Source: Candidatus Eremiobacterota bacterium
GTDB taxonomy: Bacteria > Vulcanimicrobiota > CADAWZ01 > Ess09-12
Assembly (NCBI GenBank): GCA_031082125.1
Contig: JAVHLM010000011.1
Location: 60,142 to 124,141 of the forward strand
Reading direction: 5' to 3'
Length of the DNA: 64,000 nt
Shown here: piece after piece, positions 1-64,000 of the stretch
How the letters are laid out: each line of letters starts with the position of its first letter
Numbering within the stretch: position 1 is the stretch's first letter
The notes under the pieces: model-generated
Told to the model about the DNA's origin: nothing
Databases searched by the model: none
Seen by the model: the letters and a program-made list of their open reading frames with translations, nothing else
Position numbers and translations under genes: made by a program

Positions 1-145
1 CCCCCCTGCCGCCCTTTACCCGGTACTGTGAATATACTCGAGCATGGCCTTCATGCGGAGTTCAATGTTCTCCGCTTTGTTCATTGCCTGCCCCCCTGCC
101 GCCCTTTACCCGGTACTGTGAATATACTCGAGCATGGCCTTCATG
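1..145. repeat. Exact 55-bp direct repeat at window edge (1-55 and 91-145)
   Basis: Bases 1-55 recur without mismatch at 91-145, a period of 90 bp. The second copy covers the last codons and stop of the ATP-grasp gene on the minus strand. The first copy carries the same last 12 codons and the same stop (16-18), in the same frame because 90 is a multiple of three. Between the copies a 22-codon reading frame (84 down to 16) begins MNKAENIELR. Either a real tandem duplication of the gene's 3' end extends beyond the window, or this is an assembly edge. An exact 55-base identity equals a common final k-mer size of short-read assemblers, so copy number is not trustworthy. Confidence 0.85.
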
Positions 146-1269
146 GTGTCCATGTCTTCAGATCTTATGATAAAGTAAGTGTCCCCCATTGCCGGGGCAA
201 AGAGGGACGGCATGGCGCCATCCTTCACCACGTGATTTCCCCAGGTCCTGAGCACATCCTCATGGGAGTGCACATAGTGCTTGCAGGCTTTTCTCCCGAT
301 ATAGCAGCAGTAATATTTCCTTGTATACCGCGCCTTGAACTCGCCCGTCATGATGAGGTTCGCCCACTCCCCGTAAATATCAATATCGGTGGCATAATTG
401 AACATGTCAGTGGTAAAGCCCCCGGGGGGGCGGACGTTCACTTCAAGCCCCATGAGCTTTCCATCCCTGTGGGTCCTGAAGTATTCCAGGTGGAAAAACC
501 TCTCCTTCACCCCGAAGGCCTTGAGGGTCTTTTTCCCTGCCTCCACGAGATCAGCGGGAATTGAGCGCAGGGAGTAGTAATAGACATGGTCTCCCTCCTG
601 TATCGCCTCCATGATTCCCTTGTTATAGACATGAGAGGTATAAAAGACGGGGTTCCCCTCCCTGTCGGCGAGGCCGTCAAAAGTGCAGGTATCGCCGAAG
701 ACATATTCCTCAATAAAGTATGAATTAGGGGGATTTGATGAGAAAAAGTGCTCAAGCTCCCCGTCATTGTTGATTCTTTTTGTATTCGATGCGCCCACGC
801 CATTATCGGGCTTCACCACCACGGGATATCCCGCTTCACTGAGGAACTCCTTCGCTTCGGGAAGGGTGGTGACGACCTTTCCCTTTGCCACATCGATGCC
901 CCCTGCCCTGTAAAGCTTCTTCATTCTTGATTTCAGCTTGATATCATTGATCTTGTCGGCTTTTATGCCGGGTATGTTGAAGTCGGTCCTGAGCTTCGCC
1001 TCCTTTTCGAGCCAGTACTCGTTATGGGAGTCAAGGCGGTCCACCTTCCCGTATTTATGGGTCACATAGGCCACGGCCCGGAGAAGACTGTCGTAAGACT
1101 CCATGGAATCGACTCTGTAGTACTCAGTAAGCGAAGAGACAGCGCCGTTCCCGAGGCGCTCAAAGGCCTCATCGGCGATTCCTATGATATTGGCTCCCCT
1201 TTTCTTGAGGGCGGCGCAGAAAAGATGGTACTGCGGCGGGAAGTGGGGGGAGAGGAATATCACGTTCAT
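106..1269 (-). CDS. ATP-grasp domain ligase-like protein
   Basis: 387-aa cytosolic protein of the ATP-grasp superfamily, which joins a carboxylate to an amine or thiol through an acyl-phosphate using ATP. Residues 1-110 form a Rossmann-like pre-ATP-grasp region. The ATP-binding lysine is in VVVKPDNGVGAS (about 151-161), the adenine-contacting stretch is FIEEYVFGD (185-193), and the metal-binding pair is in LEVNVRPPGG (275-284). The C-terminal 100 residues hold several cysteines. It lies 10 bp downstream of the ankyrin gene and is probably the last gene of a three-gene minus-strand operon. The substrate cannot be read from the sequence; carbamoyl-phosphate-synthase-like and peptide-ligase-like families both fit. 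The 3' end is duplicated at the window edge. Confidence 0.85.
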   Translation of the reverse strand: MNVIFLSPHFPPQYHLFCAALKKRGANIIGIADEAFERLGNGAVSSLTEYYRVDSMESYDSLLRAVAYVTHKYGKVDRLDSHNEYWLEKEAKLRTDFNIPGIKADKINDIKLKSRMKKLYRAGGIDVAKGKVVTTLPEAKEFLSEAGYPVVVKPDNGVGASNTKRINNDGELEHFFSSNPPNSYFIEEYVFGDTCTFDGLADREGNPVFYTSHVYNKGIMEAIQEGDHVYYYSLRSIPADLVEAGKKTLKAFGVKERFFHLEYFRTHRDGKLMGLEVNVRPPGGFTTDMFNYATDIDIYGEWANLIMTGEFKARYTRKYYCCYIGRKACKHYVHSHEDVLRTWGNHVVKDGAMPSLFAPAMGDTYFIIRSEDMDTMKAMLEYIHSTG

Positions 1270-1279
1270 TGCATCACCT

Positions 1280-2323
1280 CTAAAACCAGGCCCCTGTCAC
1301 TCGCAGGTAGTCGGCAATCTCGCTTTTCCCTGCCCCCACCACCGCGGTGAGAAGAGTCTGGCCGTCATTGTCCTTGGCGTTGATATCAGCGCCCTTGCCC
1401 ACGAGAAATTCCACGGCATCCTTCTTGTCACCAAGGGCTGCCTTGAAGATGGGCGACTTCCCTTCGTAGTCCTTGGCGTTCACATCGGCGCCGCCGGCGA
1501 GAAGGACCTCCGCCATATCGACACGCCCCTGCCCCACGGCAACGTGAAGAGGTGTTTTGCCTTCAAAATCCTGGGCATTGATATCGGCCCCATGGGAGAC
1601 AAGCTTCACGCACATTTCCCCCTTGCCCTCAAGGGCAACCCAGTGAAGGGGCGTCCTGCCCGTTGCATCCTGGTCGTCCAAGACAGCGCCCTTGGCAACA
1701 AGCATATCCACCAGATCTCCATGGGTGCCATGAGCGGCCCAATGAAGGGCCGTGGCGCCGTTCTTGTCCTGGTCCGTCACCGATGCGCCATGATCAAGGA
1801 GAAACATGGCAGCCTTGACTCTGCCATTGCAGGCGGCAAAGAGCATCGGTGTGAGACCGTCGCTGTTCTTGCCGCTGATGTCCGTTCCCTTTCCCAGAAG
1901 ATCGCCGAGGGCTCCCATGTCCTCTGACATTATCGCGTCGAAGATGGTTTTCTGTTTCTTCTTCACCGGCTCTATCATCTTTGTCTTTTTGTCTTCAACA
2001 GGTCTGGGCCGTGTCTGGCTTGCCACGGGAGGCTCCGGTAGAGCATTGATCCCGCCGACATCCTGGGCTTTCCTTGCCCCGGGATAGACAAGGGACCCAC
2101 CGGTGGACGATGTTTCCGTGAAGATCGAGGCTCCAGTGGCCTGTACTGTTGATGCCTTGGTGATAAGGTAGATCGGCAGGCTGCATACAGGCGCAAAAAA
2201 AGTGAAGATTGCCCACCCGAGGGCCTCACCTGCCGCCTTGTTTGATTTCACTGCGTCCTGGTATACCCACCATGCACCCACAGGGCCGCTCAAAATCCAC
2301 AGAACCGATAAGCACCCCTCCAT
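1280..2323 (-). CDS. Membrane-anchored ankyrin-repeat protein
   Basis: 347-aa protein. Two hydrophobic segments (about residues 4-20 and 36-55) anchor it to the membrane. A Pro/Thr/Lys-rich linker (about 60-125) leads to roughly seven ankyrin repeats (127-347) with the usual G-x-TPLH and V/I-N-A-x-D signatures, for example GKTPLHVAVGQG and GADVNAKD. Ankyrin repeats bind partner proteins; no catalytic domain is visible. The ATG follows GGGGGAGG by five bases. It sits between an unknown gene and the ATP-grasp gene with gaps of 14 and 10 bp, so the three are probably one transcript. It lacks the caspase domain found with ankyrin repeats at 51144-55891. Confidence 0.88.
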   Translation of the reverse strand: MEGCLSVLWILSGPVGAWWVYQDAVKSNKAAGEALGWAIFTFFAPVCSLPIYLITKASTVQATGASIFTETSSTGGSLVYPGARKAQDVGGINALPEPPVASQTRPRPVEDKKTKMIEPVKKKQKTIFDAIMSEDMGALGDLLGKGTDISGKNSDGLTPMLFAACNGRVKAAMFLLDHGASVTDQDKNGATALHWAAHGTHGDLVDMLVAKGAVLDDQDATGRTPLHWVALEGKGEMCVKLVSHGADINAQDFEGKTPLHVAVGQGRVDMAEVLLAGGADVNAKDYEGKSPIFKAALGDKKDAVEFLVGKGADINAKDNDGQTLLTAVVGAGKSEIADYLRVTGAWF

Positions 2324-2337
2324 ACGATCCTCCCCCT

Positions 2338-3036
2338 TTACACGGCCAATTCAAGCTTTGTCGTCACACGGCTCTCCACATGGGCATCCCCGCTGTCAAT
2401 AACGGTTGCCGTGGTCATATGAAAGCCCAGGAGCCTCCCCTGGCGGTGGGCAAAAAAGACTTTTCCCCCCGCCGTTATCTTTGCATGAGCGTTATCTCCC
2501 GCAGGCAGTGATGTTCCGGGGCAGGAGACCGCTATGACGGCGCACTCCAGATCGCCGATAGGCAGAAGGCCCTCATAGGTATATTCATAATCGAAGGTCA
2601 GGCTCCTTTTTTTCCCCCTGAGCTCCGACGGAGCGCCTGCAGGGAAGAGGACCTCGCCCGATCCTCTCCAGGAGTCGCCCGGGGAAAGGTCCCGCTCAGG
2701 AAAAGAGGGATAGACAAAGGGCAGCCTCACCGATGAGGCGATAATCTCGCCATTTTTTCTCATAGTGACCGTGAGGGTCTGCTCCGCCGGCCTGAGAGGT
2801 GTCGTCATGCTGTTCTTGGTGACGGAGCCCTCCCTTATGGAAAATTCTGCGTCAAAGGCATCGGGAGGGACCTCCCTTACTATTCTCTCCTCTATGAGCA
2901 TTTCCAGGCAGTATTCATGGGTCGCTGCCCGGTCGCCTTCCCGGACATGCTGCAGCGAGCTCGTCACAACGTGGTATTCCATCACCTCGTCCTTGCGGGG
3001 CTGGTAGGCAAGCCTTATGGTATCCTTCTCCGGCAC
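2338..3036 (-). CDS. Conserved-looking protein of unknown function (beta-rich)
   Basis: 232 aa from the chosen GTG start. I do not recognise the family. The sequence is rich in alternating hydrophobic and polar residues, and stretches such as LTVTMRKNGEII, LTFDYEYTYEGL and KITAGGKVFFA look like strands of a beta sheet, resembling lipocalin- or DUF4412-like exported binding folds, but no signal peptide is visible. A GTG at 3066 would add ten residues; GTG at 3036 is preferred because AGGAGGAG lies six bases upstream of it. It is the first gene of the operon with the ankyrin and ATP-grasp genes and lies just after the tandem terminators of the preceding gene. Confidence 0.7.
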   Translation of the reverse strand: MPEKDTIRLAYQPRKDEVMEYHVVTSSLQHVREGDRAATHEYCLEMLIEERIVREVPPDAFDAEFSIREGSVTKNSMTTPLRPAEQTLTVTMRKNGEIIASSVRLPFVYPSFPERDLSPGDSWRGSGEVLFPAGAPSELRGKKRSLTFDYEYTYEGLLPIGDLECAVIAVSCPGTSLPAGDNAHAKITAGGKVFFAHRQGRLLGFHMTTATVIDSGDAHVESRVTTKLELAV

Positions 3037-3091
3037 AGAGTACTCCTCCTGGTGGTTCAGAGGCACAGGGTCGTTTCACCCATAATTACAC

Positions 3092-3113
3092 AAAAAAGGA
3101 GAGGTTCCTCCCC
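3092..3113 (-). terminator. Second intrinsic terminator of a tandem pair
   Basis: Read on the minus strand: stem GGGGAG, loop GAAC, stem CTCTCC (one G-U pair), then six T. It directly follows the longer hairpin at 3123-3160, so the gene at 3184-3966 has two intrinsic terminators in series. Confidence 0.7.
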
Positions 3114-3160
3114 AAAAAAGATGGACAGCTCCCGCTCACGGCCGTGAGCGGGAGCTGTCC
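3114..3160 (-). terminator. Strong intrinsic terminator with a 38-bp perfect palindrome
   Basis: Bases 3123-3160 are a perfect 38-bp palindrome (arms GGACAGCTCCCGCTCACGG and its complement). On the minus strand it is followed by ATC and six T (3119-3114). It lies 23 bp after the stop of the gene at 3184-3966 and separates it from the operon that starts at 3036. Confidence 0.9.
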
Positions 3161-3183
3161 ACCCATGTGCGCCCTGAAGCTTC

Positions 3184-3966
3184 CTAGAAGAAGAAAGGCA
3201 TCATCATGAAGGGGAAAAAGCTCATGCCGCCCGAGCCGAACATGCTCATCATCGAGAGAAACTGAAATGCCTGGCGCTGCTCGATATACTGCTTCATACG
3301 GGGATCTTCCGTCTGGACTGCCTTCTCATCGGTCTTTCTGTCGGCGGCATTGTAGACCTGCTGATCGCCTGGATGGGGCAGGCCGTATTTGGCGACAGTA
3401 TGATCAAAGCTGTCCCTGCTGTAGCTCCCCAGGGCATAGGCCTCACGGGCATGGATCCCGAGTTCCGTTCCCTTCTGAGAATCGCCGAGTGCCTTGAAGG
3501 TCTGGAGGTTCACATACTCCTTCTCCCGCTCCGGCGAGAGCTTCATCTTCTCGGCCTCAGAGCGCGCTCTCACATCGACGTCCCTCATTATGCCCCTGAT
3601 CTGCTCCTGCATTTCAGGGTTCTGGCTCCTTATGGAGGAAAACACCTCGTCGCTTTTCTGGGAGAACTTTTTGGTGAGAAAACTGTTGTAATCGATATCG
3701 GCCCTGGCTTCATCAATGACGTCATCGCCCGACCTGGGACGGGGAGTATACTGGCTCGCGAACTCCTTGACCAGGTTGGGATGATATATTCCCGTTTCGC
3801 CGTCAGAGGTGCTGACGAACACATCGCTCGATTTCTCATCAACTCCAAGCTCCGTAGTGGCAGCTATCATGTTCCTCCCGTTGGAGCCTGTCACATAGAC
3901 CAGGTTTTCCATGGTGAGGTTCCTGGAATTTACGTAGAAATTAGGATTGTTCACCTGCTGTGCCAT
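3184..3966 (-). CDS. Unknown protein with hydrophobic Met/Phe tail
   Basis: 260 aa, family not recognised. The N-terminal part (1-75) is polar with likely beta strands (VYVTGSNGRNMIAATTEL, DVFVSTSDGETGIYH). The middle (about 75-225) is charged and mostly helical. The end is unusual: after a helix with AFQFLSMMSMF comes GSGGMSFFPFMMMPFFF, a hydrophobic run of Met, Phe and Pro that ends the protein. There is no signal peptide. It is a single-gene unit: a likely -10 box lies upstream at 4027-4032 and a double terminator follows. The start follows GAAAGGGG. The tail could be a membrane-associating or recognition sequence; that is inference only. Confidence 0.75.
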   Translation of the reverse strand: MAQQVNNPNFYVNSRNLTMENLVYVTGSNGRNMIAATTELGVDEKSSDVFVSTSDGETGIYHPNLVKEFASQYTPRPRSGDDVIDEARADIDYNSFLTKKFSQKSDEVFSSIRSQNPEMQEQIRGIMRDVDVRARSEAEKMKLSPEREKEYVNLQTFKALGDSQKGTELGIHAREAYALGSYSRDSFDHTVAKYGLPHPGDQQVYNAADRKTDEKAVQTEDPRMKQYIEQRQAFQFLSMMSMFGSGGMSFFPFMMMPFFF

Positions 3967-4026
3967 CTGGGAGATCCCCTTTCAATGATACTTTTAATGA
4001 TTACATTTTCTTGTGTCACTATTCTC

Positions 4027-4032
4027 ATTATA
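4027..4032 (-). promoter_or_regulatory. Probable -10 box for the gene at 3184-3966
   Basis: TATAAT on the minus strand within a 173-bp AT-rich gap (3967-4139), predicting a start near 4020 and a leader of about 50 nt. No good -35 hexamer is visible at 16-18 bp. The upstream part of the gap contains TTGTTAATAC and GTTAAAG, similar to GTTAA motifs found before both giant HD-GYP genes. Confidence 0.45.
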
Positions 4033-4139
4033 AAGGGCTTATATTTCCTAATCTTTAAGAAAGTATTAACAAAATATTGCCAGGGAGTTAAAGTTTCGTT
4101 TCAATTGTAAACTTTTTCCTTGCCTGCAGGCAGCCAGCC

Positions 4140-5231
4140 TCACTCATTCCAGGCCTCGGCGGAAAGCGCAAAGCGGACCATTGTTCCGGCCCCCGGGGCG
4201 CTCTCAATGCTTATCCGGGACCGGTGATGTCTCAGGATATGATCCACCAGGTAGAGGCCAAGGCCCATGCCCCTGCTTTCCCCGCTCCCCTGCGCGAATT
4301 TCTGGAAAAGCTTCTGCTGATCGGCGACAGTAATCCCCTTTCCCGTATCGGCCACCTCAACGGCCAGGCCCTTGCCCTCCCTCTCGGCCTTCACCGTGAT
4401 AGAGCCTCCGGGTGGGGTATGGTGGAGGGCATTCAGGACGAGGTTCTGGAAAACCTGCCTGATGCGGAGACTATCTCCGTAAACTTCCGCCCCGCGGGGA
4501 CATGAGAAAGTCAGGGCCACTTTCCCGAGACCTGATGCGATGCTGAAAGTGTGCTCCATCTCGCTGAAAAGGCTGGTGAGAGAAAAGGAAGCGAAGTGAT
4601 ACTTCAAGTGCCCCGCTTCAAGCTTTGAGAGGGTTATGATATTTTCGATGATAGAGAGCATTACTTCGCTTGAGTGGTGGATGATGTTGTTAAACTCAAG
4701 CTTCTCCGCCGATATGCCGCCGAACTGCGGGTTTCCAAGAAGAGCGGTAAAGCCGATTATGGAGGTGAGCGGTGTCTTGAGATCGTGGGTGAGCGTGGAG
4801 ACAAAGTCCTCCCTCATGACATCCATCTCTTCCGAGAGCCTGCTGCGCTCCATGGCATAGCGGATCGAACGGATCAGTGTCTCCCTTTTCAATGCCGATT
4901 TGGTGATAAAATCCTGGGCACCCATCTGCACAGCGGCAATGCCTGTCTTTTTACTGTCAAGGCCCGTGAGGATCACCACAGGGATTTTACGGGCTTTTTC
5001 AATAATGGCGCTGAGGGTCTCAAGCCCATCGCTGTCGGGAAGGGTCAGATCAAGAATCACAAGGTGGTAGAGAAGCACCGAGAGCCTCTCGCATGCATCG
5101 GCAAGTGTGCCCACCACATCAAGATTTATGACAAGATCGCCGTCCTGCCGCTCTCTGGTGTATTCCCTTATAAGTGCCACGTCAACGCTGCTGTCTTCCA
5201 CAAGAAGGACCTGCACTGAAGCGTATTCCAT
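4140..5231 (-). CDS. Hybrid sensor: receiver + histidine kinase
   Basis: 363-aa soluble protein. Receiver domain at 1-125 with acidic pair E12-D13, phosphoacceptor D61 in VILDLTLPD, Thr in VILTG and Lys in FITKS. A short coiled linker leads to HisKA with the phosphoacceptor H149 in THDLKTPLTS. The HATPase domain has N-box FQNLVLNALHH, G1 DTGKGI and G2 GMGLGLYL. All catalytic residues are present, so it should autophosphorylate and exchange phosphate with its own or another receiver. There is no sensor or DNA-binding domain. It is 27 bp downstream of a paralogue (5259-6359) in the same operon. The start follows GAGGTGAAAGT. Confidence 0.92.
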   Translation of the reverse strand: MEYASVQVLLVEDSSVDVALIREYTRERQDGDLVINLDVVGTLADACERLSVLLYHLVILDLTLPDSDGLETLSAIIEKARKIPVVILTGLDSKKTGIAAVQMGAQDFITKSALKRETLIRSIRYAMERSRLSEEMDVMREDFVSTLTHDLKTPLTSIIGFTALLGNPQFGGISAEKLEFNNIIHHSSEVMLSIIENIITLSKLEAGHLKYHFASFSLTSLFSEMEHTFSIASGLGKVALTFSCPRGAEVYGDSLRIRQVFQNLVLNALHHTPPGGSITVKAEREGKGLAVEVADTGKGITVADQQKLFQKFAQGSGESRGMGLGLYLVDHILRHHRSRISIESAPGAGTMVRFALSAEAWNE

Positions 5232-5258
5232 ACTTTCACCTCGCTGTCCGGGCTGCCG

Positions 5259-6359
5259 TTATTTCCCCTTTCCCCAGCCACCGGCCCCCGACCCCTTCTT
5301 CAGCGTGAACCTGAACTTCGTGCCCTGCCACGGGGCGCTTTCCATCTCAATACGGCCCCCATGGGCCTCGATTATGTACTTTACCGTGTAAAGGCCGAGC
5401 CCGGAGCCCCTCTTTTCCTTGCTGCCCTGGGTGAACTTCCTGAAAAGCCTCTCCTGCTCATCGGGCGGTATGCCGTATCCTGTGTCCGTCACCATGACAA
5501 GCACCTGATCGCCCTGCTCCTCGGCTGAAAGGGTGATGGTGCCTTCAGGGGGAGTATAGCGGAAAGCATTGCTCACCAGGTTGTAAAAAACCTGCCTTAT
5601 CCGTTCGAGATCAGCAGATACATAAAGGTGGGGAGGGCAGTCAACGACAAGCGCGGTGCCGCTCTGGAAGACCTGCGGCTCAAAGATTCTCTTAAGCTCT
5701 ATGAAAAGATTCTTCAGCAGAAAATCCTCAAAACGGTATCCCATGTCGCCCATCTCGATTCTCGCCGCGCTTTCGATATTGTTGATCAGCGCGAGCATGA
5801 GATCGCTTGAGAAGACGATGAGGCGGGCGAATTCTGCCTTTTCTTCAGAAATGTCGCCATAGAAAGGATCTTCAAGCATCGAGGCAAAACCCTTGATGGA
5901 AGTGAGGGACGTCTTGAGATCAAGCGAAAGGGAGTTGATGAAGCGCTCCTTCATCGAGCTGATCTCCTGTCTCATCCTCTGGCGCTCCAATGCATAAAAT
6001 ATGGAACGGACAAGCTCATCGCCGCCTGTCTTCCCCTTTACCAGGTAATCCTGTGCCCCCCTTCTCAGAGCCTCTATCGCAGCCTTCTCATCATCGATCC
6101 CGGTGAGCACTATGGCGGGAACTGCCTGTTCCTGAGAAAAAAAGAAACCGATGGTTTCAATGCCCTTGGAATCAGGGAGGGTCAGCTCAAGGAGCACCAG
6201 GTCGGCTTTTTTTCTGGAGAGCTTTGCAAATCCCTCGGAAAGGCTCTTCGCCCGGGAGAGGTGGAAGTCATTGCGGGAGCTGCTCAAAAGCTCACAGAGG
6301 TGATCGTAGTCCTCACCGTCGGCCTCAATGGCAAGTATCTTATAGGGGACTTTTTTCAT
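5259..6359 (-). CDS. Degenerate hybrid sensor lacking both phospho-sites
   Basis: 366 aa, same receiver-HisKA-HATPase layout as its downstream neighbour. The receiver phosphoacceptor position is Glu58 (DLVLLELTLPD) and the acidic pair is E-A rather than E-D. The HisKA histidine position is Leu146 (SLDLKTSLTS, codon CTT). In contrast the ATP-binding motifs are intact: N-box FYNLVSNAFRYTPP, G1 DTGYGIP, G2 GSGLGLYTV. Glu in place of the receiver Asp can mimic phosphorylation. It is probably a pseudokinase that regulates or heterodimerises with the intact kinase encoded next. Divergent from the efflux operon, with a dyad at 6418-6434 between them. A sequencing error is unlikely because two separate sites are changed. 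Confidence 0.9.
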   Translation of the reverse strand: MKKVPYKILAIEADGEDYDHLCELLSSSRNDFHLSRAKSLSEGFAKLSRKKADLVLLELTLPDSKGIETIGFFFSQEQAVPAIVLTGIDDEKAAIEALRRGAQDYLVKGKTGGDELVRSIFYALERQRMRQEISSMKERFINSLSLDLKTSLTSIKGFASMLEDPFYGDISEEKAEFARLIVFSSDLMLALINNIESAARIEMGDMGYRFEDFLLKNLFIELKRIFEPQVFQSGTALVVDCPPHLYVSADLERIRQVFYNLVSNAFRYTPPEGTITLSAEEQGDQVLVMVTDTGYGIPPDEQERLFRKFTQGSKEKRGSGLGLYTVKYIIEAHGGRIEMESAPWQGTKFRFTLKKGSGAGGWGKGK

Positions 6360-6412
6360 CGGTGCTCCGGAGGAAGCTCTCTCTTAATCCAGGTTATATT
6401 CGCACTTATATC

Positions 6413-6447
6413 CATTTTTCCTTGCGCGAAGGAATTTAGGAAAAATG
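6413..6447. promoter_or_regulatory. Nested inverted repeats between divergent operons
   Basis: An interrupted palindrome TTCCTT-GCGCG-AAGGAA (6418-6434) lies inside a wider inverted repeat, CATTTTTCC (6413-6421) and GGAAAAATG (6439-6447). It sits about 55 bp from the start of the degenerate kinase and 105 bp from the outer-membrane efflux gene. This is a plausible operator for one or both directions; no T tract makes it a terminator. Confidence 0.45.
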
Positions 6448-6551
6448 AGAGAATGTATAGAAATTTCGCAGAGATCCCGGCAGTTCATCAAAGCATCTCA
6501 AGACGCAAAGCGACACAATTTCAGATACAATCAGCTTTCAGGACATTTTTT

Positions 6552-7937
6552 ATGCAGAGAGTCATATGTTTCATAATTTTTTCGTGCCTGATAACTTTGA
6601 CGGCCTGCCAGGCCGCTGAAAAGCCGGGACCCCTCTCCTACAGCCTCACCCTTGACCAGGCTATCGACTATGCCCTGAAGGAAAACAGGACCTATGACAA
6701 TGCGAAGATGTCCATCAAGTCCGCTGAGCTGAGCTATCGTGCTGTGCAGAAGGAGTGGCTCCCCAAGTTTACCACCAATTACTCCTATGACAGGACCTTC
6801 AGCGACCTTACTTTCTCCGCATCGGCTCCGGATATAAATGATCCCAATTTGATGGATACCTACAGCATCTCCTTCCCCCAGGACAACTACATGTGGACTA
6901 CGTGGTTTTCCATGCCGCTCTTCTCGGCATCGCTCGATACGCAGGTAACCATCGCCAGGCTTGGCATCGACGTGGCCAAGGTGCGCCTTATCCAGGCGAA
7001 GAACGAGCTGGTGGCCAATATAAAGCTCTACTATTACACGGTGCTCAGGGACCAGAGATTCATCGAGTTTCTTTACCAGAACCTTAAAAGCTATGAAGAG
7101 CTTGAAAGGCTCAATGACCAGTATCACCGCCAGGGCCTGGTGGCGATGAACTCCGTGCTGGAGGCCCGCGTGGAGAAGGCCAACGCCGAGCAGGAGCTTG
7201 CCAACTCCATAAGGAACGCCGATGTCTCCCTTGCCACACTGAAAACCGCCATGTCCATGGACATCACCAGGAATATCACCATCGAGGACATGCCCGAGAA
7301 GGCTGTCTTTGATCTCACCTTTCTGCAGTGTATCGAAGCTGCAAAGAAACAGAACCCCGAGCTCATCGCTTTCCAGTTTCTCAAGAGCCAGGGAGAGCTT
7401 GCCGTGAAGCTGGAAAAAACGGAATATACCCCTTCGCTGAACCTTTCCGCCTATTATATGACCTACGGCGACACGCCGGGCATGCAGCCCGTTCCCGGCA
7501 TTCCCGGCAGCCTCCTCACGGGGATGCTGAGCCTCAACTGGATGTTTTTTGACTGGGGGAAAAAGGCCGACGAGGCAAAGATAAAGCAGGTCGAGCTCGA
7601 TCAGCTCAGAAACAATGAAAAGCTCACCTATGACAGGGTCGTGCTGAGGATAAAAGAGGCTTACAGCCAGCTCAGGACTGCGGAAAGAAATATGGAGACG
7701 GCAAAGATCGCCATCGTATCGGCAAGGGAGAACCTCAGGATCTCAAAGCTCCGTTATCAGCAGCAGGTGGCTCCCCAGAAAGAGGTCATAGATGCCCTCA
7801 CCAATCTGAAGAGGGCCGAATATAATTATCAATCAGCCTTCTATGCCTATCACATCGCCGTGGCGGGCCTTGATCAGGCCATGGGAAAAGACACGGCGAG
7901 GATCATAGAGAGCCAGAAAGGCGATGTGCGGAAGTGA
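6552..7937 (+). CDS. TolC-family outer-membrane efflux lipoprotein
   Basis: 461 aa from ATG 6552. The N-terminal hydrophobic stretch ends in LTAC (Cys19), a lipobox, so this is an OprM/NodT-like lipidated outer-membrane factor. The mature part has the two long helical repeats typical of the family (about 60-240 and 270-450), with conserved elements such as the alternating LNWMFFDWG segment and the final YNYQSAFYAYHIAVAGLDQAMG. It forms the trimeric exit duct for the following adaptor and ABC transporter genes. The frame is open upstream to 6261 but that part overlaps the divergent kinase. The signal sequence and AGGA nine bases upstream favour 6552. Confidence 0.92.
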   Translation: MQRVICFIIFSCLITLTACQAAEKPGPLSYSLTLDQAIDYALKENRTYDNAKMSIKSAELSYRAVQKEWLPKFTTNYSYDRTFSDLTFSASAPDINDPNLMDTYSISFPQDNYMWTTWFSMPLFSASLDTQVTIARLGIDVAKVRLIQAKNELVANIKLYYYTVLRDQRFIEFLYQNLKSYEELERLNDQYHRQGLVAMNSVLEARVEKANAEQELANSIRNADVSLATLKTAMSMDITRNITIEDMPEKAVFDLTFLQCIEAAKKQNPELIAFQFLKSQGELAVKLEKTEYTPSLNLSAYYMTYGDTPGMQPVPGIPGSLLTGMLSLNWMFFDWGKKADEAKIKQVELDQLRNNEKLTYDRVVLRIKEAYSQLRTAERNMETAKIAIVSARENLRISKLRYQQQVAPQKEVIDALTNLKRAEYNYQSAFYAYHIAVAGLDQAMGKDTARIIESQKGDVRK

Positions 7938-7990
7938 AGGCGCGGCAGCGGGCCGATCTCATGTGATAACTTAAACTCGAGAGGTTGACT

Positions 7991-9322
7991 ATGGACAAGA
8001 ACAGGATTATTCAACTCGTGCTGATGGCCATTTTCATAGGCCTCATGCTTGTTGCGGGGTGCAACTTCATCAAGGAGCTCCAGGGCGAAAAGAAAGAATC
8101 AAAGACCATCATCGACGTGAGCGGCCGCATCGAGGGTGATCAGTTCAACGCCGGCGCGAAAGTGACGGGAAAAGTGGACCGTCTCCTTGTCGATGAAGGT
8201 GATACAGTAAAGAGAGGCCAGCTTCTTGGCTCCATATACTCCGAGCAGCTCAAGGCCAGCGTCGATTCAGCGAAAAAAGAGGTTGAGATATGGAAAAGCC
8301 GCATCATACAGTCCGAATCGGCGCTGGAGCAGGCCAAGGCAAGAACCCATGCCTCTGTCAATCAGGCAGAGGCAGGTCTGAACGTGAACACCTCGCAGCT
8401 CAACAAGGCCCAGGCCCTTTACAAACAGAGCGTGGCGCAGCTTGACCAGTCCGTCCTTGCCGTCAGGCAGGCCGAACTGGACCATGCCCAGGCAGGGGCC
8501 AGCCTCAAGAAGGCAAAGGCAAACCTCGATTACAATGACAAGGAATTCCAGCGCTACAAGAACCTCCTCAAGGAGGACGCCATCCCGAAGACAAAATATG
8601 ATGCCGTCGAGACACAGTACATCACCGCAAGGGAGGATTTTGTGCTGGCGAAAAAGCAGGTTGACAAAGCCCTCACCGCCATTGACACGGCGAAAAAAAA
8701 CCTTAATGTCGCCAATGCCAACGTGAATATCGGCATTGCGGGGATCAAGGAGGGAGCCTCGTCGGTCGAAGCGGGAAGAGCCAACGTAAACCTTGCCCAG
8801 GTCGGGTCCTATGATATCGAGCAGCGGGAAAAAGATGTGAAAATGGCCCATCAAAGCCTTGCGAAAGCCCAGGACGCCCTCAAGTCTGCCTTGGCGGACC
8901 TTGAGGACTCCCGCGTCTATGCACCGATTGACGGCAGCGTCATCAACAAGATAGTGGAGCCTGGCGAGGTCATTGCAGGCGGAACTCCCCTCGTCACCGT
9001 CGTTGACCTCAACAAGCTCTATCTCCGGGCTTTCATGCCCACAGAGAGGCGCGACAGAATAAAGATCGGCAATGCCGTAAAAATCACACCCGACGGCCTG
9101 GACCAGAGCTTTGAAGGTGTCGTCTATAAGATATCCGACAAGAACGAGTTCACCCCCAAGAACGTGGAGACCAAGGACCAGAGAACCAAGCTGGTCTTTT
9201 CCGTGAAAATCAGGATACTGGACAACAAGGAGAAAAAGCTCACGCCAGGCATGCCCTGCGAGGCCCAGATTGACACGGCCAGGAACATCTCCACCGAAGG
9301 CCTGGATAAGCCGGAAAAATAA
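7991..9322 (+). CDS. HlyD/YbhG-type periplasmic adaptor (lipoprotein)
   Basis: 443 aa. The signal peptide ends in LVAGC (Cys24), so the protein is anchored by lipid. The first half-lipoyl domain is around residues 45-80 (GAKVTGKVDRLLVDEGDTVKRGQLL). A very long, Ala/Gln/Lys-rich coiled hairpin follows (about 85-310). The second half-lipoyl (VYAPIDGSVINKIVEPGEV) and beta-barrel domains are at the C terminus. It links the inner-membrane ABC transporter to the TolC-like duct. ATG 7991 is chosen over the TTG at 7985 because CGAGAGG lies just upstream. The gap to the outer-membrane gene is 53 bp, and the ABC gene starts 11 bp later. Confidence 0.93.
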   Translation: MDKNRIIQLVLMAIFIGLMLVAGCNFIKELQGEKKESKTIIDVSGRIEGDQFNAGAKVTGKVDRLLVDEGDTVKRGQLLGSIYSEQLKASVDSAKKEVEIWKSRIIQSESALEQAKARTHASVNQAEAGLNVNTSQLNKAQALYKQSVAQLDQSVLAVRQAELDHAQAGASLKKAKANLDYNDKEFQRYKNLLKEDAIPKTKYDAVETQYITAREDFVLAKKQVDKALTAIDTAKKNLNVANANVNIGIAGIKEGASSVEAGRANVNLAQVGSYDIEQREKDVKMAHQSLAKAQDALKSALADLEDSRVYAPIDGSVINKIVEPGEVIAGGTPLVTVVDLNKLYLRAFMPTERRDRIKIGNAVKITPDGLDQSFEGVVYKISDKNEFTPKNVETKDQRTKLVFSVKIRILDNKEKKLTPGMPCEAQIDTARNISTEGLDKPEK

Positions 9323-9333
9323 GGACGTGCCTG

Positions 9334-11277
9334 ATGGACTCAATTCTCACCGTGACCAGTGTGTCCAAAAGCTTCAGGAAGGTTCAGGCCCTCAAGAATG
9401 TCTCTCTTAAAGTGAAAAAAGGCGAGATATTCGGTCTCATAGGCCCCGACGGCGCGGGGAAAAGCACCCTGATCTACATCATAGGGGGGCTCCTGCGCCC
9501 GAACGATGGCTCGGTGACTCTGCTGGAGAACGACATGCTCAAAGATCCCGAGGTGGTGAAGCCTCACCTTGGCATCCTTCCCCAGGGCCTTGGCCTGTCG
9601 CTGGCCGCCGAGCTCTCCATAGAGGAGAACGTAAATTACTTCGCCGAGATCAACAGCGTGGACCCGAAAAAGCGGGAAACCCTCAAGACGGACCTCCTGG
9701 AAGTGACAAAGCTGATGCGCTTCAAGGACAGGGCCGCCAAGAACCTCTCGGGCGGCATGAAGCAGAAGCTCGGCATCTGCTGCACCCTCATCCACTCACC
9801 CAAGATGGTCTTCCTGGACGAGCCCACCACCGGCGTCGATCCAATCTCCAGGAGGGACATCTGGTATCTCATCAACAAGATCCTGAAGGAGAACGACATC
9901 ACCATCTTTCTCACCACCTCCTACATGGACGAGGCTGAGCGCTGCCACCGCATGGCCCTCATGCACCTTGGCGAGGTTGTGGCCATGGGTGATATCAATG
10001 ACCTCACCAGGCAGATCGACGGCAGGCTTATTGAGATCTACGTGGACGATCAGCAGAAGGCTCTTGGCATCTTCAAGAATATGGAGGCGATAAAAGTCAT
10101 TTACCCCGCCGGGATCAAGCTTAACGCCATATACAGCGGGCAGGAGGCCGCCGGTGACTCCATCAAGAGCTTCGGTGAGGCCCATGACATCAAGGTGAAC
10201 CGCATCGAGGAAGTGGTGCCCACTCTGGAAGACGTGTTCCTGTCGAAGATTATGAAGCAGGCCGCAGGATTCAACCAGGAGGCCCTCGAGGAGTTCTACA
10301 ATGTGCCGGGGAAAACGCAATGCAGGAAGAGCAGCGACGATATCATGATCGAGGTGAAGAACCTCTACAAGATATTCGGGAACTACACGGCAGTGGACAA
10401 CGTGAGCTTTGACGTGAAGCGCGGCGAGATATTCGGCTTCCTGGGCCCCAACGGCGCCGGCAAGACGACGACGATAAAGATGCTCTGTGGCCTCTTCCCG
10501 CCCACGAAAGGCTCGGGCAAGATAAGCTCCTTTGACATCATGAAGGAGCAGTGGAAGATCAAGGAAAACATCGGCTACATGTCGCAGAAGTTCTCCCTTT
10601 ACCGCGATCTCACCGTGGGCGAGAATATCGAGCTTTACGCGGGCATATACGGTGTCCCTGAAAGCGACCTCCAGAGAAGAAAAGAGCTCATCCTGAAGGT
10701 GGCCGACCTCGAGGGGAAGGGGGATATCATCACCGACAGCCTCCCCATGGGCATCAAGCAGCGCCTGGCCCTGGGGTGCGCCATCATCCACCAGCCTGAA
10801 GTGATATTCCTTGACGAGCCCACGTCAGGCGTCGATCCCATCGCCCGGAGAATATTCTGGGACATCATCTTCTACCTCTCCCAAAAAATCTGCGTCACCA
10901 TTCTCGTGACGACCCACTATATGGACGAAGCCGAGCAGTGCAACAGGATCTCCCTGATGCACATGGGGCGCCTGATAGCCCTGGGAGCTTCCCTGGAGCT
11001 GAAGAAGAAGGTCACCGCAGAGATAGGCCTGATGCTTGAAATCCTCACGACGGCGCCCTTTGAGAGTTATGACATCCTGGGGAGACATTTCGGCTTCTGC
11101 AACATATTCGGGAGGACCATCCATCTCTATACCAGGGATGGCGCCAAGGATGAAGGGAAAATAAGACAGCTCCTCTCGGAGCAGAAAATCGAGGTCCTGG
11201 ACATGAGAGAAAAGCTCATGCCTTTTGAAGATGTCTTTGTCTATTTCTGTGAAAAAGCCGAAAAGGGGGAAATCTGA
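9334..11277 (+). CDS. Fused double ABC ATPase, YbhF-like
   Basis: 647 aa with two ABC ATPase domains in one chain. Domain 1: Walker A GPDGAGKS (37-44), signature LSGGMKQKLG (138-147), Walker B with FLDEPTTGVDP. Domain 2: Walker A GPNGAGKT (371-378), Walker B FLDEPTSGVDP. The second signature is LPMGIKQRLALG instead of LSGGQ; E. coli YbhF has a similar variant here. The protein powers the two permeases encoded just downstream (TGA at 11275-11277, next ATG at 11279). In Enterobacteria the YbhGFSR set has been linked to cation or drug efflux. The substrate here is unknown. Confidence 0.93.
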   Translation: MDSILTVTSVSKSFRKVQALKNVSLKVKKGEIFGLIGPDGAGKSTLIYIIGGLLRPNDGSVTLLENDMLKDPEVVKPHLGILPQGLGLSLAAELSIEENVNYFAEINSVDPKKRETLKTDLLEVTKLMRFKDRAAKNLSGGMKQKLGICCTLIHSPKMVFLDEPTTGVDPISRRDIWYLINKILKENDITIFLTTSYMDEAERCHRMALMHLGEVVAMGDINDLTRQIDGRLIEIYVDDQQKALGIFKNMEAIKVIYPAGIKLNAIYSGQEAAGDSIKSFGEAHDIKVNRIEEVVPTLEDVFLSKIMKQAAGFNQEALEEFYNVPGKTQCRKSSDDIMIEVKNLYKIFGNYTAVDNVSFDVKRGEIFGFLGPNGAGKTTTIKMLCGLFPPTKGSGKISSFDIMKEQWKIKENIGYMSQKFSLYRDLTVGENIELYAGIYGVPESDLQRRKELILKVADLEGKGDIITDSLPMGIKQRLALGCAIIHQPEVIFLDEPTSGVDPIARRIFWDIIFYLSQKICVTILVTTHYMDEAEQCNRISLMHMGRLIALGASLELKKKVTAEIGLMLEILTTAPFESYDILGRHFGFCNIFGRTIHLYTRDGAKDEGKIRQLLSEQKIEVLDMREKLMPFEDVFVYFCEKAEKGEI

Positions 11278-11278
11278 G

Positions 11279-12427
11279 ATGTTCTCTCCGCGCCGGATGT
11301 GGGCCGTAACCATGAAAGAAACCCAGGAGCTCGTGAGAAACTGGATGAGCTGCCTTCTCACCATCATCGCGCCCATCATTCTCTATTTCCTCTTTGCCTA
11401 CGGCTTTCCCCTCGAGGTGAAAAACATCCCCATCGGCGTCCTCGACGAGGACAGGACAAAGACAAGCAGGGAACTCATCGATACCTTCTCGGCGAGCAAG
11501 GTCTTCAAGATCAAGCAGTACATCGACCGGTTCGAGGATATCGATACTATCATCAGGCAGGGAAAGATCAGGCTCGTGCTGGTGATACCTGAGAAATTCG
11601 AGGAGAGAATCAGGCAGGGGATGCCCCAGTCTGTCCAGGTCATCATAGACGCCATTTACACGAGCAGGGCACAGATGAGCGGCGGGTACGCTGACACCAC
11701 TGTCGCGGCCTTCAGCGAGAAGGTGTTCAACGACTATTTCAGGAAACGGTTCGGCCCCGGCCAGGGGGCGGGCTCAGGGATGCCCGTTGAGCTCTTCGTG
11801 AGCCCCTGGTTTAACCCTACTTTCCGGAGTGAAGATTTCATCATCCCCGGGGTCATCGCCATCGTGCTGGTCTTTCTTCCGCCGACCATCATGGCCATCT
11901 CCATTACCAAGGAAAAGGAAACAGGCATGATACTGAACATGTACTGCTCACCGGTCACCAAAACCGAGTTCATACTGGGAAAGGCTGTCCCCTACACGGT
12001 CCTCACCTATGCCAACTGCCTGCTCTTCATATTCCTCTCCGTGTTCTTATTCGGGGTGCCTTTCAGGGGGAACATTCCCCTCATGCTGGGTGTCTCCCTT
12101 CTCTATGTCATAGTCGTGATAGGTATCGGTGTCTTTGTGGCGGTTCTCGTTCCCACGCAGATAGCGGGGATATTGATCACCTCCATAGTGAACCTCGTCC
12201 CCACCTTCATGTATTCGGGCTTCATGCTCCCCATCATATGCATGGATCAGGCCGGTAAAGAAACGGCCTATATGCTGCCTCCTACTTACTATATTGACTT
12301 TACCAGAAAGCTCATGCTCAAGGGGGTGGGCCTCGAGTACCTCTGGGAGGACATTGTGGTGCTCTCGGCGATGGCCGTGGGCCTCTTCGTCATCTCCATC
12401 ATACTTTTCAGGAAAAGGCTGGGGTAA
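11279..12427 (+). CDS. ABC-2 type permease, YbhS-like
   Basis: 382-aa inner-membrane protein. One membrane segment near the N terminus (about 25-45) is followed by a large periplasmic region (about 45-190). A cluster of five or six membrane segments follows (about 195-382), including GVIAIVLVFLPPTIMAISI and the family motif EKETGMILNMYCSPV. This is the ABC2_membrane_3 layout. ATG 11279 is used because AAAAGGGGGA precedes it and it lies one base after the ABC gene's stop; an upstream ATG in frame would overlap the ABC gene by 53 bases. It probably forms a heterodimer with the next gene product. Confidence 0.9.
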   Translation: MFSPRRMWAVTMKETQELVRNWMSCLLTIIAPIILYFLFAYGFPLEVKNIPIGVLDEDRTKTSRELIDTFSASKVFKIKQYIDRFEDIDTIIRQGKIRLVLVIPEKFEERIRQGMPQSVQVIIDAIYTSRAQMSGGYADTTVAAFSEKVFNDYFRKRFGPGQGAGSGMPVELFVSPWFNPTFRSEDFIIPGVIAIVLVFLPPTIMAISITKEKETGMILNMYCSPVTKTEFILGKAVPYTVLTYANCLLFIFLSVFLFGVPFRGNIPLMLGVSLLYVIVVIGIGVFVAVLVPTQIAGILITSIVNLVPTFMYSGFMLPIICMDQAGKETAYMLPPTYYIDFTRKLMLKGVGLEYLWEDIVVLSAMAVGLFVISIILFRKRLG

Positions 12428-12432
12428 CAGCG

Positions 12433-13560
12433 ATGGGCTTCAAGTTCTTCACCCTTCTCAGGAAAGAGGTAATCCAGTTCACAAGGAATACCGTGCTGCT
12501 CGTCATCGTCCTCTACGCGGCCACGCTCGACGTGTGGATGGCCGCCCAGGTCACGTCGGACCTCAAGAACTTCCCCATCGCCATCTACGACATGGACAAG
12601 AGCCAGAAAAGCTACGACCTGGTAAGGAAGCTGAGGCCTCCCTACTTTGTCATCCATTCCTACATAGACGATGAAAAGAAGGTGCAGGACCTCATCCTTG
12701 GCGACGACGTGGGCGCAGTGCTCATCATACCAAGGAAATTCCAGGATAATATCGTCTCTTACAGGGGAGCCCGCGTGCAGCTTGTGCTGGACGCCACGAC
12801 AAGCAACACGGCAGAGATAGCCGCGGGGTACGTGGGAGCAATCATCGCTGATTTTCAGAACGAGATTCTCACGAAGGAATGGCAGGTCTCGACGGTGATG
12901 TACAAGCTCATGCCACTCATCAGGAGCGAGACGCGCTTCGCCTTCAACCCCAACCTGAATGATGCATGGGCGATGACGCTCCAGGAGTTTTTCACCATCT
13001 TCACCCTCATCGCCATCCTGCTTCCCGCCACGGCAATGGTGAACGAAAAGCAGTTCGGCACCATCGAGCAGCTCATGGTGACGCCCGTGAAGCCTTACGA
13101 GATAATGTTCGCCAAGGTGCTCCCCATGATGGTGGTCTTCATTTTCGCGAGCTTCATCTGCATCTACACCATCCTGATACCGCTGATCCATGTCCCCTTC
13201 ATGGGGAGCCTGCTGGAATTTCTCATCGTGACCACCGTGTTCTGCTTCACCGCGTCGGGGATAGGCCTCCTTGTCTCGACGCTCTCCAACAACCTCTCTG
13301 AGACCGTCCTGCTCACCCTCCTGGTCCTCTTCCCCATCATGTTCCTTTCGGGCACGTGGGTGCCGCCGGAGGCCATGCCGCCCTGGATGGCGTTCCTCGT
13401 GAACTTCTCCCCCCTGAAATATTACCTGGACCTGGGCTACGGCATCATTCTGAAGGGCAACTCCCTCCTCTTCATGTGGACTGAGTTCCTCAAACTCACG
13501 GCTCTCGGCGTGGTAGTCTTCTGGATAGGGGCCCAGCGCTTCAAGAAGATGTTCGGGTAA
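12433..13560 (+). CDS. ABC-2 type permease, YbhR-like
   Basis: 375-aa inner-membrane protein, paralogous to the preceding permease, with the same layout: N-terminal membrane segment, periplasmic domain, then a membrane bundle. The hallmark between them is NEKQFGTIEQLMVTPVKP, matching the EKETGT-type loop of ABC-2 exporters. It begins five bases after the previous stop. The two permeases plus the fused ATPase, adaptor and outer-membrane duct make a complete tripartite exporter in one operon. A GC hairpin follows the stop. A long antisense reading frame across this gene is a shadow. Confidence 0.92.
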   Translation: MGFKFFTLLRKEVIQFTRNTVLLVIVLYAATLDVWMAAQVTSDLKNFPIAIYDMDKSQKSYDLVRKLRPPYFVIHSYIDDEKKVQDLILGDDVGAVLIIPRKFQDNIVSYRGARVQLVLDATTSNTAEIAAGYVGAIIADFQNEILTKEWQVSTVMYKLMPLIRSETRFAFNPNLNDAWAMTLQEFFTIFTLIAILLPATAMVNEKQFGTIEQLMVTPVKPYEIMFAKVLPMMVVFIFASFICIYTILIPLIHVPFMGSLLEFLIVTTVFCFTASGIGLLVSTLSNNLSETVLLTLLVLFPIMFLSGTWVPPEAMPPWMAFLVNFSPLKYYLDLGYGIILKGNSLLFMWTEFLKLTALGVVVFWIGAQRFKKMFG

Positions 13561-13562
13561 AA

Positions 13563-13581
13563 TCGGGGACAGACTCCCCGA
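13563..13581 (+). terminator. Possible terminator hairpin after the efflux operon
   Basis: Stem TCGGGGA, loop CAGAC, stem TCCCCGA, three bases after the last permease stop. No T tract follows, so termination would be weak or factor-dependent. The remaining gap to 13703 shows nothing else. Confidence 0.4.
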
Positions 13582-13703
13582 GGATTCCATGGGCCCTGCG
13601 AAGTCGGCACCACATGAGAAAGTTGAAGGACAAAATGCAGGAGGATGGGATTCTTTCGTGAAATAGAGCAAGAGCGTCAGCTTGGGGTGTCTGGAGGTGG
13701 ACG

Positions 13704-14114
13704 ATGAAGCTTACTACCGAGGAGATAATGGAGCGGATCAATGCCTATGTGAACTATGCCCATCGTATAAAAGAGATAAAGGACCTCCTGCTTGATTTTG
13801 AGATATATGGCGAAGAGGATATCGTGGAGGCGGCGATGATCCAGCAGGAAGAGCTTCTCAGGGAGATCCACGTCATTTATCAGGAAAGAATGCTCCCCAT
13901 AGTGGAGGAAATAGCCCGTCACGTCGATGACAACAGGCACCTGCTCACTCAGCCCCGGCGGGAGCCCACGGCAGAGGAGGCATCACAGAGAGAGGTTCAG
14001 GCGGAACAGCCAGAGGGGGAGGCGGAGGATCCCGATGCCATGTCACGGTCAAGCGCAAAGACCTTGGGCGATGCATTCCTTTCATCAATGAAGAAGAACC
14101 TTGACAAAAAATGA
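13704..14114 (+). CDS. Small helical acidic protein coupled to radical SAM gene
   Basis: 136 aa, family not recognised. Residues 1-80 are predicted helical and charged (EEIMERINAYVNYAHRIKE, EELLREIHVIYQERM), possibly coiled coil. Residues 82-120 are Glu/Pro/Gln-rich and probably disordered, and the tail is basic (MKKNLDKK). GGAGGTGG precedes the ATG. The stop overlaps the next start as ATGA (14111-14114), implying translational coupling with the radical SAM enzyme and a shared role, perhaps as partner or carrier. There is no signal peptide or Cys-rich motif suggesting a modified peptide substrate. Confidence 0.78.
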   Translation: MKLTTEEIMERINAYVNYAHRIKEIKDLLLDFEIYGEEDIVEAAMIQQEELLREIHVIYQERMLPIVEEIARHVDDNRHLLTQPRREPTAEEASQREVQAEQPEGEAEDPDAMSRSSAKTLGDAFLSSMKKNLDKK

Positions 14115-15970
14115 AGGACGAGAAACAGAAAACACTCCTCATCTTCCCTCCCCAGTGGATCCCCCTGAATCCCCACTTCTCCCTCGCCACCCTTGCAGGC
14201 CACCTGAAAGGTGAAGGGCATGAGGTGGTCCTTGAGGATATCAACATAAAATTCTACCGCCACATACTGTCGCCGGAATATATGGATTATTCGGCGGCAA
14301 AGGCGGAAAACAGCTATCAGTTCCTCAAGCAGAAGCTCATGATCACCCTGGCGAGCAATGATGACTCCCTTGCCGCCCAGATTGACAGCGCGAGGCTGCT
14401 GAAGATTGAAAAAAATCCCGGGAGACGGGAACAGATGATCCAAAAGGTCAAGGAAGAGCTTCCCCTGGCTTTCTCCGTCTTTGACTCGAGGGAGAAGTTC
14501 TATGACCCTTTCCTTCTCGTGAAAGCCTTCCTCACCGTCGATAAAGCCCTTGAAATCGCGTCACTCCCCTATTATCCTGCAAAGATAAGGTTCAATGACT
14601 TTTTCACCCCCCGCTTCCCCCTCACCGTGCAGGGGATCATTGATTTCACAAATGATGCAGACGAAAACATGTTCCTCCCGTTCATGAAGAGGGAGGCCAC
14701 GCGGCTCCTTAAATATCAGGCCGATATCATAGGCATCTCCATCAACTCGCCGACACAGCTCCTCCCGGGATTGACGCTTTCCAGGATCCTGATGCAGAAA
14801 AAGCCGGAGGGATGCCACCTGAACATAGGGGGCAACTATTTCACAAAGCTCAGGGAGGTGATTCTCTCCCGCAAGGAGCTCTTTGACCTCTTCACCGACA
14901 GTATTATACTCGGCGAGGGGCAGAAGCCGCTGCTGAAACTGATTGCGGCACTCAAAGGAGGAGAGAGCCTGAAAGGCGTCCCCTCCCTCATATATGCGGA
15001 TCCGGAGCTGGGGCGGCCTGTCTATACCTCCAGGGACATGCCCGTTCCCCTCAACGACCTTCACCACCAGGTGCTGGACGATCTGCCTCTGGACAGGTAT
15101 TTCGTACCTGATCTGGCAATCTCCCTTCAGTCCAGCAAAGGCTGCTACTGGCAGAAATGCACCTTCTGCGACACTGACTTCGGTGTTGAGCCCGATATCA
15201 AAGACGTGGACCGCCTTATCGATGAAATCAGATTCCTCAATACCTCTTATGGCATCAGGCATTTCGAGTTTATCGACGAGTCCATCACCCCTCAGTATAT
15301 GGATGCAATGGCCCGGCGGATCATCAAGGAAAAGCTCGACATCACGTGGTTCTGCAACGCACGGACAGAGCGCGCCTTTACCAGAAGGCGCCTTGATCTT
15401 TACAGAAAGAGCGGCCTTGTCATGCTCCTGTGGGGTGTGGAATCGGGAAGCGCGAGAATAATGAAGCTCATCAACAAAGGCGTGGATTTCGAGAAAAGGC
15501 TGGAGATCCTCAAGAGCTCAAGCGATTCCGGTATCTGGAACTTTGCCTACATCTTCTTCGGCCTTCCCACCGAGACAAGAGAGGAGGCGGAGATGACCAT
15601 CGACCTTATAAGGGATCACACCGATATCATCCACTCCTATGGAAGAAGCGTCTTCACTCTCGGCAGGCATGCCGCCCTTAAGGACAAGGCGGAAAAATTG
15701 GGCCTCGTGGAATGCATTATGGACGAGCAGGAGCTTTCAACAAGCATGGGCTACCGCTCCCTCACAGGAATGACGCCCCGCGAAGTGATGGAGATGGCCG
15801 ATATCTGCAAGGCCGCCTGCCATCTTCAATATGGCGAGCCTCTCTGGATGTACCTCAAGTACAGGGAGATCCTCTTTCTCTATATCAGCCGCTACGGCAT
15901 GGACTTCGTGCTGAATCATAAATTCACCGATGAGCAGAAGCGCACCATTCATAGCATGTACGGCTCCTGA
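14111..15970 (+). CDS. B12-binding-type radical SAM protein
   Basis: 619 aa. The N-terminal part has the order of cobalamin-binding radical SAM proteins (LLIFPPQWIPLNPHFSLA; later GISINSPTQLLPG and a glycine-rich ICGG-like GGNYFTKL). The 4Fe-4S site is in GCYWQKCTFC (Cys345, Cys350, Cys353): spacing CX4CX2C instead of the usual CX3CX2C. Downstream are the TIM-barrel features FIDESI, WGVESGSARIMKLINKG and the GLPTETREE loop. A roughly 100-aa C-terminal extension follows. It should cleave S-adenosylmethionine reductively, using cobalamin for methyl transfer or radical chemistry; the classical DxHxxG cobalamin motif is not obvious. Substrate unknown. Confidence 0.88.
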   Translation: MKDEKQKTLLIFPPQWIPLNPHFSLATLAGHLKGEGHEVVLEDINIKFYRHILSPEYMDYSAAKAENSYQFLKQKLMITLASNDDSLAAQIDSARLLKIEKNPGRREQMIQKVKEELPLAFSVFDSREKFYDPFLLVKAFLTVDKALEIASLPYYPAKIRFNDFFTPRFPLTVQGIIDFTNDADENMFLPFMKREATRLLKYQADIIGISINSPTQLLPGLTLSRILMQKKPEGCHLNIGGNYFTKLREVILSRKELFDLFTDSIILGEGQKPLLKLIAALKGGESLKGVPSLIYADPELGRPVYTSRDMPVPLNDLHHQVLDDLPLDRYFVPDLAISLQSSKGCYWQKCTFCDTDFGVEPDIKDVDRLIDEIRFLNTSYGIRHFEFIDESITPQYMDAMARRIIKEKLDITWFCNARTERAFTRRRLDLYRKSGLVMLLWGVESGSARIMKLINKGVDFEKRLEILKSSSDSGIWNFAYIFFGLPTETREEAEMTIDLIRDHTDIIHSYGRSVFTLGRHAALKDKAEKLGLVECIMDEQELSTSMGYRSLTGMTPREVMEMADICKAACHLQYGEPLWMYLKYREILFLYISRYGMDFVLNHKFTDEQKRTIHSMYGS

Positions 15971-16077
15971 GACAGTATAGGCAATAATTGCACAGCTCAT
16001 TCTGAAAAAATGAATCAGAGAATTTTACAAAATATTAATGATATTCAGATTTTTTTCAGAATTAATTGAATTTCAAT

Positions 16078-16093
16078 TCACCGGCGCCGGTGA
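16078..16093. promoter_or_regulatory. 16-bp perfect palindrome upstream of the EF-hand-like gene
   Basis: TCACCGGCGCCGGTGA is perfectly self-complementary and lies 45 bp before the ATG at 16138, inside an otherwise AT-rich 167-bp gap. GATAAT at 16106-16111 could be a -10 box, which would place the palindrome at its -35 side as an operator. No clear -35 hexamer is seen. Confidence 0.45.
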
Positions 16094-16137
16094 TAAAGCG
16101 GGTAAGATAATGAATATCCTGGAATCTGGAGGCTACT

Positions 16138-17130
16138 ATGGAAGGAATACCTGGAATCCCCAACTTTGATTTTTCAAGAATCGAGGAACTGTCAGCAGAC
16201 CTGCAGGAGCAGAAGATGAAGTGGGAAAATTCCCTGGCTCAGAAGCCGCAGGCTCAGGAGCCGCAGGCTGAGGAGCCGCAGGATAAGGCGGTAAAACCCA
16301 AGGCGGCTCAGCCCCAGCAGGGTGCGAAGGCAGGAGAGGCAAAGGGAGCCGGCAGAGGAGTTGACGGGATGACAGGAGCTTCCCCGGCTGCAGGAGCCGC
16401 CGGAGGCGGAGAGCCCATCATCAATAAGAACGGGACCAGGATGAACGCCCAGGAAGTGGCCACAATTGCCGACATCTTCAAGAAGGCCGGCAAAAGCGGC
16501 ATGAAGCCGGAAGAGCTGGCGAACAAGCTGAGGGAGAGAGGCATCGAAGCAGAGGTCACCAAGATCAACGGCCATCCGGCCATCAAATTCGCCAACGGCG
16601 ATGCCTTTGTCGATACGAGCGCCAATGGCGTTCTTGATACCGATGACAAGGAGTGGGTCGAAGCGCTGAACATATTGAAGGGAAAATACGGAGCCAATGC
16701 TCCCCAGCTCCAGGGCGGCTCGCCCCTGTCACCCCTGGCGAATGCCGGCGGCCTCGGCGGCCTCACCGGCGTTGGCGGCGATGGACAGGCTGTCACTCCC
16801 AACAATGCTGCAGATATTGTGAATGCCTTCGAACAGAATACCCAGCTCCAGAGAGGCGAGGCGGGCGGCCCGCAGCTCCCCAATCCCACAGGTGAAGGGA
16901 AGGGTCAGGATTCAGGGCAGCTGAAGAGCGTCATGGCGGAGCTTGACGGCTCGCTCGGCGAGAAAGGCTACAAGGGAAGCACCGCCGAGGAGCTCCTTCA
17001 AAAGGGTGAGCTGGAATCAGTGCTGGGAAAATATGGAATTCAGATGCCTGACGAGCTCGAGCGGAAAAGCGCCGGCGATTTCGTGAACAATCTCTTCAGG
17101 GATGCCCTGCTGATAGCCAGCATAAAATAA
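16138..17130 (+). CDS. Unknown low-complexity protein with an EF-hand-like loop
   Basis: 330 aa, no signal peptide or membrane segment. Residues 30-90 are Gln/Pro/Ala/Glu/Lys-rich and disordered. Residues 95-195 look folded: a helical part (NAQEVATIADIFKKAGKSG) and a region ending in DTSANGVLDTDD at 159-170. That stretch matches the calcium-loop pattern D-x-S-x-N-G-x-L-D-x-x-D of EF-hand and dockerin loops. A Gly/Pro-rich linker and a small C-terminal helical region follow. GGAGG precedes the ATG, and a terminator follows the stop. Single-gene unit; function unknown. One isolated loop may bind calcium weakly or pair by dimerisation. Confidence 0.75.
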   Translation: MEGIPGIPNFDFSRIEELSADLQEQKMKWENSLAQKPQAQEPQAEEPQDKAVKPKAAQPQQGAKAGEAKGAGRGVDGMTGASPAAGAAGGGEPIINKNGTRMNAQEVATIADIFKKAGKSGMKPEELANKLRERGIEAEVTKINGHPAIKFANGDAFVDTSANGVLDTDDKEWVEALNILKGKYGANAPQLQGGSPLSPLANAGGLGGLTGVGGDGQAVTPNNAADIVNAFEQNTQLQRGEAGGPQLPNPTGEGKGQDSGQLKSVMAELDGSLGEKGYKGSTAEELLQKGELESVLGKYGIQMPDELERKSAGDFVNNLFRDALLIASIK

Positions 17131-17161
17131 GGGCTCCAGATTATAGCCGGGCAATGCATAT

Positions 17162-17192
17162 GGGGCAGGTTCTGAACCTGCCCCTTTGCTTT
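17162..17192 (+). terminator. Intrinsic terminator
   Basis: Stem GGGGCAGGTT, loop CTG, stem AACCTGCCCC (17162-17184), then TTTGCTTT. It lies 31 bp after the stop of the gene at 16138-17130. Confidence 0.85.
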
Positions 17193-17661
17193 CCCAGGTG
17201 CTGATCCAATATTAGATGAATCCCTATTTCAACAGTTCCGAAGGCAGATAATAAATTAGACACAATCGCAAGTGATCCAGTTTATGATCCAGTTTAAGTG
17301 GATCATGATCAAGTTTTTCCCGGATAACATCAAGGCTTTTCAGAACTCGTCAATTGGGCTGTCACATATTCTTTACCAACAGGGACAAAGATTATTTTCG
17401 GTGAAACAAACGGCTCCCTGGGAGGGACTGAACGATTACAAAAATTCTTCCGCCCGGAAGCGGGTCCGACTTGAAATGCCCGAAAACCGGCCTGGCCGCT
17501 CGCTGGCTGGCGCGTAACAGCCTTCAGGGTCATTTTTGACCTTTTCGCCTCATCCGGGCCATTGGAAGGACACTGGGTGATGGCGTTTTATCGTTGCCGT
17601 GATGAGGTTTCAGAGAGGTGACCTGTTTGATATTTTATCGCTGATATGCTATGATATAATC
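17193..17661. other. Long intergenic region before the HNH gene
   Basis: About 470 bp without a convincing gene. It contains a perfect 12-bp tandem repeat TGATCCAGTTTA (17273-17284, 17285-17296) followed by the inverted half GGATCA, and a small hairpin with four T (GGTCA-TTTT-TGACC, 17528-17545) that would stop plus-strand transcription. An extended -10-like TGATATAAT (17652-17660) sits just before the HNH start. Short reading frames on both strands lack ribosome sites and plausible composition. A small RNA between the repeats and the hairpin is possible but unproven. Confidence 0.5.
17273..17296. repeat. 12-bp tandem direct repeat (two copies)
   Basis: TGATCCAGTTTA occurs twice head to tail without mismatch, followed at 17299 by GGATCATGATCA, which offers inverted halves. 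The arrangement looks like a binding site for a dimeric regulator. Confidence 0.6.
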
Positions 17662-20013
17662 ATGGATACACATGTAACCCAATTCATTGCTGCCCTGTTT
17701 CTCCCTGATGAAGAAGAGCTTCTTCACCTCGGTGATCCTTTTTCTTCCCAGGATTACGAGGATATGCTCCTTCTCCCGGAGCCTTATGAGCTTCCCGCTG
17801 AAACCAGTCACCAGACGGAGCGCCTGGTAAAAATCACCAGTGAGGGCCTCATCCCCGAAGCGGAAAAGCTCACGGAGGACAGCTCCTTCGGCTCAATCGA
17901 CAGGGATGAGCGGGCAGAGCGCATTGATTTTCTGCTCTGCGAGGCAGTCCGCGGCCGCCTGGCACTGGATCTCGTGCTTGGCGGTCTTCTCGTTACTCTC
18001 AAATCGAAAGGAGTTGATCAGTTAGGATACCGCTCCATGGGGACCTTCGCCACGGAGCATCTCTCTTTCTCGGGGCGCACCGCATCGGAGCTGATGCACA
18101 ACTATAAGCTCCTCAGGAGCCTGCCCCTCACGCGGGAGGCCTATCTGCAGGGCAGGATCGCCAAAAGCGCTCTCAGGCATCTTTCGAGGGTCATCACGCC
18201 CGAGAACGAGGGAGAGTGGCTCGGTGTCGCCCGGGCGCGCTCTCTGTGCGGCCTTGAGAGGGAAGTGAAAAGGGCTCTCGCGGGAGAAAATGCCGGATCG
18301 GCTCCCGCTTCCGGGGTAAGCGATAAGGCACACGATGCTGAGCCTGAGGGCACGATGATGTATTTCAGCGTGGCACCGTCCCTTGCCCTCACCTGGGACT
18401 TCGCCCTCTCCCTCTTCCGGGACAGGGAGCACTATGACGGACCGCTTTCGGGATTTGTCGAGGCGCTCCTTGCGAACTTCCTGGCCTCAGGGAAAGTGGC
18501 GCCGGAGCTTCCAGCCCTCGATGCCGACGGGAACCGCCCCATATTCTCCCGGGGGGGTCCCCTCCTGAAAAGGAGGATGAGAAACCGCCGCGTGAGCGCT
18601 CCCGGCGAGGTCAGCGGGCAGGCCGGCGAGGGAGAGGCCGGTGAGACTCCGTGGTCATCACCATGGAGCATCTTCTTCCCGTCGTGGCTTGAAGAGGCCC
18701 GGCCGGAAAAAGTTACCGGGGCCTCCGCGAGGGCAATTGCAGGCCGCCTGATCAGGGCCGCCTCGATCCGCCAGAGGCTCGACGTGGCCGCGGGGATGCT
18801 CCTTCGGGCGATGGATGAGCGGCAGCTCCACCGCCTTCTCGGCTATGAATTCATCGAGGACTATGCAGGGGAGCGCTGCGGCTTCTCGATGGCGCAGACC
18901 CGCCAGCTCATAATGCTCGCCGAGGGATTCCGGCGCCACTCACTCACCGATGACGCCTTCAGAAAAGGCGTCATCACCAGGGAACAGGCGCGCCTCATTC
19001 TTCCCCTCGTGGACTCCAGGAATGAGTCACAGTGGATCGCCTATGCCGCGAGCGTGCCCACCGTTGACCTCAGGGAAGAGGCGGGGCGTGTCGCCAGGAT
19101 CCTGGAGTATGACTGCCTGGTCCCCCACAATTATACTCTGCTTCCCGGATTCCGCTACGTCACCGACGAGAGGCTTCACGACCTGCCGGAGGAGGTGCAG
19201 GACTGCATACGTGACGGCTCGTGGTACAAGGGGCCCTCACTTGATTCTTCGTGGCCTCTTGAGGCAGACGACGAGGAGCTCTTCGCTTCCCGCGACAGGC
19301 GCTTCGATGCGCCCTGGAAGTATTTCAGCGGTGTAGAAGAGATGATGGCCTCCGAGGCCTCCATGAAAATTGAAAAAGATTCGCGCCTGTGTGCGGGGCA
19401 AAAAGCCCGGGAGCTCTGCACCATCCCCCGGGGTGAGAGCCCCGAGGAGACCTTCCTGGTGGACATCCTCTCGGCAGGGAGCCCCTCAAGAGCTGCCACA
19501 GGAACCATGATGATAAAATTCTTTCTCCCCCGGGAGCTTGAGGTGCTCTGGAACCTCGCGGCCCATGCCTTTCTCGTCAGGCTTGCCCTGGCGGAAGGCG
19601 CTGACAGCCTGGTCCTCCCGGAAGAAAAATTCCTTGCCGCCCTCATGGCGGACTATCTCAAGACCGAGGGAACCTTGAAAAAAGCGGCCCATCATCACAA
19701 AATCCTGAAGCGCGACCGGTTTCGCTGCCAGACCCCCGGCTGCCGGTGCCGTCGGAATTTGCACGTGCATCACATCATCAGGCGCTCCCAGGGCGGCACC
19801 GATGACCCCTGGAACCTCATCGTGCTCTGCGAGGCCTGCCACCTCCACCTCCTCCACGGCCTTCGGACCCTCACCGTGAGGGGCAGGGCGCCCTTTGAAC
19901 TCACCTTCACCTTCGGCTCCCTCTCTGAAGCAGGGGCCCCTTTCCTGGTCTATCAAAGAGGAGTCCGGCGGGAATCAGCGGCGCATGCCGCCGGTGTCTC
20001 CCCGGGCTTCTGA
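17662..20013 (+). CDS. HNH endonuclease with duplicated DUF222-like region
   Basis: 783 aa. Two related helical regions occur, about 85-215 (RIDFLLCEAVRGRLALDL) and 350-475 (GRLIRAASIRQRLDVAAGML). Each is followed by a leucine-rich stretch and a Glu/Trp element (NEGEWLGVARA, NESQWIAYAA), resembling the DUF222-type region before HNH domains in actinobacterial 13E12-like proteins. The C terminus is an HNH nuclease: CQTPGCRCRR, LHVHHIIRRSQGGTDD with His703-His704, then NLIVLCEACH. The paired cysteines probably bind zinc. ATG 17662 is chosen (MDTHVTQF); the frame is open from 17599. A TATAAT at 17655-17660 would start transcription inside this start, so the true start may be elsewhere. Role unknown. 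Confidence 0.85.
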   Translation: MDTHVTQFIAALFLPDEEELLHLGDPFSSQDYEDMLLLPEPYELPAETSHQTERLVKITSEGLIPEAEKLTEDSSFGSIDRDERAERIDFLLCEAVRGRLALDLVLGGLLVTLKSKGVDQLGYRSMGTFATEHLSFSGRTASELMHNYKLLRSLPLTREAYLQGRIAKSALRHLSRVITPENEGEWLGVARARSLCGLEREVKRALAGENAGSAPASGVSDKAHDAEPEGTMMYFSVAPSLALTWDFALSLFRDREHYDGPLSGFVEALLANFLASGKVAPELPALDADGNRPIFSRGGPLLKRRMRNRRVSAPGEVSGQAGEGEAGETPWSSPWSIFFPSWLEEARPEKVTGASARAIAGRLIRAASIRQRLDVAAGMLLRAMDERQLHRLLGYEFIEDYAGERCGFSMAQTRQLIMLAEGFRRHSLTDDAFRKGVITREQARLILPLVDSRNESQWIAYAASVPTVDLREEAGRVARILEYDCLVPHNYTLLPGFRYVTDERLHDLPEEVQDCIRDGSWYKGPSLDSSWPLEADDEELFASRDRRFDAPWKYFSGVEEMMASEASMKIEKDSRLCAGQKARELCTIPRGESPEETFLVDILSAGSPSRAATGTMMIKFFLPRELEVLWNLAAHAFLVRLALAEGADSLVLPEEKFLAALMADYLKTEGTLKKAAHHHKILKRDRFRCQTPGCRCRRNLHVHHIIRRSQGGTDDPWNLIVLCEACHLHLLHGLRTLTVRGRAPFELTFTFGSLSEAGAPFLVYQRGVRRESAAHAAGVSPGF

Positions 20014-20197
20014 AGGCCGCTTTTCCAGAAGAGATAAAATGATCGGGAATGATCCTCCAGGGGAATGGCAGTTATCATGGAGCAGTCCTCCGGGGGCCTC
20101 CAAGCATCATTATAGAGAGGCACCCCTGCCCCCGGGCGGATCGGGCAAGGGCCGTTGATTGCTTGATCCAGTGAGCCTGCGACAGAAAGGTGATGAG

Positions 20198-20815
20198 ATG
20201 AACCGCATCGTGGAGATCGTCGCCTGGATTCTCTCCCTGCCTGTGGCGCTGTGGCGGGCGTCAGCACCGAGGAAGTATCTTTCTGAGCTTGTCACTTACT
20301 CCATTGACGGCATGGAGTGGCCTGACCTGCCGTCGTGGCGCCTGGAGGTCTCCGGAGAGGTGGAAGAAAAGCTGGTCCTGGACTGGGATTCATTCAGGTG
20401 CCTTCCCCGCTCTGAGCTGAAAAGGGATTTTCACTGCATCACCGGCTGGAGCGTCCTGGATGTAACCTGGGAGGGAGTCCTCTGGAAGGATTTCCTTGCC
20501 CGGATAAGGCTCCTGCCTGGCGGCAGATTCGTAAGGTTCATCTCCCATGGCGGCTACTCGGCTTCATTTTCACTGCAGGAGCTTGAAGGCGCCATTCTTG
20601 CGGACACCCTGGAAGGCCAACCCCTTGCCCCCGAAAGAGGCGGCCCGCTGCGCCTTGTGGCGCCCGAGCTCTATGGCTATAAGAGCGTGAAGGGGCTCAG
20701 GCGGATCGAGATAACCGCGGCCCGCCTCCTGGGCTTCTGGGAGCTCTGGGGATACGGCCCCTCCGGAAAGATAGGGGCCACGGAGAGAAAGCGCATCGCG
20801 AGGGCAAAAAGGTGA
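20198..20815 (+). CDS. Sulfite-oxidase-fold molybdopterin protein
   Basis: 205 aa from ATG 20198, preceded by AAAGGTG. It contains the oxidoreductase molybdopterin-binding domain: LPRSELKRDFHCITGWS with the molybdenum-ligand Cys80, VTWEGVLWKDFL, an SHGGYSASFSLQEL stretch, and GGPLRLVAPELYGYKSVKG, which matches the YedY/MsrP-type signature near the C terminus. The N terminus is hydrophobic (about 3-18) but has no twin-arginine motif. The C-terminal dimerisation domain of true sulfite oxidases is missing, and no haem partner or cofactor-synthesis gene is nearby. Likely a small membrane-associated oxidoreductase or sulfoxide reductase; substrate unknown. Confidence 0.85.
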   Translation: MNRIVEIVAWILSLPVALWRASAPRKYLSELVTYSIDGMEWPDLPSWRLEVSGEVEEKLVLDWDSFRCLPRSELKRDFHCITGWSVLDVTWEGVLWKDFLARIRLLPGGRFVRFISHGGYSASFSLQELEGAILADTLEGQPLAPERGGPLRLVAPELYGYKSVKGLRRIEITAARLLGFWELWGYGPSGKIGATERKRIARAKR

Positions 20816-20915
20816 TGGGCCTCATGGATTCATAGGGAGAGTGTATCATTGCCTGGATTGTGTCCTTCTCCATACGGACTCCCCTCGGTTCTCCGATACA
20901 GGCAGCTTCCCTGCT

Positions 20916-21134
20916 CTACAGCCTGAAGATAAAGTGGTTAGGTGAAACAATTTCCAGGGTGCCTTCATTGAGCCATGTAGAGAGCCGCTTCTTATCCATG
21001 CGCATAAGGGCCTCGCGTTCGGCGGCATCACGATTCTTACGGCGCGTGCCCCTCTTCCGGCCCAGGACTGCCCGGACAGCAAAAAAATTCTCTTTCTTTT
21101 CCCTGATGAATCGTTCGAACTCAAGGGTTCTCAT
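20916..21134 (-). CDS. Small basic protein overlapping nucleotidyltransferase gene
   Basis: 72 aa, Arg/Lys-rich (RAVLGRKRGTRRKNRDAAERE), with a mixed helical pattern and a short final strand (EIVSPNHFIFRL). The family is not recognised. The ATG lies inside the end of the upstream nucleotidyltransferase-like gene (14-base overlap), so the two are probably translated together. A longer frame opens to 21299 but would fully overlap that gene. The basic middle part suggests nucleic-acid binding. The pair resembles two-gene toxin-antitoxin layouts, but no known pair can be named. Confidence 0.65.
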   Translation of the reverse strand: MRTLEFERFIREKKENFFAVRAVLGRKRGTRRKNRDAAEREALMRMDKKRLSTWLNEGTLEIVSPNHFIFRL

Positions 21135-21699
21135 GCTTAAGCCTCGCCACTTCCCCGCAGAGCTCCCCAAGGGCTGCCGCAGTGTGCTCCTCAACGCACC
21201 TTCGTTCAAGATAGGCACGGTCAATGTTGTCTCCATACATGAAAAGCAGCTCTTCGGCCCAGTAGCCGTCATCGGTGGACTTCCAGTGAACAAAGGCATT
21301 CAGCCTGTCCACTATAAGGTCCTCTATGCCGATGAGAGCCACTTGCAGGCCCTCCACTTCAACGATGGTGACCCTGTCGCGCTCTTCCCCGGCGAGTGCA
21401 AAGCCTGGGATTTCAATGAAGAGGTCGAGTTCCTCACTTATCCAGTGCCTCCCCTCCTTCCGGAAGCCCCATCCATTGAGCAGGACCCCGAGAGATCCGG
21501 GATCCGCATAGACCAGGTCCACATCACCGGTCGCATATCCGCCGGTAGAGTAAAACTCAAGTGCAAATCCCCCCACCACAACGGGCCTTTCTTTCTCTGA
21601 ACCAAGTGCCTCAGACATGAGACCAAGGAAAAATAAAGTCCTCTTAAGGGGGTCCTGAATGGTCTTCGCTTTATCCAGAAGCTCTCGATAACGCTCCAT
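21121..21699 (-). CDS. Nucleotidyltransferase-fold protein (DUF6036/AbiEii-like)
   Basis: 192 aa from ATG 21699, preceded by AGAGAGG. The core has VVVGGFALEFYSTGGYATGDVDLVYA: the GG helix plus a D-x-D pair, the metal-site pattern of minimal nucleotidyltransferases. A second acidic strand, SEELDLFIEIPG, follows, then the LIGIEDLIVDRLNAF motif typical of AbiEii/DUF6036-like proteins. Such proteins act as toxins or antitoxin-linked enzymes that transfer nucleotides to tRNA or protein, or have lost activity. It has its own promoter (21737-21765), divergent from the kinase promoter, and overlaps a small basic gene. Upstream in-frame ATGs at 21768 and 21738 would overlap the -10 box. Confidence 0.8.
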   Translation of the reverse strand: MERYRELLDKAKTIQDPLKRTLFFLGLMSEALGSEKERPVVVGGFALEFYSTGGYATGDVDLVYADPGSLGVLLNGWGFRKEGRHWISEELDLFIEIPGFALAGEERDRVTIVEVEGLQVALIGIEDLIVDRLNAFVHWKSTDDGYWAEELLFMYGDNIDRAYLERRCVEEHTAAALGELCGEVARLKHENP

Positions 21700-21736
21700 G
21701 GCACCTCTCTGCAGGTATTGCCGAATCTTCCACTTC

Positions 21737-21765
21737 ATTATAACAGAAAGAGGAAAGACCATCAA
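21737..21765 (-). promoter_or_regulatory. sigma70-type promoter of the nucleotidyltransferase pair
   Basis: On the minus strand: TTGATG (21765-21760), 17-bp spacer, TATAAT (21742-21737). Predicted start near 21730, about 31 nt before the ATG at 21699. Confidence 0.7.
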
Positions 21766-21774
21766 CAAGAATCA

Positions 21775-21797
21775 GGCGTGTGGCCTCATGACACGCC
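21775..21797. promoter_or_regulatory. Inverted repeat between two divergent promoters
   Basis: GGCGTGT (21775-21781) and ACACGCC (21791-21797) with nine bases between. It lies between the -35 boxes of the two divergent promoters, a natural place for a shared operator. Confidence 0.5.
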
Positions 21798-21802
21798 ACT
21801 AT

Positions 21803-21832
21803 TTGACCACCCAAGCCCCTTTCTGCTATAAT
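21803..21832 (+). promoter_or_regulatory. sigma70-type promoter of the PAS kinase operon
   Basis: TTGACC (21803-21808), 18-bp spacer, TATAAT (21827-21832). Predicted start near 21839, giving a leader of about 35 nt to the ATG at 21874. Confidence 0.8.
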
Positions 21833-21873
21833 CGCTCATGACTGGAATATTCTGTTCTCCTGGAGTATGAAAA

Positions 21874-23724
21874 ATGGACTCTCCGGCAGCGCCTTCCCTC
21901 GATCTCCCCGTTGAAATCCCGCTCGATGAGAGCCTTTTCAGGGATATCCTGGGCAGCATCAACGCCCTTGTGCTCCTGCTGGATCCCCAGGGCCGCGTGA
22001 TTCACTGCTGCCTCTCCTCGGAGAGCAGCCGCTTTTTTAAACCCGGCTCAGTAAATGGAAAGCCTTTCTGCGAAATTGCCCCCCTCACCGACGAGAAGGG
22101 AAATGCCGATCCCGTATGCTCCACGCTCAGCGAAGGGAAGAGAGAATTCCATTATAGAAGCGCGTTGACTGCACTGAACGGTGAAAAAGCAATCATTTCC
22201 TGGTCCCTCTCACAAATCCCGGCAGGCGGCGGCACCCTCAGGTATATCGTCGCCACAGGCATCGACATCACCTTGCAGGAAATGATGGAGAAAAGAAGCA
22301 GTGAATTTGAAGCGCGCGTCAGGAGCATCCTGGCCTATGCCCCCCTTGCCATCTTCATGATCGATGACACGAGCGCCATAGTGATTGCCAACAGGAAAGC
22401 CGCGGAGCTCACCGGCTACCCGGAAGAGGAGCTCAAAGGCAGCTCCATGGATATCCTGATACCGGAGAGCATAAAGGCACGGCATGAAGCGCTTCACCTG
22501 CAATATCTCAAGCATCCCACTGCACACGTGATGGGCGCCGGAAAAGATATCAACTGCCTTCGCAAAGACGGGAGGGAAGTTCCCGTGGAAGTGGCCCTCA
22601 GCCATATTGACTCACCTTCAGGCTCACTCACCGTGTGCTTTGTCTCAGATATCACGGTACGCAAGACCATCGAATCAGAGCTCAAGAAGGCCCGCGAGGA
22701 GTTCATCGCCATCCTGGCCCACGATCTCAAGAACCCCCTGGCATCAATGATGGGATATGCCCAGATCCTGCAGCGCAGGCTGGGTAAAGAAGCCGACAAG
22801 GACGTCTTTGAATACCTCATGATGATAAGCCAGTCCGGCAGCATCCTGCTGAACCAGATCAACAACATCGTGACTGCATCACGCATGGATGCCCATATGA
22901 GCACGTACCATTTCGAATCGTTCTCTTTCTCCGAAGTCCTCGAAAAAATGAAGGCCCTCTTCATGCCCCTTGCGCAGTTCCAGGAGATCACCCTTGAGTT
23001 CTCATCAAGTAAGGACCTCAAAGTCTACGGAGACAAAGACAAGCTCAGCCACGTATTTGAAAATCTCGTCATCAACGCCTTCCGCTACACACCCCGCGGG
23101 GGGACGATTGGCATAGAGGCCCGCCCTGAAGGCGAGATGGCCGTCATCAAGGTCTTTGACACGGGGAAAGGCATCCCGGCGAAGGACCAGGAGCACATTT
23201 TCGAAAAATACCGCCAGGTGCAGGGCGAGAAAAAAGGAACAGGCCTGGGCCTCTACATTGTGAAAAATGTGCTGGAAGCCCACAGGAGCCCCATCGCCCT
23301 CGAAAGCTCCCCGGGTAAGGGCACGTCGTTCACCTTTTCACTTCCTGCGACGAAAGAAAAGGAAGCGCCGCTTGCCGGCAGTTTCCTCGTGGTGTGCAGC
23401 AATGAGAAGCTGCGCTCCTCCATCACGGCATACCTTGAATCGGAAGGAACCCTGCCCGAGCTGGCCTCAAACGGCATGGAAGGCCTCCGCATGGCTTCCA
23501 CGGGGGATTACCATTCCATCATCATCTCAGATGACCTGCCCGATCTCACGGTGAAGGACTTCATGAAAGCCTTGAAGCTTGGCGAGGCAACGATAAATGT
23601 CCCCCTCATCGTCATCACAGAAAAAGATTCTCACAGCCACGGAAAGAAACCGGCAAGAGCGCTCCGCTGGCCTTCTGATTCAGGGCTGCTGAGGGGAATG
23701 CTGGAAGAAAGGGCTTCACAATAA
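21874..23724 (+). CDS. PAS-PAS hybrid histidine kinase with degenerate receiver
   Basis: 616-aa soluble kinase. Two PAS-like domains occupy about 20-140 and 150-265 (second with MIDDTSAIVIANRKAAELTGY). HisKA has phosphoacceptor H283 in LAHDLKNPLAS. The HATPase domain has N-box ENLVINAFRYTPRGG, G1 DTGKGIPAKDQ and G2 GTGLGLYIV. The C-terminal region (about 505-605) has a receiver-like order but Ser552 takes the phosphoacceptor position (IIISDDLPD) and the conserved Lys region is replaced by ITEKDSHSH. The kinase should be active; its receiver probably is not phosphorylated normally. It is followed after 51 bp by the HEPN-HEAT gene on the same strand. Confidence 0.9.
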   Translation: MDSPAAPSLDLPVEIPLDESLFRDILGSINALVLLLDPQGRVIHCCLSSESSRFFKPGSVNGKPFCEIAPLTDEKGNADPVCSTLSEGKREFHYRSALTALNGEKAIISWSLSQIPAGGGTLRYIVATGIDITLQEMMEKRSSEFEARVRSILAYAPLAIFMIDDTSAIVIANRKAAELTGYPEEELKGSSMDILIPESIKARHEALHLQYLKHPTAHVMGAGKDINCLRKDGREVPVEVALSHIDSPSGSLTVCFVSDITVRKTIESELKKAREEFIAILAHDLKNPLASMMGYAQILQRRLGKEADKDVFEYLMMISQSGSILLNQINNIVTASRMDAHMSTYHFESFSFSEVLEKMKALFMPLAQFQEITLEFSSSKDLKVYGDKDKLSHVFENLVINAFRYTPRGGTIGIEARPEGEMAVIKVFDTGKGIPAKDQEHIFEKYRQVQGEKKGTGLGLYIVKNVLEAHRSPIALESSPGKGTSFTFSLPATKEKEAPLAGSFLVVCSNEKLRSSITAYLESEGTLPELASNGMEGLRMASTGDYHSIIISDDLPDLTVKDFMKALKLGEATINVPLIVITEKDSHSHGKKPARALRWPSDSGLLRGMLEERASQ

Positions 23725-23775
23725 CAGCCTATTGATCTGCATGGGCAGTCTGAACTTGTTCCCTGGAGGTGCCTT

Positions 23776-26700
23776 ATGGTTTCAAAGCTCGACGACAAAA
23801 CCACCACTCTGCTCAAGCTGGAGTATCCTTTCCCCCTCTCTTACCCCTATTTTTCCATGAGAAACGCCGAGGAGTTCAAGACAAAGCTTGACAAGTCCAT
23901 CGAGGTTCTGGAAAGCCTTGTGAAATACCTTGCCACCATCACCCTGGGCTCCCTGCTGAGAGGGCCCGTGACGGCGGAGCACGCCACGTTCCTTCTCTCC
24001 TTTCTGCCGCGGCCTTCTCTGGGCACCTGGAACGCCGTCCTCAGGGAGACGCTGAGCGCTCATCACACAAGGCCCGAGGACCTCTTCCTGCCGGAGATAT
24101 ACCACTTCTATTTCAAGGCAAACAAGAAGCAGTCCGAGAATGCCAAAATCATAGACGAGCTTATCAACGAGAGAAACAGGCTGGCCCACGGCGGAGGCCC
24201 CTCGTCGCCCAAAGACTGCGAGGCGAAAGCCGAGGAGATAGCGCCGAAAATAGAGGACCTGCTCCTTAACCTTTCGTTTCTCCGCGATTACGATCTCCTC
24301 TTCATACGATACTCAAAGAAGGAGGGGGAAACTTACCATCACTCCGTGAAACGGTGCATGGGCGCTTTCGCGCAGTTTGAGAACCGGGATATCTCCACTG
24401 CCTCGGCGGAAAATGCGAGCCACATGTATCTCTACCACAGGGAGCGGAATGCCCTCCTCGATCTTCATCCCTTCGTGGTCTTCAGCGACAGGTTTGAAGG
24501 CGCAAGCTCCCAGGAGATTTTCTTCTATAACAGCTCCCAGGACAACAAGGCGAGCTACATGAACTACCAGTCGGGCCACTCCTTCAAAGATGCCGATCTT
24601 TACGGCGACATCGAGGCCCTCACAGGGAAGCTGAAAGCTTTCGCCACGGTGAAGGAGGTCCGCTTCGAGGAGTACAGGAAGCTTGTCGTCGAGGCATGGA
24701 AATTCGGGAAAGTCTCCCCTGAAGACAGTGAGAAGCTTGCCCGCAGGCGGGAAGAGCTCAAGATATCGCCCGAGGAAGGGGTAAAAGTCGAGGAAGAGGT
24801 CAAGGAAGAGCTTTTCTTACGCCACATGGAGGGCCTCATAGGCCTTCTCTGCGATGATGACAGAAAAATTGAGGCTTCGCAGACCATCATCAACACCGGC
24901 GTGAAAACAGTGCCCTGTCTTATAAAATCGCTGGATAACGAGAAGGCTCTTGACGAGATCGTGGCTATCCTTGCAAAATTCGGCAATGAGGCCATACCTT
25001 CCCTGAAGGAGGCACTGGGTGATGAAAAGCGGAAAAATGGCGCCCGATCAGCCTTGAAAGCTCTTGGCAACCAGGCCATATTTGAGCTTCTGAAGGATCT
25101 CGAGAAGGAGGAAGAGATACCCGGCACTGAGGAGACTCTGGTCTTCTTTGAAGGGCAGGCCGTGGCACCCCTTATCGAGGTTATCAGGGCGCGGGAGCAG
25201 CGGGCTCAGGAAGGCGGTATGAAGATCGTGAGCCTCAGGGAGGACAGGGCCTGGATCCGCGCCAGGGAGATCCTCAGGAATATCGGGAAACCTGCGGCAG
25301 AGGTGCTGGTTACCGCTCTTGACGATCCCCTTATTGAGGGCACGGCATCACAGCTCCTCAGCGATATTGGCAGCAGCTCCTATGAGCCCCTCGTGAAAGC
25401 TCTCCGGGATGAGGCTCTGAAGGGAAAGGCCCTGGCGATACTTGGTACTTTCGGTCCTTCCACGGTCCCCGTGCTTCTCGAAGAGGCGGGGAAAAACGAT
25501 GGCCTCTCGGCCCTCGCAGAGGAATATATCCTCCGTTTCGGCAAGGACAGCCTCCCTTACCTTGCTGAAGCGCTCAGGCTCGGGACGTGTACGGGTCTCG
25601 TGACAACCCTCCTGGCGCGCTTTCCAGACGAGAGCCCTCCCCTCCTCATCCCCCTCCTGTCAGATGAGAGCCTCGCGCCCACGGCGGAATCACTCCTCCT
25701 CCAGGCAGGAGCACCGGCTGTCCCCCCCCTGGTGAAATCCCTCGGTGACAGCACCCGCGGTGAAAGGGTCCAGGCCCTCCTGGGCAGATTCCCTCCCAGT
25801 GCCGTGCTGGAATCGCTCCTTGCCGAGATCAGGCTCAAGGGGAAGAGCATCATTGACTCCACAAGCCTTGCCGGGAAGATTGAGTCGGGCATGAGGAGTG
25901 TTCTGAAGGATCTCCAGAAAAGCAAGATCTTTGGTTCCGTGCAGGAAACACTGAAAATCAGGAGCGACTCCCTCGAAGAAGCCCTCAAGGGGATAAGGGA
26001 TCCCTTCACCAAGAGGGCCTTTTCCCTCATCACCTCCATGGAGCCTGCCACGCTCTCTGAGCTTGTTGCTTACCTGGATGACGATCAGCTCTTCGATTTC
26101 ATAAGGCTTGCCTTCGTGACTGTCGGCGCAAAAGGAGCCTCCGTGATAATTGACGCTATACCCCGCTACACCGAGAAGGCACGGGATCACGCAGTCACTA
26201 TCCTTTCAGACATGGGAGCTCCCGTGGTGCCGCTCCTTATCACGGCCCTCGAGGACGGGGCTAAAAAGCCCGTGGCGGTGAGCGCCCTTGTGGCTACAGG
26301 AATTCCCGCCGTGAAGGAAGTGGCAAATGCCCTCATTGACGACCTGAAGCGTGAGACTCTCCAGGGCATTCTGAGGGAGATTGGCCCCGGTTCCGTCCGG
26401 GAGTGCCTCCCTTTCCTGGGTGTCCCCGTCATAGGCGAAGCCCTTGACGAGGTCTTTCTCTCGATGAAGACCGAAGCCATCACCGCGACACTCGTTGAGT
26501 GCCTTGAGGTATCTTCCTCCAGGGCTCATGTAGTGAACCTCCTCAGGAGATTCGGTGAGAAAGCCACGCCAGCCCTCATCGAGGGACTGAAAAAGGAACC
26601 TCTTACGGCCTCTCTGATGGAAGTCCTCCATTCAGTGGGCCCCGCGGCGGTGCCTCCCCTCTTCGAGAAAGTCCGCGGAGAGAGCGGCGCCGTGCAGAGC

Positions 26701-27033
26701 TTCATCAAAAACATCTTCAGCCTCGGCCAGAAGAGCACCCCGTCCTCGCCGTCCAGGAAGGCCCTCGTGGAGCTCTCTGCCTCGTGGTGCGATCCTCTCA
26801 TTACCATAAGCCGCGACGCCAAAAACAGGGATCTCGCCATACCGCTTGTGGCCGAGACGCTTGTCTTCATAATGTCCCGCAGGGATCTTGCAGAGGGCCC
26901 CGTGAGCCTCTCGAAGATCAAGGAGTATCTGTCGGCTTCAAGCCTCACTTCCCAGGTGAAGACCGCCCTTGACTCCCTCAAGAGCTATCCCGACCAGGTA
27001 ATCGCGGAGACAAAGGCGGCGCTCGAGGTGTAG
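23776..27033 (+). CDS. HEPN-like domain fused to HEAT repeats
   Basis: 1085 aa, no signal peptide or membrane segment. The first 170 residues are helical and contain NERNRLAHGG, fitting the R-x4-H motif (Arg133, His138) of HEPN domains, which are often RNases. A linking domain follows (about 175-330) with HRERNALLDLHPFVVF. From about 345 to 1000 there are many HEAT repeats of the PBS-lyase type (VPCLIKSLDNEKALDEIVAI, VVPLLITALEDGAKKPVAV). HEAT arrays bind proteins or nucleic acid. TGGAGG precedes the ATG; the next gene begins one base after the stop. The neighbouring kinase suggests a signalling role, but a HEPN RNase effector on a HEAT scaffold is the main idea. Catalysis is not proven. Confidence 0.82.
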   Translation: MVSKLDDKTTTLLKLEYPFPLSYPYFSMRNAEEFKTKLDKSIEVLESLVKYLATITLGSLLRGPVTAEHATFLLSFLPRPSLGTWNAVLRETLSAHHTRPEDLFLPEIYHFYFKANKKQSENAKIIDELINERNRLAHGGGPSSPKDCEAKAEEIAPKIEDLLLNLSFLRDYDLLFIRYSKKEGETYHHSVKRCMGAFAQFENRDISTASAENASHMYLYHRERNALLDLHPFVVFSDRFEGASSQEIFFYNSSQDNKASYMNYQSGHSFKDADLYGDIEALTGKLKAFATVKEVRFEEYRKLVVEAWKFGKVSPEDSEKLARRREELKISPEEGVKVEEEVKEELFLRHMEGLIGLLCDDDRKIEASQTIINTGVKTVPCLIKSLDNEKALDEIVAILAKFGNEAIPSLKEALGDEKRKNGARSALKALGNQAIFELLKDLEKEEEIPGTEETLVFFEGQAVAPLIEVIRAREQRAQEGGMKIVSLREDRAWIRAREILRNIGKPAAEVLVTALDDPLIEGTASQLLSDIGSSSYEPLVKALRDEALKGKALAILGTFGPSTVPVLLEEAGKNDGLSALAEEYILRFGKDSLPYLAEALRLGTCTGLVTTLLARFPDESPPLLIPLLSDESLAPTAESLLLQAGAPAVPPLVKSLGDSTRGERVQALLGRFPPSAVLESLLAEIRLKGKSIIDSTSLAGKIESGMRSVLKDLQKSKIFGSVQETLKIRSDSLEEALKGIRDPFTKRAFSLITSMEPATLSELVAYLDDDQLFDFIRLAFVTVGAKGASVIIDAIPRYTEKARDHAVTILSDMGAPVVPLLITALEDGAKKPVAVSALVATGIPAVKEVANALIDDLKRETLQGILREIGPGSVRECLPFLGVPVIGEALDEVFLSMKTEAITATLVECLEVSSSRAHVVNLLRRFGEKATPALIEGLKKEPLTASLMEVLHSVGPAAVPPLFEKVRGESGAVQSFIKNIFSLGQKSTPSSPSRKALVELSASWCDPLITISRDAKNRDLAIPLVAETLVFIMSRRDLAEGPVSLSKIKEYLSASSLTSQVKTALDSLKSYPDQVIAETKAALEV

Positions 27034-27034
27034 C

Positions 27035-28135
27035 ATGGATGCAGATATCGTCATAATAGGCGCCGGTGTCGTGGGTCTTGCCGTGGCGGCCCATCTTGCC
27101 GGCACGGAGAGGGTTCTTTATGTCCTCGAGAGGAACGAGAAGTTCGGCCAGGAGACAAGCTCCAGGAACAGCGAGGTTATCCACGGGGGCCTTTATTACA
27201 GGCCGGAATCTCTCAAGGCACGGCTCTGCCTCGAGGGGAACAGAATGCTTTATGAGTTCTGCGAGAAGCACGGCATTCCCTCGAGGCGGATTGGGAAGCT
27301 CATCGTGGCAAACAGCGACGAAGAAAGGGAAGCCCTCGAAAATGTGAGGAAAAATGCCGTTGCATCAGGAGTAAAAGGGATCCGATGGCTCACAAGGCAG
27401 GAAATCATTTCAATGGAGCCTGCCATTGCCGCAGAAGAGGCGCTTTTTTCAGAATCTACGGGTATTATTGACTCGCACCGCCTCATGCGCCATTTCCTGG
27501 TGAAGGCCGAGGAGCAGGGAGGGCAGGTCGTATACCGCTCCTTTGTATCGGAAGTGGAAAAGCTCGATGACGGCTACAGTGTGAAGGTTGCCCATTCCTG
27601 CAGGAACTGCTTTGATTTCACCACCAGGCTTCTTATAAACTGCGCCGGCCTCGATGCCCACAATATAGCAGCGGCTCTGGGCCACCGCCATCGGATCCAC
27701 TTCTGCAAGGGAAGTTATTTCAGCGTGGGTAACGGAAAAGAGAGGCATATCAGCCACCTTGTCTATCCCCCGCCTGAGATGGCCGGCCTGGGCATACATG
27801 CGACACTGGACCTCGGTGGGCGAATGCGCCTCGGGCCTGACACAGAGTATGTCCAGGACCCTGGAGATTACCATGTTGACGAGACCCGGAGCGATGCCTT
27901 CTTTGAGAGAACCCGCCCATTCCTTCCCTTCCTGGAGGCCCGGGACCTGGCTCCTGACATTGCAGGGATGCGCCCCAAGCTCCAGGGCCCGGGGGAAGGC
28001 TTCCATGATTTCCTGATTTTCTTTGATCCGCCGGGGGCACTGCATCTGCTGGGGATCGAGTCGCCGGGCCTCACCTCGTCGCCTGCCATAGCCCGCCTGG
28101 TGGAGGCTATGCTGAAGGAGCAAGACCTCCTCTGA
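27035..28135 (+). CDS. FAD-dependent oxidoreductase, L-2-hydroxyglutarate oxidase-like
   Basis: 366 aa of the DAO/GlpD flavoprotein family. The N-terminal dinucleotide-binding motif is VIIGAGVVGLAVAAHLA (about 6-22). The family hallmark follows: ETSSRNSEVIHGGLYYRPES (about 44-63), very similar to L-2-hydroxyglutarate dehydrogenases. The C-terminal FAD contact is LLGIESPGLTSSPAIA. It probably oxidises a small 2-hydroxy acid or related compound with FAD. There is no membrane segment. The start is one base after the HEPN-HEAT stop, so it is the third gene of the operon. The exact substrate cannot be given, since many paralogues share these motifs. Confidence 0.88.
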   Translation: MDADIVIIGAGVVGLAVAAHLAGTERVLYVLERNEKFGQETSSRNSEVIHGGLYYRPESLKARLCLEGNRMLYEFCEKHGIPSRRIGKLIVANSDEEREALENVRKNAVASGVKGIRWLTRQEIISMEPAIAAEEALFSESTGIIDSHRLMRHFLVKAEEQGGQVVYRSFVSEVEKLDDGYSVKVAHSCRNCFDFTTRLLINCAGLDAHNIAAALGHRHRIHFCKGSYFSVGNGKERHISHLVYPPPEMAGLGIHATLDLGGRMRLGPDTEYVQDPGDYHVDETRSDAFFERTRPFLPFLEARDLAPDIAGMRPKLQGPGEGFHDFLIFFDPPGALHLLGIESPGLTSSPAIARLVEAMLKEQDLL

Positions 28136-28140
28136 AGAGC

Positions 28141-28920
28141 TCAGCGCGACTCACTGTGGTATGCAAAAGCGCTGTGATTATGGATCGACTCCGCTGATTC
28201 GCACTCCACCTCGAACCAGTCAATTCTCGAATCGCTCCTGAGGAGCAGCACGGCATCCCTCACCACGTCCTCGACAAACTTGGGGTTCTCATAGGCCTGC
28301 TCCGTCACGTACTTTTCATCGGCCCGCTTCAGGAGGGGAAATATGGCGGCGCTCCCCAGGGGCTCGAGGCCTGACACGAGCTCCTCGATCCATATGAAAG
28401 CGCTTTCAGGGTAGTGGACCCTCACCTTGAGAACAGCTCTCTGGTTATGGGCGCCGAAATGGGAGATCTCCCTGCTGCAGGGGCAGAGTATATGGAGAGG
28501 GATCTTTACCCCGAGCCGGAACAGGAATTCCTCTTCCATGAGCACGCCGCTGAACTGGCACTCGTAGTCCAGGAGGCTCATGGCCTCGCTCACAGGAGTG
28601 CTCTTGGCAATGAAGTAACGGAAATCCAGCTCAATCTCGGCTCTCCGGGCACCAAGGCTCTTTCTCACGGCTTCGAGAATCTCCTTCACCTCAATGCTCG
28701 AGAGCTTCCGGCGGCTCCACCCGTAGAGCTCCTCGACAAACCTGCTCATGTGGGTGCCGCGGCACTCATGGGAAAGGTCGGCCGAGAGGGAAACCCTTGC
28801 GAGGACGGGCTGGTACGACCCGTCGGGGACCCTGATCTCCAGGGGCAGGTAAATATCCTTCACTCCTGCCTTCTGGAGGGTTATTCCACGGTGATCCCGG
28901 GAGCCCTGCACATCCTTCAT
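28141..28920 (-). CDS. folE2: GTP cyclohydrolase FolE2 (type IB)
   Basis: 259 aa, the usual length. FolE2 converts GTP to 7,8-dihydroneopterin triphosphate, the first step of folate and often queuosine synthesis, using a metal other than the strict zinc of FolE. Hallmarks: N-terminal MKDVQGSRDHRGITLQKAGV, RGTHMSRFVEEL, the metal Cys in LCPCSREIS, and GAHNQRA. ATG 28920 is chosen because it overlaps the preceding stop as ATGA and gives the exact family N terminus; an earlier in-frame start (28992) would lie inside the upstream gene. It is the last gene of the deaminase/binding-protein operon and converges with the FAD oxidoreductase. Confidence 0.95.
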   Translation of the reverse strand: MKDVQGSRDHRGITLQKAGVKDIYLPLEIRVPDGSYQPVLARVSLSADLSHECRGTHMSRFVEELYGWSRRKLSSIEVKEILEAVRKSLGARRAEIELDFRYFIAKSTPVSEAMSLLDYECQFSGVLMEEEFLFRLGVKIPLHILCPCSREISHFGAHNQRAVLKVRVHYPESAFIWIEELVSGLEPLGSAAIFPLLKRADEKYVTEQAYENPKFVEDVVRDAVLLLRSDSRIDWFEVECESAESIHNHSAFAYHSESR

Positions 28921-30134
28921 CGGAGTGCTTCCCGCTGGTCCCAGGGAGGCATTGGGAATAGAAGAGGTGCCTTGCTGAAGCTGGCGGGCCACACGAGCAT
29001 GAATTCTCCCTTCTGTACCTGCTGGATAAGGAGGGGATGGCTGTTCTGGTTGGTATAGCTCTCGAAATGCTCGAATCTTATTTTCCCGAATACGGTATCG
29101 GCATCAAGGGCAAGGAGCCTTGTGCGGAGGCCGTCTCTTGTGAGGGTATCCCCTCCTTCCATGCATTTCGCAAGGACCTGCATGGTGGCATAGGTCTCGG
29201 CGCTGTGGTACTCGGGGTACACCCCATAGCGGCTCCTGAAGGTCTTCACAAAATCCCCCGCACCGGGCCATTCAACAAGGCGGTTCCACTGGGTCACCGT
29301 GAAAACATATTCCACATCGCCTTTCCCTTCGCTCAGAAACTCGCTGAGGCTGAAGCCGGCTCCGCAGCCCGCAAAAACCCGGGGATTCAGTTCCACTTTC
29401 CGCGCCGTTCTCATCAGGTTGAGGCCGTCCTCTTTGTGGGCAATCATCACGATGGCTTCAGGCTTCTTTGCCTTCACCTCCCTGAGGAGAGGCTCAAAAG
29501 TGAGGGACTGGTTTTCAAAGCCGCTTGACTGCTTTATTTCAAACTTCATGTCGGAGGCGTACTTCCTGATGTGCTCCGAAGTTCTCACGCCGAAGTCATC
29601 GTTTTCATACAGCACCGCAAGGCTCCTTGTGTGAGTGCAGTTCTTCAGAAAGTCCAGGACCGTGACGGCATAGTAAGAGGCAGGGGCATTCATCCTGAAG
29701 ACCCACTTGTAACCCCTCATGGAGATCTCTTCAGAAGCGCTCGTCGGCGAGATGAGAGGTATCTTTCCCTTCTCGGCCTCTTCTGCGATGGCGATGGTGC
29801 AGAGGTTGCTGTAAGAGCCGACAAGGGCCAGCATCTCCTTGGACTCGGCAAAGTGCTTCGCTGCTTCCCTGGCTTTGGTCTCATCACCCTGGTCATCTAC
29901 GTAGACTACCTGGAGCTGGTCTTTAGGCTGCTTTCCGGCATTCAGGTTCTGGAGCGCCATATCGATTCCCTTTTTCATGGACTCGCCGAAGCTCTTCCTG
30001 ATGCCGGTAAGAGGAATAATGACACCGATTTTCCTTTGAGGGGGGCCGCATCCCCCGATTAAAAGGAGCAGAGCCACAAAAGCCGCAAGGACCGCCGCAC
30101 CCCCGCGGGGAAAAAACCGCCCGAACCCTGCCAC
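28917..30134 (-). CDS. Periplasmic binding lipoprotein, branched-chain amino acid type
   Basis: 405 aa. The N-terminal hydrophobic segment ends in LLIGGC (Cys29), a lipobox. The mature part is a two-lobed type I binding protein (Peripla_BP_6): IGVIIPLTGIRKSFGESM, then LALVGSYSNLCTIAIAEEA, LISPTSASEE, FRMNAPASYYA, and the C-terminal lobe ending in VQKGEFMLVWP. It should capture a small solute in the periplasm. No cognate permease or ATPase is nearby, so it may serve a receptor role or use transporter genes elsewhere. The GTG start shares one base with the stop of the deaminase gene, and its stop overlaps folE2 by four bases. Confidence 0.88.
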   Translation of the reverse strand: MAGFGRFFPRGGAAVLAAFVALLLLIGGCGPPQRKIGVIIPLTGIRKSFGESMKKGIDMALQNLNAGKQPKDQLQVVYVDDQGDETKAREAAKHFAESKEMLALVGSYSNLCTIAIAEEAEKGKIPLISPTSASEEISMRGYKWVFRMNAPASYYAVTVLDFLKNCTHTRSLAVLYENDDFGVRTSEHIRKYASDMKFEIKQSSGFENQSLTFEPLLREVKAKKPEAIVMIAHKEDGLNLMRTARKVELNPRVFAGCGAGFSLSEFLSEGKGDVEYVFTVTQWNRLVEWPGAGDFVKTFRSRYGVYPEYHSAETYATMQVLAKCMEGGDTLTRDGLRTRLLALDADTVFGKIRFEHFESYTNQNSHPLLIQQVQKGEFMLVWPASFSKAPLLFPMPPWDQREALR

Positions 30135-31351
30135 TATTCTCCCTCACTTTTCACATAAGCCTTGTTCACCTCTTCCAGGGCATCCTTGTACTTCAGCTCC
30201 CGGGCGACCCTGGAGCGAAGGTTTCGCATGGAATTGTAGGAGTTGAGCGCCTCGGGGTAATAGCAGTTGTAAAGAGCGCTGTTAAAGCCGTGGGTGATGA
30301 GGATCTTTATATGGTTGAGATCGAGGGAGAATGCCTTCGCCGCTATATAGAGCTCCTTGGTGACGGTGGTATCGGATACGAGCCTGTTGTCGGTGCAGAG
30401 AGTGGTGCGCAGGCGGTTCTCCAGGTATATCCTGAGAGGGTGGGACTCATAGGTATTATGCTCGGGATTGGTCTGCAGGTTGCTCGTAAGGCACACCTCG
30501 ATGGGGATCCTCTCATTCATGAAATATGACATGAGAAGGGGATCCTTGTAAAGATTCGTGCCATGGCCTATCCTCTTTACATTGTTGCAGGTGACGGCCT
30601 GCTGGATGCTCTCGGGGCCGAAAGCCTCACCGGCATGGACCGTTATGGGGATATATCCGTTCGTCACAATGGAAAAGGCCTTTTTGTAGCGCTTCGGCGG
30701 GTTGTCCATCTCGGCGCCCGCCAGGTCGAATCCCACGATATGGTGATCCTTTTTGGCCATCTCGACGGCGTGCATGGCCGTCTCAACTGCCATGAGGACT
30801 GATGCGCTGTCGTGAGTAGCGTAAGGAAGGGATTTCATGAGGTTATCCTCTATGCCGCATGACACATAATGGCGCATGGCGCATATTATTATGCCTGTCA
30901 CCATGTCATATTTCCCCTCTGCCCTCGCAAGGCCCCTGCACACGGCGGAGGTGATGCTCTCCATGTCGAGCCCCTTGTTGGTATGAAGAATCGGGGCAAA
31001 ACGCACTTCGAGGTACCTTACGTTTTCCTGTGCGGCGTCCTCTGCAACTTCAAAGGCTATCCTTTCCAGTGATGCCTCGTTCTGCATCACTGAAGTGGTT
31101 ATCTCAAAGGCCTTGAGATATTCGGGAAGGGACTTGTTCTTCGCGTAGACAAGGTTATCTTTCACGAGAAGCTTTGAGAGCTCTTCCCTGCTGACAGGAT
31201 AGGGCATGCCCTGTTCCTTGATGAGCTCGACAATAGTATCTATCCTCAGGGAGCCGTCGAGGTGGCAGTGCAGATCCGTCTTTGGAAGGCGGAATATCTC
31301 CTGGTAAAGGGGATCAGATTTATCGACCTCCAGGCGCTTTTCCTTCTTCAT
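30134..31351 (-). CDS. Adenosine deaminase-family amidohydrolase
   Basis: 405 aa from ATG 31351, with AAAGGAG six bases upstream. Zinc and substrate motifs of the adenosine/AMP deaminase family are present: TDLHCHLDGSL (His28, His30), VTVHAGEAFGPESI with catalytic Glu, KRIGHGTNLYKDP, and LCTDNRLVSDTTVTKEL with Asp. It hydrolyses an amino group from a purine nucleoside; adenosine is likely, but 6-aminofutalosine deaminases belong to the same family. It is first in an operon with a periplasmic binding protein and FolE2 joined by overlaps, an unusual set. A cytosolic enzyme, no signal peptide. Confidence 0.9.
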   Translation of the reverse strand: MKKEKRLEVDKSDPLYQEIFRLPKTDLHCHLDGSLRIDTIVELIKEQGMPYPVSREELSKLLVKDNLVYAKNKSLPEYLKAFEITTSVMQNEASLERIAFEVAEDAAQENVRYLEVRFAPILHTNKGLDMESITSAVCRGLARAEGKYDMVTGIIICAMRHYVSCGIEDNLMKSLPYATHDSASVLMAVETAMHAVEMAKKDHHIVGFDLAGAEMDNPPKRYKKAFSIVTNGYIPITVHAGEAFGPESIQQAVTCNNVKRIGHGTNLYKDPLLMSYFMNERIPIEVCLTSNLQTNPEHNTYESHPLRIYLENRLRTTLCTDNRLVSDTTVTKELYIAAKAFSLDLNHIKILITHGFNSALYNCYYPEALNSYNSMRNLRSRVARELKYKDALEEVNKAYVKSEGE

Positions 31352-31525
31352 ATGAGCTCCTTTCACTTGATTTCCATGTATCTTCTATCTACAGTGGGCC
31401 ATTCCTGCCGTACGCCCCGGGGCTTCAGCCTTCATCAAAAGGAGTTCTCAGGATCTTTCACGAATCTCACCGGAAACTCCAGCAGGAAAGTCCTGGTGAT
31501 TCGACACTCAGAGAGGAAAGGGCTG

Positions 31526-32812
31526 ATGACAAGGTTTATTACCCCTGACAGGGCGCTTTTTGTGCTCCTCTGCTTTGAAGGGCCTGATCTCTATTCGCAG
31601 GCCGGCGGGCTCGGCATAAGGATGACCGAGCTTTCGAGGGTGCTCTCGGAGCAGGGCTTCATCAACCATTTCTTCTTCATCGGCGACTGTAACCTGCCGG
31701 GAGAGGAGAAAAACTATGGCCGCAAGCAGGTGCTCCACCGCTGGTGCCAGTGGGTAAGCGGCTACCACCCCGAGGGCGTTTACGAGGGAGAGGAAGGAAA
31801 GCGCAACGAGTGGGACAAATCCCTTCCTCCCTACCTTGTCGAGCATATCATAAAGCCTGCGGCCTGCGAGGGCCGGCCCATCGTCATACTTGCCGAGGAC
31901 TGGCACACGGCAAGGACCGTGCATATCCTTGACGCTCTTCTGAGGGAGCAGGGCCTGAGAGACAGCTGCATCATTCTCTGGAATGCCAACAACGAGTTCG
32001 GCTTTCACCACGTGGACCTGCGGGCTCTTGACGCCATCTGCACCGTCACCACCGTAAGCTCATTCATGAGAAGGCGCCTCCTCCCTTACGGCGTCGATCC
32101 CCTGGTGCTCCCCAATGGCATACCCGGGAGAATCATAGGGTCCGTCGATCCTTTCCGCAAGCATATCCTGAGGGAGAGCTTCAGGGGCCTCCTCCTTCAG
32201 AAGACCGGCCGTTTCGACCCCAACAAGCGCTGGATGGAGGCAATTCACGCCCTGGCCATCCTCAAGGAGAGCGGGGCCATGCCCCACCTCGTGATGAGGG
32301 GAGGCCGTGAGCCTTACAGGAGGGAAGTAATGGGCCTCGTGGAGCGCCTGGGCCTCTCCCATGCCGTCATAAGGGTCTGTGATCCCTCATACGAGCATAT
32401 TCTTAATGCCCTGAGGCATCACAGCCAGGCCGATATAATCGAGATGGACTTCTATGTGCCCGAGGAGTTTCTGATGCTTCTTTACGGTACTGCCGACACG
32501 GTGCTGGCCAATTCTGGCTACGAGCCTTTCGGCATCGTGGGGCTCGAGGTCATGGCCAAGGGGGGAATAGCTATCGTGGGTGACACGGGGGAAGATTATG
32601 CAAGGAGCTTCTTTAACAGCTTCCGTGTCCAGAACGATGATCCTGCCGAGCTCGTCTCATTCATACTCCGCGTCAACCTGGACAGGGGCCTCCATAATTT
32701 CATGAGGAACAATGCCCTGATTACAGCCCGTGAATATGTATGGGAAAATGTGCTGGACAAGCTGATCTTCATGGTGGAGGAGATCGGTACTGCCTTAGGG
32801 CAGCTTGTCTAG
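31526..32812 (+). CDS. GT-B glycosyltransferase (glycogen-synthase-like family)
   Basis: 428 aa from ATG 31526, preceded by AGAGGAAAGG. The N-terminal domain has LLCFEGPDLYSQAGGLGIRM, like the donor loop K/Q-x-GGLG of glycogen synthases. The C-terminal domain has the GT4/GT5 nucleotide-sugar motif with two glutamates, NSGYEPFGIVGLEVMAKGG. It should transfer a sugar from a nucleotide donor. An ATG-initiated extension to 31262 is in frame but overlaps the deaminase gene and lacks a ribosome site. The 174-bp divergent gap (31352-31525) shows no clear promoter boxes. Acceptor unknown. Confidence 0.87.
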   Translation: MTRFITPDRALFVLLCFEGPDLYSQAGGLGIRMTELSRVLSEQGFINHFFFIGDCNLPGEEKNYGRKQVLHRWCQWVSGYHPEGVYEGEEGKRNEWDKSLPPYLVEHIIKPAACEGRPIVILAEDWHTARTVHILDALLREQGLRDSCIILWNANNEFGFHHVDLRALDAICTVTTVSSFMRRRLLPYGVDPLVLPNGIPGRIIGSVDPFRKHILRESFRGLLLQKTGRFDPNKRWMEAIHALAILKESGAMPHLVMRGGREPYRREVMGLVERLGLSHAVIRVCDPSYEHILNALRHHSQADIIEMDFYVPEEFLMLLYGTADTVLANSGYEPFGIVGLEVMAKGGIAIVGDTGEDYARSFFNSFRVQNDDPAELVSFILRVNLDRGLHNFMRNNALITAREYVWENVLDKLIFMVEEIGTALGQLV

Positions 32813-32815
32813 CCC

Positions 32816-32843
32816 TTTACTTTTTCTCCCAGGTCGTGATAAT
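32816..32843 (+). promoter_or_regulatory. Possible promoter for the 81-aa gene
   Basis: TTTACT (32816-32821), 16-bp spacer, GATAAT (32838-32843), four of six and five of six matches to sigma70 consensus. Predicted leader about 60 nt. Confidence 0.4.
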
Positions 32844-32909
32844 ACTTCATGACGTGAAAAGGGAGAGTGTTTCCTCACTTATCCCTGTACCATGAAAGGA
32901 GCTGTTATT

Positions 32910-33155
32910 ATGAGCTTTACCTCTTCAGACCCAGTTTCTTCCGTCAGCCAGGGCGACTGGACAGTGGGCACGGGCAGAAAAGCCTCGCAGATGGATGCGC
33001 AGAATTCCGAGTATGCGGATCAGATGTCACAGTCCCGGGAAGCCCAGGCAAACCAGAAGGCTGAAGCGGAAAAAATGCAGGCGGACCGTGAAAAAACCAT
33101 GGCAGAGTCGCAGAACAAGGTGATACAGGCCCAGGCACAGCAGGCAGCGGGTTAG
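32910..33155 (+). CDS. Small hydrophilic coiled-coil protein
   Basis: 81 aa from ATG 32910, preceded by AAAGGAG at eight bases; an ATG at 32892 lacks such a site. Residues 1-28 are Ser/Thr/Gly-rich; 29-78 form a Gln/Glu/Lys/Ala helix (NQKAEAEKMQADREKTMAES) likely to be coiled coil. There is no signal peptide or cysteine. It converges with the zinc-ribbon gene, five bases between stops. Function unknown. Confidence 0.7.
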   Translation: MSFTSSDPVSSVSQGDWTVGTGRKASQMDAQNSEYADQMSQSREAQANQKAEAEKMQADREKTMAESQNKVIQAQAQQAAG

Positions 33156-33160
33156 CAGAA

Positions 33161-33679
33161 TCAGGCGAAGCTTTCGGTATGATGGCTCCCCCTCATCCCC
33201 AGCACCCTGTTCACTTCCTGTCCTACGTCAATGGAGTGGTTCAGGATGTCTGTGGCCTGGGAGGCAAGCTGGAGGCCTTCGTCAAGACAGAGGGTTGATC
33301 CCTCTTCGGTATTCTCAATGTACCGGACCATCTCTGCCAGCGCTTCGAGCATCATCTCGGCGCCCCTGAGCGCCGAGCCATATTCTTCATCAATGAGAGC
33401 CTCCAGTTCGGGATCACTGAAGGGGGTTCTTTCCATTTCTCTGAGGGTAACAAGGCTTGCCTCAACTTTATTCCCGATTCCCGAAAGGACCTGGAGAAAC
33501 TCATCGGGCGAGATTATGGCCTCCTTCAGGTCAAGACAGGCAGCTTCAAGTGTTGCAAGGTGTCCCCTCTTCTGCTGCGGGAGCGTGAGGCCTTCTGGTA
33601 TCCTGGGAAGCACGGCGCCGCAGCTCATGCAGACTCCATCGCCTTCGAAATTCTGTGTTCCGCACCGTACGCAAATCAT
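33161..33679 (-). CDS. Zinc-ribbon protein with helical domain
   Basis: 172 aa. The N-terminal zinc ribbon has Cys3, Cys6, Cys17 and Cys20 (CVRCGTQN and CMSCGAVL). The rest is acidic and helical (about 38-165) with no recognisable enzyme motif. GAGGT precedes the ATG. It starts 78 bp after the giant HD-GYP gene on the same strand and may be read from the same transcript, which suggests a role as a partner of the HD-GYP signalling protein. Function otherwise unknown. Confidence 0.75.
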   Translation of the reverse strand: MICVRCGTQNFEGDGVCMSCGAVLPRIPEGLTLPQQKRGHLATLEAACLDLKEAIISPDEFLQVLSGIGNKVEASLVTLREMERTPFSDPELEALIDEEYGSALRGAEMMLEALAEMVRYIENTEEGSTLCLDEGLQLASQATDILNHSIDVGQEVNRVLGMRGSHHTESFA

Positions 33680-33757
33680 GGGGACCTCGCTTCTGTGGGG
33701 AAATAGTTCTCTTCAGGGGAGGGTGATCCCTTTTTCGCAGGGGCTCACTGGTATGGT

Positions 33758-36700
33758 TCAGGCAGACTGTGCCATCGGTTCTTCTATTATCCGGAGGAAA
33801 GCCTCGACGAGCTTCGGGTCAAAATGGGTGCCGGCGCAGCGCTTGAGCTCCTCTACAGCATTCTCGACGGTCATTCCCTTACGGTAAGGCCTGTCGGAGA
33901 CCATCGCGTCAAAGGCATCGGTGATGCTCACTATCCTCGCCGCAAGGGGAATATCCTCGCCCTTCAGCTTGTCAGGATAACCCGAGCCGTCATACTTTTC
34001 ATGGTGGTTTCTTACCACGGGAAGCACATGGGACATCGCGGGGAGAGGCTTCAGAAGCTCTTCGCCGATAAGGGGGTGCTGCTTGAGGACCTCAAATTCC
34101 TCGTCGGTAAGGCGGCCCGGCTTATAAAGGATGCTGTCAGGGATCTTGACCTTTCCTATATCGTGCAGGAAGCTGCAGTTCTTGAGATCGATCACGCCGA
34201 GATACTTTGAAAGGCGCTCTTTCACCGGCGAGGGCGCTTCCTTGAGATCGAGCTCCACTTCGCCGATGTCGTGGAAGCGGGCTCCATCCTCAATGCTCCT
34301 GAGCTGCTTTTCATCGGTGACGCCAAGCTGCCTTGCCAGTGAAACCGAGAGGTCAATCACCCTGGAGGAATGGTCAAAGGTAAAGGTGCTGGAGGCTTTC
34401 ATAAGCATGTATATGAGCTTTGCCGCCATTTCATTGCCTGTCCAGCTCTCCTTCTGGGACTTCTTGATGACGGATTCAATGCTTGAAGCGGCATTCTGTA
34501 CTGCTTGGTTCTCCTGCTTGACCTGGGTCTGCCTGGTCGCCTCAACCTTCTGAACGGCGTCTTTCTGGACATCCTGCTGCGCCTTCTGTTTTACCATAAC
34601 CGTGCTGTCTTGCTCTGCAGGGGCTTCGCTCCGTGGAGGCTCTTCCTTCCTCAGGGAGATCACGGCGGCCCGTGGTTTCTGTCCCTGGACTGCTGCCACA
34701 AAGCTTCCGGGATCTCTCCCCTGCTCTCCCTCTCCTTCTCCCGTGCTCCCCTGTTTCATTGCTGCCTTGGGTTCCACGACACGGAGGAAAGGTGTCTGGC
34801 CAGTTCTGGGCTCATTCTTCACCTGCTCGGCAAGGGAAGGCCTGTTGGTCTCGGCACCAGCCACTGAATCGTTGATGACGGAGCGGGCATAACCTCCGGG
34901 ATCCTTTGACCCGCCCTCTGCAGAGATGCGCGTCATGTGCTGGCTGCCTATCTTCTCAAGGGGCCTGGACTCCGCTGCGGCCTTTCCACCCCTGAGAACA
35001 GAAGCACCCATGGTTTTCGTGAATCCCTGGTGCTTTTCAGAGAGCTGAATCCTGCCCTGAAGGCCCTTTGTCTCTTCATCCCGGGCGGCAGCGGGGGCGG
35101 CAGCGGGAGGGGCTGCCTGCATGCTCTTCTGGGCCTGGGGCTTTTCATCAGCTCTTGCAACGAGGCTGTCAATCTTCTCGATAAGGGTTCTGTGTGATTC
35201 CATAGTTTCAGGCACAGCTTTTGTCACCGGCGGTGCTGAGGGAGCGCCTGAGGGGGCAGCCGAGGGCACATTCTCAGTTCTCGGCTTGATCACCTGCGAA
35301 GTGGAAAGAAGGAATTCTCTGCCAGGGGAAGCGCCCTTGTCCGGTGCACCCATGAAATAAGCATTCTCCCTGCTTCCCTGAATGTCTGCGTCTTTTCCCC
35401 TGGACGGGAAAGCTTCCGATTTTGCCGGCGCTTTCATGGCCACTTCGGGGCTTTGCAGGATTCTATCCCGTATCGACGGCTCTCCCGGGACTTTCATTGA
35501 GTCGGCCCTGGCAGGCGCCTGAAGCCCGGAGTCTTTTTTTGTTCCAGCCCGCGGGGAATTCTGCCGGCTATCGCTGTTCTCTGAGATCTGCCTCTTTCCC
35601 GGGGCCTTGATATCTTCGGGCCTTATCAGCCTGAGAGTATCGCGCATTTCCTTCAGGGACCTGACTTCATCGACATGCCTGTTGCTCTCTGCAGGAGCCT
35701 GCGGCTTTCCTGCCCCTTCCTCGGCGGGCTGGGAAAGACGCTTGTCATTCACTTCCTGCTGCGGAGCAAGCAGGGAAGTCCTGAGCACCACGCGCGTTAC
35801 CTGTTCCTGAGGCACTTCCCTCGTGGCGACGGAGACCTGCCTCAGAGGATCTTTGTCTTTCTCACTATTCTTGACCTGGTTCGTCTCGTTCTCTGACAGC
35901 ACCTGCAAGGCAGCAGGAGCCTGAATTGTCGGGGAAACTTCACGTGAGCTTCCTGCATCGCGAACGATTGCTCCCGCCTTTGATGGATCGCCTGCGGAAG
36001 GGGCCTGGAGAGCACCAGGAGCCTGGCTGCCCATGCCTGTCTCGCGGACAGTGCTCTTCGCCTGAACCGGCTCTGCATCTACGGTATTCTTGCTGGCAGG
36101 CTCCACCGTCCGGGCTGCTCCATTCTCTCTCTGCTCTGCTGCTGGAGGAGGGGCATAACCCTGGGAAAGGGGCCTGGCAGACGTCTCAGGGCTGTTCACC
36201 GGGGTTCTTGTGCTTTCAGTGCGGGAGATCTTTTTCTCGCCAGAAACCTTTGCCTCCTGGACATTGGCCTGGGCAGGCTCTTTCTGCCGGGCCGCATTGC
36301 CCGGGAAACCTTCCCTGCTTTTTTCCTGAGAGGCTTCCTGAGGCTTCACGGGGGCCTTCTCCTGCAAGAGGGCCTTCCCGGCGATATCATGAGTTTTCCC
36401 ATGCTCCCCGGCAATGGCACGGCCCTGCTCTCCCGCTTTTCCTGCCTCGGCTGCCTGCTGGCCCTTATCACAGTTTAAAGCCCTGGGTTCCTGCGGTGAC
36501 CCTGTTTCGCCTCGCCTCTCGGTTTTCCCGGCAATCCCTTCACTTTTGACTGCACTGCCATGATGCTTGGTATCAGGCGCCGTTCCCTTTGATGATTGTG
36601 AGGGGGGAGGCACAGCAGAGACAGGTGACGGCCTCACACCGGGGATATAGGCAGCATGGGGCTGGGATATGCCCGGGACATCTTTTCCGTGAGAAGCTCC

Positions 36701-38995
36701 ACTGTTCTGGTTCTTTTGAGGGTCAGCTCCTCCAGAGGAGCGCGGGACTGAAGCTTGCCAGGGAAGACTTCCGGCAGCCTGGAATAGTTTTTCAGCCTGA
36801 CTGTTCAGGTTGTGGCTCATATGCTGTACCTTGGAGAGCACATTGTCGTTGAGGCTCACTACCCTGTTCTGCACGTCGCCTTTTATATCAATGGTCTTTG
36901 ACTGCAGCTCGCTGTGTATACGGTCAATCTTGGGTGATACCGATGATGACAGCTCCTGGCTGCGTGCAGAGGAGGAATTGTTTTCACTGTCAGCCTTCTT
37001 TTCCGCAACCATGTCTTTCACTCTTGGCTTATTTTCCACTCTATTTGCCTTCATATCCCTTGCAGCGTCTTTTTCCACCGGCACGAGAACTTTGCAAAGC
37101 TTTTCCTTGCCTTCGACGACGGGCGTCACTGGCACCTTATTATCGTGCTGCCTGTTATGATGGACGCCATGATGGCCATGGGCCGGAGATCCGTGATGAG
37201 CCGCCGGTTTATGGTTCTTTATGAGCGGCGAGCCAGTGAGGCTTTTCGCATGGTGTGCCGTACCGGCTGGTGAGGGCACCACCTTTTTAATAAGAGCCGG
37301 CACTACTTTTTTCGTGGCCGGTGTCTTTCCCCCGCTTACCGTGAGGGCCTTCACAGGCGCCTTGGAGTCTGATGCAGTGCTCTTTTTCTCGGTGCGGGAA
37401 GAGGACGCAGGCTTCTCCTTTGAGCTCTCCACCTCTTCCCTTACTTCCTTTTCTGCCTCGGAGGCCTTGGACTTCAGGTCGCCCTGCATTTCCTGGGCCA
37501 CGCTGCTCAGATCGGATCTCACTTCCTGGACTTTGGGAGAAACCTCATTCTGAAGGCCCTTTATGTTGGTCTCCACTTTCTCGCCCACATTGGCGGCATC
37601 ATTGCCGGCCGGGATGCCCTTGTTCCCGAGGTGCTTCTGTACCTCCGACGTTGACTGCGACAACTTGTTCTGAATCTCGTTCCCTATCGACTCGGCCTGA
37701 ACCTCCACTTTGTCCTGCACGTCGCCGGCCTTGGAGGTCACATAGGAGCCGAGGTCTTCCACCTGTGACTGCACTCCCTCGGAGACACTCTCTGCCTTTG
37801 AGCTTACTTCCTCATTGATAGTGCTGGATTCAGACGGCGTAACCGACGACGATTCCGTATCAGACGAGACAGCGGTAGCATCAACGGGAACAGCATTTAT
37901 CGCAAGGTCACTCGTGAGGTGATCCTTGCCGGGAACTGTTCCGTCCGGGCTGACTGACGTGCTGTTCGGCTTCCCGTCAGGGTTGCCTGACGTTCCGTCA
38001 GCCACCGGATTGCTCCCGCCGGGTACAGAGCCGCTGGTGCCGGTTCTCCGGGCAGCTCCTTCCATAGAGGTATCTGTGGTGTTTCTCTGCGCCGACCCGG
38101 TGGTTCTCCAGCCTGTTTCCTTTGCGGGTGCCATACTCTGAGCGCCCTCCGCACCCTGGCTTTCCCGGGATGTGCTGCCGCCCGCGGGAGCTGTCTGGGC
38201 ATAAGCTTCAGCCCAGGCATTATATGCTTTTGCCTCTGAGGCCCCGGAGGACTGATGATTCTGATCGGCACCGTGGTGACGACCGTGGTGATATCCATCA
38301 TGGTGGCCACCGTGGTGACGACCGTGGTGACCTTCATGGTGGCTGTCCTGGTGGCTGTAATAATTACGCCAGAGGGCATTGAGGGAATCTGTCTTTGTAT
38401 GTCCTTCCTGGCGCATATGCTCGACCTGCTGCTCCAGTTCCTTCATGGTATGCTGTATCTTTGCCATTTCGGCATCCATTGAGGTCTCGGGCATACCTTC
38501 CAGCAAGCCCTGCTTCTGAGAGGGAGTTTCCCTTTCACCGGGAGCATTTTCTTCTCTTCTCATCTCTTGAGCTGAAGCATGGCCATGGCCATGGTGCCTG
38601 TGATGAGTAGAGACATCATCGCTGCGCTCAGTTCCGTTTATGGGCGGTGCATAAGAGGCCTTTACCGCCGAAAGCCTGTTATTTTCCTCAGCGGAGCCGC
38701 CGTTGATATAGCCGTCGAAGAGGCGCTCAAATTTGCGATAGAGGCCAATGTTATAGAGATCATGGGCAGCCCTCTGCACCCTGTCCGTTCTCGAAGGAGA
38801 ATACTCCCTGTCTGCCGGTGAGACTGACGGAGCGCCTGCCAGCAAAGATGAGGATGACAGGGAAGATGACGAGGAGGATATCGAAGGGCTTGAAATGCTT
38901 GATGAACTGCTCTGGCTCCTGGAAGGAGTATATGAGGATACTGCCGAGGTGGAGGAGACTGTATCGTTGTTCTGAGAACGACTCTCTTCTGACAT
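33758..38995 (-). CDS. Giant disordered protein with C-terminal HD-GYP domain (paralogue 1)
   Basis: 1745 aa from ATG 38995 (MSEESRSQNN, AAAGG upstream). Residues 1-1490 are mostly low-complexity (Ser, Pro, Glu, Lys, Gln, Ala). They include His-rich stretches at about 127-137 and 215-243 and heptad-like amphipathic segments near 400-560 (DLGSYVTSKAGDVQDKVEVQ). The last 241 residues form an HD-GYP domain: FLHDIGKVKIPDSILYKPG, LKQHPLIGEELL, NHHEKYDGSGYPDKLKGE, ITDAFDAMVSDRPYRKGM. All metal and substrate residues are present, so cyclic-di-GMP hydrolysis is likely. A second HDIG motif occurs 36 residues upstream. No signal peptide or membrane segment. Confidence 0.92.
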   Translation of the reverse strand: MSEESRSQNNDTVSSTSAVSSYTPSRSQSSSSSISSPSISSSSSSLSSSSLLAGAPSVSPADREYSPSRTDRVQRAAHDLYNIGLYRKFERLFDGYINGGSAEENNRLSAVKASYAPPINGTERSDDVSTHHRHHGHGHASAQEMRREENAPGERETPSQKQGLLEGMPETSMDAEMAKIQHTMKELEQQVEHMRQEGHTKTDSLNALWRNYYSHQDSHHEGHHGRHHGGHHDGYHHGRHHGADQNHQSSGASEAKAYNAWAEAYAQTAPAGGSTSRESQGAEGAQSMAPAKETGWRTTGSAQRNTTDTSMEGAARRTGTSGSVPGGSNPVADGTSGNPDGKPNSTSVSPDGTVPGKDHLTSDLAINAVPVDATAVSSDTESSSVTPSESSTINEEVSSKAESVSEGVQSQVEDLGSYVTSKAGDVQDKVEVQAESIGNEIQNKLSQSTSEVQKHLGNKGIPAGNDAANVGEKVETNIKGLQNEVSPKVQEVRSDLSSVAQEMQGDLKSKASEAEKEVREEVESSKEKPASSSRTEKKSTASDSKAPVKALTVSGGKTPATKKVVPALIKKVVPSPAGTAHHAKSLTGSPLIKNHKPAAHHGSPAHGHHGVHHNRQHDNKVPVTPVVEGKEKLCKVLVPVEKDAARDMKANRVENKPRVKDMVAEKKADSENNSSSARSQELSSSVSPKIDRIHSELQSKTIDIKGDVQNRVVSLNDNVLSKVQHMSHNLNSQAEKLFQAAGSLPWQASVPRSSGGADPQKNQNSGASHGKDVPGISQPHAAYIPGVRPSPVSAVPPPSQSSKGTAPDTKHHGSAVKSEGIAGKTERRGETGSPQEPRALNCDKGQQAAEAGKAGEQGRAIAGEHGKTHDIAGKALLQEKAPVKPQEASQEKSREGFPGNAARQKEPAQANVQEAKVSGEKKISRTESTRTPVNSPETSARPLSQGYAPPPAAEQRENGAARTVEPASKNTVDAEPVQAKSTVRETGMGSQAPGALQAPSAGDPSKAGAIVRDAGSSREVSPTIQAPAALQVLSENETNQVKNSEKDKDPLRQVSVATREVPQEQVTRVVLRTSLLAPQQEVNDKRLSQPAEEGAGKPQAPAESNRHVDEVRSLKEMRDTLRLIRPEDIKAPGKRQISENSDSRQNSPRAGTKKDSGLQAPARADSMKVPGEPSIRDRILQSPEVAMKAPAKSEAFPSRGKDADIQGSRENAYFMGAPDKGASPGREFLLSTSQVIKPRTENVPSAAPSGAPSAPPVTKAVPETMESHRTLIEKIDSLVARADEKPQAQKSMQAAPPAAAPAAARDEETKGLQGRIQLSEKHQGFTKTMGASVLRGGKAAAESRPLEKIGSQHMTRISAEGGSKDPGGYARSVINDSVAGAETNRPSLAEQVKNEPRTGQTPFLRVVEPKAAMKQGSTGEGEGEQGRDPGSFVAAVQGQKPRAAVISLRKEEPPRSEAPAEQDSTVMVKQKAQQDVQKDAVQKVEATRQTQVKQENQAVQNAASSIESVIKKSQKESWTGNEMAAKLIYMLMKASSTFTFDHSSRVIDLSVSLARQLGVTDEKQLRSIEDGARFHDIGEVELDLKEAPSPVKERLSKYLGVIDLKNCSFLHDIGKVKIPDSILYKPGRLTDEEFEVLKQHPLIGEELLKPLPAMSHVLPVVRNHHEKYDGSGYPDKLKGEDIPLAARIVSITDAFDAMVSDRPYRKGMTVENAVEELKRCAGTHFDPKLVEAFLRIIEEPMAQSA
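38269..38330. repeat. 23-bp in-frame direct repeat encoding His-rich segment
   Basis: Two identical 23-bp copies (38269-38291 and 38308-38330), period 39 bp, within the giant HD-GYP gene. Read on the minus strand they encode HHGRHHG units of a His-rich segment with twelve His in about 24 residues. Confidence 0.8.
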
Positions 38996-39072
38996 GGTGC
39001 TGCCTTTCTCCCGCTTTCCCTTACTCTCATTATTACCTATTTTTGACAATGATAAAATCATGAATTTGTAAA

Positions 39073-39108
39073 AAAGGTTAACACAAAGTTTTCTTTTTGT
39101 TAACCTTT
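39073..39108. promoter_or_regulatory. Inverted repeat upstream of giant HD-GYP gene 1
   Basis: Arms AAAGGTTAACA (39073-39083) and TGTTAACCTTT (39098-39108) match perfectly across 14 bases, followed by another TTTAACA. It lies about 80 bp upstream of the ATG at 38995 within an AT-rich 314-bp gap between the two giant genes. The rest of the gap (39109-39309) shows a run of nine A and nothing else recognisable. The likely role is an operator. Confidence 0.55.
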
Positions 39109-39309
39109 ATTTAACAAAACCCGGCCAGCCAGTATCGGCAGCAGAAAAGGGATTATTAAAAAGCCTGAGGAATGGGAATATACGATGACCTATAAAAAAA
39201 AAGCCCATGTCATGAAGCTTTTCATAGATAACAGGACTAAAACCCTTATTGAAATAAGCTGGAGCCACCCATGACAGGAAGATGCGTGCACATTGTCGGG
39301 AATACTGCT

Positions 39310-42300
39310 CTAAAAGGCTTCCGTACTTACTATATGGATAAACTTTTCAACGAGGATCGGATCAAAGTGGGTTCCTGCGCAGCGCTTCAGTTCCTTCACC
39401 GCATCCTCAAGAGACATGCCTTTGCGGTAGGGCCTGTCGGAAACCATTGCATCAAAGGCATCGGTAATGCCGACTATCCTGGCGGCAAGGGGAATATCCC
39501 CGCCACTCAGCCTGTCAGGATACCCGGAGCCGTCGTATTTCTCGTGATGGTGCCTCACCACGGGGAGCACATGGGCCATTGACGGCAGGGGCTTGAGGAT
39601 GGCCTCACCGATGACGGGGTGCTGCTTGAGCACTTCGAACTCCTCGTCGGTGAGGCGGCCGGGCTTATAAAGGATGCTTTCAGGGATCTTGACCTTGCCT
39701 ATGTCATGAAGGAAACTGCAGTTCCTCAGGTCCATCACTCCCAGGTACCGGGAAAGCCGCTCTTTCACATGCTGCGGCGCTCCCTGGAGATCAAGCTCCA
39801 CCTCGCCGATGTCGTGAAAGCGGGCGCCGTCTTCAACGGTCCTGAGATCGTCCTCGTCAGTAATGCCAAGCGCTCTGGCGAGGGCTGCCGAGAGCTCAAT
39901 CACGCGCGATGAATGTTCAAAAGTAAAGGTGCTTGAAGCTTTCATCAGCATATAGATAAGCTTTGCCGCCATCTCATTGCCAGTCCAGTTTTCCCTCTGG
40001 GACTTCTTGATGACCGATTCTATGCTGGTGGCTGCATTCCGGGCCGCTGCCGCTTCCTGCATGGAAGGCGCCTTCCTGCTCTCTCCCACCTTCTGGGCAT
40101 TCTCAAGATAACGCTCATTCTTGAGCCTTTCCTCCTGGCGCGCGCTCTCGAAGTGCACCTTGTCACCTGCTGACGTGGGATCGCTGCCTGCTTCACCGGT
40201 GCTTCTTATTACCCTGGCGCCTTTGAGCAGGGGGCTTCTCGAGAACCTTCCGCGGTGCTCACCCGAAAACTGCCTGTATTCACCCTCGTCCTTGAGCTTT
40301 CTCTCACCGGGCACCACTTCATCAACGATCCTTACCAGAGAGGTCGATCCGCCCTTCTTCACTTCAGCTTTCTCGGGAATGACGATGAAATTCCTGTTCA
40401 TCTCGGCAGCCACAAGGGGGGCATGGGTCGAGAGAATGGCTCCCGGCATGGTATAGGTCTTCTCGGTATTTCTTATGGCCGATATTTTCTCTATGCTGCC
40501 GTTCAGGGATTTTTGAGTCCCGCGCTCCTCCTTGGGATCATGAGCCTTCCTTTTGGTCACATGGGATTTTTCCTGGAGAGGGGTTCCCCTGGTGAAGCCA
40601 TCCCTGTAAGTAATGGAGAGAATGGCGCTCTTTTCCTCTATGTAGCCTTTCTGCAGAGGGATTGAATCGCTTTTAGCCACCTGGCTCCTGGAGGAGGCGG
40701 TAAGACTCCCCTGGATCTCCTCCATGAGGGGTGCCCTGGCTGTCTCATGGACCGAGCCCTCTCTCACTATCTCCTTTATCTCATGGTTCTTTGCCACCGG
40801 CGTGATGGGAGAAACCTGGGGCTCCCAGATCTTCGGGGAGGCGAAAAGATATGACGGCTCGATAAGGAGCGGCGCCTTTTCCCAGTGCTTCACGGGGACC
40901 GGCATCGCCTGGGGAACGGATGGCGCGTCGGGCGGAGTTTCCTGAACAGGGGACGCCGGCTTTGAAGGGCTGTCCTTGAGCGAGGGGCCGTCATCTTTCG
41001 CTTTCAGAGGCGCCGCTTCCCGAGGCACAAAAGCGTGCGTGACTGGCGGCGGGGCCTGTATCGCTTCGGCTTTCGGGGCCTGTATCTTTTCCGCCTTCGG
41101 GGCCTGAACCTCAGTAAAAACGTGAGCCTTCTCCGGGGGTTCCTGTGATCTTTCCTTTATAGATGTACCTGTCCCTTCAGTGAGGCGCACTCCACTCTTC
41201 TCCGCCGGGACGCTTTCTCTGTGAATGCCGGCAATGTTCGTTTTCCTTTGATCTGGCGACGGTATTTCAGGGATATTCCCTGTCCTTACTTCCGGTTTTG
41301 CCACGGAGGCGCTGTGAGAAGCCTGGAGGCCTCTCCCCCCGGCAGTCTCCTGGCTGGGTTGCTTTGTCCTGACTCCCTCATTCTTCGGATGCACTTCCGC
41401 ACGATGGTGTGCCTCATTATTGCTTCTTCCCGCCAGGGTTTCGTTGAGCGCCATAAGTTTCTGAAGGGTGCTCCAGGCTTTCTCCGGTCTTTCGGAGAGC
41501 TCCTTTGGAATTGAGGCCTCTTTTTTCAGGCTGGAAAGCTTGTCCTGCACAATCCCCTCAGGGACAAGGGCACCGGGCTTTGAAGGCACGGCTTCCTGAG
41601 GCGGGACTTTCACGTTCACCGTGCCGGGCTTCATCTGCATTTCGGTTCCAGGCTCCTGAGCTCCGCTCCCGGGGACCTGTGAAGATGGCCCTTTTTCGGC
41701 AGGGCGTGTCTCGGGAGCTCCTTCACAGACCTTCCTGAAGCCATCGGTAACCGACCCTATTTTCTGCCGGGCGTCACTTTTTATCTGCTCGGCGGTGCTT
41801 TTTATCTGCGTGGAAAACTTCTCATAGAGGGACCTCATCTCTGAGTTGAGGTTATCCCAGTTGCGTCGTTTTGTTTCTCCATTCTCAAGGACCTTGCTCT
41901 TTTCTTCCTGGATCTGCGAAACAGGCTTATCTTTCACGGAAGATCCGGCAGGAGCGCTGCTGATGATCGAGGGAGCTCCCAGGGATTGTCCTCTGCGGGA
42001 CCCTGAAAGGCCTCTCATCTTTGAAAGCTCGTCGCCGCGTTCCATTCCTGATGCTGCCGCAGTCTGGATTGAATCCATCTCGGCGAAGACCTTGTCAAGC
42101 TTTTTTACCGAGCTTGACTGCACTCCTTCAATCTGTGCCGATATGCCGGACTCAAGGGTATCATAGCCTGAGCGCAGCTCCATATCAATTTTTTCCACCT
42201 GAGCCTGGCCGGCAGGCAGCACCGCCTTTTCGACGGATTCCATGACGCGGCAGGACTCGCCTGCCCCCGTAAGTGCGGCACTGGCCCGTTCCTGGATCTG

Positions 42301-43746
42301 CGATGAGAGAGAATTTACTTTTTCTTCAACATCTACAGAGATGCTCTTTATGGTGTTGTCCACATCAGAAGATATTTTTTCGGTACGGGAAGCCAGGCGG
42401 CTTTCGGTGTTCTCCATGCTTGAGGTATTATTAAATGACCGCTCATCGACAGGGCGCTCGCTTCTCCTTTGAAGAAGCCTGCCGTTTCCCTCCTTGTCAT
42501 CAGTGCGTCCAAGTAAAGCATCGAGAAAAGACTTTTCATCCCTGTCATTGTTCTTGCCGGACTGGCCTGTCAGGAACGGGTTTTCTTTCCCCTCTTCAGC
42601 ACCGCCCAGGATTCTTTCAATGACTGAGCTGCCCTTGCTGTCATCACGACTGCCGCTGCTGTTTCTTAATAAGGTGTTCTCCCCCTTTTCAGAAACCCCG
42701 GCGGGAAGGCCTTCAAAAAGAGTTCCCTCTTTCCGCCCGGAGGCTTGAAGAAGCGTACCATTCTCGACTTTCTCCAGGATCTCATTTTCAGGCCCATTGA
42801 ACTGCCCAAAGAATTTTTTCGCCTCTGCGAGGCCGGAAATGGTGCCCCCTGATGCCTGGGAAGGCTTCTCCCCCCCCTGAGGCCTGCCTGTGCCTTCGGT
42901 CTTAATTGCGCCTTCTGGCTTTTCCTCAGGCTGCAGGGCTGCGCCCATAGGCTTCTTTGTCACCTCTCCTGCGGCGGGAGATCCCTGGGATGAGGTGGCA
43001 TCGGTAAGTCTCTTCATGACCAGGTCGAGAAGGTCAACCTGTGACCCTCCGTCCTGGCGGAGCTTTCTGGTGGTGCTCACATCGTCGAAGAAACGCTCTA
43101 CAAGGAGTTTCTGCTCATTTGACACCTGCAGGGCGAGCCTTTGAATGGCGGTAATCCCGTTATTTATCCGGGCGAGATTGGCTTCGACGGGTTCCCGGGA
43201 ATTTTCACCGCCATGGAAACCTGGGCGGTCTATGCTGTGCTGCTCATCTGAAGCGGAACAGATGGTGAAAAGAGGATGAGCTTCCTCTGCCCCTCTCAGA
43301 CACTGATAGGTGCCGAACAGTTTGTCAAGGGTCCCTGTGAGCCAGCTCATGCCATCAGGGGATATGCCGCTCTCGTAATGGCCGTGACTGCTTTTCACCG
43401 GCCTCTCCGGCAGACTCCCCGGTGCAGCGGGTTGAGTCCCCCCCCGGGCTTTGCCAGGCATTCCCGCGGAAGAGGGCTGAGCCATGAGGGCGGCAATCTT
43501 TTCACCGGCACCTATATTGATAAATGAATCAAAAACACCTTCAAGGACGTCCAGCACCGCTGAAAGGCAGGCCTCCCTCGGGGTCTCGTCAAAACCGTAG
43601 ACGCTCCTGAGGGATGAAGCCTGGGAGGCCGTCGCAAAGGAGGATTTTTTTACAGGAAGCCCGTCAGAGGGGACAGAGAGGGCTCCATGAAAAGAAACAG
43701 CCGTCACGGTGAGTTCCGCTTGCTGTCTATAGTGTTCCTGGCTCAT
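39310..43746 (-). CDS. Giant disordered protein with C-terminal HD-GYP domain (paralogue 2)
   Basis: 1478 aa; GGGAGGAACGGGG precedes the ATG. The first 1240 residues are mostly low-complexity, with helical stretches (about 445-590, for example KISSDVDNTIKSISVDVEEK) and a short repeat APKAEKIQAPKAEAIQAP. The last 238 residues match paralogue 1 closely from SIESVIKKSQ onward. HD-GYP residues are all present: FLHDIGKVKIPESILYKPG, HHHEKYDGSGYPDRLSGGD, SDRPYRKGM, plus the same extra HDIGEV motif 36 residues before the main one. Cyclic-di-GMP hydrolysis is likely. Outside the C-terminal domain the two giants share style and short motifs rather than sequence. Confidence 0.92.
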   Translation of the reverse strand: MSQEHYRQQAELTVTAVSFHGALSVPSDGLPVKKSSFATASQASSLRSVYGFDETPREACLSAVLDVLEGVFDSFINIGAGEKIAALMAQPSSAGMPGKARGGTQPAAPGSLPERPVKSSHGHYESGISPDGMSWLTGTLDKLFGTYQCLRGAEEAHPLFTICSASDEQHSIDRPGFHGGENSREPVEANLARINNGITAIQRLALQVSNEQKLLVERFFDDVSTTRKLRQDGGSQVDLLDLVMKRLTDATSSQGSPAAGEVTKKPMGAALQPEEKPEGAIKTEGTGRPQGGEKPSQASGGTISGLAEAKKFFGQFNGPENEILEKVENGTLLQASGRKEGTLFEGLPAGVSEKGENTLLRNSSGSRDDSKGSSVIERILGGAEEGKENPFLTGQSGKNNDRDEKSFLDALLGRTDDKEGNGRLLQRRSERPVDERSFNNTSSMENTESRLASRTEKISSDVDNTIKSISVDVEEKVNSLSSQIQERASAALTGAGESCRVMESVEKAVLPAGQAQVEKIDMELRSGYDTLESGISAQIEGVQSSSVKKLDKVFAEMDSIQTAAASGMERGDELSKMRGLSGSRRGQSLGAPSIISSAPAGSSVKDKPVSQIQEEKSKVLENGETKRRNWDNLNSEMRSLYEKFSTQIKSTAEQIKSDARQKIGSVTDGFRKVCEGAPETRPAEKGPSSQVPGSGAQEPGTEMQMKPGTVNVKVPPQEAVPSKPGALVPEGIVQDKLSSLKKEASIPKELSERPEKAWSTLQKLMALNETLAGRSNNEAHHRAEVHPKNEGVRTKQPSQETAGGRGLQASHSASVAKPEVRTGNIPEIPSPDQRKTNIAGIHRESVPAEKSGVRLTEGTGTSIKERSQEPPEKAHVFTEVQAPKAEKIQAPKAEAIQAPPPVTHAFVPREAAPLKAKDDGPSLKDSPSKPASPVQETPPDAPSVPQAMPVPVKHWEKAPLLIEPSYLFASPKIWEPQVSPITPVAKNHEIKEIVREGSVHETARAPLMEEIQGSLTASSRSQVAKSDSIPLQKGYIEEKSAILSITYRDGFTRGTPLQEKSHVTKRKAHDPKEERGTQKSLNGSIEKISAIRNTEKTYTMPGAILSTHAPLVAAEMNRNFIVIPEKAEVKKGGSTSLVRIVDEVVPGERKLKDEGEYRQFSGEHRGRFSRSPLLKGARVIRSTGEAGSDPTSAGDKVHFESARQEERLKNERYLENAQKVGESRKAPSMQEAAAARNAATSIESVIKKSQRENWTGNEMAAKLIYMLMKASSTFTFEHSSRVIELSAALARALGITDEDDLRTVEDGARFHDIGEVELDLQGAPQHVKERLSRYLGVMDLRNCSFLHDIGKVKIPESILYKPGRLTDEEFEVLKQHPVIGEAILKPLPSMAHVLPVVRHHHEKYDGSGYPDRLSGGDIPLAARIVGITDAFDAMVSDRPYRKGMSLEDAVKELKRCAGTHFDPILVEKFIHIVSTEAF

Positions 43747-43882
43747 CCCCGTTCCTCCCTCGACGATGGTGCCACCGGTTCCCCTGCAAAATCTGTTGCC
43801 GATGTGAACACCGCCTGGTGGTATAGCCTATTCCCCTCATGAGCCATATCACATTCTCCGACCCCTTTCTCTAGAGTTTTCA

Positions 43883-43913
43883 TGTTAAAATTTTGTAACC
43901 ACTGTTAAAATTT
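43883..43913. repeat. 11-bp direct repeat, 20-bp period, upstream of HD-GYP gene 2
   Basis: TGTTAAAATTT at 43883-43893 and 43903-43913; two helical turns apart, on the same DNA face, 140 bp upstream of the ATG at 43746. The TGTTAA core recurs in the inverted repeat before paralogue 1. Confidence 0.55.
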
Positions 43914-43955
43914 CGGATCATATGATGAGAAAATTGGTAACAAATCATTCAGCAG

Positions 43956-44028
43956 CACTCTTGCAGGATATTCGCAGAAACTGCGAATATCCTGGTGTAC
44001 AATAGAAATCAAGAAGTCACTCTTGCAG
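43956..44028. promoter_or_regulatory. Strong hairpin flanked by 11-bp direct repeats before addB
   Basis: CAGGATATTCGCAG (43964-43977), loop AAA, CTGCGAATATCCTG (43981-43994) is a perfect 14-bp inverted repeat. CACTCTTGCAG occurs on both sides (43956-43966 and 44018-44028). TACAAT at 43998-44003 could be the -10 box of addB, placing the hairpin on its -35 side. No T tract, so not a terminator. It may be an operator, a leader hairpin or the trace of a small mobile repeat. Confidence 0.55.
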
Positions 44029-44045
44029 CAGGCAGGTGAGTAGTT

Positions 44046-47000
44046 ATGAACCTTTCACCGCCAGGGGTCGTTGTCCACCCCACCATCCCCGTGCTCCAGC
44101 AGGCCCAGAAGGATGACGGGAGATCAGGGCATGCCGCTTCCCTCGGAAGGCGCCATATGCTCTTCTCCGGCCTGGTGGACATGATCCTTGCCACCATGAG
44201 AGAGAGACCGAGAGACATTGAATTCCTGGGGCAGTATCTGCTGGTGAAAACCTCCATGGAAGAGATGAGGGACGATGAGTTCTTCTCATCGATAATCCCC
44301 TACAGAGGATTCATAGAGCTCATGGTCTCGCTGATAACCACCTTCAGGGAGGCCCTCGTGACCTCTGAAGATCTCTTCAGGGCTGCGCCGGAAATGGGAG
44401 ACTCCTGCCGCAAGTATGAAGCTCTTGCAGCCCTCTACCGGGAATACCTCACCACCCTGAGAGAGGGGCCTGCCTGGGACAGGGGAAGGCACGCTGAATG
44501 TGACGCGCTCTGGGATGAAGCGGGAAAGAAGATGAAGGCCCTGGAGCTGCTGGAAAGCCCTGAGGCGCTCCCTCTCATTGATTCCCTCGAGGAAATCTCC
44601 TTTGAAAACATCTACCGCCTCTCAGCCCTGGATTTCAGGCTTATCACCACCCTGGCCGCGAGAGCCCTCAGGCTCTCGCCCGATCACCCTCAGAAAATAA
44701 CATTCCGTCTCCCCTACGACCCATACCGCCAGGATGCGTACCGATATCTTGAGCGCACCGTGCTCCAGTTCGAGCACCTTGCCGACTCGCTCCCCCCCCT
44801 GACCCTGGACTTCCTTCCCGGAGGCGCCCCTGAGCCCCTCCTTACGGCAAGGGATTACCTGAAGGCCCATCTCTTCACTCCGCCCGAGGATCTCATTGAA
44901 GTCATCCCCGTCAAGGCCGATGCCACAGTGCGCCTCATCAGGGGAGGCGATATGGAAGACGAAGTGGCCGAGATATGCCGCGAGATAAGGGTGCTTCTTG
45001 AGGGGGGCGCAGCCCCGCGTGATATCGTAGTGGCATTCAGGAGCCTGGTGGGATACGGCGAGATTGTCGCCCAGGAGGGGAAGAAATTCTCGATACCCTT
45101 TACCTTCCCGAGGGGGAACCCTCTCCTTTCAAGCCACCTCGTGAGGATCCTGCTGGCGCCTTTCAGGATAATCGGCTCCAGGTTTTCCTCAAGGGAGGTC
45201 CTGGAGTTCCTGAGCTCATCATTCATTGACTGTTCGTGCCTTTCCGGCAGCGGCCCGCCCCTCTCGGAGAGCGACCTCGATGACCTTGTGAGAGGCGCAG
45301 GTATTGTTGATGACGGTTCCCTTCCCTGGGAGACTGCCCTGGAGCGCTACAGGGTGGCCCTCATCGAGGAAGAGGAAGATGAAGGCGACCGTTCGGGGAA
45401 AAGAGCCCTGCTTCTGGAGAAAATCGGGAGGGCCGCGGCGGTGATCGCCTCACTCAGGGCAATCCTCCGGCCTCTTGCCCAGGAGGCTCCTGTTCACCGC
45501 TTCACGGGCATCCTGAAGGGATTCATCAGGAGTTTCGAGGTGGAGAGGAATGTCCTGGCCCCCAGGGCAGCCCTGGCAGGTACCGCCTGGCCGCTTGACC
45601 TCCTGCAGCGCGACATGTCGGCCCTTGAAGGCTTTGTAAGGACGCTGTCCGACATCGAGAGGACCTTCAGGGCGCTCAGGATAGAAACAAAACTTACCAC
45701 TGCAGAGTTCTACGACCTGCTGGTGGAAAGCCTGAGAGGCGCCCACATGGCAGCGCCAGGCGACCAGGACGGCATAAGAGTGCTTGATGCCTATGAACTG
45801 GTGGGCTACCGGGCGCCTGTTCTTTTCGTCGGGGGTCTGGCCGAGGGGAGCTTCCCCGTGAGGCATTCCCAGGACGTGCTTTTTCCCGACGAGGAAAAGG
45901 AGGAAATGGCGGCGATCCTGGGGAGAAAGCTCTTCATTTCCACCGCCATGAGCCACTGGGAAGATTATCTCCTCTTCTTCAACGCGGTAAACACTGCTGA
46001 AAATACCCTTTACCTCACCCATCCCACAAGGGACGAAAAAGGCGAGACCCTTATGCCTTCATACTTCCTGGAACAGGTGTGCGACCTGGTGAGGGAGGAA
46101 CAGGATGGCATGGCACTCGTGGCCCGCGACACCACCGGCGCCCGTGGATTGCCCTCACCTTCCCAGCTTTTCAGAAAGGCTGACCTTGAGACCTATCTTA
46201 CTTACAGCCTCTGGCGCCCGGCGGGAGAGACCGGGGGAACAGACGTGCTCCCTCTCCTTGGCGGATACCTTGAAGAGAGGAATTCGGGCGGCCGCCTTGA
46301 ATGGATTTTCCAGCGGTGTGCCACCGAGAGGCACAGGGAGTCCTTCCTCATGGCAGCGCAGGACGGTGCACATTGCTCTTTTTTTGGCGCAATAGCACAG
46401 AAGGATCTTCTCGAACACCTGGCGCAACGCTGGGGCAGGAGCCACAGGTGGTCGGCCTCGCAGCTTGAAGATTATGGCCGCTGCCCCTTTGTTTTCTTCA
46501 TGAAGCGTGTGCTCAGGGTGGAAAAGGCTCCCATGCCGGAGAGAGAGATAGACGCAGCATCGGCAGGCACCCTGATCCATGAGATTCTTGAAAGGTTTTA
46601 CAGGCGACTCAGGGATGAGAACCTCCTGGCAGCCCGCGATGAGGGGGCCCTCTTGAACCTGATGAGGACCATGGCGGATGAGATCTTCCAGGAGTGGGAG
46701 CGCTCCAGGCCCACAGGCGACCCCCACTTCTGGGAGATAAGAAAGCAGAGCATCCTGCGGACGCTGCTCCTCTGGCTCGGCTATGACCTGAAGCCCTCTC
46801 CCTTCACGCCGTGTTGCTTTGAGATGGAGTTCGGGACCGGTGAGAGCGGGGAGTTTTCTTTCCAGGGGGCTGACGGCCTTCCCCTCCTTTTCACCGGCAA
46901 GATCGACAGGGTGGATGTTGATGAATCCACGGGATCCATAAGGGTCATTGACTACAAGAACTCAAAAAGCCAGACGTACAAGGAGAAAATCAAGGGGAAA

Positions 47001-47378
47001 AACATAGGGACCTTGAGCTTCCAGGTGCCCCTCTATGCCATGGCCGCCGCATCGATACTTGAAAAAAAGGGCCTCAAGGCGACGGCGCGCTCCCGCATAA
47101 AGTCGGGCTATGCGCTGCTGAGGAAGCCCGAGTACCTGGCGCAGGACTTCAACGATGACGAGTTCCTTACCTATTTTTCAACAGACAGTGAGCTTATCAG
47201 CTCCCCTGGCGAAGGCCGGAGAAGCTTCCCCCTGGAAACTTCCCTTATCGTGGGGCGCATCCGCGAGGGATGGTTTGTTCCCACGGGCGTCAACTGCGAC
47301 TATTGTGACTACGGCGAAGTGTGCCGCTTCAGGATGGAAGGCGAGGAAGAGCATGGACAGGATAAAGTGGTCTCCTGA
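44046..47378 (+). CDS. addB: AddB-like nuclease/inactivated helicase subunit
   Basis: 1110 aa, normal length for AddB. AddAB processes double-strand DNA ends for recombination. The C-terminal nuclease domain has AGTLIHEILERFYRR, the acidic GKIDRVDVDE, and the catalytic IDYKNSK, then FQVPLYAMA. The iron-sulfur staple is complete: Cys813 in YGRCPFVFF, and Cys1084, Cys1087, Cys1093 (CX2CX5C). No Walker A motif is visible at the N terminus, so the helicase half should be inactive. AGGTGAG precedes the ATG. It overlaps addA by 26 bases. Low sequence conservation in this family is normal. Confidence 0.9.
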   Translation: MNLSPPGVVVHPTIPVLQQAQKDDGRSGHAASLGRRHMLFSGLVDMILATMRERPRDIEFLGQYLLVKTSMEEMRDDEFFSSIIPYRGFIELMVSLITTFREALVTSEDLFRAAPEMGDSCRKYEALAALYREYLTTLREGPAWDRGRHAECDALWDEAGKKMKALELLESPEALPLIDSLEEISFENIYRLSALDFRLITTLAARALRLSPDHPQKITFRLPYDPYRQDAYRYLERTVLQFEHLADSLPPLTLDFLPGGAPEPLLTARDYLKAHLFTPPEDLIEVIPVKADATVRLIRGGDMEDEVAEICREIRVLLEGGAAPRDIVVAFRSLVGYGEIVAQEGKKFSIPFTFPRGNPLLSSHLVRILLAPFRIIGSRFSSREVLEFLSSSFIDCSCLSGSGPPLSESDLDDLVRGAGIVDDGSLPWETALERYRVALIEEEEDEGDRSGKRALLLEKIGRAAAVIASLRAILRPLAQEAPVHRFTGILKGFIRSFEVERNVLAPRAALAGTAWPLDLLQRDMSALEGFVRTLSDIERTFRALRIETKLTTAEFYDLLVESLRGAHMAAPGDQDGIRVLDAYELVGYRAPVLFVGGLAEGSFPVRHSQDVLFPDEEKEEMAAILGRKLFISTAMSHWEDYLLFFNAVNTAENTLYLTHPTRDEKGETLMPSYFLEQVCDLVREEQDGMALVARDTTGARGLPSPSQLFRKADLETYLTYSLWRPAGETGGTDVLPLLGGYLEERNSGGRLEWIFQRCATERHRESFLMAAQDGAHCSFFGAIAQKDLLEHLAQRWGRSHRWSASQLEDYGRCPFVFFMKRVLRVEKAPMPEREIDAASAGTLIHEILERFYRRLRDENLLAARDEGALLNLMRTMADEIFQEWERSRPTGDPHFWEIRKQSILRTLLLWLGYDLKPSPFTPCCFEMEFGTGESGEFSFQGADGLPLLFTGKIDRVDVDESTGSIRVIDYKNSKSQTYKEKIKGKNIGTLSFQVPLYAMAAASILEKKGLKATARSRIKSGYALLRKPEYLAQDFNDDEFLTYFSTDSELISSPGEGRRSFPLETSLIVGRIREGWFVPTGVNCDYCDYGEVCRFRMEGEEEHGQDKVVS

Positions 47379-50300
47379 AAAGGAGCTGGTCTTTCTCTTT
47401 AAAAAAAACCTCTGCGTGAGCGCAGGCGCCGGTTCCGGCAAAACTGCCGCCATCGTGGAGCTTAACTCGCGGTTCCTCTCGGGGGATACGAGCATAGAGG
47501 ACAGGCCCCCTCTCACCATCGACGAGATCCTGGCCATCACCTTCACAGACAAGGCTGCGGGAGAGATGAAGGAGCGCATCAGGAAGATGATTGATGAGCG
47601 CCTCAGGTCTGAAAGGGAACCCCTGAAGCGCCGGCGCTGGATCGATGCCCGGCGGGCCCTCCTCTCTGCCCATATCAGCACCTTTCACTCCTTCTGCCAC
47701 AGGATGCTCCGTGAGCATCCCCTCGAGGCCGGCATCGACCCCCGCTTTGAGGTGGCCCGGGAAAAACAGGCTGCCGCCCTCCTCGAGGAGTGCGCCACAA
47801 GGCTGGTGCTTCAGAAGATACAGGCCCGCGACGCCACGGCGACGCAGCTGGTTATGGATTACGGCATGACGGCCCTTGTCAGGATGCTCATGGAGACCCT
47901 CGCCACTATCCGATCTTCAGGCGAGAGCACTGCCATCCTTGAGGATCATTTCCACACCCATGAGGAAAAAGCACTGAGGGACCTCGAGGATGCCAGGGGC
48001 CGCCTGGTGGCAGCACTCGCTGCCATATTTGACGCAGTAAGGACAGGCCAGGTCAAAAAAGAGACAAAGTTTGCCGATGCCGCCGCAAGGCTCTCTCCCT
48101 CCTTTCCCTCCCTGGAGCAGGCCATACTTTCTCTTTCAGCGTCATCTCCATCAGGAAACCTCAAGATCCTTGATGAGCTCCACGGGTTTCTGAAGGGCAG
48201 CGTTCCGGCAGCGGTAAAAGGCCTCTGCGCTGAAGGGAAGGCCATCGCTGACCCGAAGGCGGGCGAGATCATGCTCATATGGAGGTTTTTCCAGTCCCTG
48301 CCCATGCAGCATGCCTTTGCCTCACTCCTCTCAGAGCTTGAAATCGAGTACCGCCAGGAAAAAAAATCCATGGCCCTGCTGGACTTTGACGACCTTCTGC
48401 GCCTGGCCTGCGATATGCTCAGGAACAATAAGACTCTCAGGAGAAAATACAAGAAAGCCTACCGGGTGATCCTTGTCGATGAATTCCAGGACACCAATGA
48501 GCTTCAGAGGGAGATCGTCTACCTGCTTGCCGAGAAGGAGGGAGATGAGCACAGCCCCGCTCCCGGTGACCGCCCCGAGAAGATTGCCCTTGAGCCGCGG
48601 AAGCTTTTCGTCGTGGGAGACGCCAAGCAGTCAATATATCTCTTCAGGGGCGCCGACGTGGAAGTCTTCTCCCGCGTCATAGACGATGTGAAGAGCAAGG
48701 GGGGAGAAGTGGTCTCCTTCTCGGAGAATTTCAGGACTCTCGATGCCATCCTGGAAGTCATCAACCCTCTCTTCGGGAGCCTCATGCAGGGAGGCACAGG
48801 CAGTGCCTTCATAAGGTTCCAGGACATGGACCATCTCAGGCCCAGGAGGCAGTATCTGCTGAAAGAGAGCCGCGTGGAGCTCATCCTCACCGCCGATGAA
48901 GGCTCCGCTTCAGCCCGGAGGGCCCTGGAGGCTGATGCCATAGCAAGGAGAATATGCCTCCTTGGCGATCCCTCACTGGGTGTCACCGTTATCGACGAGG
49001 ATGAAGAGGGGAATCCTCTGCAGCGCCCTGCCCAGCCGGGAGACGTGGCACTCCTTTTCAGGACCCTGACCCATGTGCGATCCTATGAGCAGGCGCTCCG
49101 CGCGTACAATATCCCTTATTATCTTGTGAAAGGACGGGGATTCTTCCGCTGCCAGGAGGTTCTGGACATACTGAACGTGCTCAGGTACCTGAGCGGCATC
49201 CACCGTGACGTGAGCCTTGCAGGGGTGCTCCGCTCGCCTCTTTCGGGTACCAGTGACGAGACGCTTATAAGGCTCGCCATGGCAGCACAGGGCTTATCTT
49301 TCGCAGAGGCCTTCAGGTCTCGCAGGTATCCCCCCCTCCCGCACGAAGAGCACATGAAGCTCACAAGGACAGCGGAAATACTCTCAAAGCTGGAAGACCT
49401 CAGGGATACCCTTCCTGTCGGGGAGCTCATCGGCGAGATCATCTCATCCTTTGACCTCGAGGCGGTGCTCCTGTCAACCTTCCAGGGAGCGCAGAAGGTG
49501 GCCAATATCCGCAAGCTCGTGAACATCGGGAGAAGCTATGAAAAGGGCACAGTCTCCACCCTTGAGGCCTTTGTGTTCCAGATGGAGAAGGAGGTAAGGG
49601 AGGAGTCCCTTGAGGCGGAAGCGCAGCTTCTCGGGGAGCTCGAGGGAACCGTCAAGATTATGACCATCCACCAGGCCAAGGGCCTTGAGTTCCCCGTCGT
49701 GATAGTGCCCGACCTCGGAAGAACCGAGCCAGGCAGGACCAGGCCCCTCGCCTATGCCCCGGGGAGAGGCATCGCCTGCCGCTATATCGACTCAGAAAGC
49801 GGAGATGCCTATGACAATTATCTTTACAAGCTCATCAAGGATGAATACGGCGAAAAGGAACAGGCTGAGTCCCTCAGGCTCCTTTACGTTGCCCTTACCA
49901 GAGCCCGTGATTACCTTGTTCTGACGGGAGCTCCCATCGGGAAAAAGAAGGAAGGGACCTGGAGGGAGAAGATCCACGGATTTCTCGGCCGGGAGGTGAT
50001 TGATTCCTTCACCGCCTCAGGCGAGACGGAAAAAGAAGTGATCCTCTCCAGGGAGGGAGCTTCATTCCCGAGACGTTACAATGGCACGGTGAAGCTCCTC
50101 AAAGAGCAGGCCCTGTCGTTATCGCGGCCGCGGCGGGAGCTTGCCCCCGTTGATGCGGAGCCTTCACTTGCCCATCCCGGCAGTACCGGAAAAGTTGAGG
50201 AAAACCCTGACGAGGCACTGCCGCTTTTCAGCAGGGAGCTGGACAAAGGCACCGGCGACCTCGTCCTGGCGCGGTGCCTGGACTGCAAAAAGCCCCTGCC

Positions 50301-51075
50301 TTCAACGCTTTTTCTCACTCCCACCCACCTGCTCACCTTTCACGCCTGCGAGAGAAAGTATCTTTACGACAGCCTCATGCGCCATGGTGAAGGGGCGGGG
50401 ATGCCCCTGGACAGCCAGTCGCCCGAGGAGATCAGGGAAGCCCAGGGCTGGGCCATGCACCGCATTCTCCAGGAGCTGGACTTTCTCAGTGACAGGGAGA
50501 CCCAGCGAGGGGAGCTGGAGCACCAGCTCCTTAAAATCGGCCAGGGAAAGCCGGATCTTTTCAAAAGGACGAAGCACATCATGCAAGCCGTGCTCAGGTT
50601 CCTTGATGCCCCTGAGACAGCCAGGCTGGGCTTTTTTGACGCCAAAGCCCGCCTTTACAGGGAGCATCCCTTTTTCCTGAGGGTCGAAGCGGGCGTCGAG
50701 GTGTTCCTCCACGGCACGATAGACTTGATTATCGACGGCGGCAAGGGGCCCGTTCACCTCGTGGATTACAAGTATTCACACGCTGACAAGGATAAGCCCT
50801 CTGATTACCGCATCCAGCTCCTCTCTTATGCCATGGCGGTGAAAAACACCCTGCCGCACCGCGATCTCGATGCCTTCCTGATCTTTATGAGCGACGATTC
50901 CGTGGAGTTCCGCCAGGTTGACGTGGCAGATGCCGCCCTTGGACGGTTCCGGGAATCCCTCGCTCTTGCCTGCGGTAAGATGCGGGACCGGGCGGGAGAG
51001 GAAGAATGGCCGATGGCAGAGAGAAAAATATGCACAGGGCTGTCGTGCCCTTACAGGGCAAGGTGCTGGTATTGA
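47353..51075 (+). CDS. addA: AddA helicase-nuclease
   Basis: 1240 aa from ATG 47353, preceded by GAGGAAGAG; the longer in-frame stretch from 47155 lies inside addB. UvrD-type helicase motifs in order: AGAGSGKT (24-31), ITFTDKAAGEM, STFHSFCHRML, VILVDEFQDTNE, VVGDAKQSIYLFRGAD, FSENFRT, IMTIHQAKGLEFPVV, LLYVALTRARDYL. The C-terminal RecB-type nuclease has GTIDLIIDGG and VDYKYS (Asp1138, Lys1140) followed by IQLLSYAMAV. It unwinds and degrades DNA ends with AddB until a Chi-like site. Its stop overlaps the -35 box of the caspase operon promoter. Confidence 0.95.
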   Translation: MDRIKWSPEKELVFLFKKNLCVSAGAGSGKTAAIVELNSRFLSGDTSIEDRPPLTIDEILAITFTDKAAGEMKERIRKMIDERLRSEREPLKRRRWIDARRALLSAHISTFHSFCHRMLREHPLEAGIDPRFEVAREKQAAALLEECATRLVLQKIQARDATATQLVMDYGMTALVRMLMETLATIRSSGESTAILEDHFHTHEEKALRDLEDARGRLVAALAAIFDAVRTGQVKKETKFADAAARLSPSFPSLEQAILSLSASSPSGNLKILDELHGFLKGSVPAAVKGLCAEGKAIADPKAGEIMLIWRFFQSLPMQHAFASLLSELEIEYRQEKKSMALLDFDDLLRLACDMLRNNKTLRRKYKKAYRVILVDEFQDTNELQREIVYLLAEKEGDEHSPAPGDRPEKIALEPRKLFVVGDAKQSIYLFRGADVEVFSRVIDDVKSKGGEVVSFSENFRTLDAILEVINPLFGSLMQGGTGSAFIRFQDMDHLRPRRQYLLKESRVELILTADEGSASARRALEADAIARRICLLGDPSLGVTVIDEDEEGNPLQRPAQPGDVALLFRTLTHVRSYEQALRAYNIPYYLVKGRGFFRCQEVLDILNVLRYLSGIHRDVSLAGVLRSPLSGTSDETLIRLAMAAQGLSFAEAFRSRRYPPLPHEEHMKLTRTAEILSKLEDLRDTLPVGELIGEIISSFDLEAVLLSTFQGAQKVANIRKLVNIGRSYEKGTVSTLEAFVFQMEKEVREESLEAEAQLLGELEGTVKIMTIHQAKGLEFPVVIVPDLGRTEPGRTRPLAYAPGRGIACRYIDSESGDAYDNYLYKLIKDEYGEKEQAESLRLLYVALTRARDYLVLTGAPIGKKKEGTWREKIHGFLGREVIDSFTASGETEKEVILSREGASFPRRYNGTVKLLKEQALSLSRPRRELAPVDAEPSLAHPGSTGKVEENPDEALPLFSRELDKGTGDLVLARCLDCKKPLPSTLFLTPTHLLTFHACERKYLYDSLMRHGEGAGMPLDSQSPEEIREAQGWAMHRILQELDFLSDRETQRGELEHQLLKIGQGKPDLFKRTKHIMQAVLRFLDAPETARLGFFDAKARLYREHPFFLRVEAGVEVFLHGTIDLIIDGGKGPVHLVDYKYSHADKDKPSDYRIQLLSYAMAVKNTLPHRDLDAFLIFMSDDSVEFRQVDVADAALGRFRESLALACGKMRDRAGEEEWPMAERKICTGLSCPYRARCWY

Positions 51076-51100
51076 CATCCCATGTGTGGTAGAATATATA
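51072..51100 (+). promoter_or_regulatory. sigma70-type promoter of the caspase-ankyrin operon
   Basis: Perfect TTGACA (51072-51077, overlapping the addA stop), 17-bp spacer, TATATA (51095-51100). Predicted start near 51107, leader about 37 nt to ATG 51144. It shows the caspase operon can be expressed apart from addBA. Confidence 0.8.
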
Positions 51101-51143
51101 TACCATTCACTGGGGGTGCTTTACCGATGAAAGGAGAGATGCC

Positions 51144-52877
51144 ATGAGACAGTCAAAGAATTCAATGACTGCAGCGATCCTGGCGGCGCTGTTGTTCCTT
51201 GCACTCTCCCTCCCGCCCGGGGCCCATGCCGCGAAGCAGGGGACCAGGTGGGCCATCGTCGTCGGGATAAACAAGTATATGAAAGAGGTAACACCCCTTC
51301 GCTGCGCGGAAAATGACGCCCTCCAGGTCAAAAACGCCCTGATGAAGTACGGGGGGTTCAGCGAGGATAACATTTTCCTCCTCACAAGCGACCAGAAGGG
51401 AAACAGGATGCCCGACAAGGGCACCATAGTAAGGTGGCTTTCATACATAAAGCAGAACGCGAAGCCCGACGATCTCTTCGTGTTCTTCTTTTCAGGCCAC
51501 GGGATGGACATGGAGAAGGAGAGCTTTCTCCTCACCATGGAAAGCGATCCTTACAGCCGGGAGACCCTGGAGGAAAGCTCCCTCAAGGTCTCAAACCTCA
51601 GGAAATACCTGGAAGAGATGCCGGCGGCAAAAAAACTCCTTTTTATAGATGCCTGCCGGAATGATCCCCGTTCAGGAAAGGGCGAAAAAGATAACCTCCT
51701 CACTGACGATTTTGCCAAGAGGCTGAAAATCAGGGCTCCCCTGCAGGCAAAGCCGGCGCAGGCCGGCATCGAAGGTGGTCCTTCGTTTAATTCCACCTTC
51801 TTCTCCTGCAGCAGGGAGCAGCGCTCTTATGAATGGAGCGAGAAATCGATGGGGTTCTTTACCTACTACCTGGTGGACGGCATGAAAGGCAGCGCCGCCG
51901 ACGAGAAAGGGAATGTGACCCTTCACTCCCTTGATTCCTACCTGGGACAGAAAGTGGCATCGGCGGTGAAAAGGGAGCGGGGCTCGGAACAGAGGCCCTT
52001 CAACCAGTCAGAGGGCTCCGGCGGCTACCTCTCTTTTGTCCTCTCCAGGCCGGGAAAAGTGAATGATTCAGAACCGCATGGGGTGCAGCCCGTGGAAACG
52101 CCGGTGTCGCAGAATCCCGTCCAGCCTGCGGGGCAGGGAACGGTGAACACCACCTATGGGAATCCCTCGATAAACGCAATTCTGATTAATATGTATGATA
52201 GACAGGATATGACTAAATATTCTGAAATCATGGCTTCTTTCCAGAACAACCCCAATGCAGTGAACAAACAGGAACTCCTCAACTACTTTAGCGAGCTTAC
52301 AAAGAATTCCAATACCATGGCCATAGTGAATTCATATATACAGAACGGCTGGAACGTGAATGAGCAGGACACCACGGGTGGCACTCTGCTTCATCATGTG
52401 GCAATGAGGGGTGATATGGAGACGGCGAAACTGCTTATCAAGAACGGCGCCAACATTAACGCAAAAGGATCCAGTGAAATTACTCCCCTTTATATGGCTG
52501 TTTCTAATGGCCAGAAGATTATGGCTCTCTTCCTCATAGAGCAGGGAGCAGACTGTATGGCAAAAACGAAGCCTGTTCCCAATACCGACGATCTCGGAGG
52601 GCATACCCCCCTGCACGTGGCAAGCGCTATCTGTGACGGTGAGGTAGTGAAAGCGATGCTCGACAAGGGCGCTGACGTGAACGTGAGAAACAGCATAGGT
52701 TCCACCCCGCTTCACAATGCCGCTGAAAAGGGAAATATCGATGCTGCAAAGATACTTCTCCAGTATCATGCCGATATCAATGCAAAAGTCCAGAGCCTGA
52801 CACCTCTTCAGCTCGCCCGTGCGAAAAACCAGCAGAAGTTTGCCGAGTTTCTGCAGTCGCAGGGAGCCAGGGAATAA
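51144..52877 (+). CDS. Exported caspase-like peptidase with ankyrin repeats (A)
   Basis: 577 aa. Signal peptide 1-29 (hydrophobic core AAILAALLFLALSL, cleavage near AHA-AK). Peptidase C14 (caspase p20-like) domain at about 33-260: WAIVVGINKY, catalytic His119 in FFFSGHGMD, catalytic Cys171 in FIDACRNDPRSG, then FFSCSREQRSYEW and FTYYLVDGM. A Pro-rich linker and a poorly defined segment follow (about 295-390), then about five ankyrin repeats (395-575; HTPLHVASAI, GADVNVRNS). Cysteine peptidases of this fold cleave after Arg/Lys or Asp. First gene of the operon. Close paralogue of the gene at 54368. Confidence 0.92.
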   Translation: MRQSKNSMTAAILAALLFLALSLPPGAHAAKQGTRWAIVVGINKYMKEVTPLRCAENDALQVKNALMKYGGFSEDNIFLLTSDQKGNRMPDKGTIVRWLSYIKQNAKPDDLFVFFFSGHGMDMEKESFLLTMESDPYSRETLEESSLKVSNLRKYLEEMPAAKKLLFIDACRNDPRSGKGEKDNLLTDDFAKRLKIRAPLQAKPAQAGIEGGPSFNSTFFSCSREQRSYEWSEKSMGFFTYYLVDGMKGSAADEKGNVTLHSLDSYLGQKVASAVKRERGSEQRPFNQSEGSGGYLSFVLSRPGKVNDSEPHGVQPVETPVSQNPVQPAGQGTVNTTYGNPSINAILINMYDRQDMTKYSEIMASFQNNPNAVNKQELLNYFSELTKNSNTMAIVNSYIQNGWNVNEQDTTGGTLLHHVAMRGDMETAKLLIKNGANINAKGSSEITPLYMAVSNGQKIMALFLIEQGADCMAKTKPVPNTDDLGGHTPLHVASAICDGEVVKAMLDKGADVNVRNSIGSTPLHNAAEKGNIDAAKILLQYHADINAKVQSLTPLQLARAKNQQKFAEFLQSQGARE

Positions 52878-52888
52878 GGAAATCCAAT

Positions 52889-54355
52889 ATGATGACCTTG
52901 AGGCATATTATTGCTTTTCTCTCTGTAATTGCGGCAACCAGTTTACTCTGCCCCGGCAGCGGAAGCTGTGCCTCGCGGGAGTGCGGCCATGATACGGCGT
53001 CAGTCATTCCTGACGCAAGGCCGGTGAAGCCTCTTATCACCCCGGGCGTCAAGGTCCCTCCCCCTGTTCCGTCGCCCCTCCCTTCCTGTGCCCCTTCAAG
53101 GCAGGGCGATCTCGATGACCGCTTCGTATGGGCCGTCTTTTTCAAGGACCTTGAAAAAATGAAGTCCCTTCTTGAGGAAGGCGCCAATATCAACGGGAGT
53201 GACAGGACGGGGATGCCGGCCCTGGTGAACCTCTGGAACGGCAGACTCTCCGATTACGGGCAGGTGCTTGATTTCCTCACATCTCATGGCGCCGATATCA
53301 ACGTAAGGGACAGCTCAGGCCAGACCATCATTCACCGCATGGCCTGCGAAATGAATTTCAACAGGCCTCTCTATGACTACCTTGCGGCCCACGGCGCCAA
53401 CCTTGATATCGCCGACAATGACGGCTACACGCCCCTTCTCTGGGCAGTGGCTTTCAGCAACGAGAGGATGGTTCGCCTTTTGCTGGCGGGAAACGCCGAC
53501 ATGACGGCAAAAAACAAATACGGGCTCACGGTCCTGGAGAGCGCCAGGCTTGCCGATAACAAGAACATCCTGCGCCTCCTTGGCGGGAAGATGGAAAGGA
53601 AAGCGATGGGAGTCCCTCCTTGCATGCTCCTGGACCTTAACCCGCAGATTAACACGCACCTGCTCACCCTTTACCAGGGTTTTGACGTGAAGAAACTCCA
53701 GAAATCGATGGCGGCCTTCCAGGCCAATCCAGGCCCCGCCACCACGGAGAAGCTGCTCGCGTGCTATGCTCCATTGAAAAAAAACAACCTGGCTCGAAAA
53801 GTGAGAATGAGCATCCAGAAGGGCTGGAGTGTCGATGAAGAGGACTCTTCAGGCGGTACCCTTCTCTACCATGCAGCCCTGGTGGGCGACCTCGCCACGG
53901 CAAAGCTTCTCATTGAGAGCGGTGCCGATATCAATGCCAGAGGGGCCTGCGGCATGACTCCCCTTTATGCCGCCGTCACCAATAATCAGAAGGAGATGGT
54001 CCTTTTCCTGCTGAAAAAAGGCGGCAGCTCAATGACGAAAACAGAAGCAATCCCTTCAACGGGCGATCTCGGCGGAAACACGCCCCTCCATATGGCTTCA
54101 ATGTTCTGTGACAGAGAAGTTGTGAAGGCCATGCTTGACAGGGGCGCCAAGGTAAATGTAAAAAACGTCACAGGCGCCACTCCTCTTCATTTCGCAGCCC
54201 GATCCGGCAACATGGAAGCAGCAGCCCTGCTTATCAAAAGAGGCGCCGATATCAATGCCAGTGCCCAGGGCCTCACGCCCCTCCAGATTGCGAGAGCCTG
54301 CAACAGGGAAAAGTGCGCCCGCTTCCTTAAGGCCCGCGGGGCAAAAGCGCCATAG
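52889..54355 (+). CDS. Exported ankyrin-only protein, mosaic of both caspase partners
   Basis: 488 aa. The N-terminal hydrophobic segment (about 5-24) is a signal peptide; Cys residues follow it but no clean lipobox. There is no peptidase domain. Residues about 75-225 match the ankyrin part of the second caspase (FVWAVFFKDLEKMKSLLEEG; DSSGQTIIHRMA). Residues about 250-488 match the ankyrin part of the first caspase (SSGGTLLYHAALVGDLATAK; DLGGNTPLHMAS; EVVKAMLDRGAKVNVKN). It thus joins both binding modules and may be an adaptor, inhibitor or substrate collector for the two caspases. It starts 12 bp after caspase A. Confidence 0.9.
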   Translation: MMTLRHIIAFLSVIAATSLLCPGSGSCASRECGHDTASVIPDARPVKPLITPGVKVPPPVPSPLPSCAPSRQGDLDDRFVWAVFFKDLEKMKSLLEEGANINGSDRTGMPALVNLWNGRLSDYGQVLDFLTSHGADINVRDSSGQTIIHRMACEMNFNRPLYDYLAAHGANLDIADNDGYTPLLWAVAFSNERMVRLLLAGNADMTAKNKYGLTVLESARLADNKNILRLLGGKMERKAMGVPPCMLLDLNPQINTHLLTLYQGFDVKKLQKSMAAFQANPGPATTEKLLACYAPLKKNNLARKVRMSIQKGWSVDEEDSSGGTLLYHAALVGDLATAKLLIESGADINARGACGMTPLYAAVTNNQKEMVLFLLKKGGSSMTKTEAIPSTGDLGGNTPLHMASMFCDREVVKAMLDRGAKVNVKNVTGATPLHFAARSGNMEAAALLIKRGADINASAQGLTPLQIARACNREKCARFLKARGAKAP

Positions 54356-54367
54356 GAGGTCATTCCG

Positions 54368-55891
54368 ATGAAGCTGAACAGATGCATTGTGCTCGCTGCC
54401 CTGCTGGCAGCGGCTCTGTTATACTGTCTGCCTGCAAGGCCCGCTCCCGCGGTGGAACAGGGACGGCGTTGGGCTATCGTCATCGGCATAAACAGCTACT
54501 TCAAGGAAGTCTCGCCGCTCCATTGTGCCGTCAATGATGCCAGGGAATTAAAAAAGGCACTCATTGAAGTGGCAGCCTTCAAGGACGATGATGTATTCCT
54601 CCTCACCAGCGAGCAGAAAGGAAACCGGATGCCCGACAAGGGCACCATCATCCGCTGGGTGTCCTACATCAAGTCACAGGCAAAGGCCAGTGACACCTTT
54701 CTCTTCTTCTTCTCGGGTCATGGGATGGACATGGAAAAGGAGAGCTATCTTCTCACGATGGAGAGCGACCCCTACAGCAAGGACACCCTCGAGGAGACAT
54801 CCCTCAAGGTCTCGAACCTAAGGAGATATCTTGAGGAAATGCCTGCAGGGAAAAAAATCATCATCATTGACGCCTGCAGGAACGATCCACGCTCAGGGAA
54901 AGGCGACAAGGACAACGTCCTTACTGAATCATTTGCGAAGAGGCTCAAGCTAAAAGGCCCCATGGAGGCGAAACCGGGCAGCGCCGTACCAGCGGGAACC
55001 ATGGCATTCAACGCCACTTTCTTCTCATGCAGCAGGGAGCAGCGCTCGTATGAGTGGTCTGAGAATTCCATGGGCTTTTTTACCTATTACCTGGTGCAGG
55101 GCCTCCGCGGCGGCGCAAAGAACACAAAAGGTGCCGTCACCGTCAAATCACTGGACGAATATCTTGGATTGACTGTGGCACAGGCAGTAAAGCGCGAGCG
55201 TGGAAGCGTCCAGGCGCCATGGATAACCCTCGATGGCACCTCAGGAGGCCTGGAGTTCGCCCTTGCCCATCCTCAGGGCTCCGGCTACGTGGTGCCTTCT
55301 CCCGCTACCCTGACCACTGAAGCCCCCCCTCCCCCTGTATATGCCACCCCCGCGCTGCCTTCCATAGCACCCGTTCCTCCACCGGGGCAGGGGACGCTGG
55401 AGAATGACTTCGTATGGGCCGTTTTCCATAAGAACATGGATGATATCAAATCACTGATTGCCAGGGGAGCCGATGTGAACGGAAGGGATATAAATGGAAT
55501 ATCGGCTGTGGCGAACCTTTACAATCGCGATTTTGAAGAATACAAGCCGGTGCTTGATTACATTCTGCAGCATGGCGCAGATATCAATACAAGGGATTCC
55601 TCGGGACAGACGATTCTCCATAGAATGGCGTCAGGAGATACATTTCCCAGGGATTTTCTGGAATATCTTATCACTCATAAAATAGATATCAACGCCGCGG
55701 ATAACGACGGTTACACGGCGCTCCACTGGGCCGTCACCTTCAATAACGAGAAAATCACCGCTTTTCTTATTTCAAAAAAGGCCAGCATCAATATGAGAAA
55801 CAAAAGCGGCGACACCCCTCTGGGAATAGCCAGTATCAGGAAATACGAGAAGATAACGAGAATGCTCCGTGAAGCAGGGGCAAAGGAATAA
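54368..55891 (+). CDS. Exported caspase-like peptidase with ankyrin repeats (B)
   Basis: 507 aa; TAGGAGG precedes the ATG. Signal peptide about 1-27 (IVLAALLAAALLYC core). Caspase-like domain about 33-260 with His118 in FFFSGHGMD and Cys170 in IIDACRNDPRSG. Long stretches are identical to caspase A around the active site (QKGNRMPDKGTI, LLTMESDPYS), so the two arose by duplication. A Pro-rich linker (about 300-340) leads to four or five ankyrin repeats (345-507; VWAVFHKNMDDIKSL, DSSGQTILHRMA, DNDGYTALHWAV) that are of a different subtype from those of caspase A. Confidence 0.92.
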   Translation: MKLNRCIVLAALLAAALLYCLPARPAPAVEQGRRWAIVIGINSYFKEVSPLHCAVNDARELKKALIEVAAFKDDDVFLLTSEQKGNRMPDKGTIIRWVSYIKSQAKASDTFLFFFSGHGMDMEKESYLLTMESDPYSKDTLEETSLKVSNLRRYLEEMPAGKKIIIIDACRNDPRSGKGDKDNVLTESFAKRLKLKGPMEAKPGSAVPAGTMAFNATFFSCSREQRSYEWSENSMGFFTYYLVQGLRGGAKNTKGAVTVKSLDEYLGLTVAQAVKRERGSVQAPWITLDGTSGGLEFALAHPQGSGYVVPSPATLTTEAPPPPVYATPALPSIAPVPPPGQGTLENDFVWAVFHKNMDDIKSLIARGADVNGRDINGISAVANLYNRDFEEYKPVLDYILQHGADINTRDSSGQTILHRMASGDTFPRDFLEYLITHKIDINAADNDGYTALHWAVTFNNEKITAFLISKKASINMRNKSGDTPLGIASIRKYEKITRMLREAGAKE

Positions 55892-55916
55892 TATGCGCTC
55901 TCCAGGAGGAGAACCT

Positions 55917-57989
55917 ATGAGAATGTCAAAATGGCTCTTTCTATTTATCCTTATATTCGCCGCCCTTTTTTCCCCCCGCGCAGCCGAGGCCGGCACCAGA
56001 AAAGCCCTCCTCATAGGGGTGAACGAATATACCGCCGTGAGAAACTGCAACCTCCTGGGCTGCGAAAATGATACGGACCTGATGAGCCATCTCCTGACCA
56101 TGAAATATGGTTTCAAGAAAAATGACATCAAAGTCCTCAGGAGCAGGGAAGCCACTCTTAACGGCATAAGAAGAGCCCTGGAAGAGTTTCTGACCTCAAT
56201 TGCACCCGATGACACCGTAGTGTTCTTCTTCAGCGGCCATGGCACCCGGACCAACGACCTTAACGGTGACGAGCCTGACGGCTATGACGAGGCCCTCTGC
56301 CCCCGCGATGCCGTGGCGTCCCTCACTGCCCCCCGGAATCTCCTCCTTGACGACGAGCTCGGGAGCTTCCTCGGGAGAATCCCTGCCAGAAATCTCACCG
56401 TGATCCTGGACTGCTGCTTCTCGGGGACTGCAACCCGTGCCCTCTCCGATACAGGCACCAAGGGCCTGCAGGGAGGGTTCCTTACCGAGGCGGTAAAGAA
56501 AAAGATCAAATTCATGAATCCGGGAGACTTCAACGAGGCAGTCCCGGCCTCAGGTAAGAGATTCTTCGATACCCGCGCAAAATCAGGCTCCAAAGAAGCG
56601 GGGACCTCCATCATTCTCCCGTGGGTGGTCATCTCGGGATGCGCCTCCTATGAAAAATCCCAGGAGAGCAGCATTGAGGTCAAAAACAGGACCTTCCCCT
56701 GCGGCCTCCTTACAAAGCACCTTTTCAGCTATCTGAGTAATAATCCAAAAGATACCTACGAAGATTCCTTGAGGGAGATCAAAAGAGCCGTAGTGGCAGA
56801 GAACCCTTTGCAGACTCCTCAGCTCGAAGGCAATTACCTCTTCAGGGGGTTCTTCAAAGAAGGGTTTCCCCAGGCAGCATCATCGGAGCCCAGGGCACGT
56901 CCTCCCGTTCAAAGTCCTCCCGTGCAAAGTCCTCCCGTGCAAAGCGACCCGGTGAACAGCGTGACAGCTGTCAATGGTGCAACTGCTACAATAAGCACAG
57001 GAGCAGGTACGGGCATCACAAGCGGTTCTCTCCTTGCCGCTTACCCTCCCGCTTCCACAGGTGTTGAAAAATCATCAAGCATCGGTCTGCTGAGAGTGAA
57101 GACTCTTGATGCAGTCTCGTGCACCGCCGATATCATTGAAGGCCTGGGTCGTGTAGTCCCCGGCTGCCCGGTCAGGGAGAAAACGAGGGTATATGCGAAT
57201 GCGCCCGTCACTGTTGCAATAGAAGATTTTACAGGAGCTGATGGGATCGCGGCGAAACTCGGGGCCCTTCCCTATGTGAAGGTTGAAAGAGGGAATTCCG
57301 ATGCTGACCGTCTTATCCTCCCTTCTCTCAATGGAGGCGGCTATGGCCTTTATGCCCCCGATTTCACTCTGCTGCAGGACTTCAGGAGAGAATCTCCCGG
57401 GGCCATTGCGGCTGCCGCCGCACCGAGCCTCAAGTCCGCTTACTACATAAAATGCCTGGGAAACCTCCGCAACCCCCTGGAGCCCTTCTCGGTGAAACTG
57501 GACCTTGATGAAGACAAGCCCGTCTATAAGGTGGGCGATCAACTGGGCGTCACCTTCAGGACCGATGAGGACTGCCATCTTATTCTCCTCCATGTCTCTT
57601 CAGACGGGCTCATATCGGTAATCTTTCCCAACAGGTATGACAGCGAGAGCTTCGTGAAAAAAGGCCGGAAATACACCATCCCCCCTTTCAGGGATGGAAA
57701 GTTTCTCTTCACTTACAGGATTGCCGGGCCTTCGGGGCAGGAGATGATCAAGGCGATTGCCACGAGGGAGTATATCGATCCATGGGGAATTGATCCGAAG
57801 AGCCTCAGGAGCGCCTTCAGGGAGATCGAAGGAGACCCTGTGGCCCTTATGAAAAAGCTCCTGGAGACCCTCAGGCAGAAGCTTGAGGGCACAGGCCAGG
57901 GCCCGGGGGGAGGAGTCTCCCTTCCCGTGGGAGCGGGGGACAGGGCATCCTGGGCCACCGACGGCGTCACCTACGTGATAGAGGAGTAA
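55917..57989 (+). CDS. Exported metacaspase-type peptidase with DUF4384-like domain
   Basis: 690 aa from ATG 55917, which follows AGGAGGAGAACCT; an in-frame ATG at 55869 overlaps the previous gene. Signal peptide 1-25 (FLFILIFAALF core, AEA-G). Peptidase C14 domain about 28-310 of the type I metacaspase kind: LLIGVNEYTAVRNCNLLGCE, His108 in FFSGHGTRTND, Cys167 in VILDCCFSGTATR. A short linker with PPVQS repeats follows. The C-terminal region (about 520-630) fits DUF4384: VKLDLDEDKPVYKVGDQL, EDCHLILLHVSSDGLISVIF, FPNRYDS. Its substrate preference probably differs from caspases A and B. Confidence 0.9.
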   Translation: MRMSKWLFLFILIFAALFSPRAAEAGTRKALLIGVNEYTAVRNCNLLGCENDTDLMSHLLTMKYGFKKNDIKVLRSREATLNGIRRALEEFLTSIAPDDTVVFFFSGHGTRTNDLNGDEPDGYDEALCPRDAVASLTAPRNLLLDDELGSFLGRIPARNLTVILDCCFSGTATRALSDTGTKGLQGGFLTEAVKKKIKFMNPGDFNEAVPASGKRFFDTRAKSGSKEAGTSIILPWVVISGCASYEKSQESSIEVKNRTFPCGLLTKHLFSYLSNNPKDTYEDSLREIKRAVVAENPLQTPQLEGNYLFRGFFKEGFPQAASSEPRARPPVQSPPVQSPPVQSDPVNSVTAVNGATATISTGAGTGITSGSLLAAYPPASTGVEKSSSIGLLRVKTLDAVSCTADIIEGLGRVVPGCPVREKTRVYANAPVTVAIEDFTGADGIAAKLGALPYVKVERGNSDADRLILPSLNGGGYGLYAPDFTLLQDFRRESPGAIAAAAAPSLKSAYYIKCLGNLRNPLEPFSVKLDLDEDKPVYKVGDQLGVTFRTDEDCHLILLHVSSDGLISVIFPNRYDSESFVKKGRKYTIPPFRDGKFLFTYRIAGPSGQEMIKAIATREYIDPWGIDPKSLRSAFREIEGDPVALMKKLLETLRQKLEGTGQGPGGGVSLPVGAGDRASWATDGVTYVIEE
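56901..56960. repeat. 15-bp coding tandem repeat (PPVQS units)
   Basis: Three near-identical 15-bp units (56901-56915, 56916-56930, 56931-56945) and a diverged fourth (56946-56960, DPVNS) encode a flexible linker between the metacaspase and the rest of the protein. Confidence 0.85.
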
Positions 57990-58023
57990 GGGGAAACTCA
58001 TACGGCACAAGGAGGATCATCAT

Positions 58024-59067
58024 ATGCACATCGCCGGAAGCCTGACAAAAATTGCAGGAATAGCGCTCCTTATTCTCCTGTGGTGCTCAACGACCGTCCT
58101 GGCGAAGTCTTACCTGATAAGCGGCGAAAACCTCGGCAGGGATGCTGAATGGGCACGCTTCTCAGTAAAAATACAGACGGCAAAGAAAGCATATATGACC
58201 GGTGAAAATGTCGTGGCCACTGTCACGGCAGACCGCGACTGCTATTTCCTTGTTTATTGCACCAATGAAAGCGGCTTCTGCCTCATAATCTATCCAAATC
58301 AATACGCGGCGAAAAACACCCTCAAGGCCGGCGAAAGCCTGGTGCTGGGCGATGATCCACAGGGATCGTTCTCCCTCGAGGTGCAGCCGGAGAAGGAAAG
58401 GGACTACCTCCAGGTCATCGCCACAGAGGAGCCCATCAGCACTGCATCCCTGGCCGGCATCACCGACCCCGCGGAATTCGTAAAAAAAGTGCGGATGATC
58501 CTCCGTGAGAGAGTGCTCAGGCATGCGGCGAAAAGGGAGCATACCGGCCCGGCAGCCCTCTCTGAAAGAGTTTTTGCCATAGGAACCACCGATTACACCT
58601 GCAATTACGATTCATATTATCCACCGGGCGTCGAGGCGCCGACGACGCCCCCCATTGTAGCCGATACCAAGGCGCCGGTGATTGAGATCCGCAGGGTGGA
58701 AGCGCCTGCAAAAGCAGTATTCCTCGTGGGTCCCGATGCCCCCTCTGTGAAACAAATGAAAAACAATATCTATATAGTGAACAGTACCTCGGCAGTGATA
58801 ACGGGAACAGTCACGCACCGCAGCGGGATCAGGAAAATCCTGGTAAACGGCACTCCCCCCACCATAAAGCGCATCGGTGCCACCAAGGCTTCCGCTCCCG
58901 GAGAAAAAAGGATAGTCATCGAGGAGGGGAGGGAAGTCCCCGTTCCGGTGCTGGATTTCGAGTATGAGCTCAAAGGGCTGAGCCCTGTCCCCCGGGAGGT
59001 CATTGTGACTGCAGAAGGCCTCGACGGCACGGTGACAAAAGAGGTGCTCAGGCTGAGAAAGAATTAG
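58024..59067 (+). CDS. Exported DUF4384-like protein
   Basis: 347 aa; AAGGAGG precedes the ATG. Signal peptide 1-27 (GIALLILLWCSTTVLA). Residues about 45-150 match the DUF4384-like region of the preceding metacaspase (FSVKIQTAKKAYMTGENV, RDCYFLVYCTNESGFCLIIY). Residues about 220-347 form a beta-rich region with Ig-like alternation (VIEIRRVEAPAKAV, ITGTVTHRSGIRKILVNG, REVIVTAEGLDG). No catalytic motif. As a stand-alone copy of the domain fused to the metacaspase, it may bind the same ligand or surface. It precedes mprF by 11 bp. Confidence 0.82.
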   Translation: MHIAGSLTKIAGIALLILLWCSTTVLAKSYLISGENLGRDAEWARFSVKIQTAKKAYMTGENVVATVTADRDCYFLVYCTNESGFCLIIYPNQYAAKNTLKAGESLVLGDDPQGSFSLEVQPEKERDYLQVIATEEPISTASLAGITDPAEFVKKVRMILRERVLRHAAKREHTGPAALSERVFAIGTTDYTCNYDSYYPPGVEAPTTPPIVADTKAPVIEIRRVEAPAKAVFLVGPDAPSVKQMKNNIYIVNSTSAVITGTVTHRSGIRKILVNGTPPTIKRIGATKASAPGEKRIVIEEGREVPVPVLDFEYELKGLSPVPREVIVTAEGLDGTVTKEVLRLRKN

Positions 59068-59078
59068 GACGAGGTCGT

Positions 59079-61637
59079 ATGGTCAAGAAGCTCTCGGGAT
59101 TAGCTGCGCCTGCCATCAGCATCATTCTCTTTTTCGTGGCCCTCAGGACGATAAGCCACCTGCTGAGAGAGCACAACTACCACGATATAATAAGCTATCT
59201 GAAAGCCATGCCGGCATTGCACGTCACCGTGGCGGTCATTCTCACCATGCTTGGCTACTTCACCCTCACATTATATGATTTTCTGGCGCTCCACTACGTA
59301 AAATTCAACCTGCCTTATAGAAATATTGCCCTTGCCTCCTTTATCAGCTATGCCTTCAGCAACACCATTGGATTCTCATTCCTCTCAGGGGGCTCGGTGC
59401 GCTACCGCCTCTATACCTCATGGGGAATCCAGGCCCTTGATATCGCGAAAATCCTGGCATTCTGCAGCGCAACTCTCTGGCTCGGCTTTTTTGCCATTGC
59501 AGGCACTGCTTTCACGCGGGGAAACATAACCGTGCCGGCAGGCGTCCACCTGCCTTTCCACTCTTTGCATGCTCTTGGCGCCCTTTTTCTCATGGCCGTT
59601 CTTGGATACCTTGTGCTCTGCACCTCGAAGAAAAGGAGCTTCTTGATCAAAAACCTGGAATTCACCCTCCCCCGCTTCTCCATGGCCTGCGCCCAGGTGG
59701 TCCTCGCCTCCCTTGACTGGCTCGTGGCGGCAAGCGTTCTCTACATTCTTCTTCCCCAGGGCGATCCCGTCAACTTTTTCCTTTTTATAGCCCTTTTCCT
59801 CCTTGCGCAGATCGCGGGGGTAGCGAGCCAGGTCCCCGGCGGCCTGGGGATTTTCGAGTCTGTCATGATGCTCCTGCTTGGCCCCTCCTTCAACGGATCG
59901 CAGCTGATTGCCTCTCTTCTCGCTTTCCGTCTGATATATTACCTGCTCCCTCTCATCGTTGCTGCAGCCCTCCTGGGAATCCAGGAGATTCTCCACAGGA
60001 AGGAGTCCATGAAGCAGCTTGCCGGGACCCTCAGTCAATGGATCCCTGCAATTGCACCCTATGTACTCTCCCTGGCAACCCTTATCGGCGGAGCCACCCT
60101 CCTCTTCTCGGGGGCTCTTCCTGCCGACAAGCATCGCATAAGACTTCTTGTCGAGCTTGTGCCGCTCCCTGTCCTGGAGATATCACATTTCCTCGGGAGC
60201 CTCGTGGGAACAGCACTCCTCCTGCTCGCCTGGGGCATTCAGCGCCGTATTGATGCCGCCTATCATCTGACAGTGGCCCTTCTCTGCTCAGGGATAGTAT
60301 TTTCCCTTCTGAGAGGCCTCAATTACGAGGAAGCGCTAGTGCTCCTTGTGATGCTTCTCGCCTTGCTCCCGGCAAAGCAGCAGTTTTACAGGAAATCATC
60401 GCTCACTTCAGCATCCTCACCGATTCAATGGGCCTCGCTGGTGATCATCATCCTGTTGTGTTCTCTCTGGCTTGGCTCCTTCTCGCACAAGCATGTGGAA
60501 TACTCCCATGAGCTCTGGTGGAACTTCAGCCTGAAAGGCGATGCACCACGCTTTTTGCGGGCATCCATAGGTGCCGTGGCCTTGCTGCTCTTTTTTGCCA
60601 TTGGCAGGCTTTTCAGGCCTGCCGCACCGTCGCCAGGCCCTCCCTCGGCGGAGGACCTGGCAAAAGCCAGGGCAATAGTGGAAGCCTCGCCGAGGACTTA
60701 CCCCTCTATCTCGCTCCTTGGCGACAAGAATTTTCTCTTCAGCGAAAGCGGGCGCTCCTTTCTCATGTTCGGCACCCATGGCAGGACCTGGGTAGCCCTG
60801 GGGGACCCCGCCGGCCTTGAGGAGGAAAAGGCCGAGCTCACCTGGCAGCTCAGGGAGCTCGTGGACCGCCACGACGGCAGAACAGTCTACTACGACGTGC
60901 AGCGTGAATACCTCCATCTCTATGTGGACCTGGGCCTCACTCTTCTCAAGCTTGGAGAAGAAGCCCGCGTGCCCCTCGGCTCGTTTTCCATGGAGGGAAG
61001 CTCTCGAAAAAAGTTTCGAAACCTTATCAGCAAGCTTGAGAAGGAAGGCTCTTCTTTCGAGATTCTCCCGAAAGAAGAGGTGGTTGCGCTGCTCCCCGAG
61101 CTGAAAGCGGTATCAGACGCGTGGCTTGCCCATAAAAATACCAGGGAAAAGAAATTCACCCTTGGAAACTTCAGCAAGGCTTATCTTTCCTGTTTTCCCG
61201 CCGCCATCGTCAGATATGAGGGCAGGATCATGGCCTTCGCCAATCTCTGGACCGGCGCAGGGAAAGAGGAAATCTCCATTGATCTGATGAGGTATATTCC
61301 AGAAGAGGCGCCTTCAGGGGTGATGGAATATCTTTTCATAAAGCTCATTGCCTGGAGCAGCCAAGAGGGGTACCGGTGGTTCAACCTGGGGATGGCGTCC
61401 CTTTCAGGCCTCGAGGACAGGGCCCTGGCTCCCCTCTGGAACAGGCTGGGATCTGCAGTGTTCCGCCATGGGGAGCACTTTTACAATTTCCAGGGGCTCA
61501 GACAGTATAAGGAAAAGTTTGATCCCCTCTGGGAGCCCAAGTATATCGCCTATCCAGGCGGGCTTACCCTTCCTTCCATCCTTGCCGATATTGCCTTTCT
61601 CACCGCCGGAGGCATCAAAGGAATCGTGGCAAAGTAA
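59079..61637 (+). CDS. mprF: MprF: aminoacyl-phosphatidylglycerol synthase/flippase
   Basis: 852 aa, normal for the family. The N-terminal two thirds form the membrane flippase (about 14 segments over 1-535) with the hallmark SNTIGFSFLSGGSVRYRLYTSWG and SQVPGGLGIFESVMMLLLG. The C-terminal cytosolic DUF2156 domain (about 555-852) has SFLMFGTHGRTWVALGDPAG, LGLTLLKLGEEARVPL, KFTLGNFSKAYLSCFP and FNLGMASLSGLEDR. It transfers lysine or alanine from tRNA to phosphatidylglycerol and flips it, lowering surface negative charge. It ends the caspase operon, linking envelope charge with the exported peptidases. Amino-acid specificity cannot be told. Confidence 0.95.
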   Translation: MVKKLSGLAAPAISIILFFVALRTISHLLREHNYHDIISYLKAMPALHVTVAVILTMLGYFTLTLYDFLALHYVKFNLPYRNIALASFISYAFSNTIGFSFLSGGSVRYRLYTSWGIQALDIAKILAFCSATLWLGFFAIAGTAFTRGNITVPAGVHLPFHSLHALGALFLMAVLGYLVLCTSKKRSFLIKNLEFTLPRFSMACAQVVLASLDWLVAASVLYILLPQGDPVNFFLFIALFLLAQIAGVASQVPGGLGIFESVMMLLLGPSFNGSQLIASLLAFRLIYYLLPLIVAAALLGIQEILHRKESMKQLAGTLSQWIPAIAPYVLSLATLIGGATLLFSGALPADKHRIRLLVELVPLPVLEISHFLGSLVGTALLLLAWGIQRRIDAAYHLTVALLCSGIVFSLLRGLNYEEALVLLVMLLALLPAKQQFYRKSSLTSASSPIQWASLVIIILLCSLWLGSFSHKHVEYSHELWWNFSLKGDAPRFLRASIGAVALLLFFAIGRLFRPAAPSPGPPSAEDLAKARAIVEASPRTYPSISLLGDKNFLFSESGRSFLMFGTHGRTWVALGDPAGLEEEKAELTWQLRELVDRHDGRTVYYDVQREYLHLYVDLGLTLLKLGEEARVPLGSFSMEGSSRKKFRNLISKLEKEGSSFEILPKEEVVALLPELKAVSDAWLAHKNTREKKFTLGNFSKAYLSCFPAAIVRYEGRIMAFANLWTGAGKEEISIDLMRYIPEEAPSGVMEYLFIKLIAWSSQEGYRWFNLGMASLSGLEDRALAPLWNRLGSAVFRHGEHFYNFQGLRQYKEKFDPLWEPKYIAYPGGLTLPSILADIAFLTAGGIKGIVAK

Positions 61638-61659
61638 CCCGTGCCCCCTGGGTGCCGCT

Positions 61660-62787
61660 CTATCTGAGGCCCTTGGGCACCCAGCCGTAATGATTGTAAA
61701 GGCTGAAAGCCTGGCGGTAGTAAACCTGCGCCTGCTTTTTCAGGCCCCTGGCTTCACTGACTCGTGCGGCATAATAGACGGGAAGGGGATTCTCCCCGCA
61801 CTCTTTGATGGCCCGGGAAAAATATGACGCGGCGAGCTCCAGCCCCTCGGGGCTCTTTTTCCCGTTCCTGAGGCCTCCGGGAGCCCATTCGCCCCGGTAG
61901 AAATAAAACATGGACATAAGAAAAGGCACATCGCATGAGAGCACTTCCCGTGGTGCCACGGGCACCCCTGACGTGGTGCGGTAAGCGGTGATTATCCTGT
62001 CAGGCCCTTCATAGATGGGGTTGTAGTACCGATAGCTGGTGCCGGTTTTGCAGAAGAGGCCGCGGTGGCATGCAAAGGGCGTCTTCTCAGATGCATCGAC
62101 GGTCACATCGAAGGCATCGGAGAGCTTCAGGAGCACAAGGGCATGGCCATTGTTGGATTCCTCGCCCCGCTCATTCCTGTACACCATCACTACTCCGGCA
62201 TCAAGCCCCATTTCCTGGAGAATTCCTGCGATCAGGACCGACTGGAGGAAACACTGGCGCTCGCCGTATTTCATGACATTGACGAATTCAAAGCCCCTCT
62301 CGAGGCTGAATTTAGGAATGACGGCCTTCACGAGGTGGTGAACCCCCGCGGCACACCTGAGCTGCTCCTCTCCCCTCTTTGTCTCATCGGAAATGGAAGC
62401 GAAATGGATATCGGACTTTTTCAGGAAGTCCCTGAAGTCGTATTTCTCAAAAGCGCCGAACGGGAAGGCTCCCGCATTGACAGAATCATCCCTCCACCGG
62501 GCATAAAGCCCTTCAAACCATGAATAGAACTCCTCATCGCTCCCCTCGCCGCATTCATCGCAGGAGTTCTTTATAAAGAGGCTGAACTGCTCGCTTCCGT
62601 AAGGGTACCGGATAATTGAGCTCCTGTCATCCCTGTCCCACGGGGTTAAAGGGCATCCTCTTATTAACGATCCCGCAGCGATGAGCACCGCTATCACAAT
62701 AATGACTACCACTACAAAAAGCCTTAAGCGGCGGGCCTTGTAATCCCTGGCCGTTTTGGAGCTCTTTTCCATGCCCTGCCCTGCCAT
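61660..62787 (-). CDS. Transglutaminase-like membrane-anchored protein with TPR-like tail
   Basis: 375 aa from ATG 62787; a likely TATAAT at 62879-62874 argues against in-frame starts further upstream. One membrane segment (about 22-40) puts the rest in the periplasm. The core (about 140-235) has the Cys-His-Asp order of transglutaminase-like papain-fold proteins: ERQCFLQSVLIAGIL (Cys179), NNGHALVLLKL (His215), VTVDAS (Asp231). Further Cys-rich segments suggest disulfides. The last 60 residues (LELAASYFSRAIKECGENP, YYAARVSEARGLKKQAQVYY) resemble TPR helices. It may cross-link or hydrolyse proteins or peptides in the envelope. Function unproven. Confidence 0.75.
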   Translation of the reverse strand: MAGQGMEKSSKTARDYKARRLRLFVVVVIIVIAVLIAAGSLIRGCPLTPWDRDDRSSIIRYPYGSEQFSLFIKNSCDECGEGSDEEFYSWFEGLYARWRDDSVNAGAFPFGAFEKYDFRDFLKKSDIHFASISDETKRGEEQLRCAAGVHHLVKAVIPKFSLERGFEFVNVMKYGERQCFLQSVLIAGILQEMGLDAGVVMVYRNERGEESNNGHALVLLKLSDAFDVTVDASEKTPFACHRGLFCKTGTSYRYYNPIYEGPDRIITAYRTTSGVPVAPREVLSCDVPFLMSMFYFYRGEWAPGGLRNGKKSPEGLELAASYFSRAIKECGENPLPVYYAARVSEARGLKKQAQVYYRQAFSLYNHYGWVPKGLR

Positions 62788-62873
62788 AATTGAGAACCCC
62801 TTAATTGAAAAGGCGAAGGGTTTTCGGGCTGCCTTGTAGAAGGCAGTAATATTAAGCCTTTCCCTTTTCATGC

Positions 62874-62879
62874 ATTATA
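62874..62879 (-). promoter_or_regulatory. Probable -10 box of the transglutaminase-like gene
   Basis: TATAAT on the minus strand; no matching -35 hexamer at 16-18 bp. Predicted start near 62867. Confidence 0.4.
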
Positions 62880-62903
62880 CTGTGAATTATACCATATTCA
62901 CAG
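62880..62903. promoter_or_regulatory. 8-bp dyad between divergent genes
   Basis: CTGTGAAT (62880-62887), eight bases, ATTCACAG (62896-62903). It fills the 44-bp control part between the divergent transglutaminase-like and DUF4013-like genes, abutting the minus -10 box. A good operator candidate; spacing does not fit CRP. Confidence 0.5.
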
Positions 62904-62915
62904 AGGAGGAAAAAG

Positions 62916-63635
62916 ATGAAACTTGATATTGAGAAGGCCTTCAAGTATCCCCTGAGGGACCCGAAATGGCTTACCAAGATGCTCATCGGGGGCGTTCTCT
63001 CCATTATACCCATAGCCAATTTCATCACCTGGGGCTACTGCGTGAGGATTATCAAAGACACCGCCGAGGGGAGCGACGAAAAACTCCCTGAATGGCAGGA
63101 CATGGGCGCCTATTTCATGCAGGGGCTCACGCTTTTAGCCATCTACATGATCTATTACATTCCGATGATTTTCATGATGGTCTTTACGATCTCGTCAATC
63201 TCATCTTCCGGGGCTTTTTCGATCTTCACCTCAGGAGACCTCTCTGAGAAAACAGTCCTGGAGGGGATCAATGTGCTTAACAGAGCCGTGCCCGCCCTTA
63301 TCAGCTGGCTTTCCTCGCTCTACGGGCTTTTCTTCAGCATCATGCTCCCTGCGGTGCTCATTGCCTATGTGAGCACCGGCGATTTCAAGGCCGCCTTCAA
63401 CGTGGGGCGTATTTTCAACTACATGCTCTCAAACATCGGCACCTACCTCCTGTTCCTCCTCCTGGCCCTCCTGGCGCAGCTGGTCGCCTATGCAGGACTG
63501 CTGGCATGCTGCGTAGGAATAGTGTTCACTTTGTTTTACGCCTATGTGTTCATGAGCCACCTCCTGGGCCAGATGATGCCGCCGCCCCAGGCATTTGCCG
63601 ACGAGATGCCCCTGCCCCCCGGAGTGAAAGACTGA
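62916..63635 (+). CDS. DUF4013-like membrane protein
   Basis: 239 aa; GAGGAGG precedes the ATG. N-terminal KAFKYPLRDPKWLTKMLIGG matches the start of DUF4013 proteins. Five or six hydrophobic segments follow (IGGVLSIIPIANFITWGYCV, LLAIYMIYYIPMIFMMVF, LISWLSSLYGLFFSIMLPAV, YLLFLLLALLAQLVAYAG, LLACCVGIVFTLFYAYVFM). The family is common in bacteria and archaea; no biochemical role is known to me. A Pro-rich tail (QMMPPPQAFADE) ends it. It may share a transcript with the transporter gene 34 bp downstream. Confidence 0.85.
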   Translation: MKLDIEKAFKYPLRDPKWLTKMLIGGVLSIIPIANFITWGYCVRIIKDTAEGSDEKLPEWQDMGAYFMQGLTLLAIYMIYYIPMIFMMVFTISSISSSGAFSIFTSGDLSEKTVLEGINVLNRAVPALISWLSSLYGLFFSIMLPAVLIAYVSTGDFKAAFNVGRIFNYMLSNIGTYLLFLLLALLAQLVAYAGLLACCVGIVFTLFYAYVFMSHLLGQMMPPPQAFADEMPLPPGVKD

Positions 63636-63669
63636 GGAATGATGGCCATGGCCGTTGCGTGCAGCAGAA

Positions 63670-64000
63670 ATGGATGATTTCGGGACGCTTTATTATAGAA
63701 TAACCAACGATCCACTCTTCAACACCTTCATCGTAGTGTGCGGCGGCCTTCTGCTGGGCAGGATCACCATCAGGGGGTTTTCCCTTGGAAGCTCCGGCGT
63801 GTTCATCACAGGCCTCGCCTTCGGGTTCGCCGGCCTAGTCACTTCAAAGTACATCACCACGCTGGGCCTTGTTGTCTTCATGTACGCCCTCGGCATACAG
63901 GGCGGTCCCTCATTTTTCAATGCCATATCCCGCAAGGGGATTCCCTATATTATCGTAGCCCTCACCATGGGCCTCTCGAGCATCGGATTTTCCCTTTGCG
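63670..64000 (+). CDS. YidE/AspT-type transporter, 5' part (cut by window end)
   Basis: First 110 codons of an integral membrane protein that runs off the window. Three or more membrane segments: FIVVCGGLLLGRI, GVFITGLAFGFAGLV, LGLVVFMYALGIQGGPSFF. The last, with LGLVVFMYALGIQ-GGP, is the hallmark of the Asp-Ala exchanger / YidE-YbjL duplication family. These secondary carriers usually have two such repeats around regulatory RCK-type domains. ATG 63670 gives a sensible N terminus; the nearby ATG at 63674 is in another, short frame. The substrate is unknown. Confidence 0.8.
   Translation, partial: MDDFGTLYYRITNDPLFNTFIVVCGGLLLGRITIRGFSLGSSGVFITGLAFGFAGLVTSKYITTLGLVVFMYALGIQGGPSFFNAISRKGIPYIIVALTMGLSSIGFSLC

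Follow-up and report, generated by a model that had tools for sequence, protein, structure and literature searches.

What use might a bacterium have for three caspases that look built to leave the cytoplasm, and what are their genes doing beside those for an ankyrin protein, a DUF4384 protein, and an MprF? Discussion of bacterial caspases has mostly cast them as cytosolic effectors of death or defense. The question is raised by six same-strand genes, A through F (51144 to 61637, + strand, with at most 34 bp between neighbors), in a 64,000-nucleotide stretch of DNA, hereafter the window, from a Candidatus Eremiobacterota bacterium. The source bacterium belongs to an uncultured phylum. Gene calls and Pfam/NCBIfam domains were confirmed for A through F, and we consider in turn how the genes are organized, what they encode, which parts of the set recur in relatives, and which readings the evidence can bear.

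The six genes are predicted to form one operon. A promoter-like site (TTGACA-N17-TATATA, 51072 to 51100, + strand) overlaps the stop codon of addA; the + strand of the whole 64 kb has only eight sites as good as this one, so that a chance occurrence within the 68-bp gap is unlikely. A stock sigma-70 consensus scan did not list the site at 51072, because its −10 box ends in A and the scan demands T. Gaps between genes measure 11 bp (A to B), 12 bp (B to C), 25 bp (C to D, measured to ATG 55917, the best start for D; starting D at an upstream in-frame GTG would make it overlap C), 34 bp (D to E), and 11 bp (E to F), and a purine-rich ribosome site precedes each of the six genes. Upstream, addB-addA (44046 to 51075) run in the same direction as A through F, so read-through from them is possible; at the 3′ end, F is followed by a convergent gene (61660 to 62871, − strand), which closes the set. 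From this arrangement we infer a single transcript, in keeping with the earlier note, which had described one promoter and a six-gene operon ending in mprF.

Three of the genes encode C14 peptidases. Gene A (51144 to 52877, +) specifies an exported-type caspase with a C-terminal ankyrin domain (577 aa; Pfam C14, 3e-21, and Ank); gene C (54368 to 55891, +) specifies another exported-type caspase with ankyrins (507 aa; Pfam and alignment with A); and gene D (55917 to 57989, +) specifies an exported-type caspase fused to DUF4384 (690 aa from ATG 55917, which has a ribosome site; C14, 2e-24; DUF4384, 9e-20). Their C14 scores (76.5, 88.6, and 87.0 bits for A, C, and D, respectively) exceed the curated cut-off of 21.4 bits. 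The complete His/Cys dyads that had been ascribed to all three are intact: His119 (51498 to 51500) and Cys171 (51654 to 51656) in A (together spanning 51498 to 51656, +), His118 and Cys170 in C (54719 to 54877, +), and His108 and Cys167, numbered from ATG 55917, in D (56238 to 56417, +). Each protein also has an Asp two residues before the Cys (an acidic S1), and in C14 domain, dyad, and Asp alike, the three resemble the prokaryotic caspase homologues or orthocaspases (Peptidase_C14, PF00656). An Asp at this position is a feature of basic-specific metacaspases and orthocaspases, and A, C, and D would be expected to cleave after Arg/Lys. Exported Arg/Lys-specific cysteine proteases of clan CD are known in the gingipains (C25) and clostripain (C11); these belong to peptidase families different from that of A, C, and D, to which their likeness is one of working mode only, with basic specificity a prediction for the latter.

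The domain behind the catalytic core is more changeable. A and C are 63% identical in their caspase halves and 30% identical in their ankyrin halves, about the level of unrelated ankyrins, and a caspase encoded on contig 12 of the same genome (52% identical to the caspase of C) has CBM_4_9 in place of ankyrins. This swapping of domains (two ankyrin types and CBM_4_9) behind one catalytic core fits a reading of the C-terminal domains as addresses. A structure model of A (48 sequences) is confident for both the caspase and the ankyrin domain and places a disordered linker at residues 310 to 357. Rigid inhibition of A in cis by its own ankyrin domain was considered and is not favored by this model (pTM 0.57, no confident interface).

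Gene B (52889 to 54355, +) encodes an exported-type protein of 488 aa, and Pfam agrees with the previous descriptions of B as an ankyrin-only protein and of E as a DUF4384 protein. B is a composite: its N-terminal half (53069 to 53584, +) matches the ankyrin domain of C (55367 to 55867, +; delimited by alignment with B) at 47% identity over 167 aa, and its C-terminal half (53672 to 54349, +) matches the ankyrin domain of A (52194 to 52874, +) at 54% identity over 225 aa. The N-terminal half scores 160.6 bits to C versus 37 bits for the next genomic match among those listed, and the C-terminal half scores 263 bits to A versus 89.6 bits for the next best in the genome; both pairings stand far above the background of about 240 (242) ankyrin-type matches that the genome holds. 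As judged from these alignments, the sharing of domains between A and B and between C and B is not due to chance, and a protein that unites a binding domain of each of two neighboring proteases, yet has no protease of its own, is new as an arrangement. The earlier note had not mentioned that B is composite.

What B might do with these two domains is partly constrained by the positions at which ankyrins canonically make contact. Between A and B, 8 of 29 such positions are identical versus 89 of 132 elsewhere (P = 1e-4), a difference that is not significant when the comparison is with other surface positions (17 of 35; P = 0.12); between C and B, the counts are 11 of 29 versus 62 of 126. A decoy reading, in which B competes for the ligand of A via the canonical contact face, is not favored by the A/B counts, and the few contact residues in common likewise speak against B binding exactly A's ligand by that face. 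Its ligands may be different ones, or B may link targets together or hold the enzymes by another face, as Bd3460 does with two endopeptidases in the envelope of Bdellovibrio (PMC4686830). It is conceivable, if somewhat doubtful, that two exported caspases have in B a dedicated regulator that acts on them in trans and joins the binding domains of both without a protease; B would then be an envelope counterpart, in bacteria, of the prodomain-only proteins that regulate animal caspases.

The recurring part of the set lies in D and E. Gene E (58024 to 59067, +) encodes an exported-type DUF4384 protein of 347 aa (DUF4384, 8e-13); Pfam places the domain at 58192 to 58434 (+) in E and at 57522 to 57770 (+) in D. 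A model of E is confident for the DUF4384 part alone (pLDDT about 90), which forms a beta-sandwich; an attempt to read function from this fold was abandoned, the PDB matches being weak Ig-like sandwiches (best E value, 0.05). In the phylum (Eremiobacterota), 11 of 148 genomes have DUF4384, and all 11 are among the 26 with C14 (hypergeometric P = 6e-10, phylogeny ignored), and 13 of the 19 DUF4384 loci in these genomes are linked to C14, 8 by fusion and 5 as separate genes adjoining it. The linked loci include the run DUF4384-C14-C14-DUF4384 on G050:C83. L142 also has a pair, in the order E-like then D-like, and L074, from Ca. Zipacnadia, has a trio of DUF4384, a DUF4384-caspase fusion, and a caspase. 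At D and E, DUF4384 is found both within and beside an exported-type C14 protein, and the comparison across the phylum marks this pair as the conserved core of the set. A plasmid search with D as the query returned partial caspase matches only. Caspase-DUF4384 fusions are known from 23 cyanobacterial orthocaspases (PMC8283722) and from alphaproteobacterial proteins with a QC dyad (PMC6426788); unlike these, D has a full HC dyad, an export-type signal, and, adjoining it, a second, stand-alone DUF4384 protein of export type (E), and such pairs recur in the phylum.

That the proteins act beyond the cytoplasm is suggested by their N-termini. In A through E these look like signal peptides, a judgment made not with SignalP but from simple rules: a positive n-region, a hydrophobic core, and small residues at the cleavage site. 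F spans the membrane several times and lacks a cleavable signal, and two markers, Omp85 and secretins, both of which were found, identify the cell as diderm. Export of A through E is thereby predicted, and the export signals and envelope location given in the earlier note hold at that strength. Its contrast with cytosolic caspases, by which the set appeared unusual, is weakened. The 7.4-Mb genome has nine C14 genes, all nine with export or lipoprotein signals, and their partner domains include TIG, CBM_4_9, WD40, and Ank: contig 14 encodes three lipoprotein-type C14 proteins (lipobox-like LSGC, VAGC, and INGC), two of them with TIG; the CBM_4_9 protein of contig 12 has a signal sequence; and signal-like C14 proteins are encoded on contig 1 (with WD40) and contig 47 (with Ank and WD40). 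Among relatives of the A/C-type caspases (from Poribacteria, Acidobacteria, Planctomycetes, Armatimonadetes, and others), 73 of 88 (about 83%) have a signal-like N-terminus by a crude criterion that 32 to 37% of control ORFs also satisfy (odds ratio of 8 for the relatives). Caspase export thus looks like the rule, not the exception, in this lineage. There is precedent in a 2012 survey: N-terminal helices were described as possible signal peptides, as many as three caspases shared an operon, some operons had surface functions, and extracellular or fratricidal roles were proposed for caspases (PMC3501461). Only four other groups of bacteria had operons with more than one caspase in that survey, whose text does not mention ankyrin (PMC3501461).

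Gene F (59079 to 61637, +) encodes a bifunctional MprF of 852 aa, flippase plus aminoacyl-PG synthase (NCBIfam bifunc_MprF, NF033480; 924.5 bits versus a cut-off of 600), with a PDB MprF match at E = 8e-174 and both LPG_synthase_TM and LPG_synthase_C, i.e., flippase and synthase domains. It is like known MprF proteins (NF033480) in having both full parts and unlike them in standing last in a caspase operon and in being the only full-length copy among the 148 phylum genomes (a full-length match occurs in 0 of the other 147). Its closest plasmid-borne relatives, 40 to 45% identical, come from haloarchaea, Pseudomonadota, and Fusobacteria. Because this is the sole full-length copy in 148 genomes and such relatives occur elsewhere, mprF is probably a lone addition to the set, acquired from outside.

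The search for the whole set took A, C, D, E, and F as queries against relatives and B as a query against its own genome, and it also used the families C14, DUF4384, and MprF. Apart from the source locus, the six-gene order was found in 0 of the 148 genomes, which are phylum-wide and include no congener or same-family relative. Conservation of the gene set, which had been proposed as a check, therefore holds for the caspase and DUF4384 core and fails for the full order, the outcome that the earlier note had named as refuting. With no full-length MprF match in the other 147 genomes, the proposed pairing of proteolysis with surface-charge change is a matter of co-location in a single genome. Taken by its sequences, the set consists of an exported-type caspase-DUF4384 core, an ankyrin set specific to the lineage, and mprF as an addition.

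We tentatively favor a reading in which A through F make up an envelope (periplasmic or surface) proteolysis module, with caspase cores bearing exchangeable address domains and B acting in trans. The C-terminal domains would be address tags on a flexible linker, bringing the caspase core to protein or glycan targets; B would serve as an adaptor or competitor, setting where or when A and C act; the DUF4384 proteins could be scaffolds or sensors for the caspase; and MprF, as a late addition, would alter membrane charge under the same promoter. The likeliest use would be an answer to envelope damage or competitor attack. The presence of the full set in one genome only and the lack of a full-length MprF match in the rest of the phylum count against a module.

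A second reading, rather unlikely in our view, is unspecialized extracytoplasmic proteolysis (turnover or nutrient use) that has undergone expansion as part of a large genome. The ordinary caspase-DUF4384 pair would then have the ankyrin partners and MprF beside it by chance. A 7.4-Mb genome with nine exported-looking caspases, about 240 ankyrin-like stretches, and a full set that is not conserved would all suit it, but the tight spacing and single promoter-like site do not, nor does the specific A/B and C/B domain sharing, which chance does not explain, or the recurrent caspase-DUF4384 linkage.

We regard as distinctly unlikely a third reading, self-protection, under which prey or competitors are the targets of A, C, and D, and in the producer's own periplasm these proteases are inhibited by their ankyrin domains in cis and by B in trans. 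The model is Bd3460 of Bdellovibrio, an exported ankyrin protein with a signal peptide that is encoded beside one of its two target enzymes and inhibits both of these envelope endopeptidases (PMC4686830). B, too, is an export-type ankyrin protein encoded beside an export-type enzyme, lying between A and C with one half related to each. Unlike Bd3460, B is built of two distinct ankyrin domains, each common to one neighboring protease, and its neighbors are caspases. The likeness of B is to ankyrin domains fused to caspases; Bd3460, by contrast, is free-standing and inhibits enzymes of another class. A third paralogue with a carbohydrate-binding domain at the same place fits targeting better than inhibition, and the model of A, with its disordered linker and pTM of 0.57, shows no confident caspase-ankyrin contact. 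Finally, a cytosolic-type anti-phage or abortive-infection system is highly improbable: PADLOC matches A through D weakly and with generic caspase and ankyrin models and does not match E or MprF, A through E bear export signals, and the set pairs no cytosolic caspase with a defense-type sensor gene and has no NTPase, TPR, CRISPR, or nucleotide-signaling partner gene.

Under the favored reading of an envelope proteolysis module, B amounts to a testable claim that exported caspases may be steered or restrained in trans, and the recurrence of DUF4384 as a caspase partner offers a lead to the function of a domain of unknown function. More broadly, to judge from the source genome and its relatives, caspases that seemingly act outside the cytoplasm form a large and little-studied class.

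A second caspase cluster of the source genome, on contig 14 (L010, 4639–12608 in the locus's own coordinates), comprises three lipoprotein-type caspases on the same strand, two of which carry TIG domains; an aminotransferase-like gene on the opposite strand breaks up the series. The contig 12 locus (L011) encodes an exported caspase (5409–6839) that shares 52% identity with the caspase half of C, the exported caspase-ankyrin protein of the six-gene operon, and in which a CBM_4_9 carbohydrate-binding domain occupies the place of the ankyrins; its neighbourhood includes a kinase-like gene and an FHA-ABC transporter gene. A related genome harbours an independent, operon-like run of DUF4384, caspase, caspase, and DUF4384 genes (L245, 6300–10736 on contig G050:C83), the first caspase of which has a B_lectin match below the cut-off.

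Within the window, two adjoining, very long proteins (1767 and 1478 aa; 33758–43746, minus strand) have low-complexity N-termini and C-termini that are near-identical to each other and, judged by eye, look HD-GYP-like. Convergent to mprF, a 403-aa protein (61660–62871, minus strand) contains a membrane-anchor-like segment and has no Pfam or NCBIfam matches. GC content reaches 62% at 18001–20000, versus 55% window-wide.

The entire 7.4-Mb source genome (G000) yields ~240 ankyrin-type matches, an unusual number for a free-living bacterium, and this abundance could be a sign that the bacterium has eukaryotes or other cells as contact partners.
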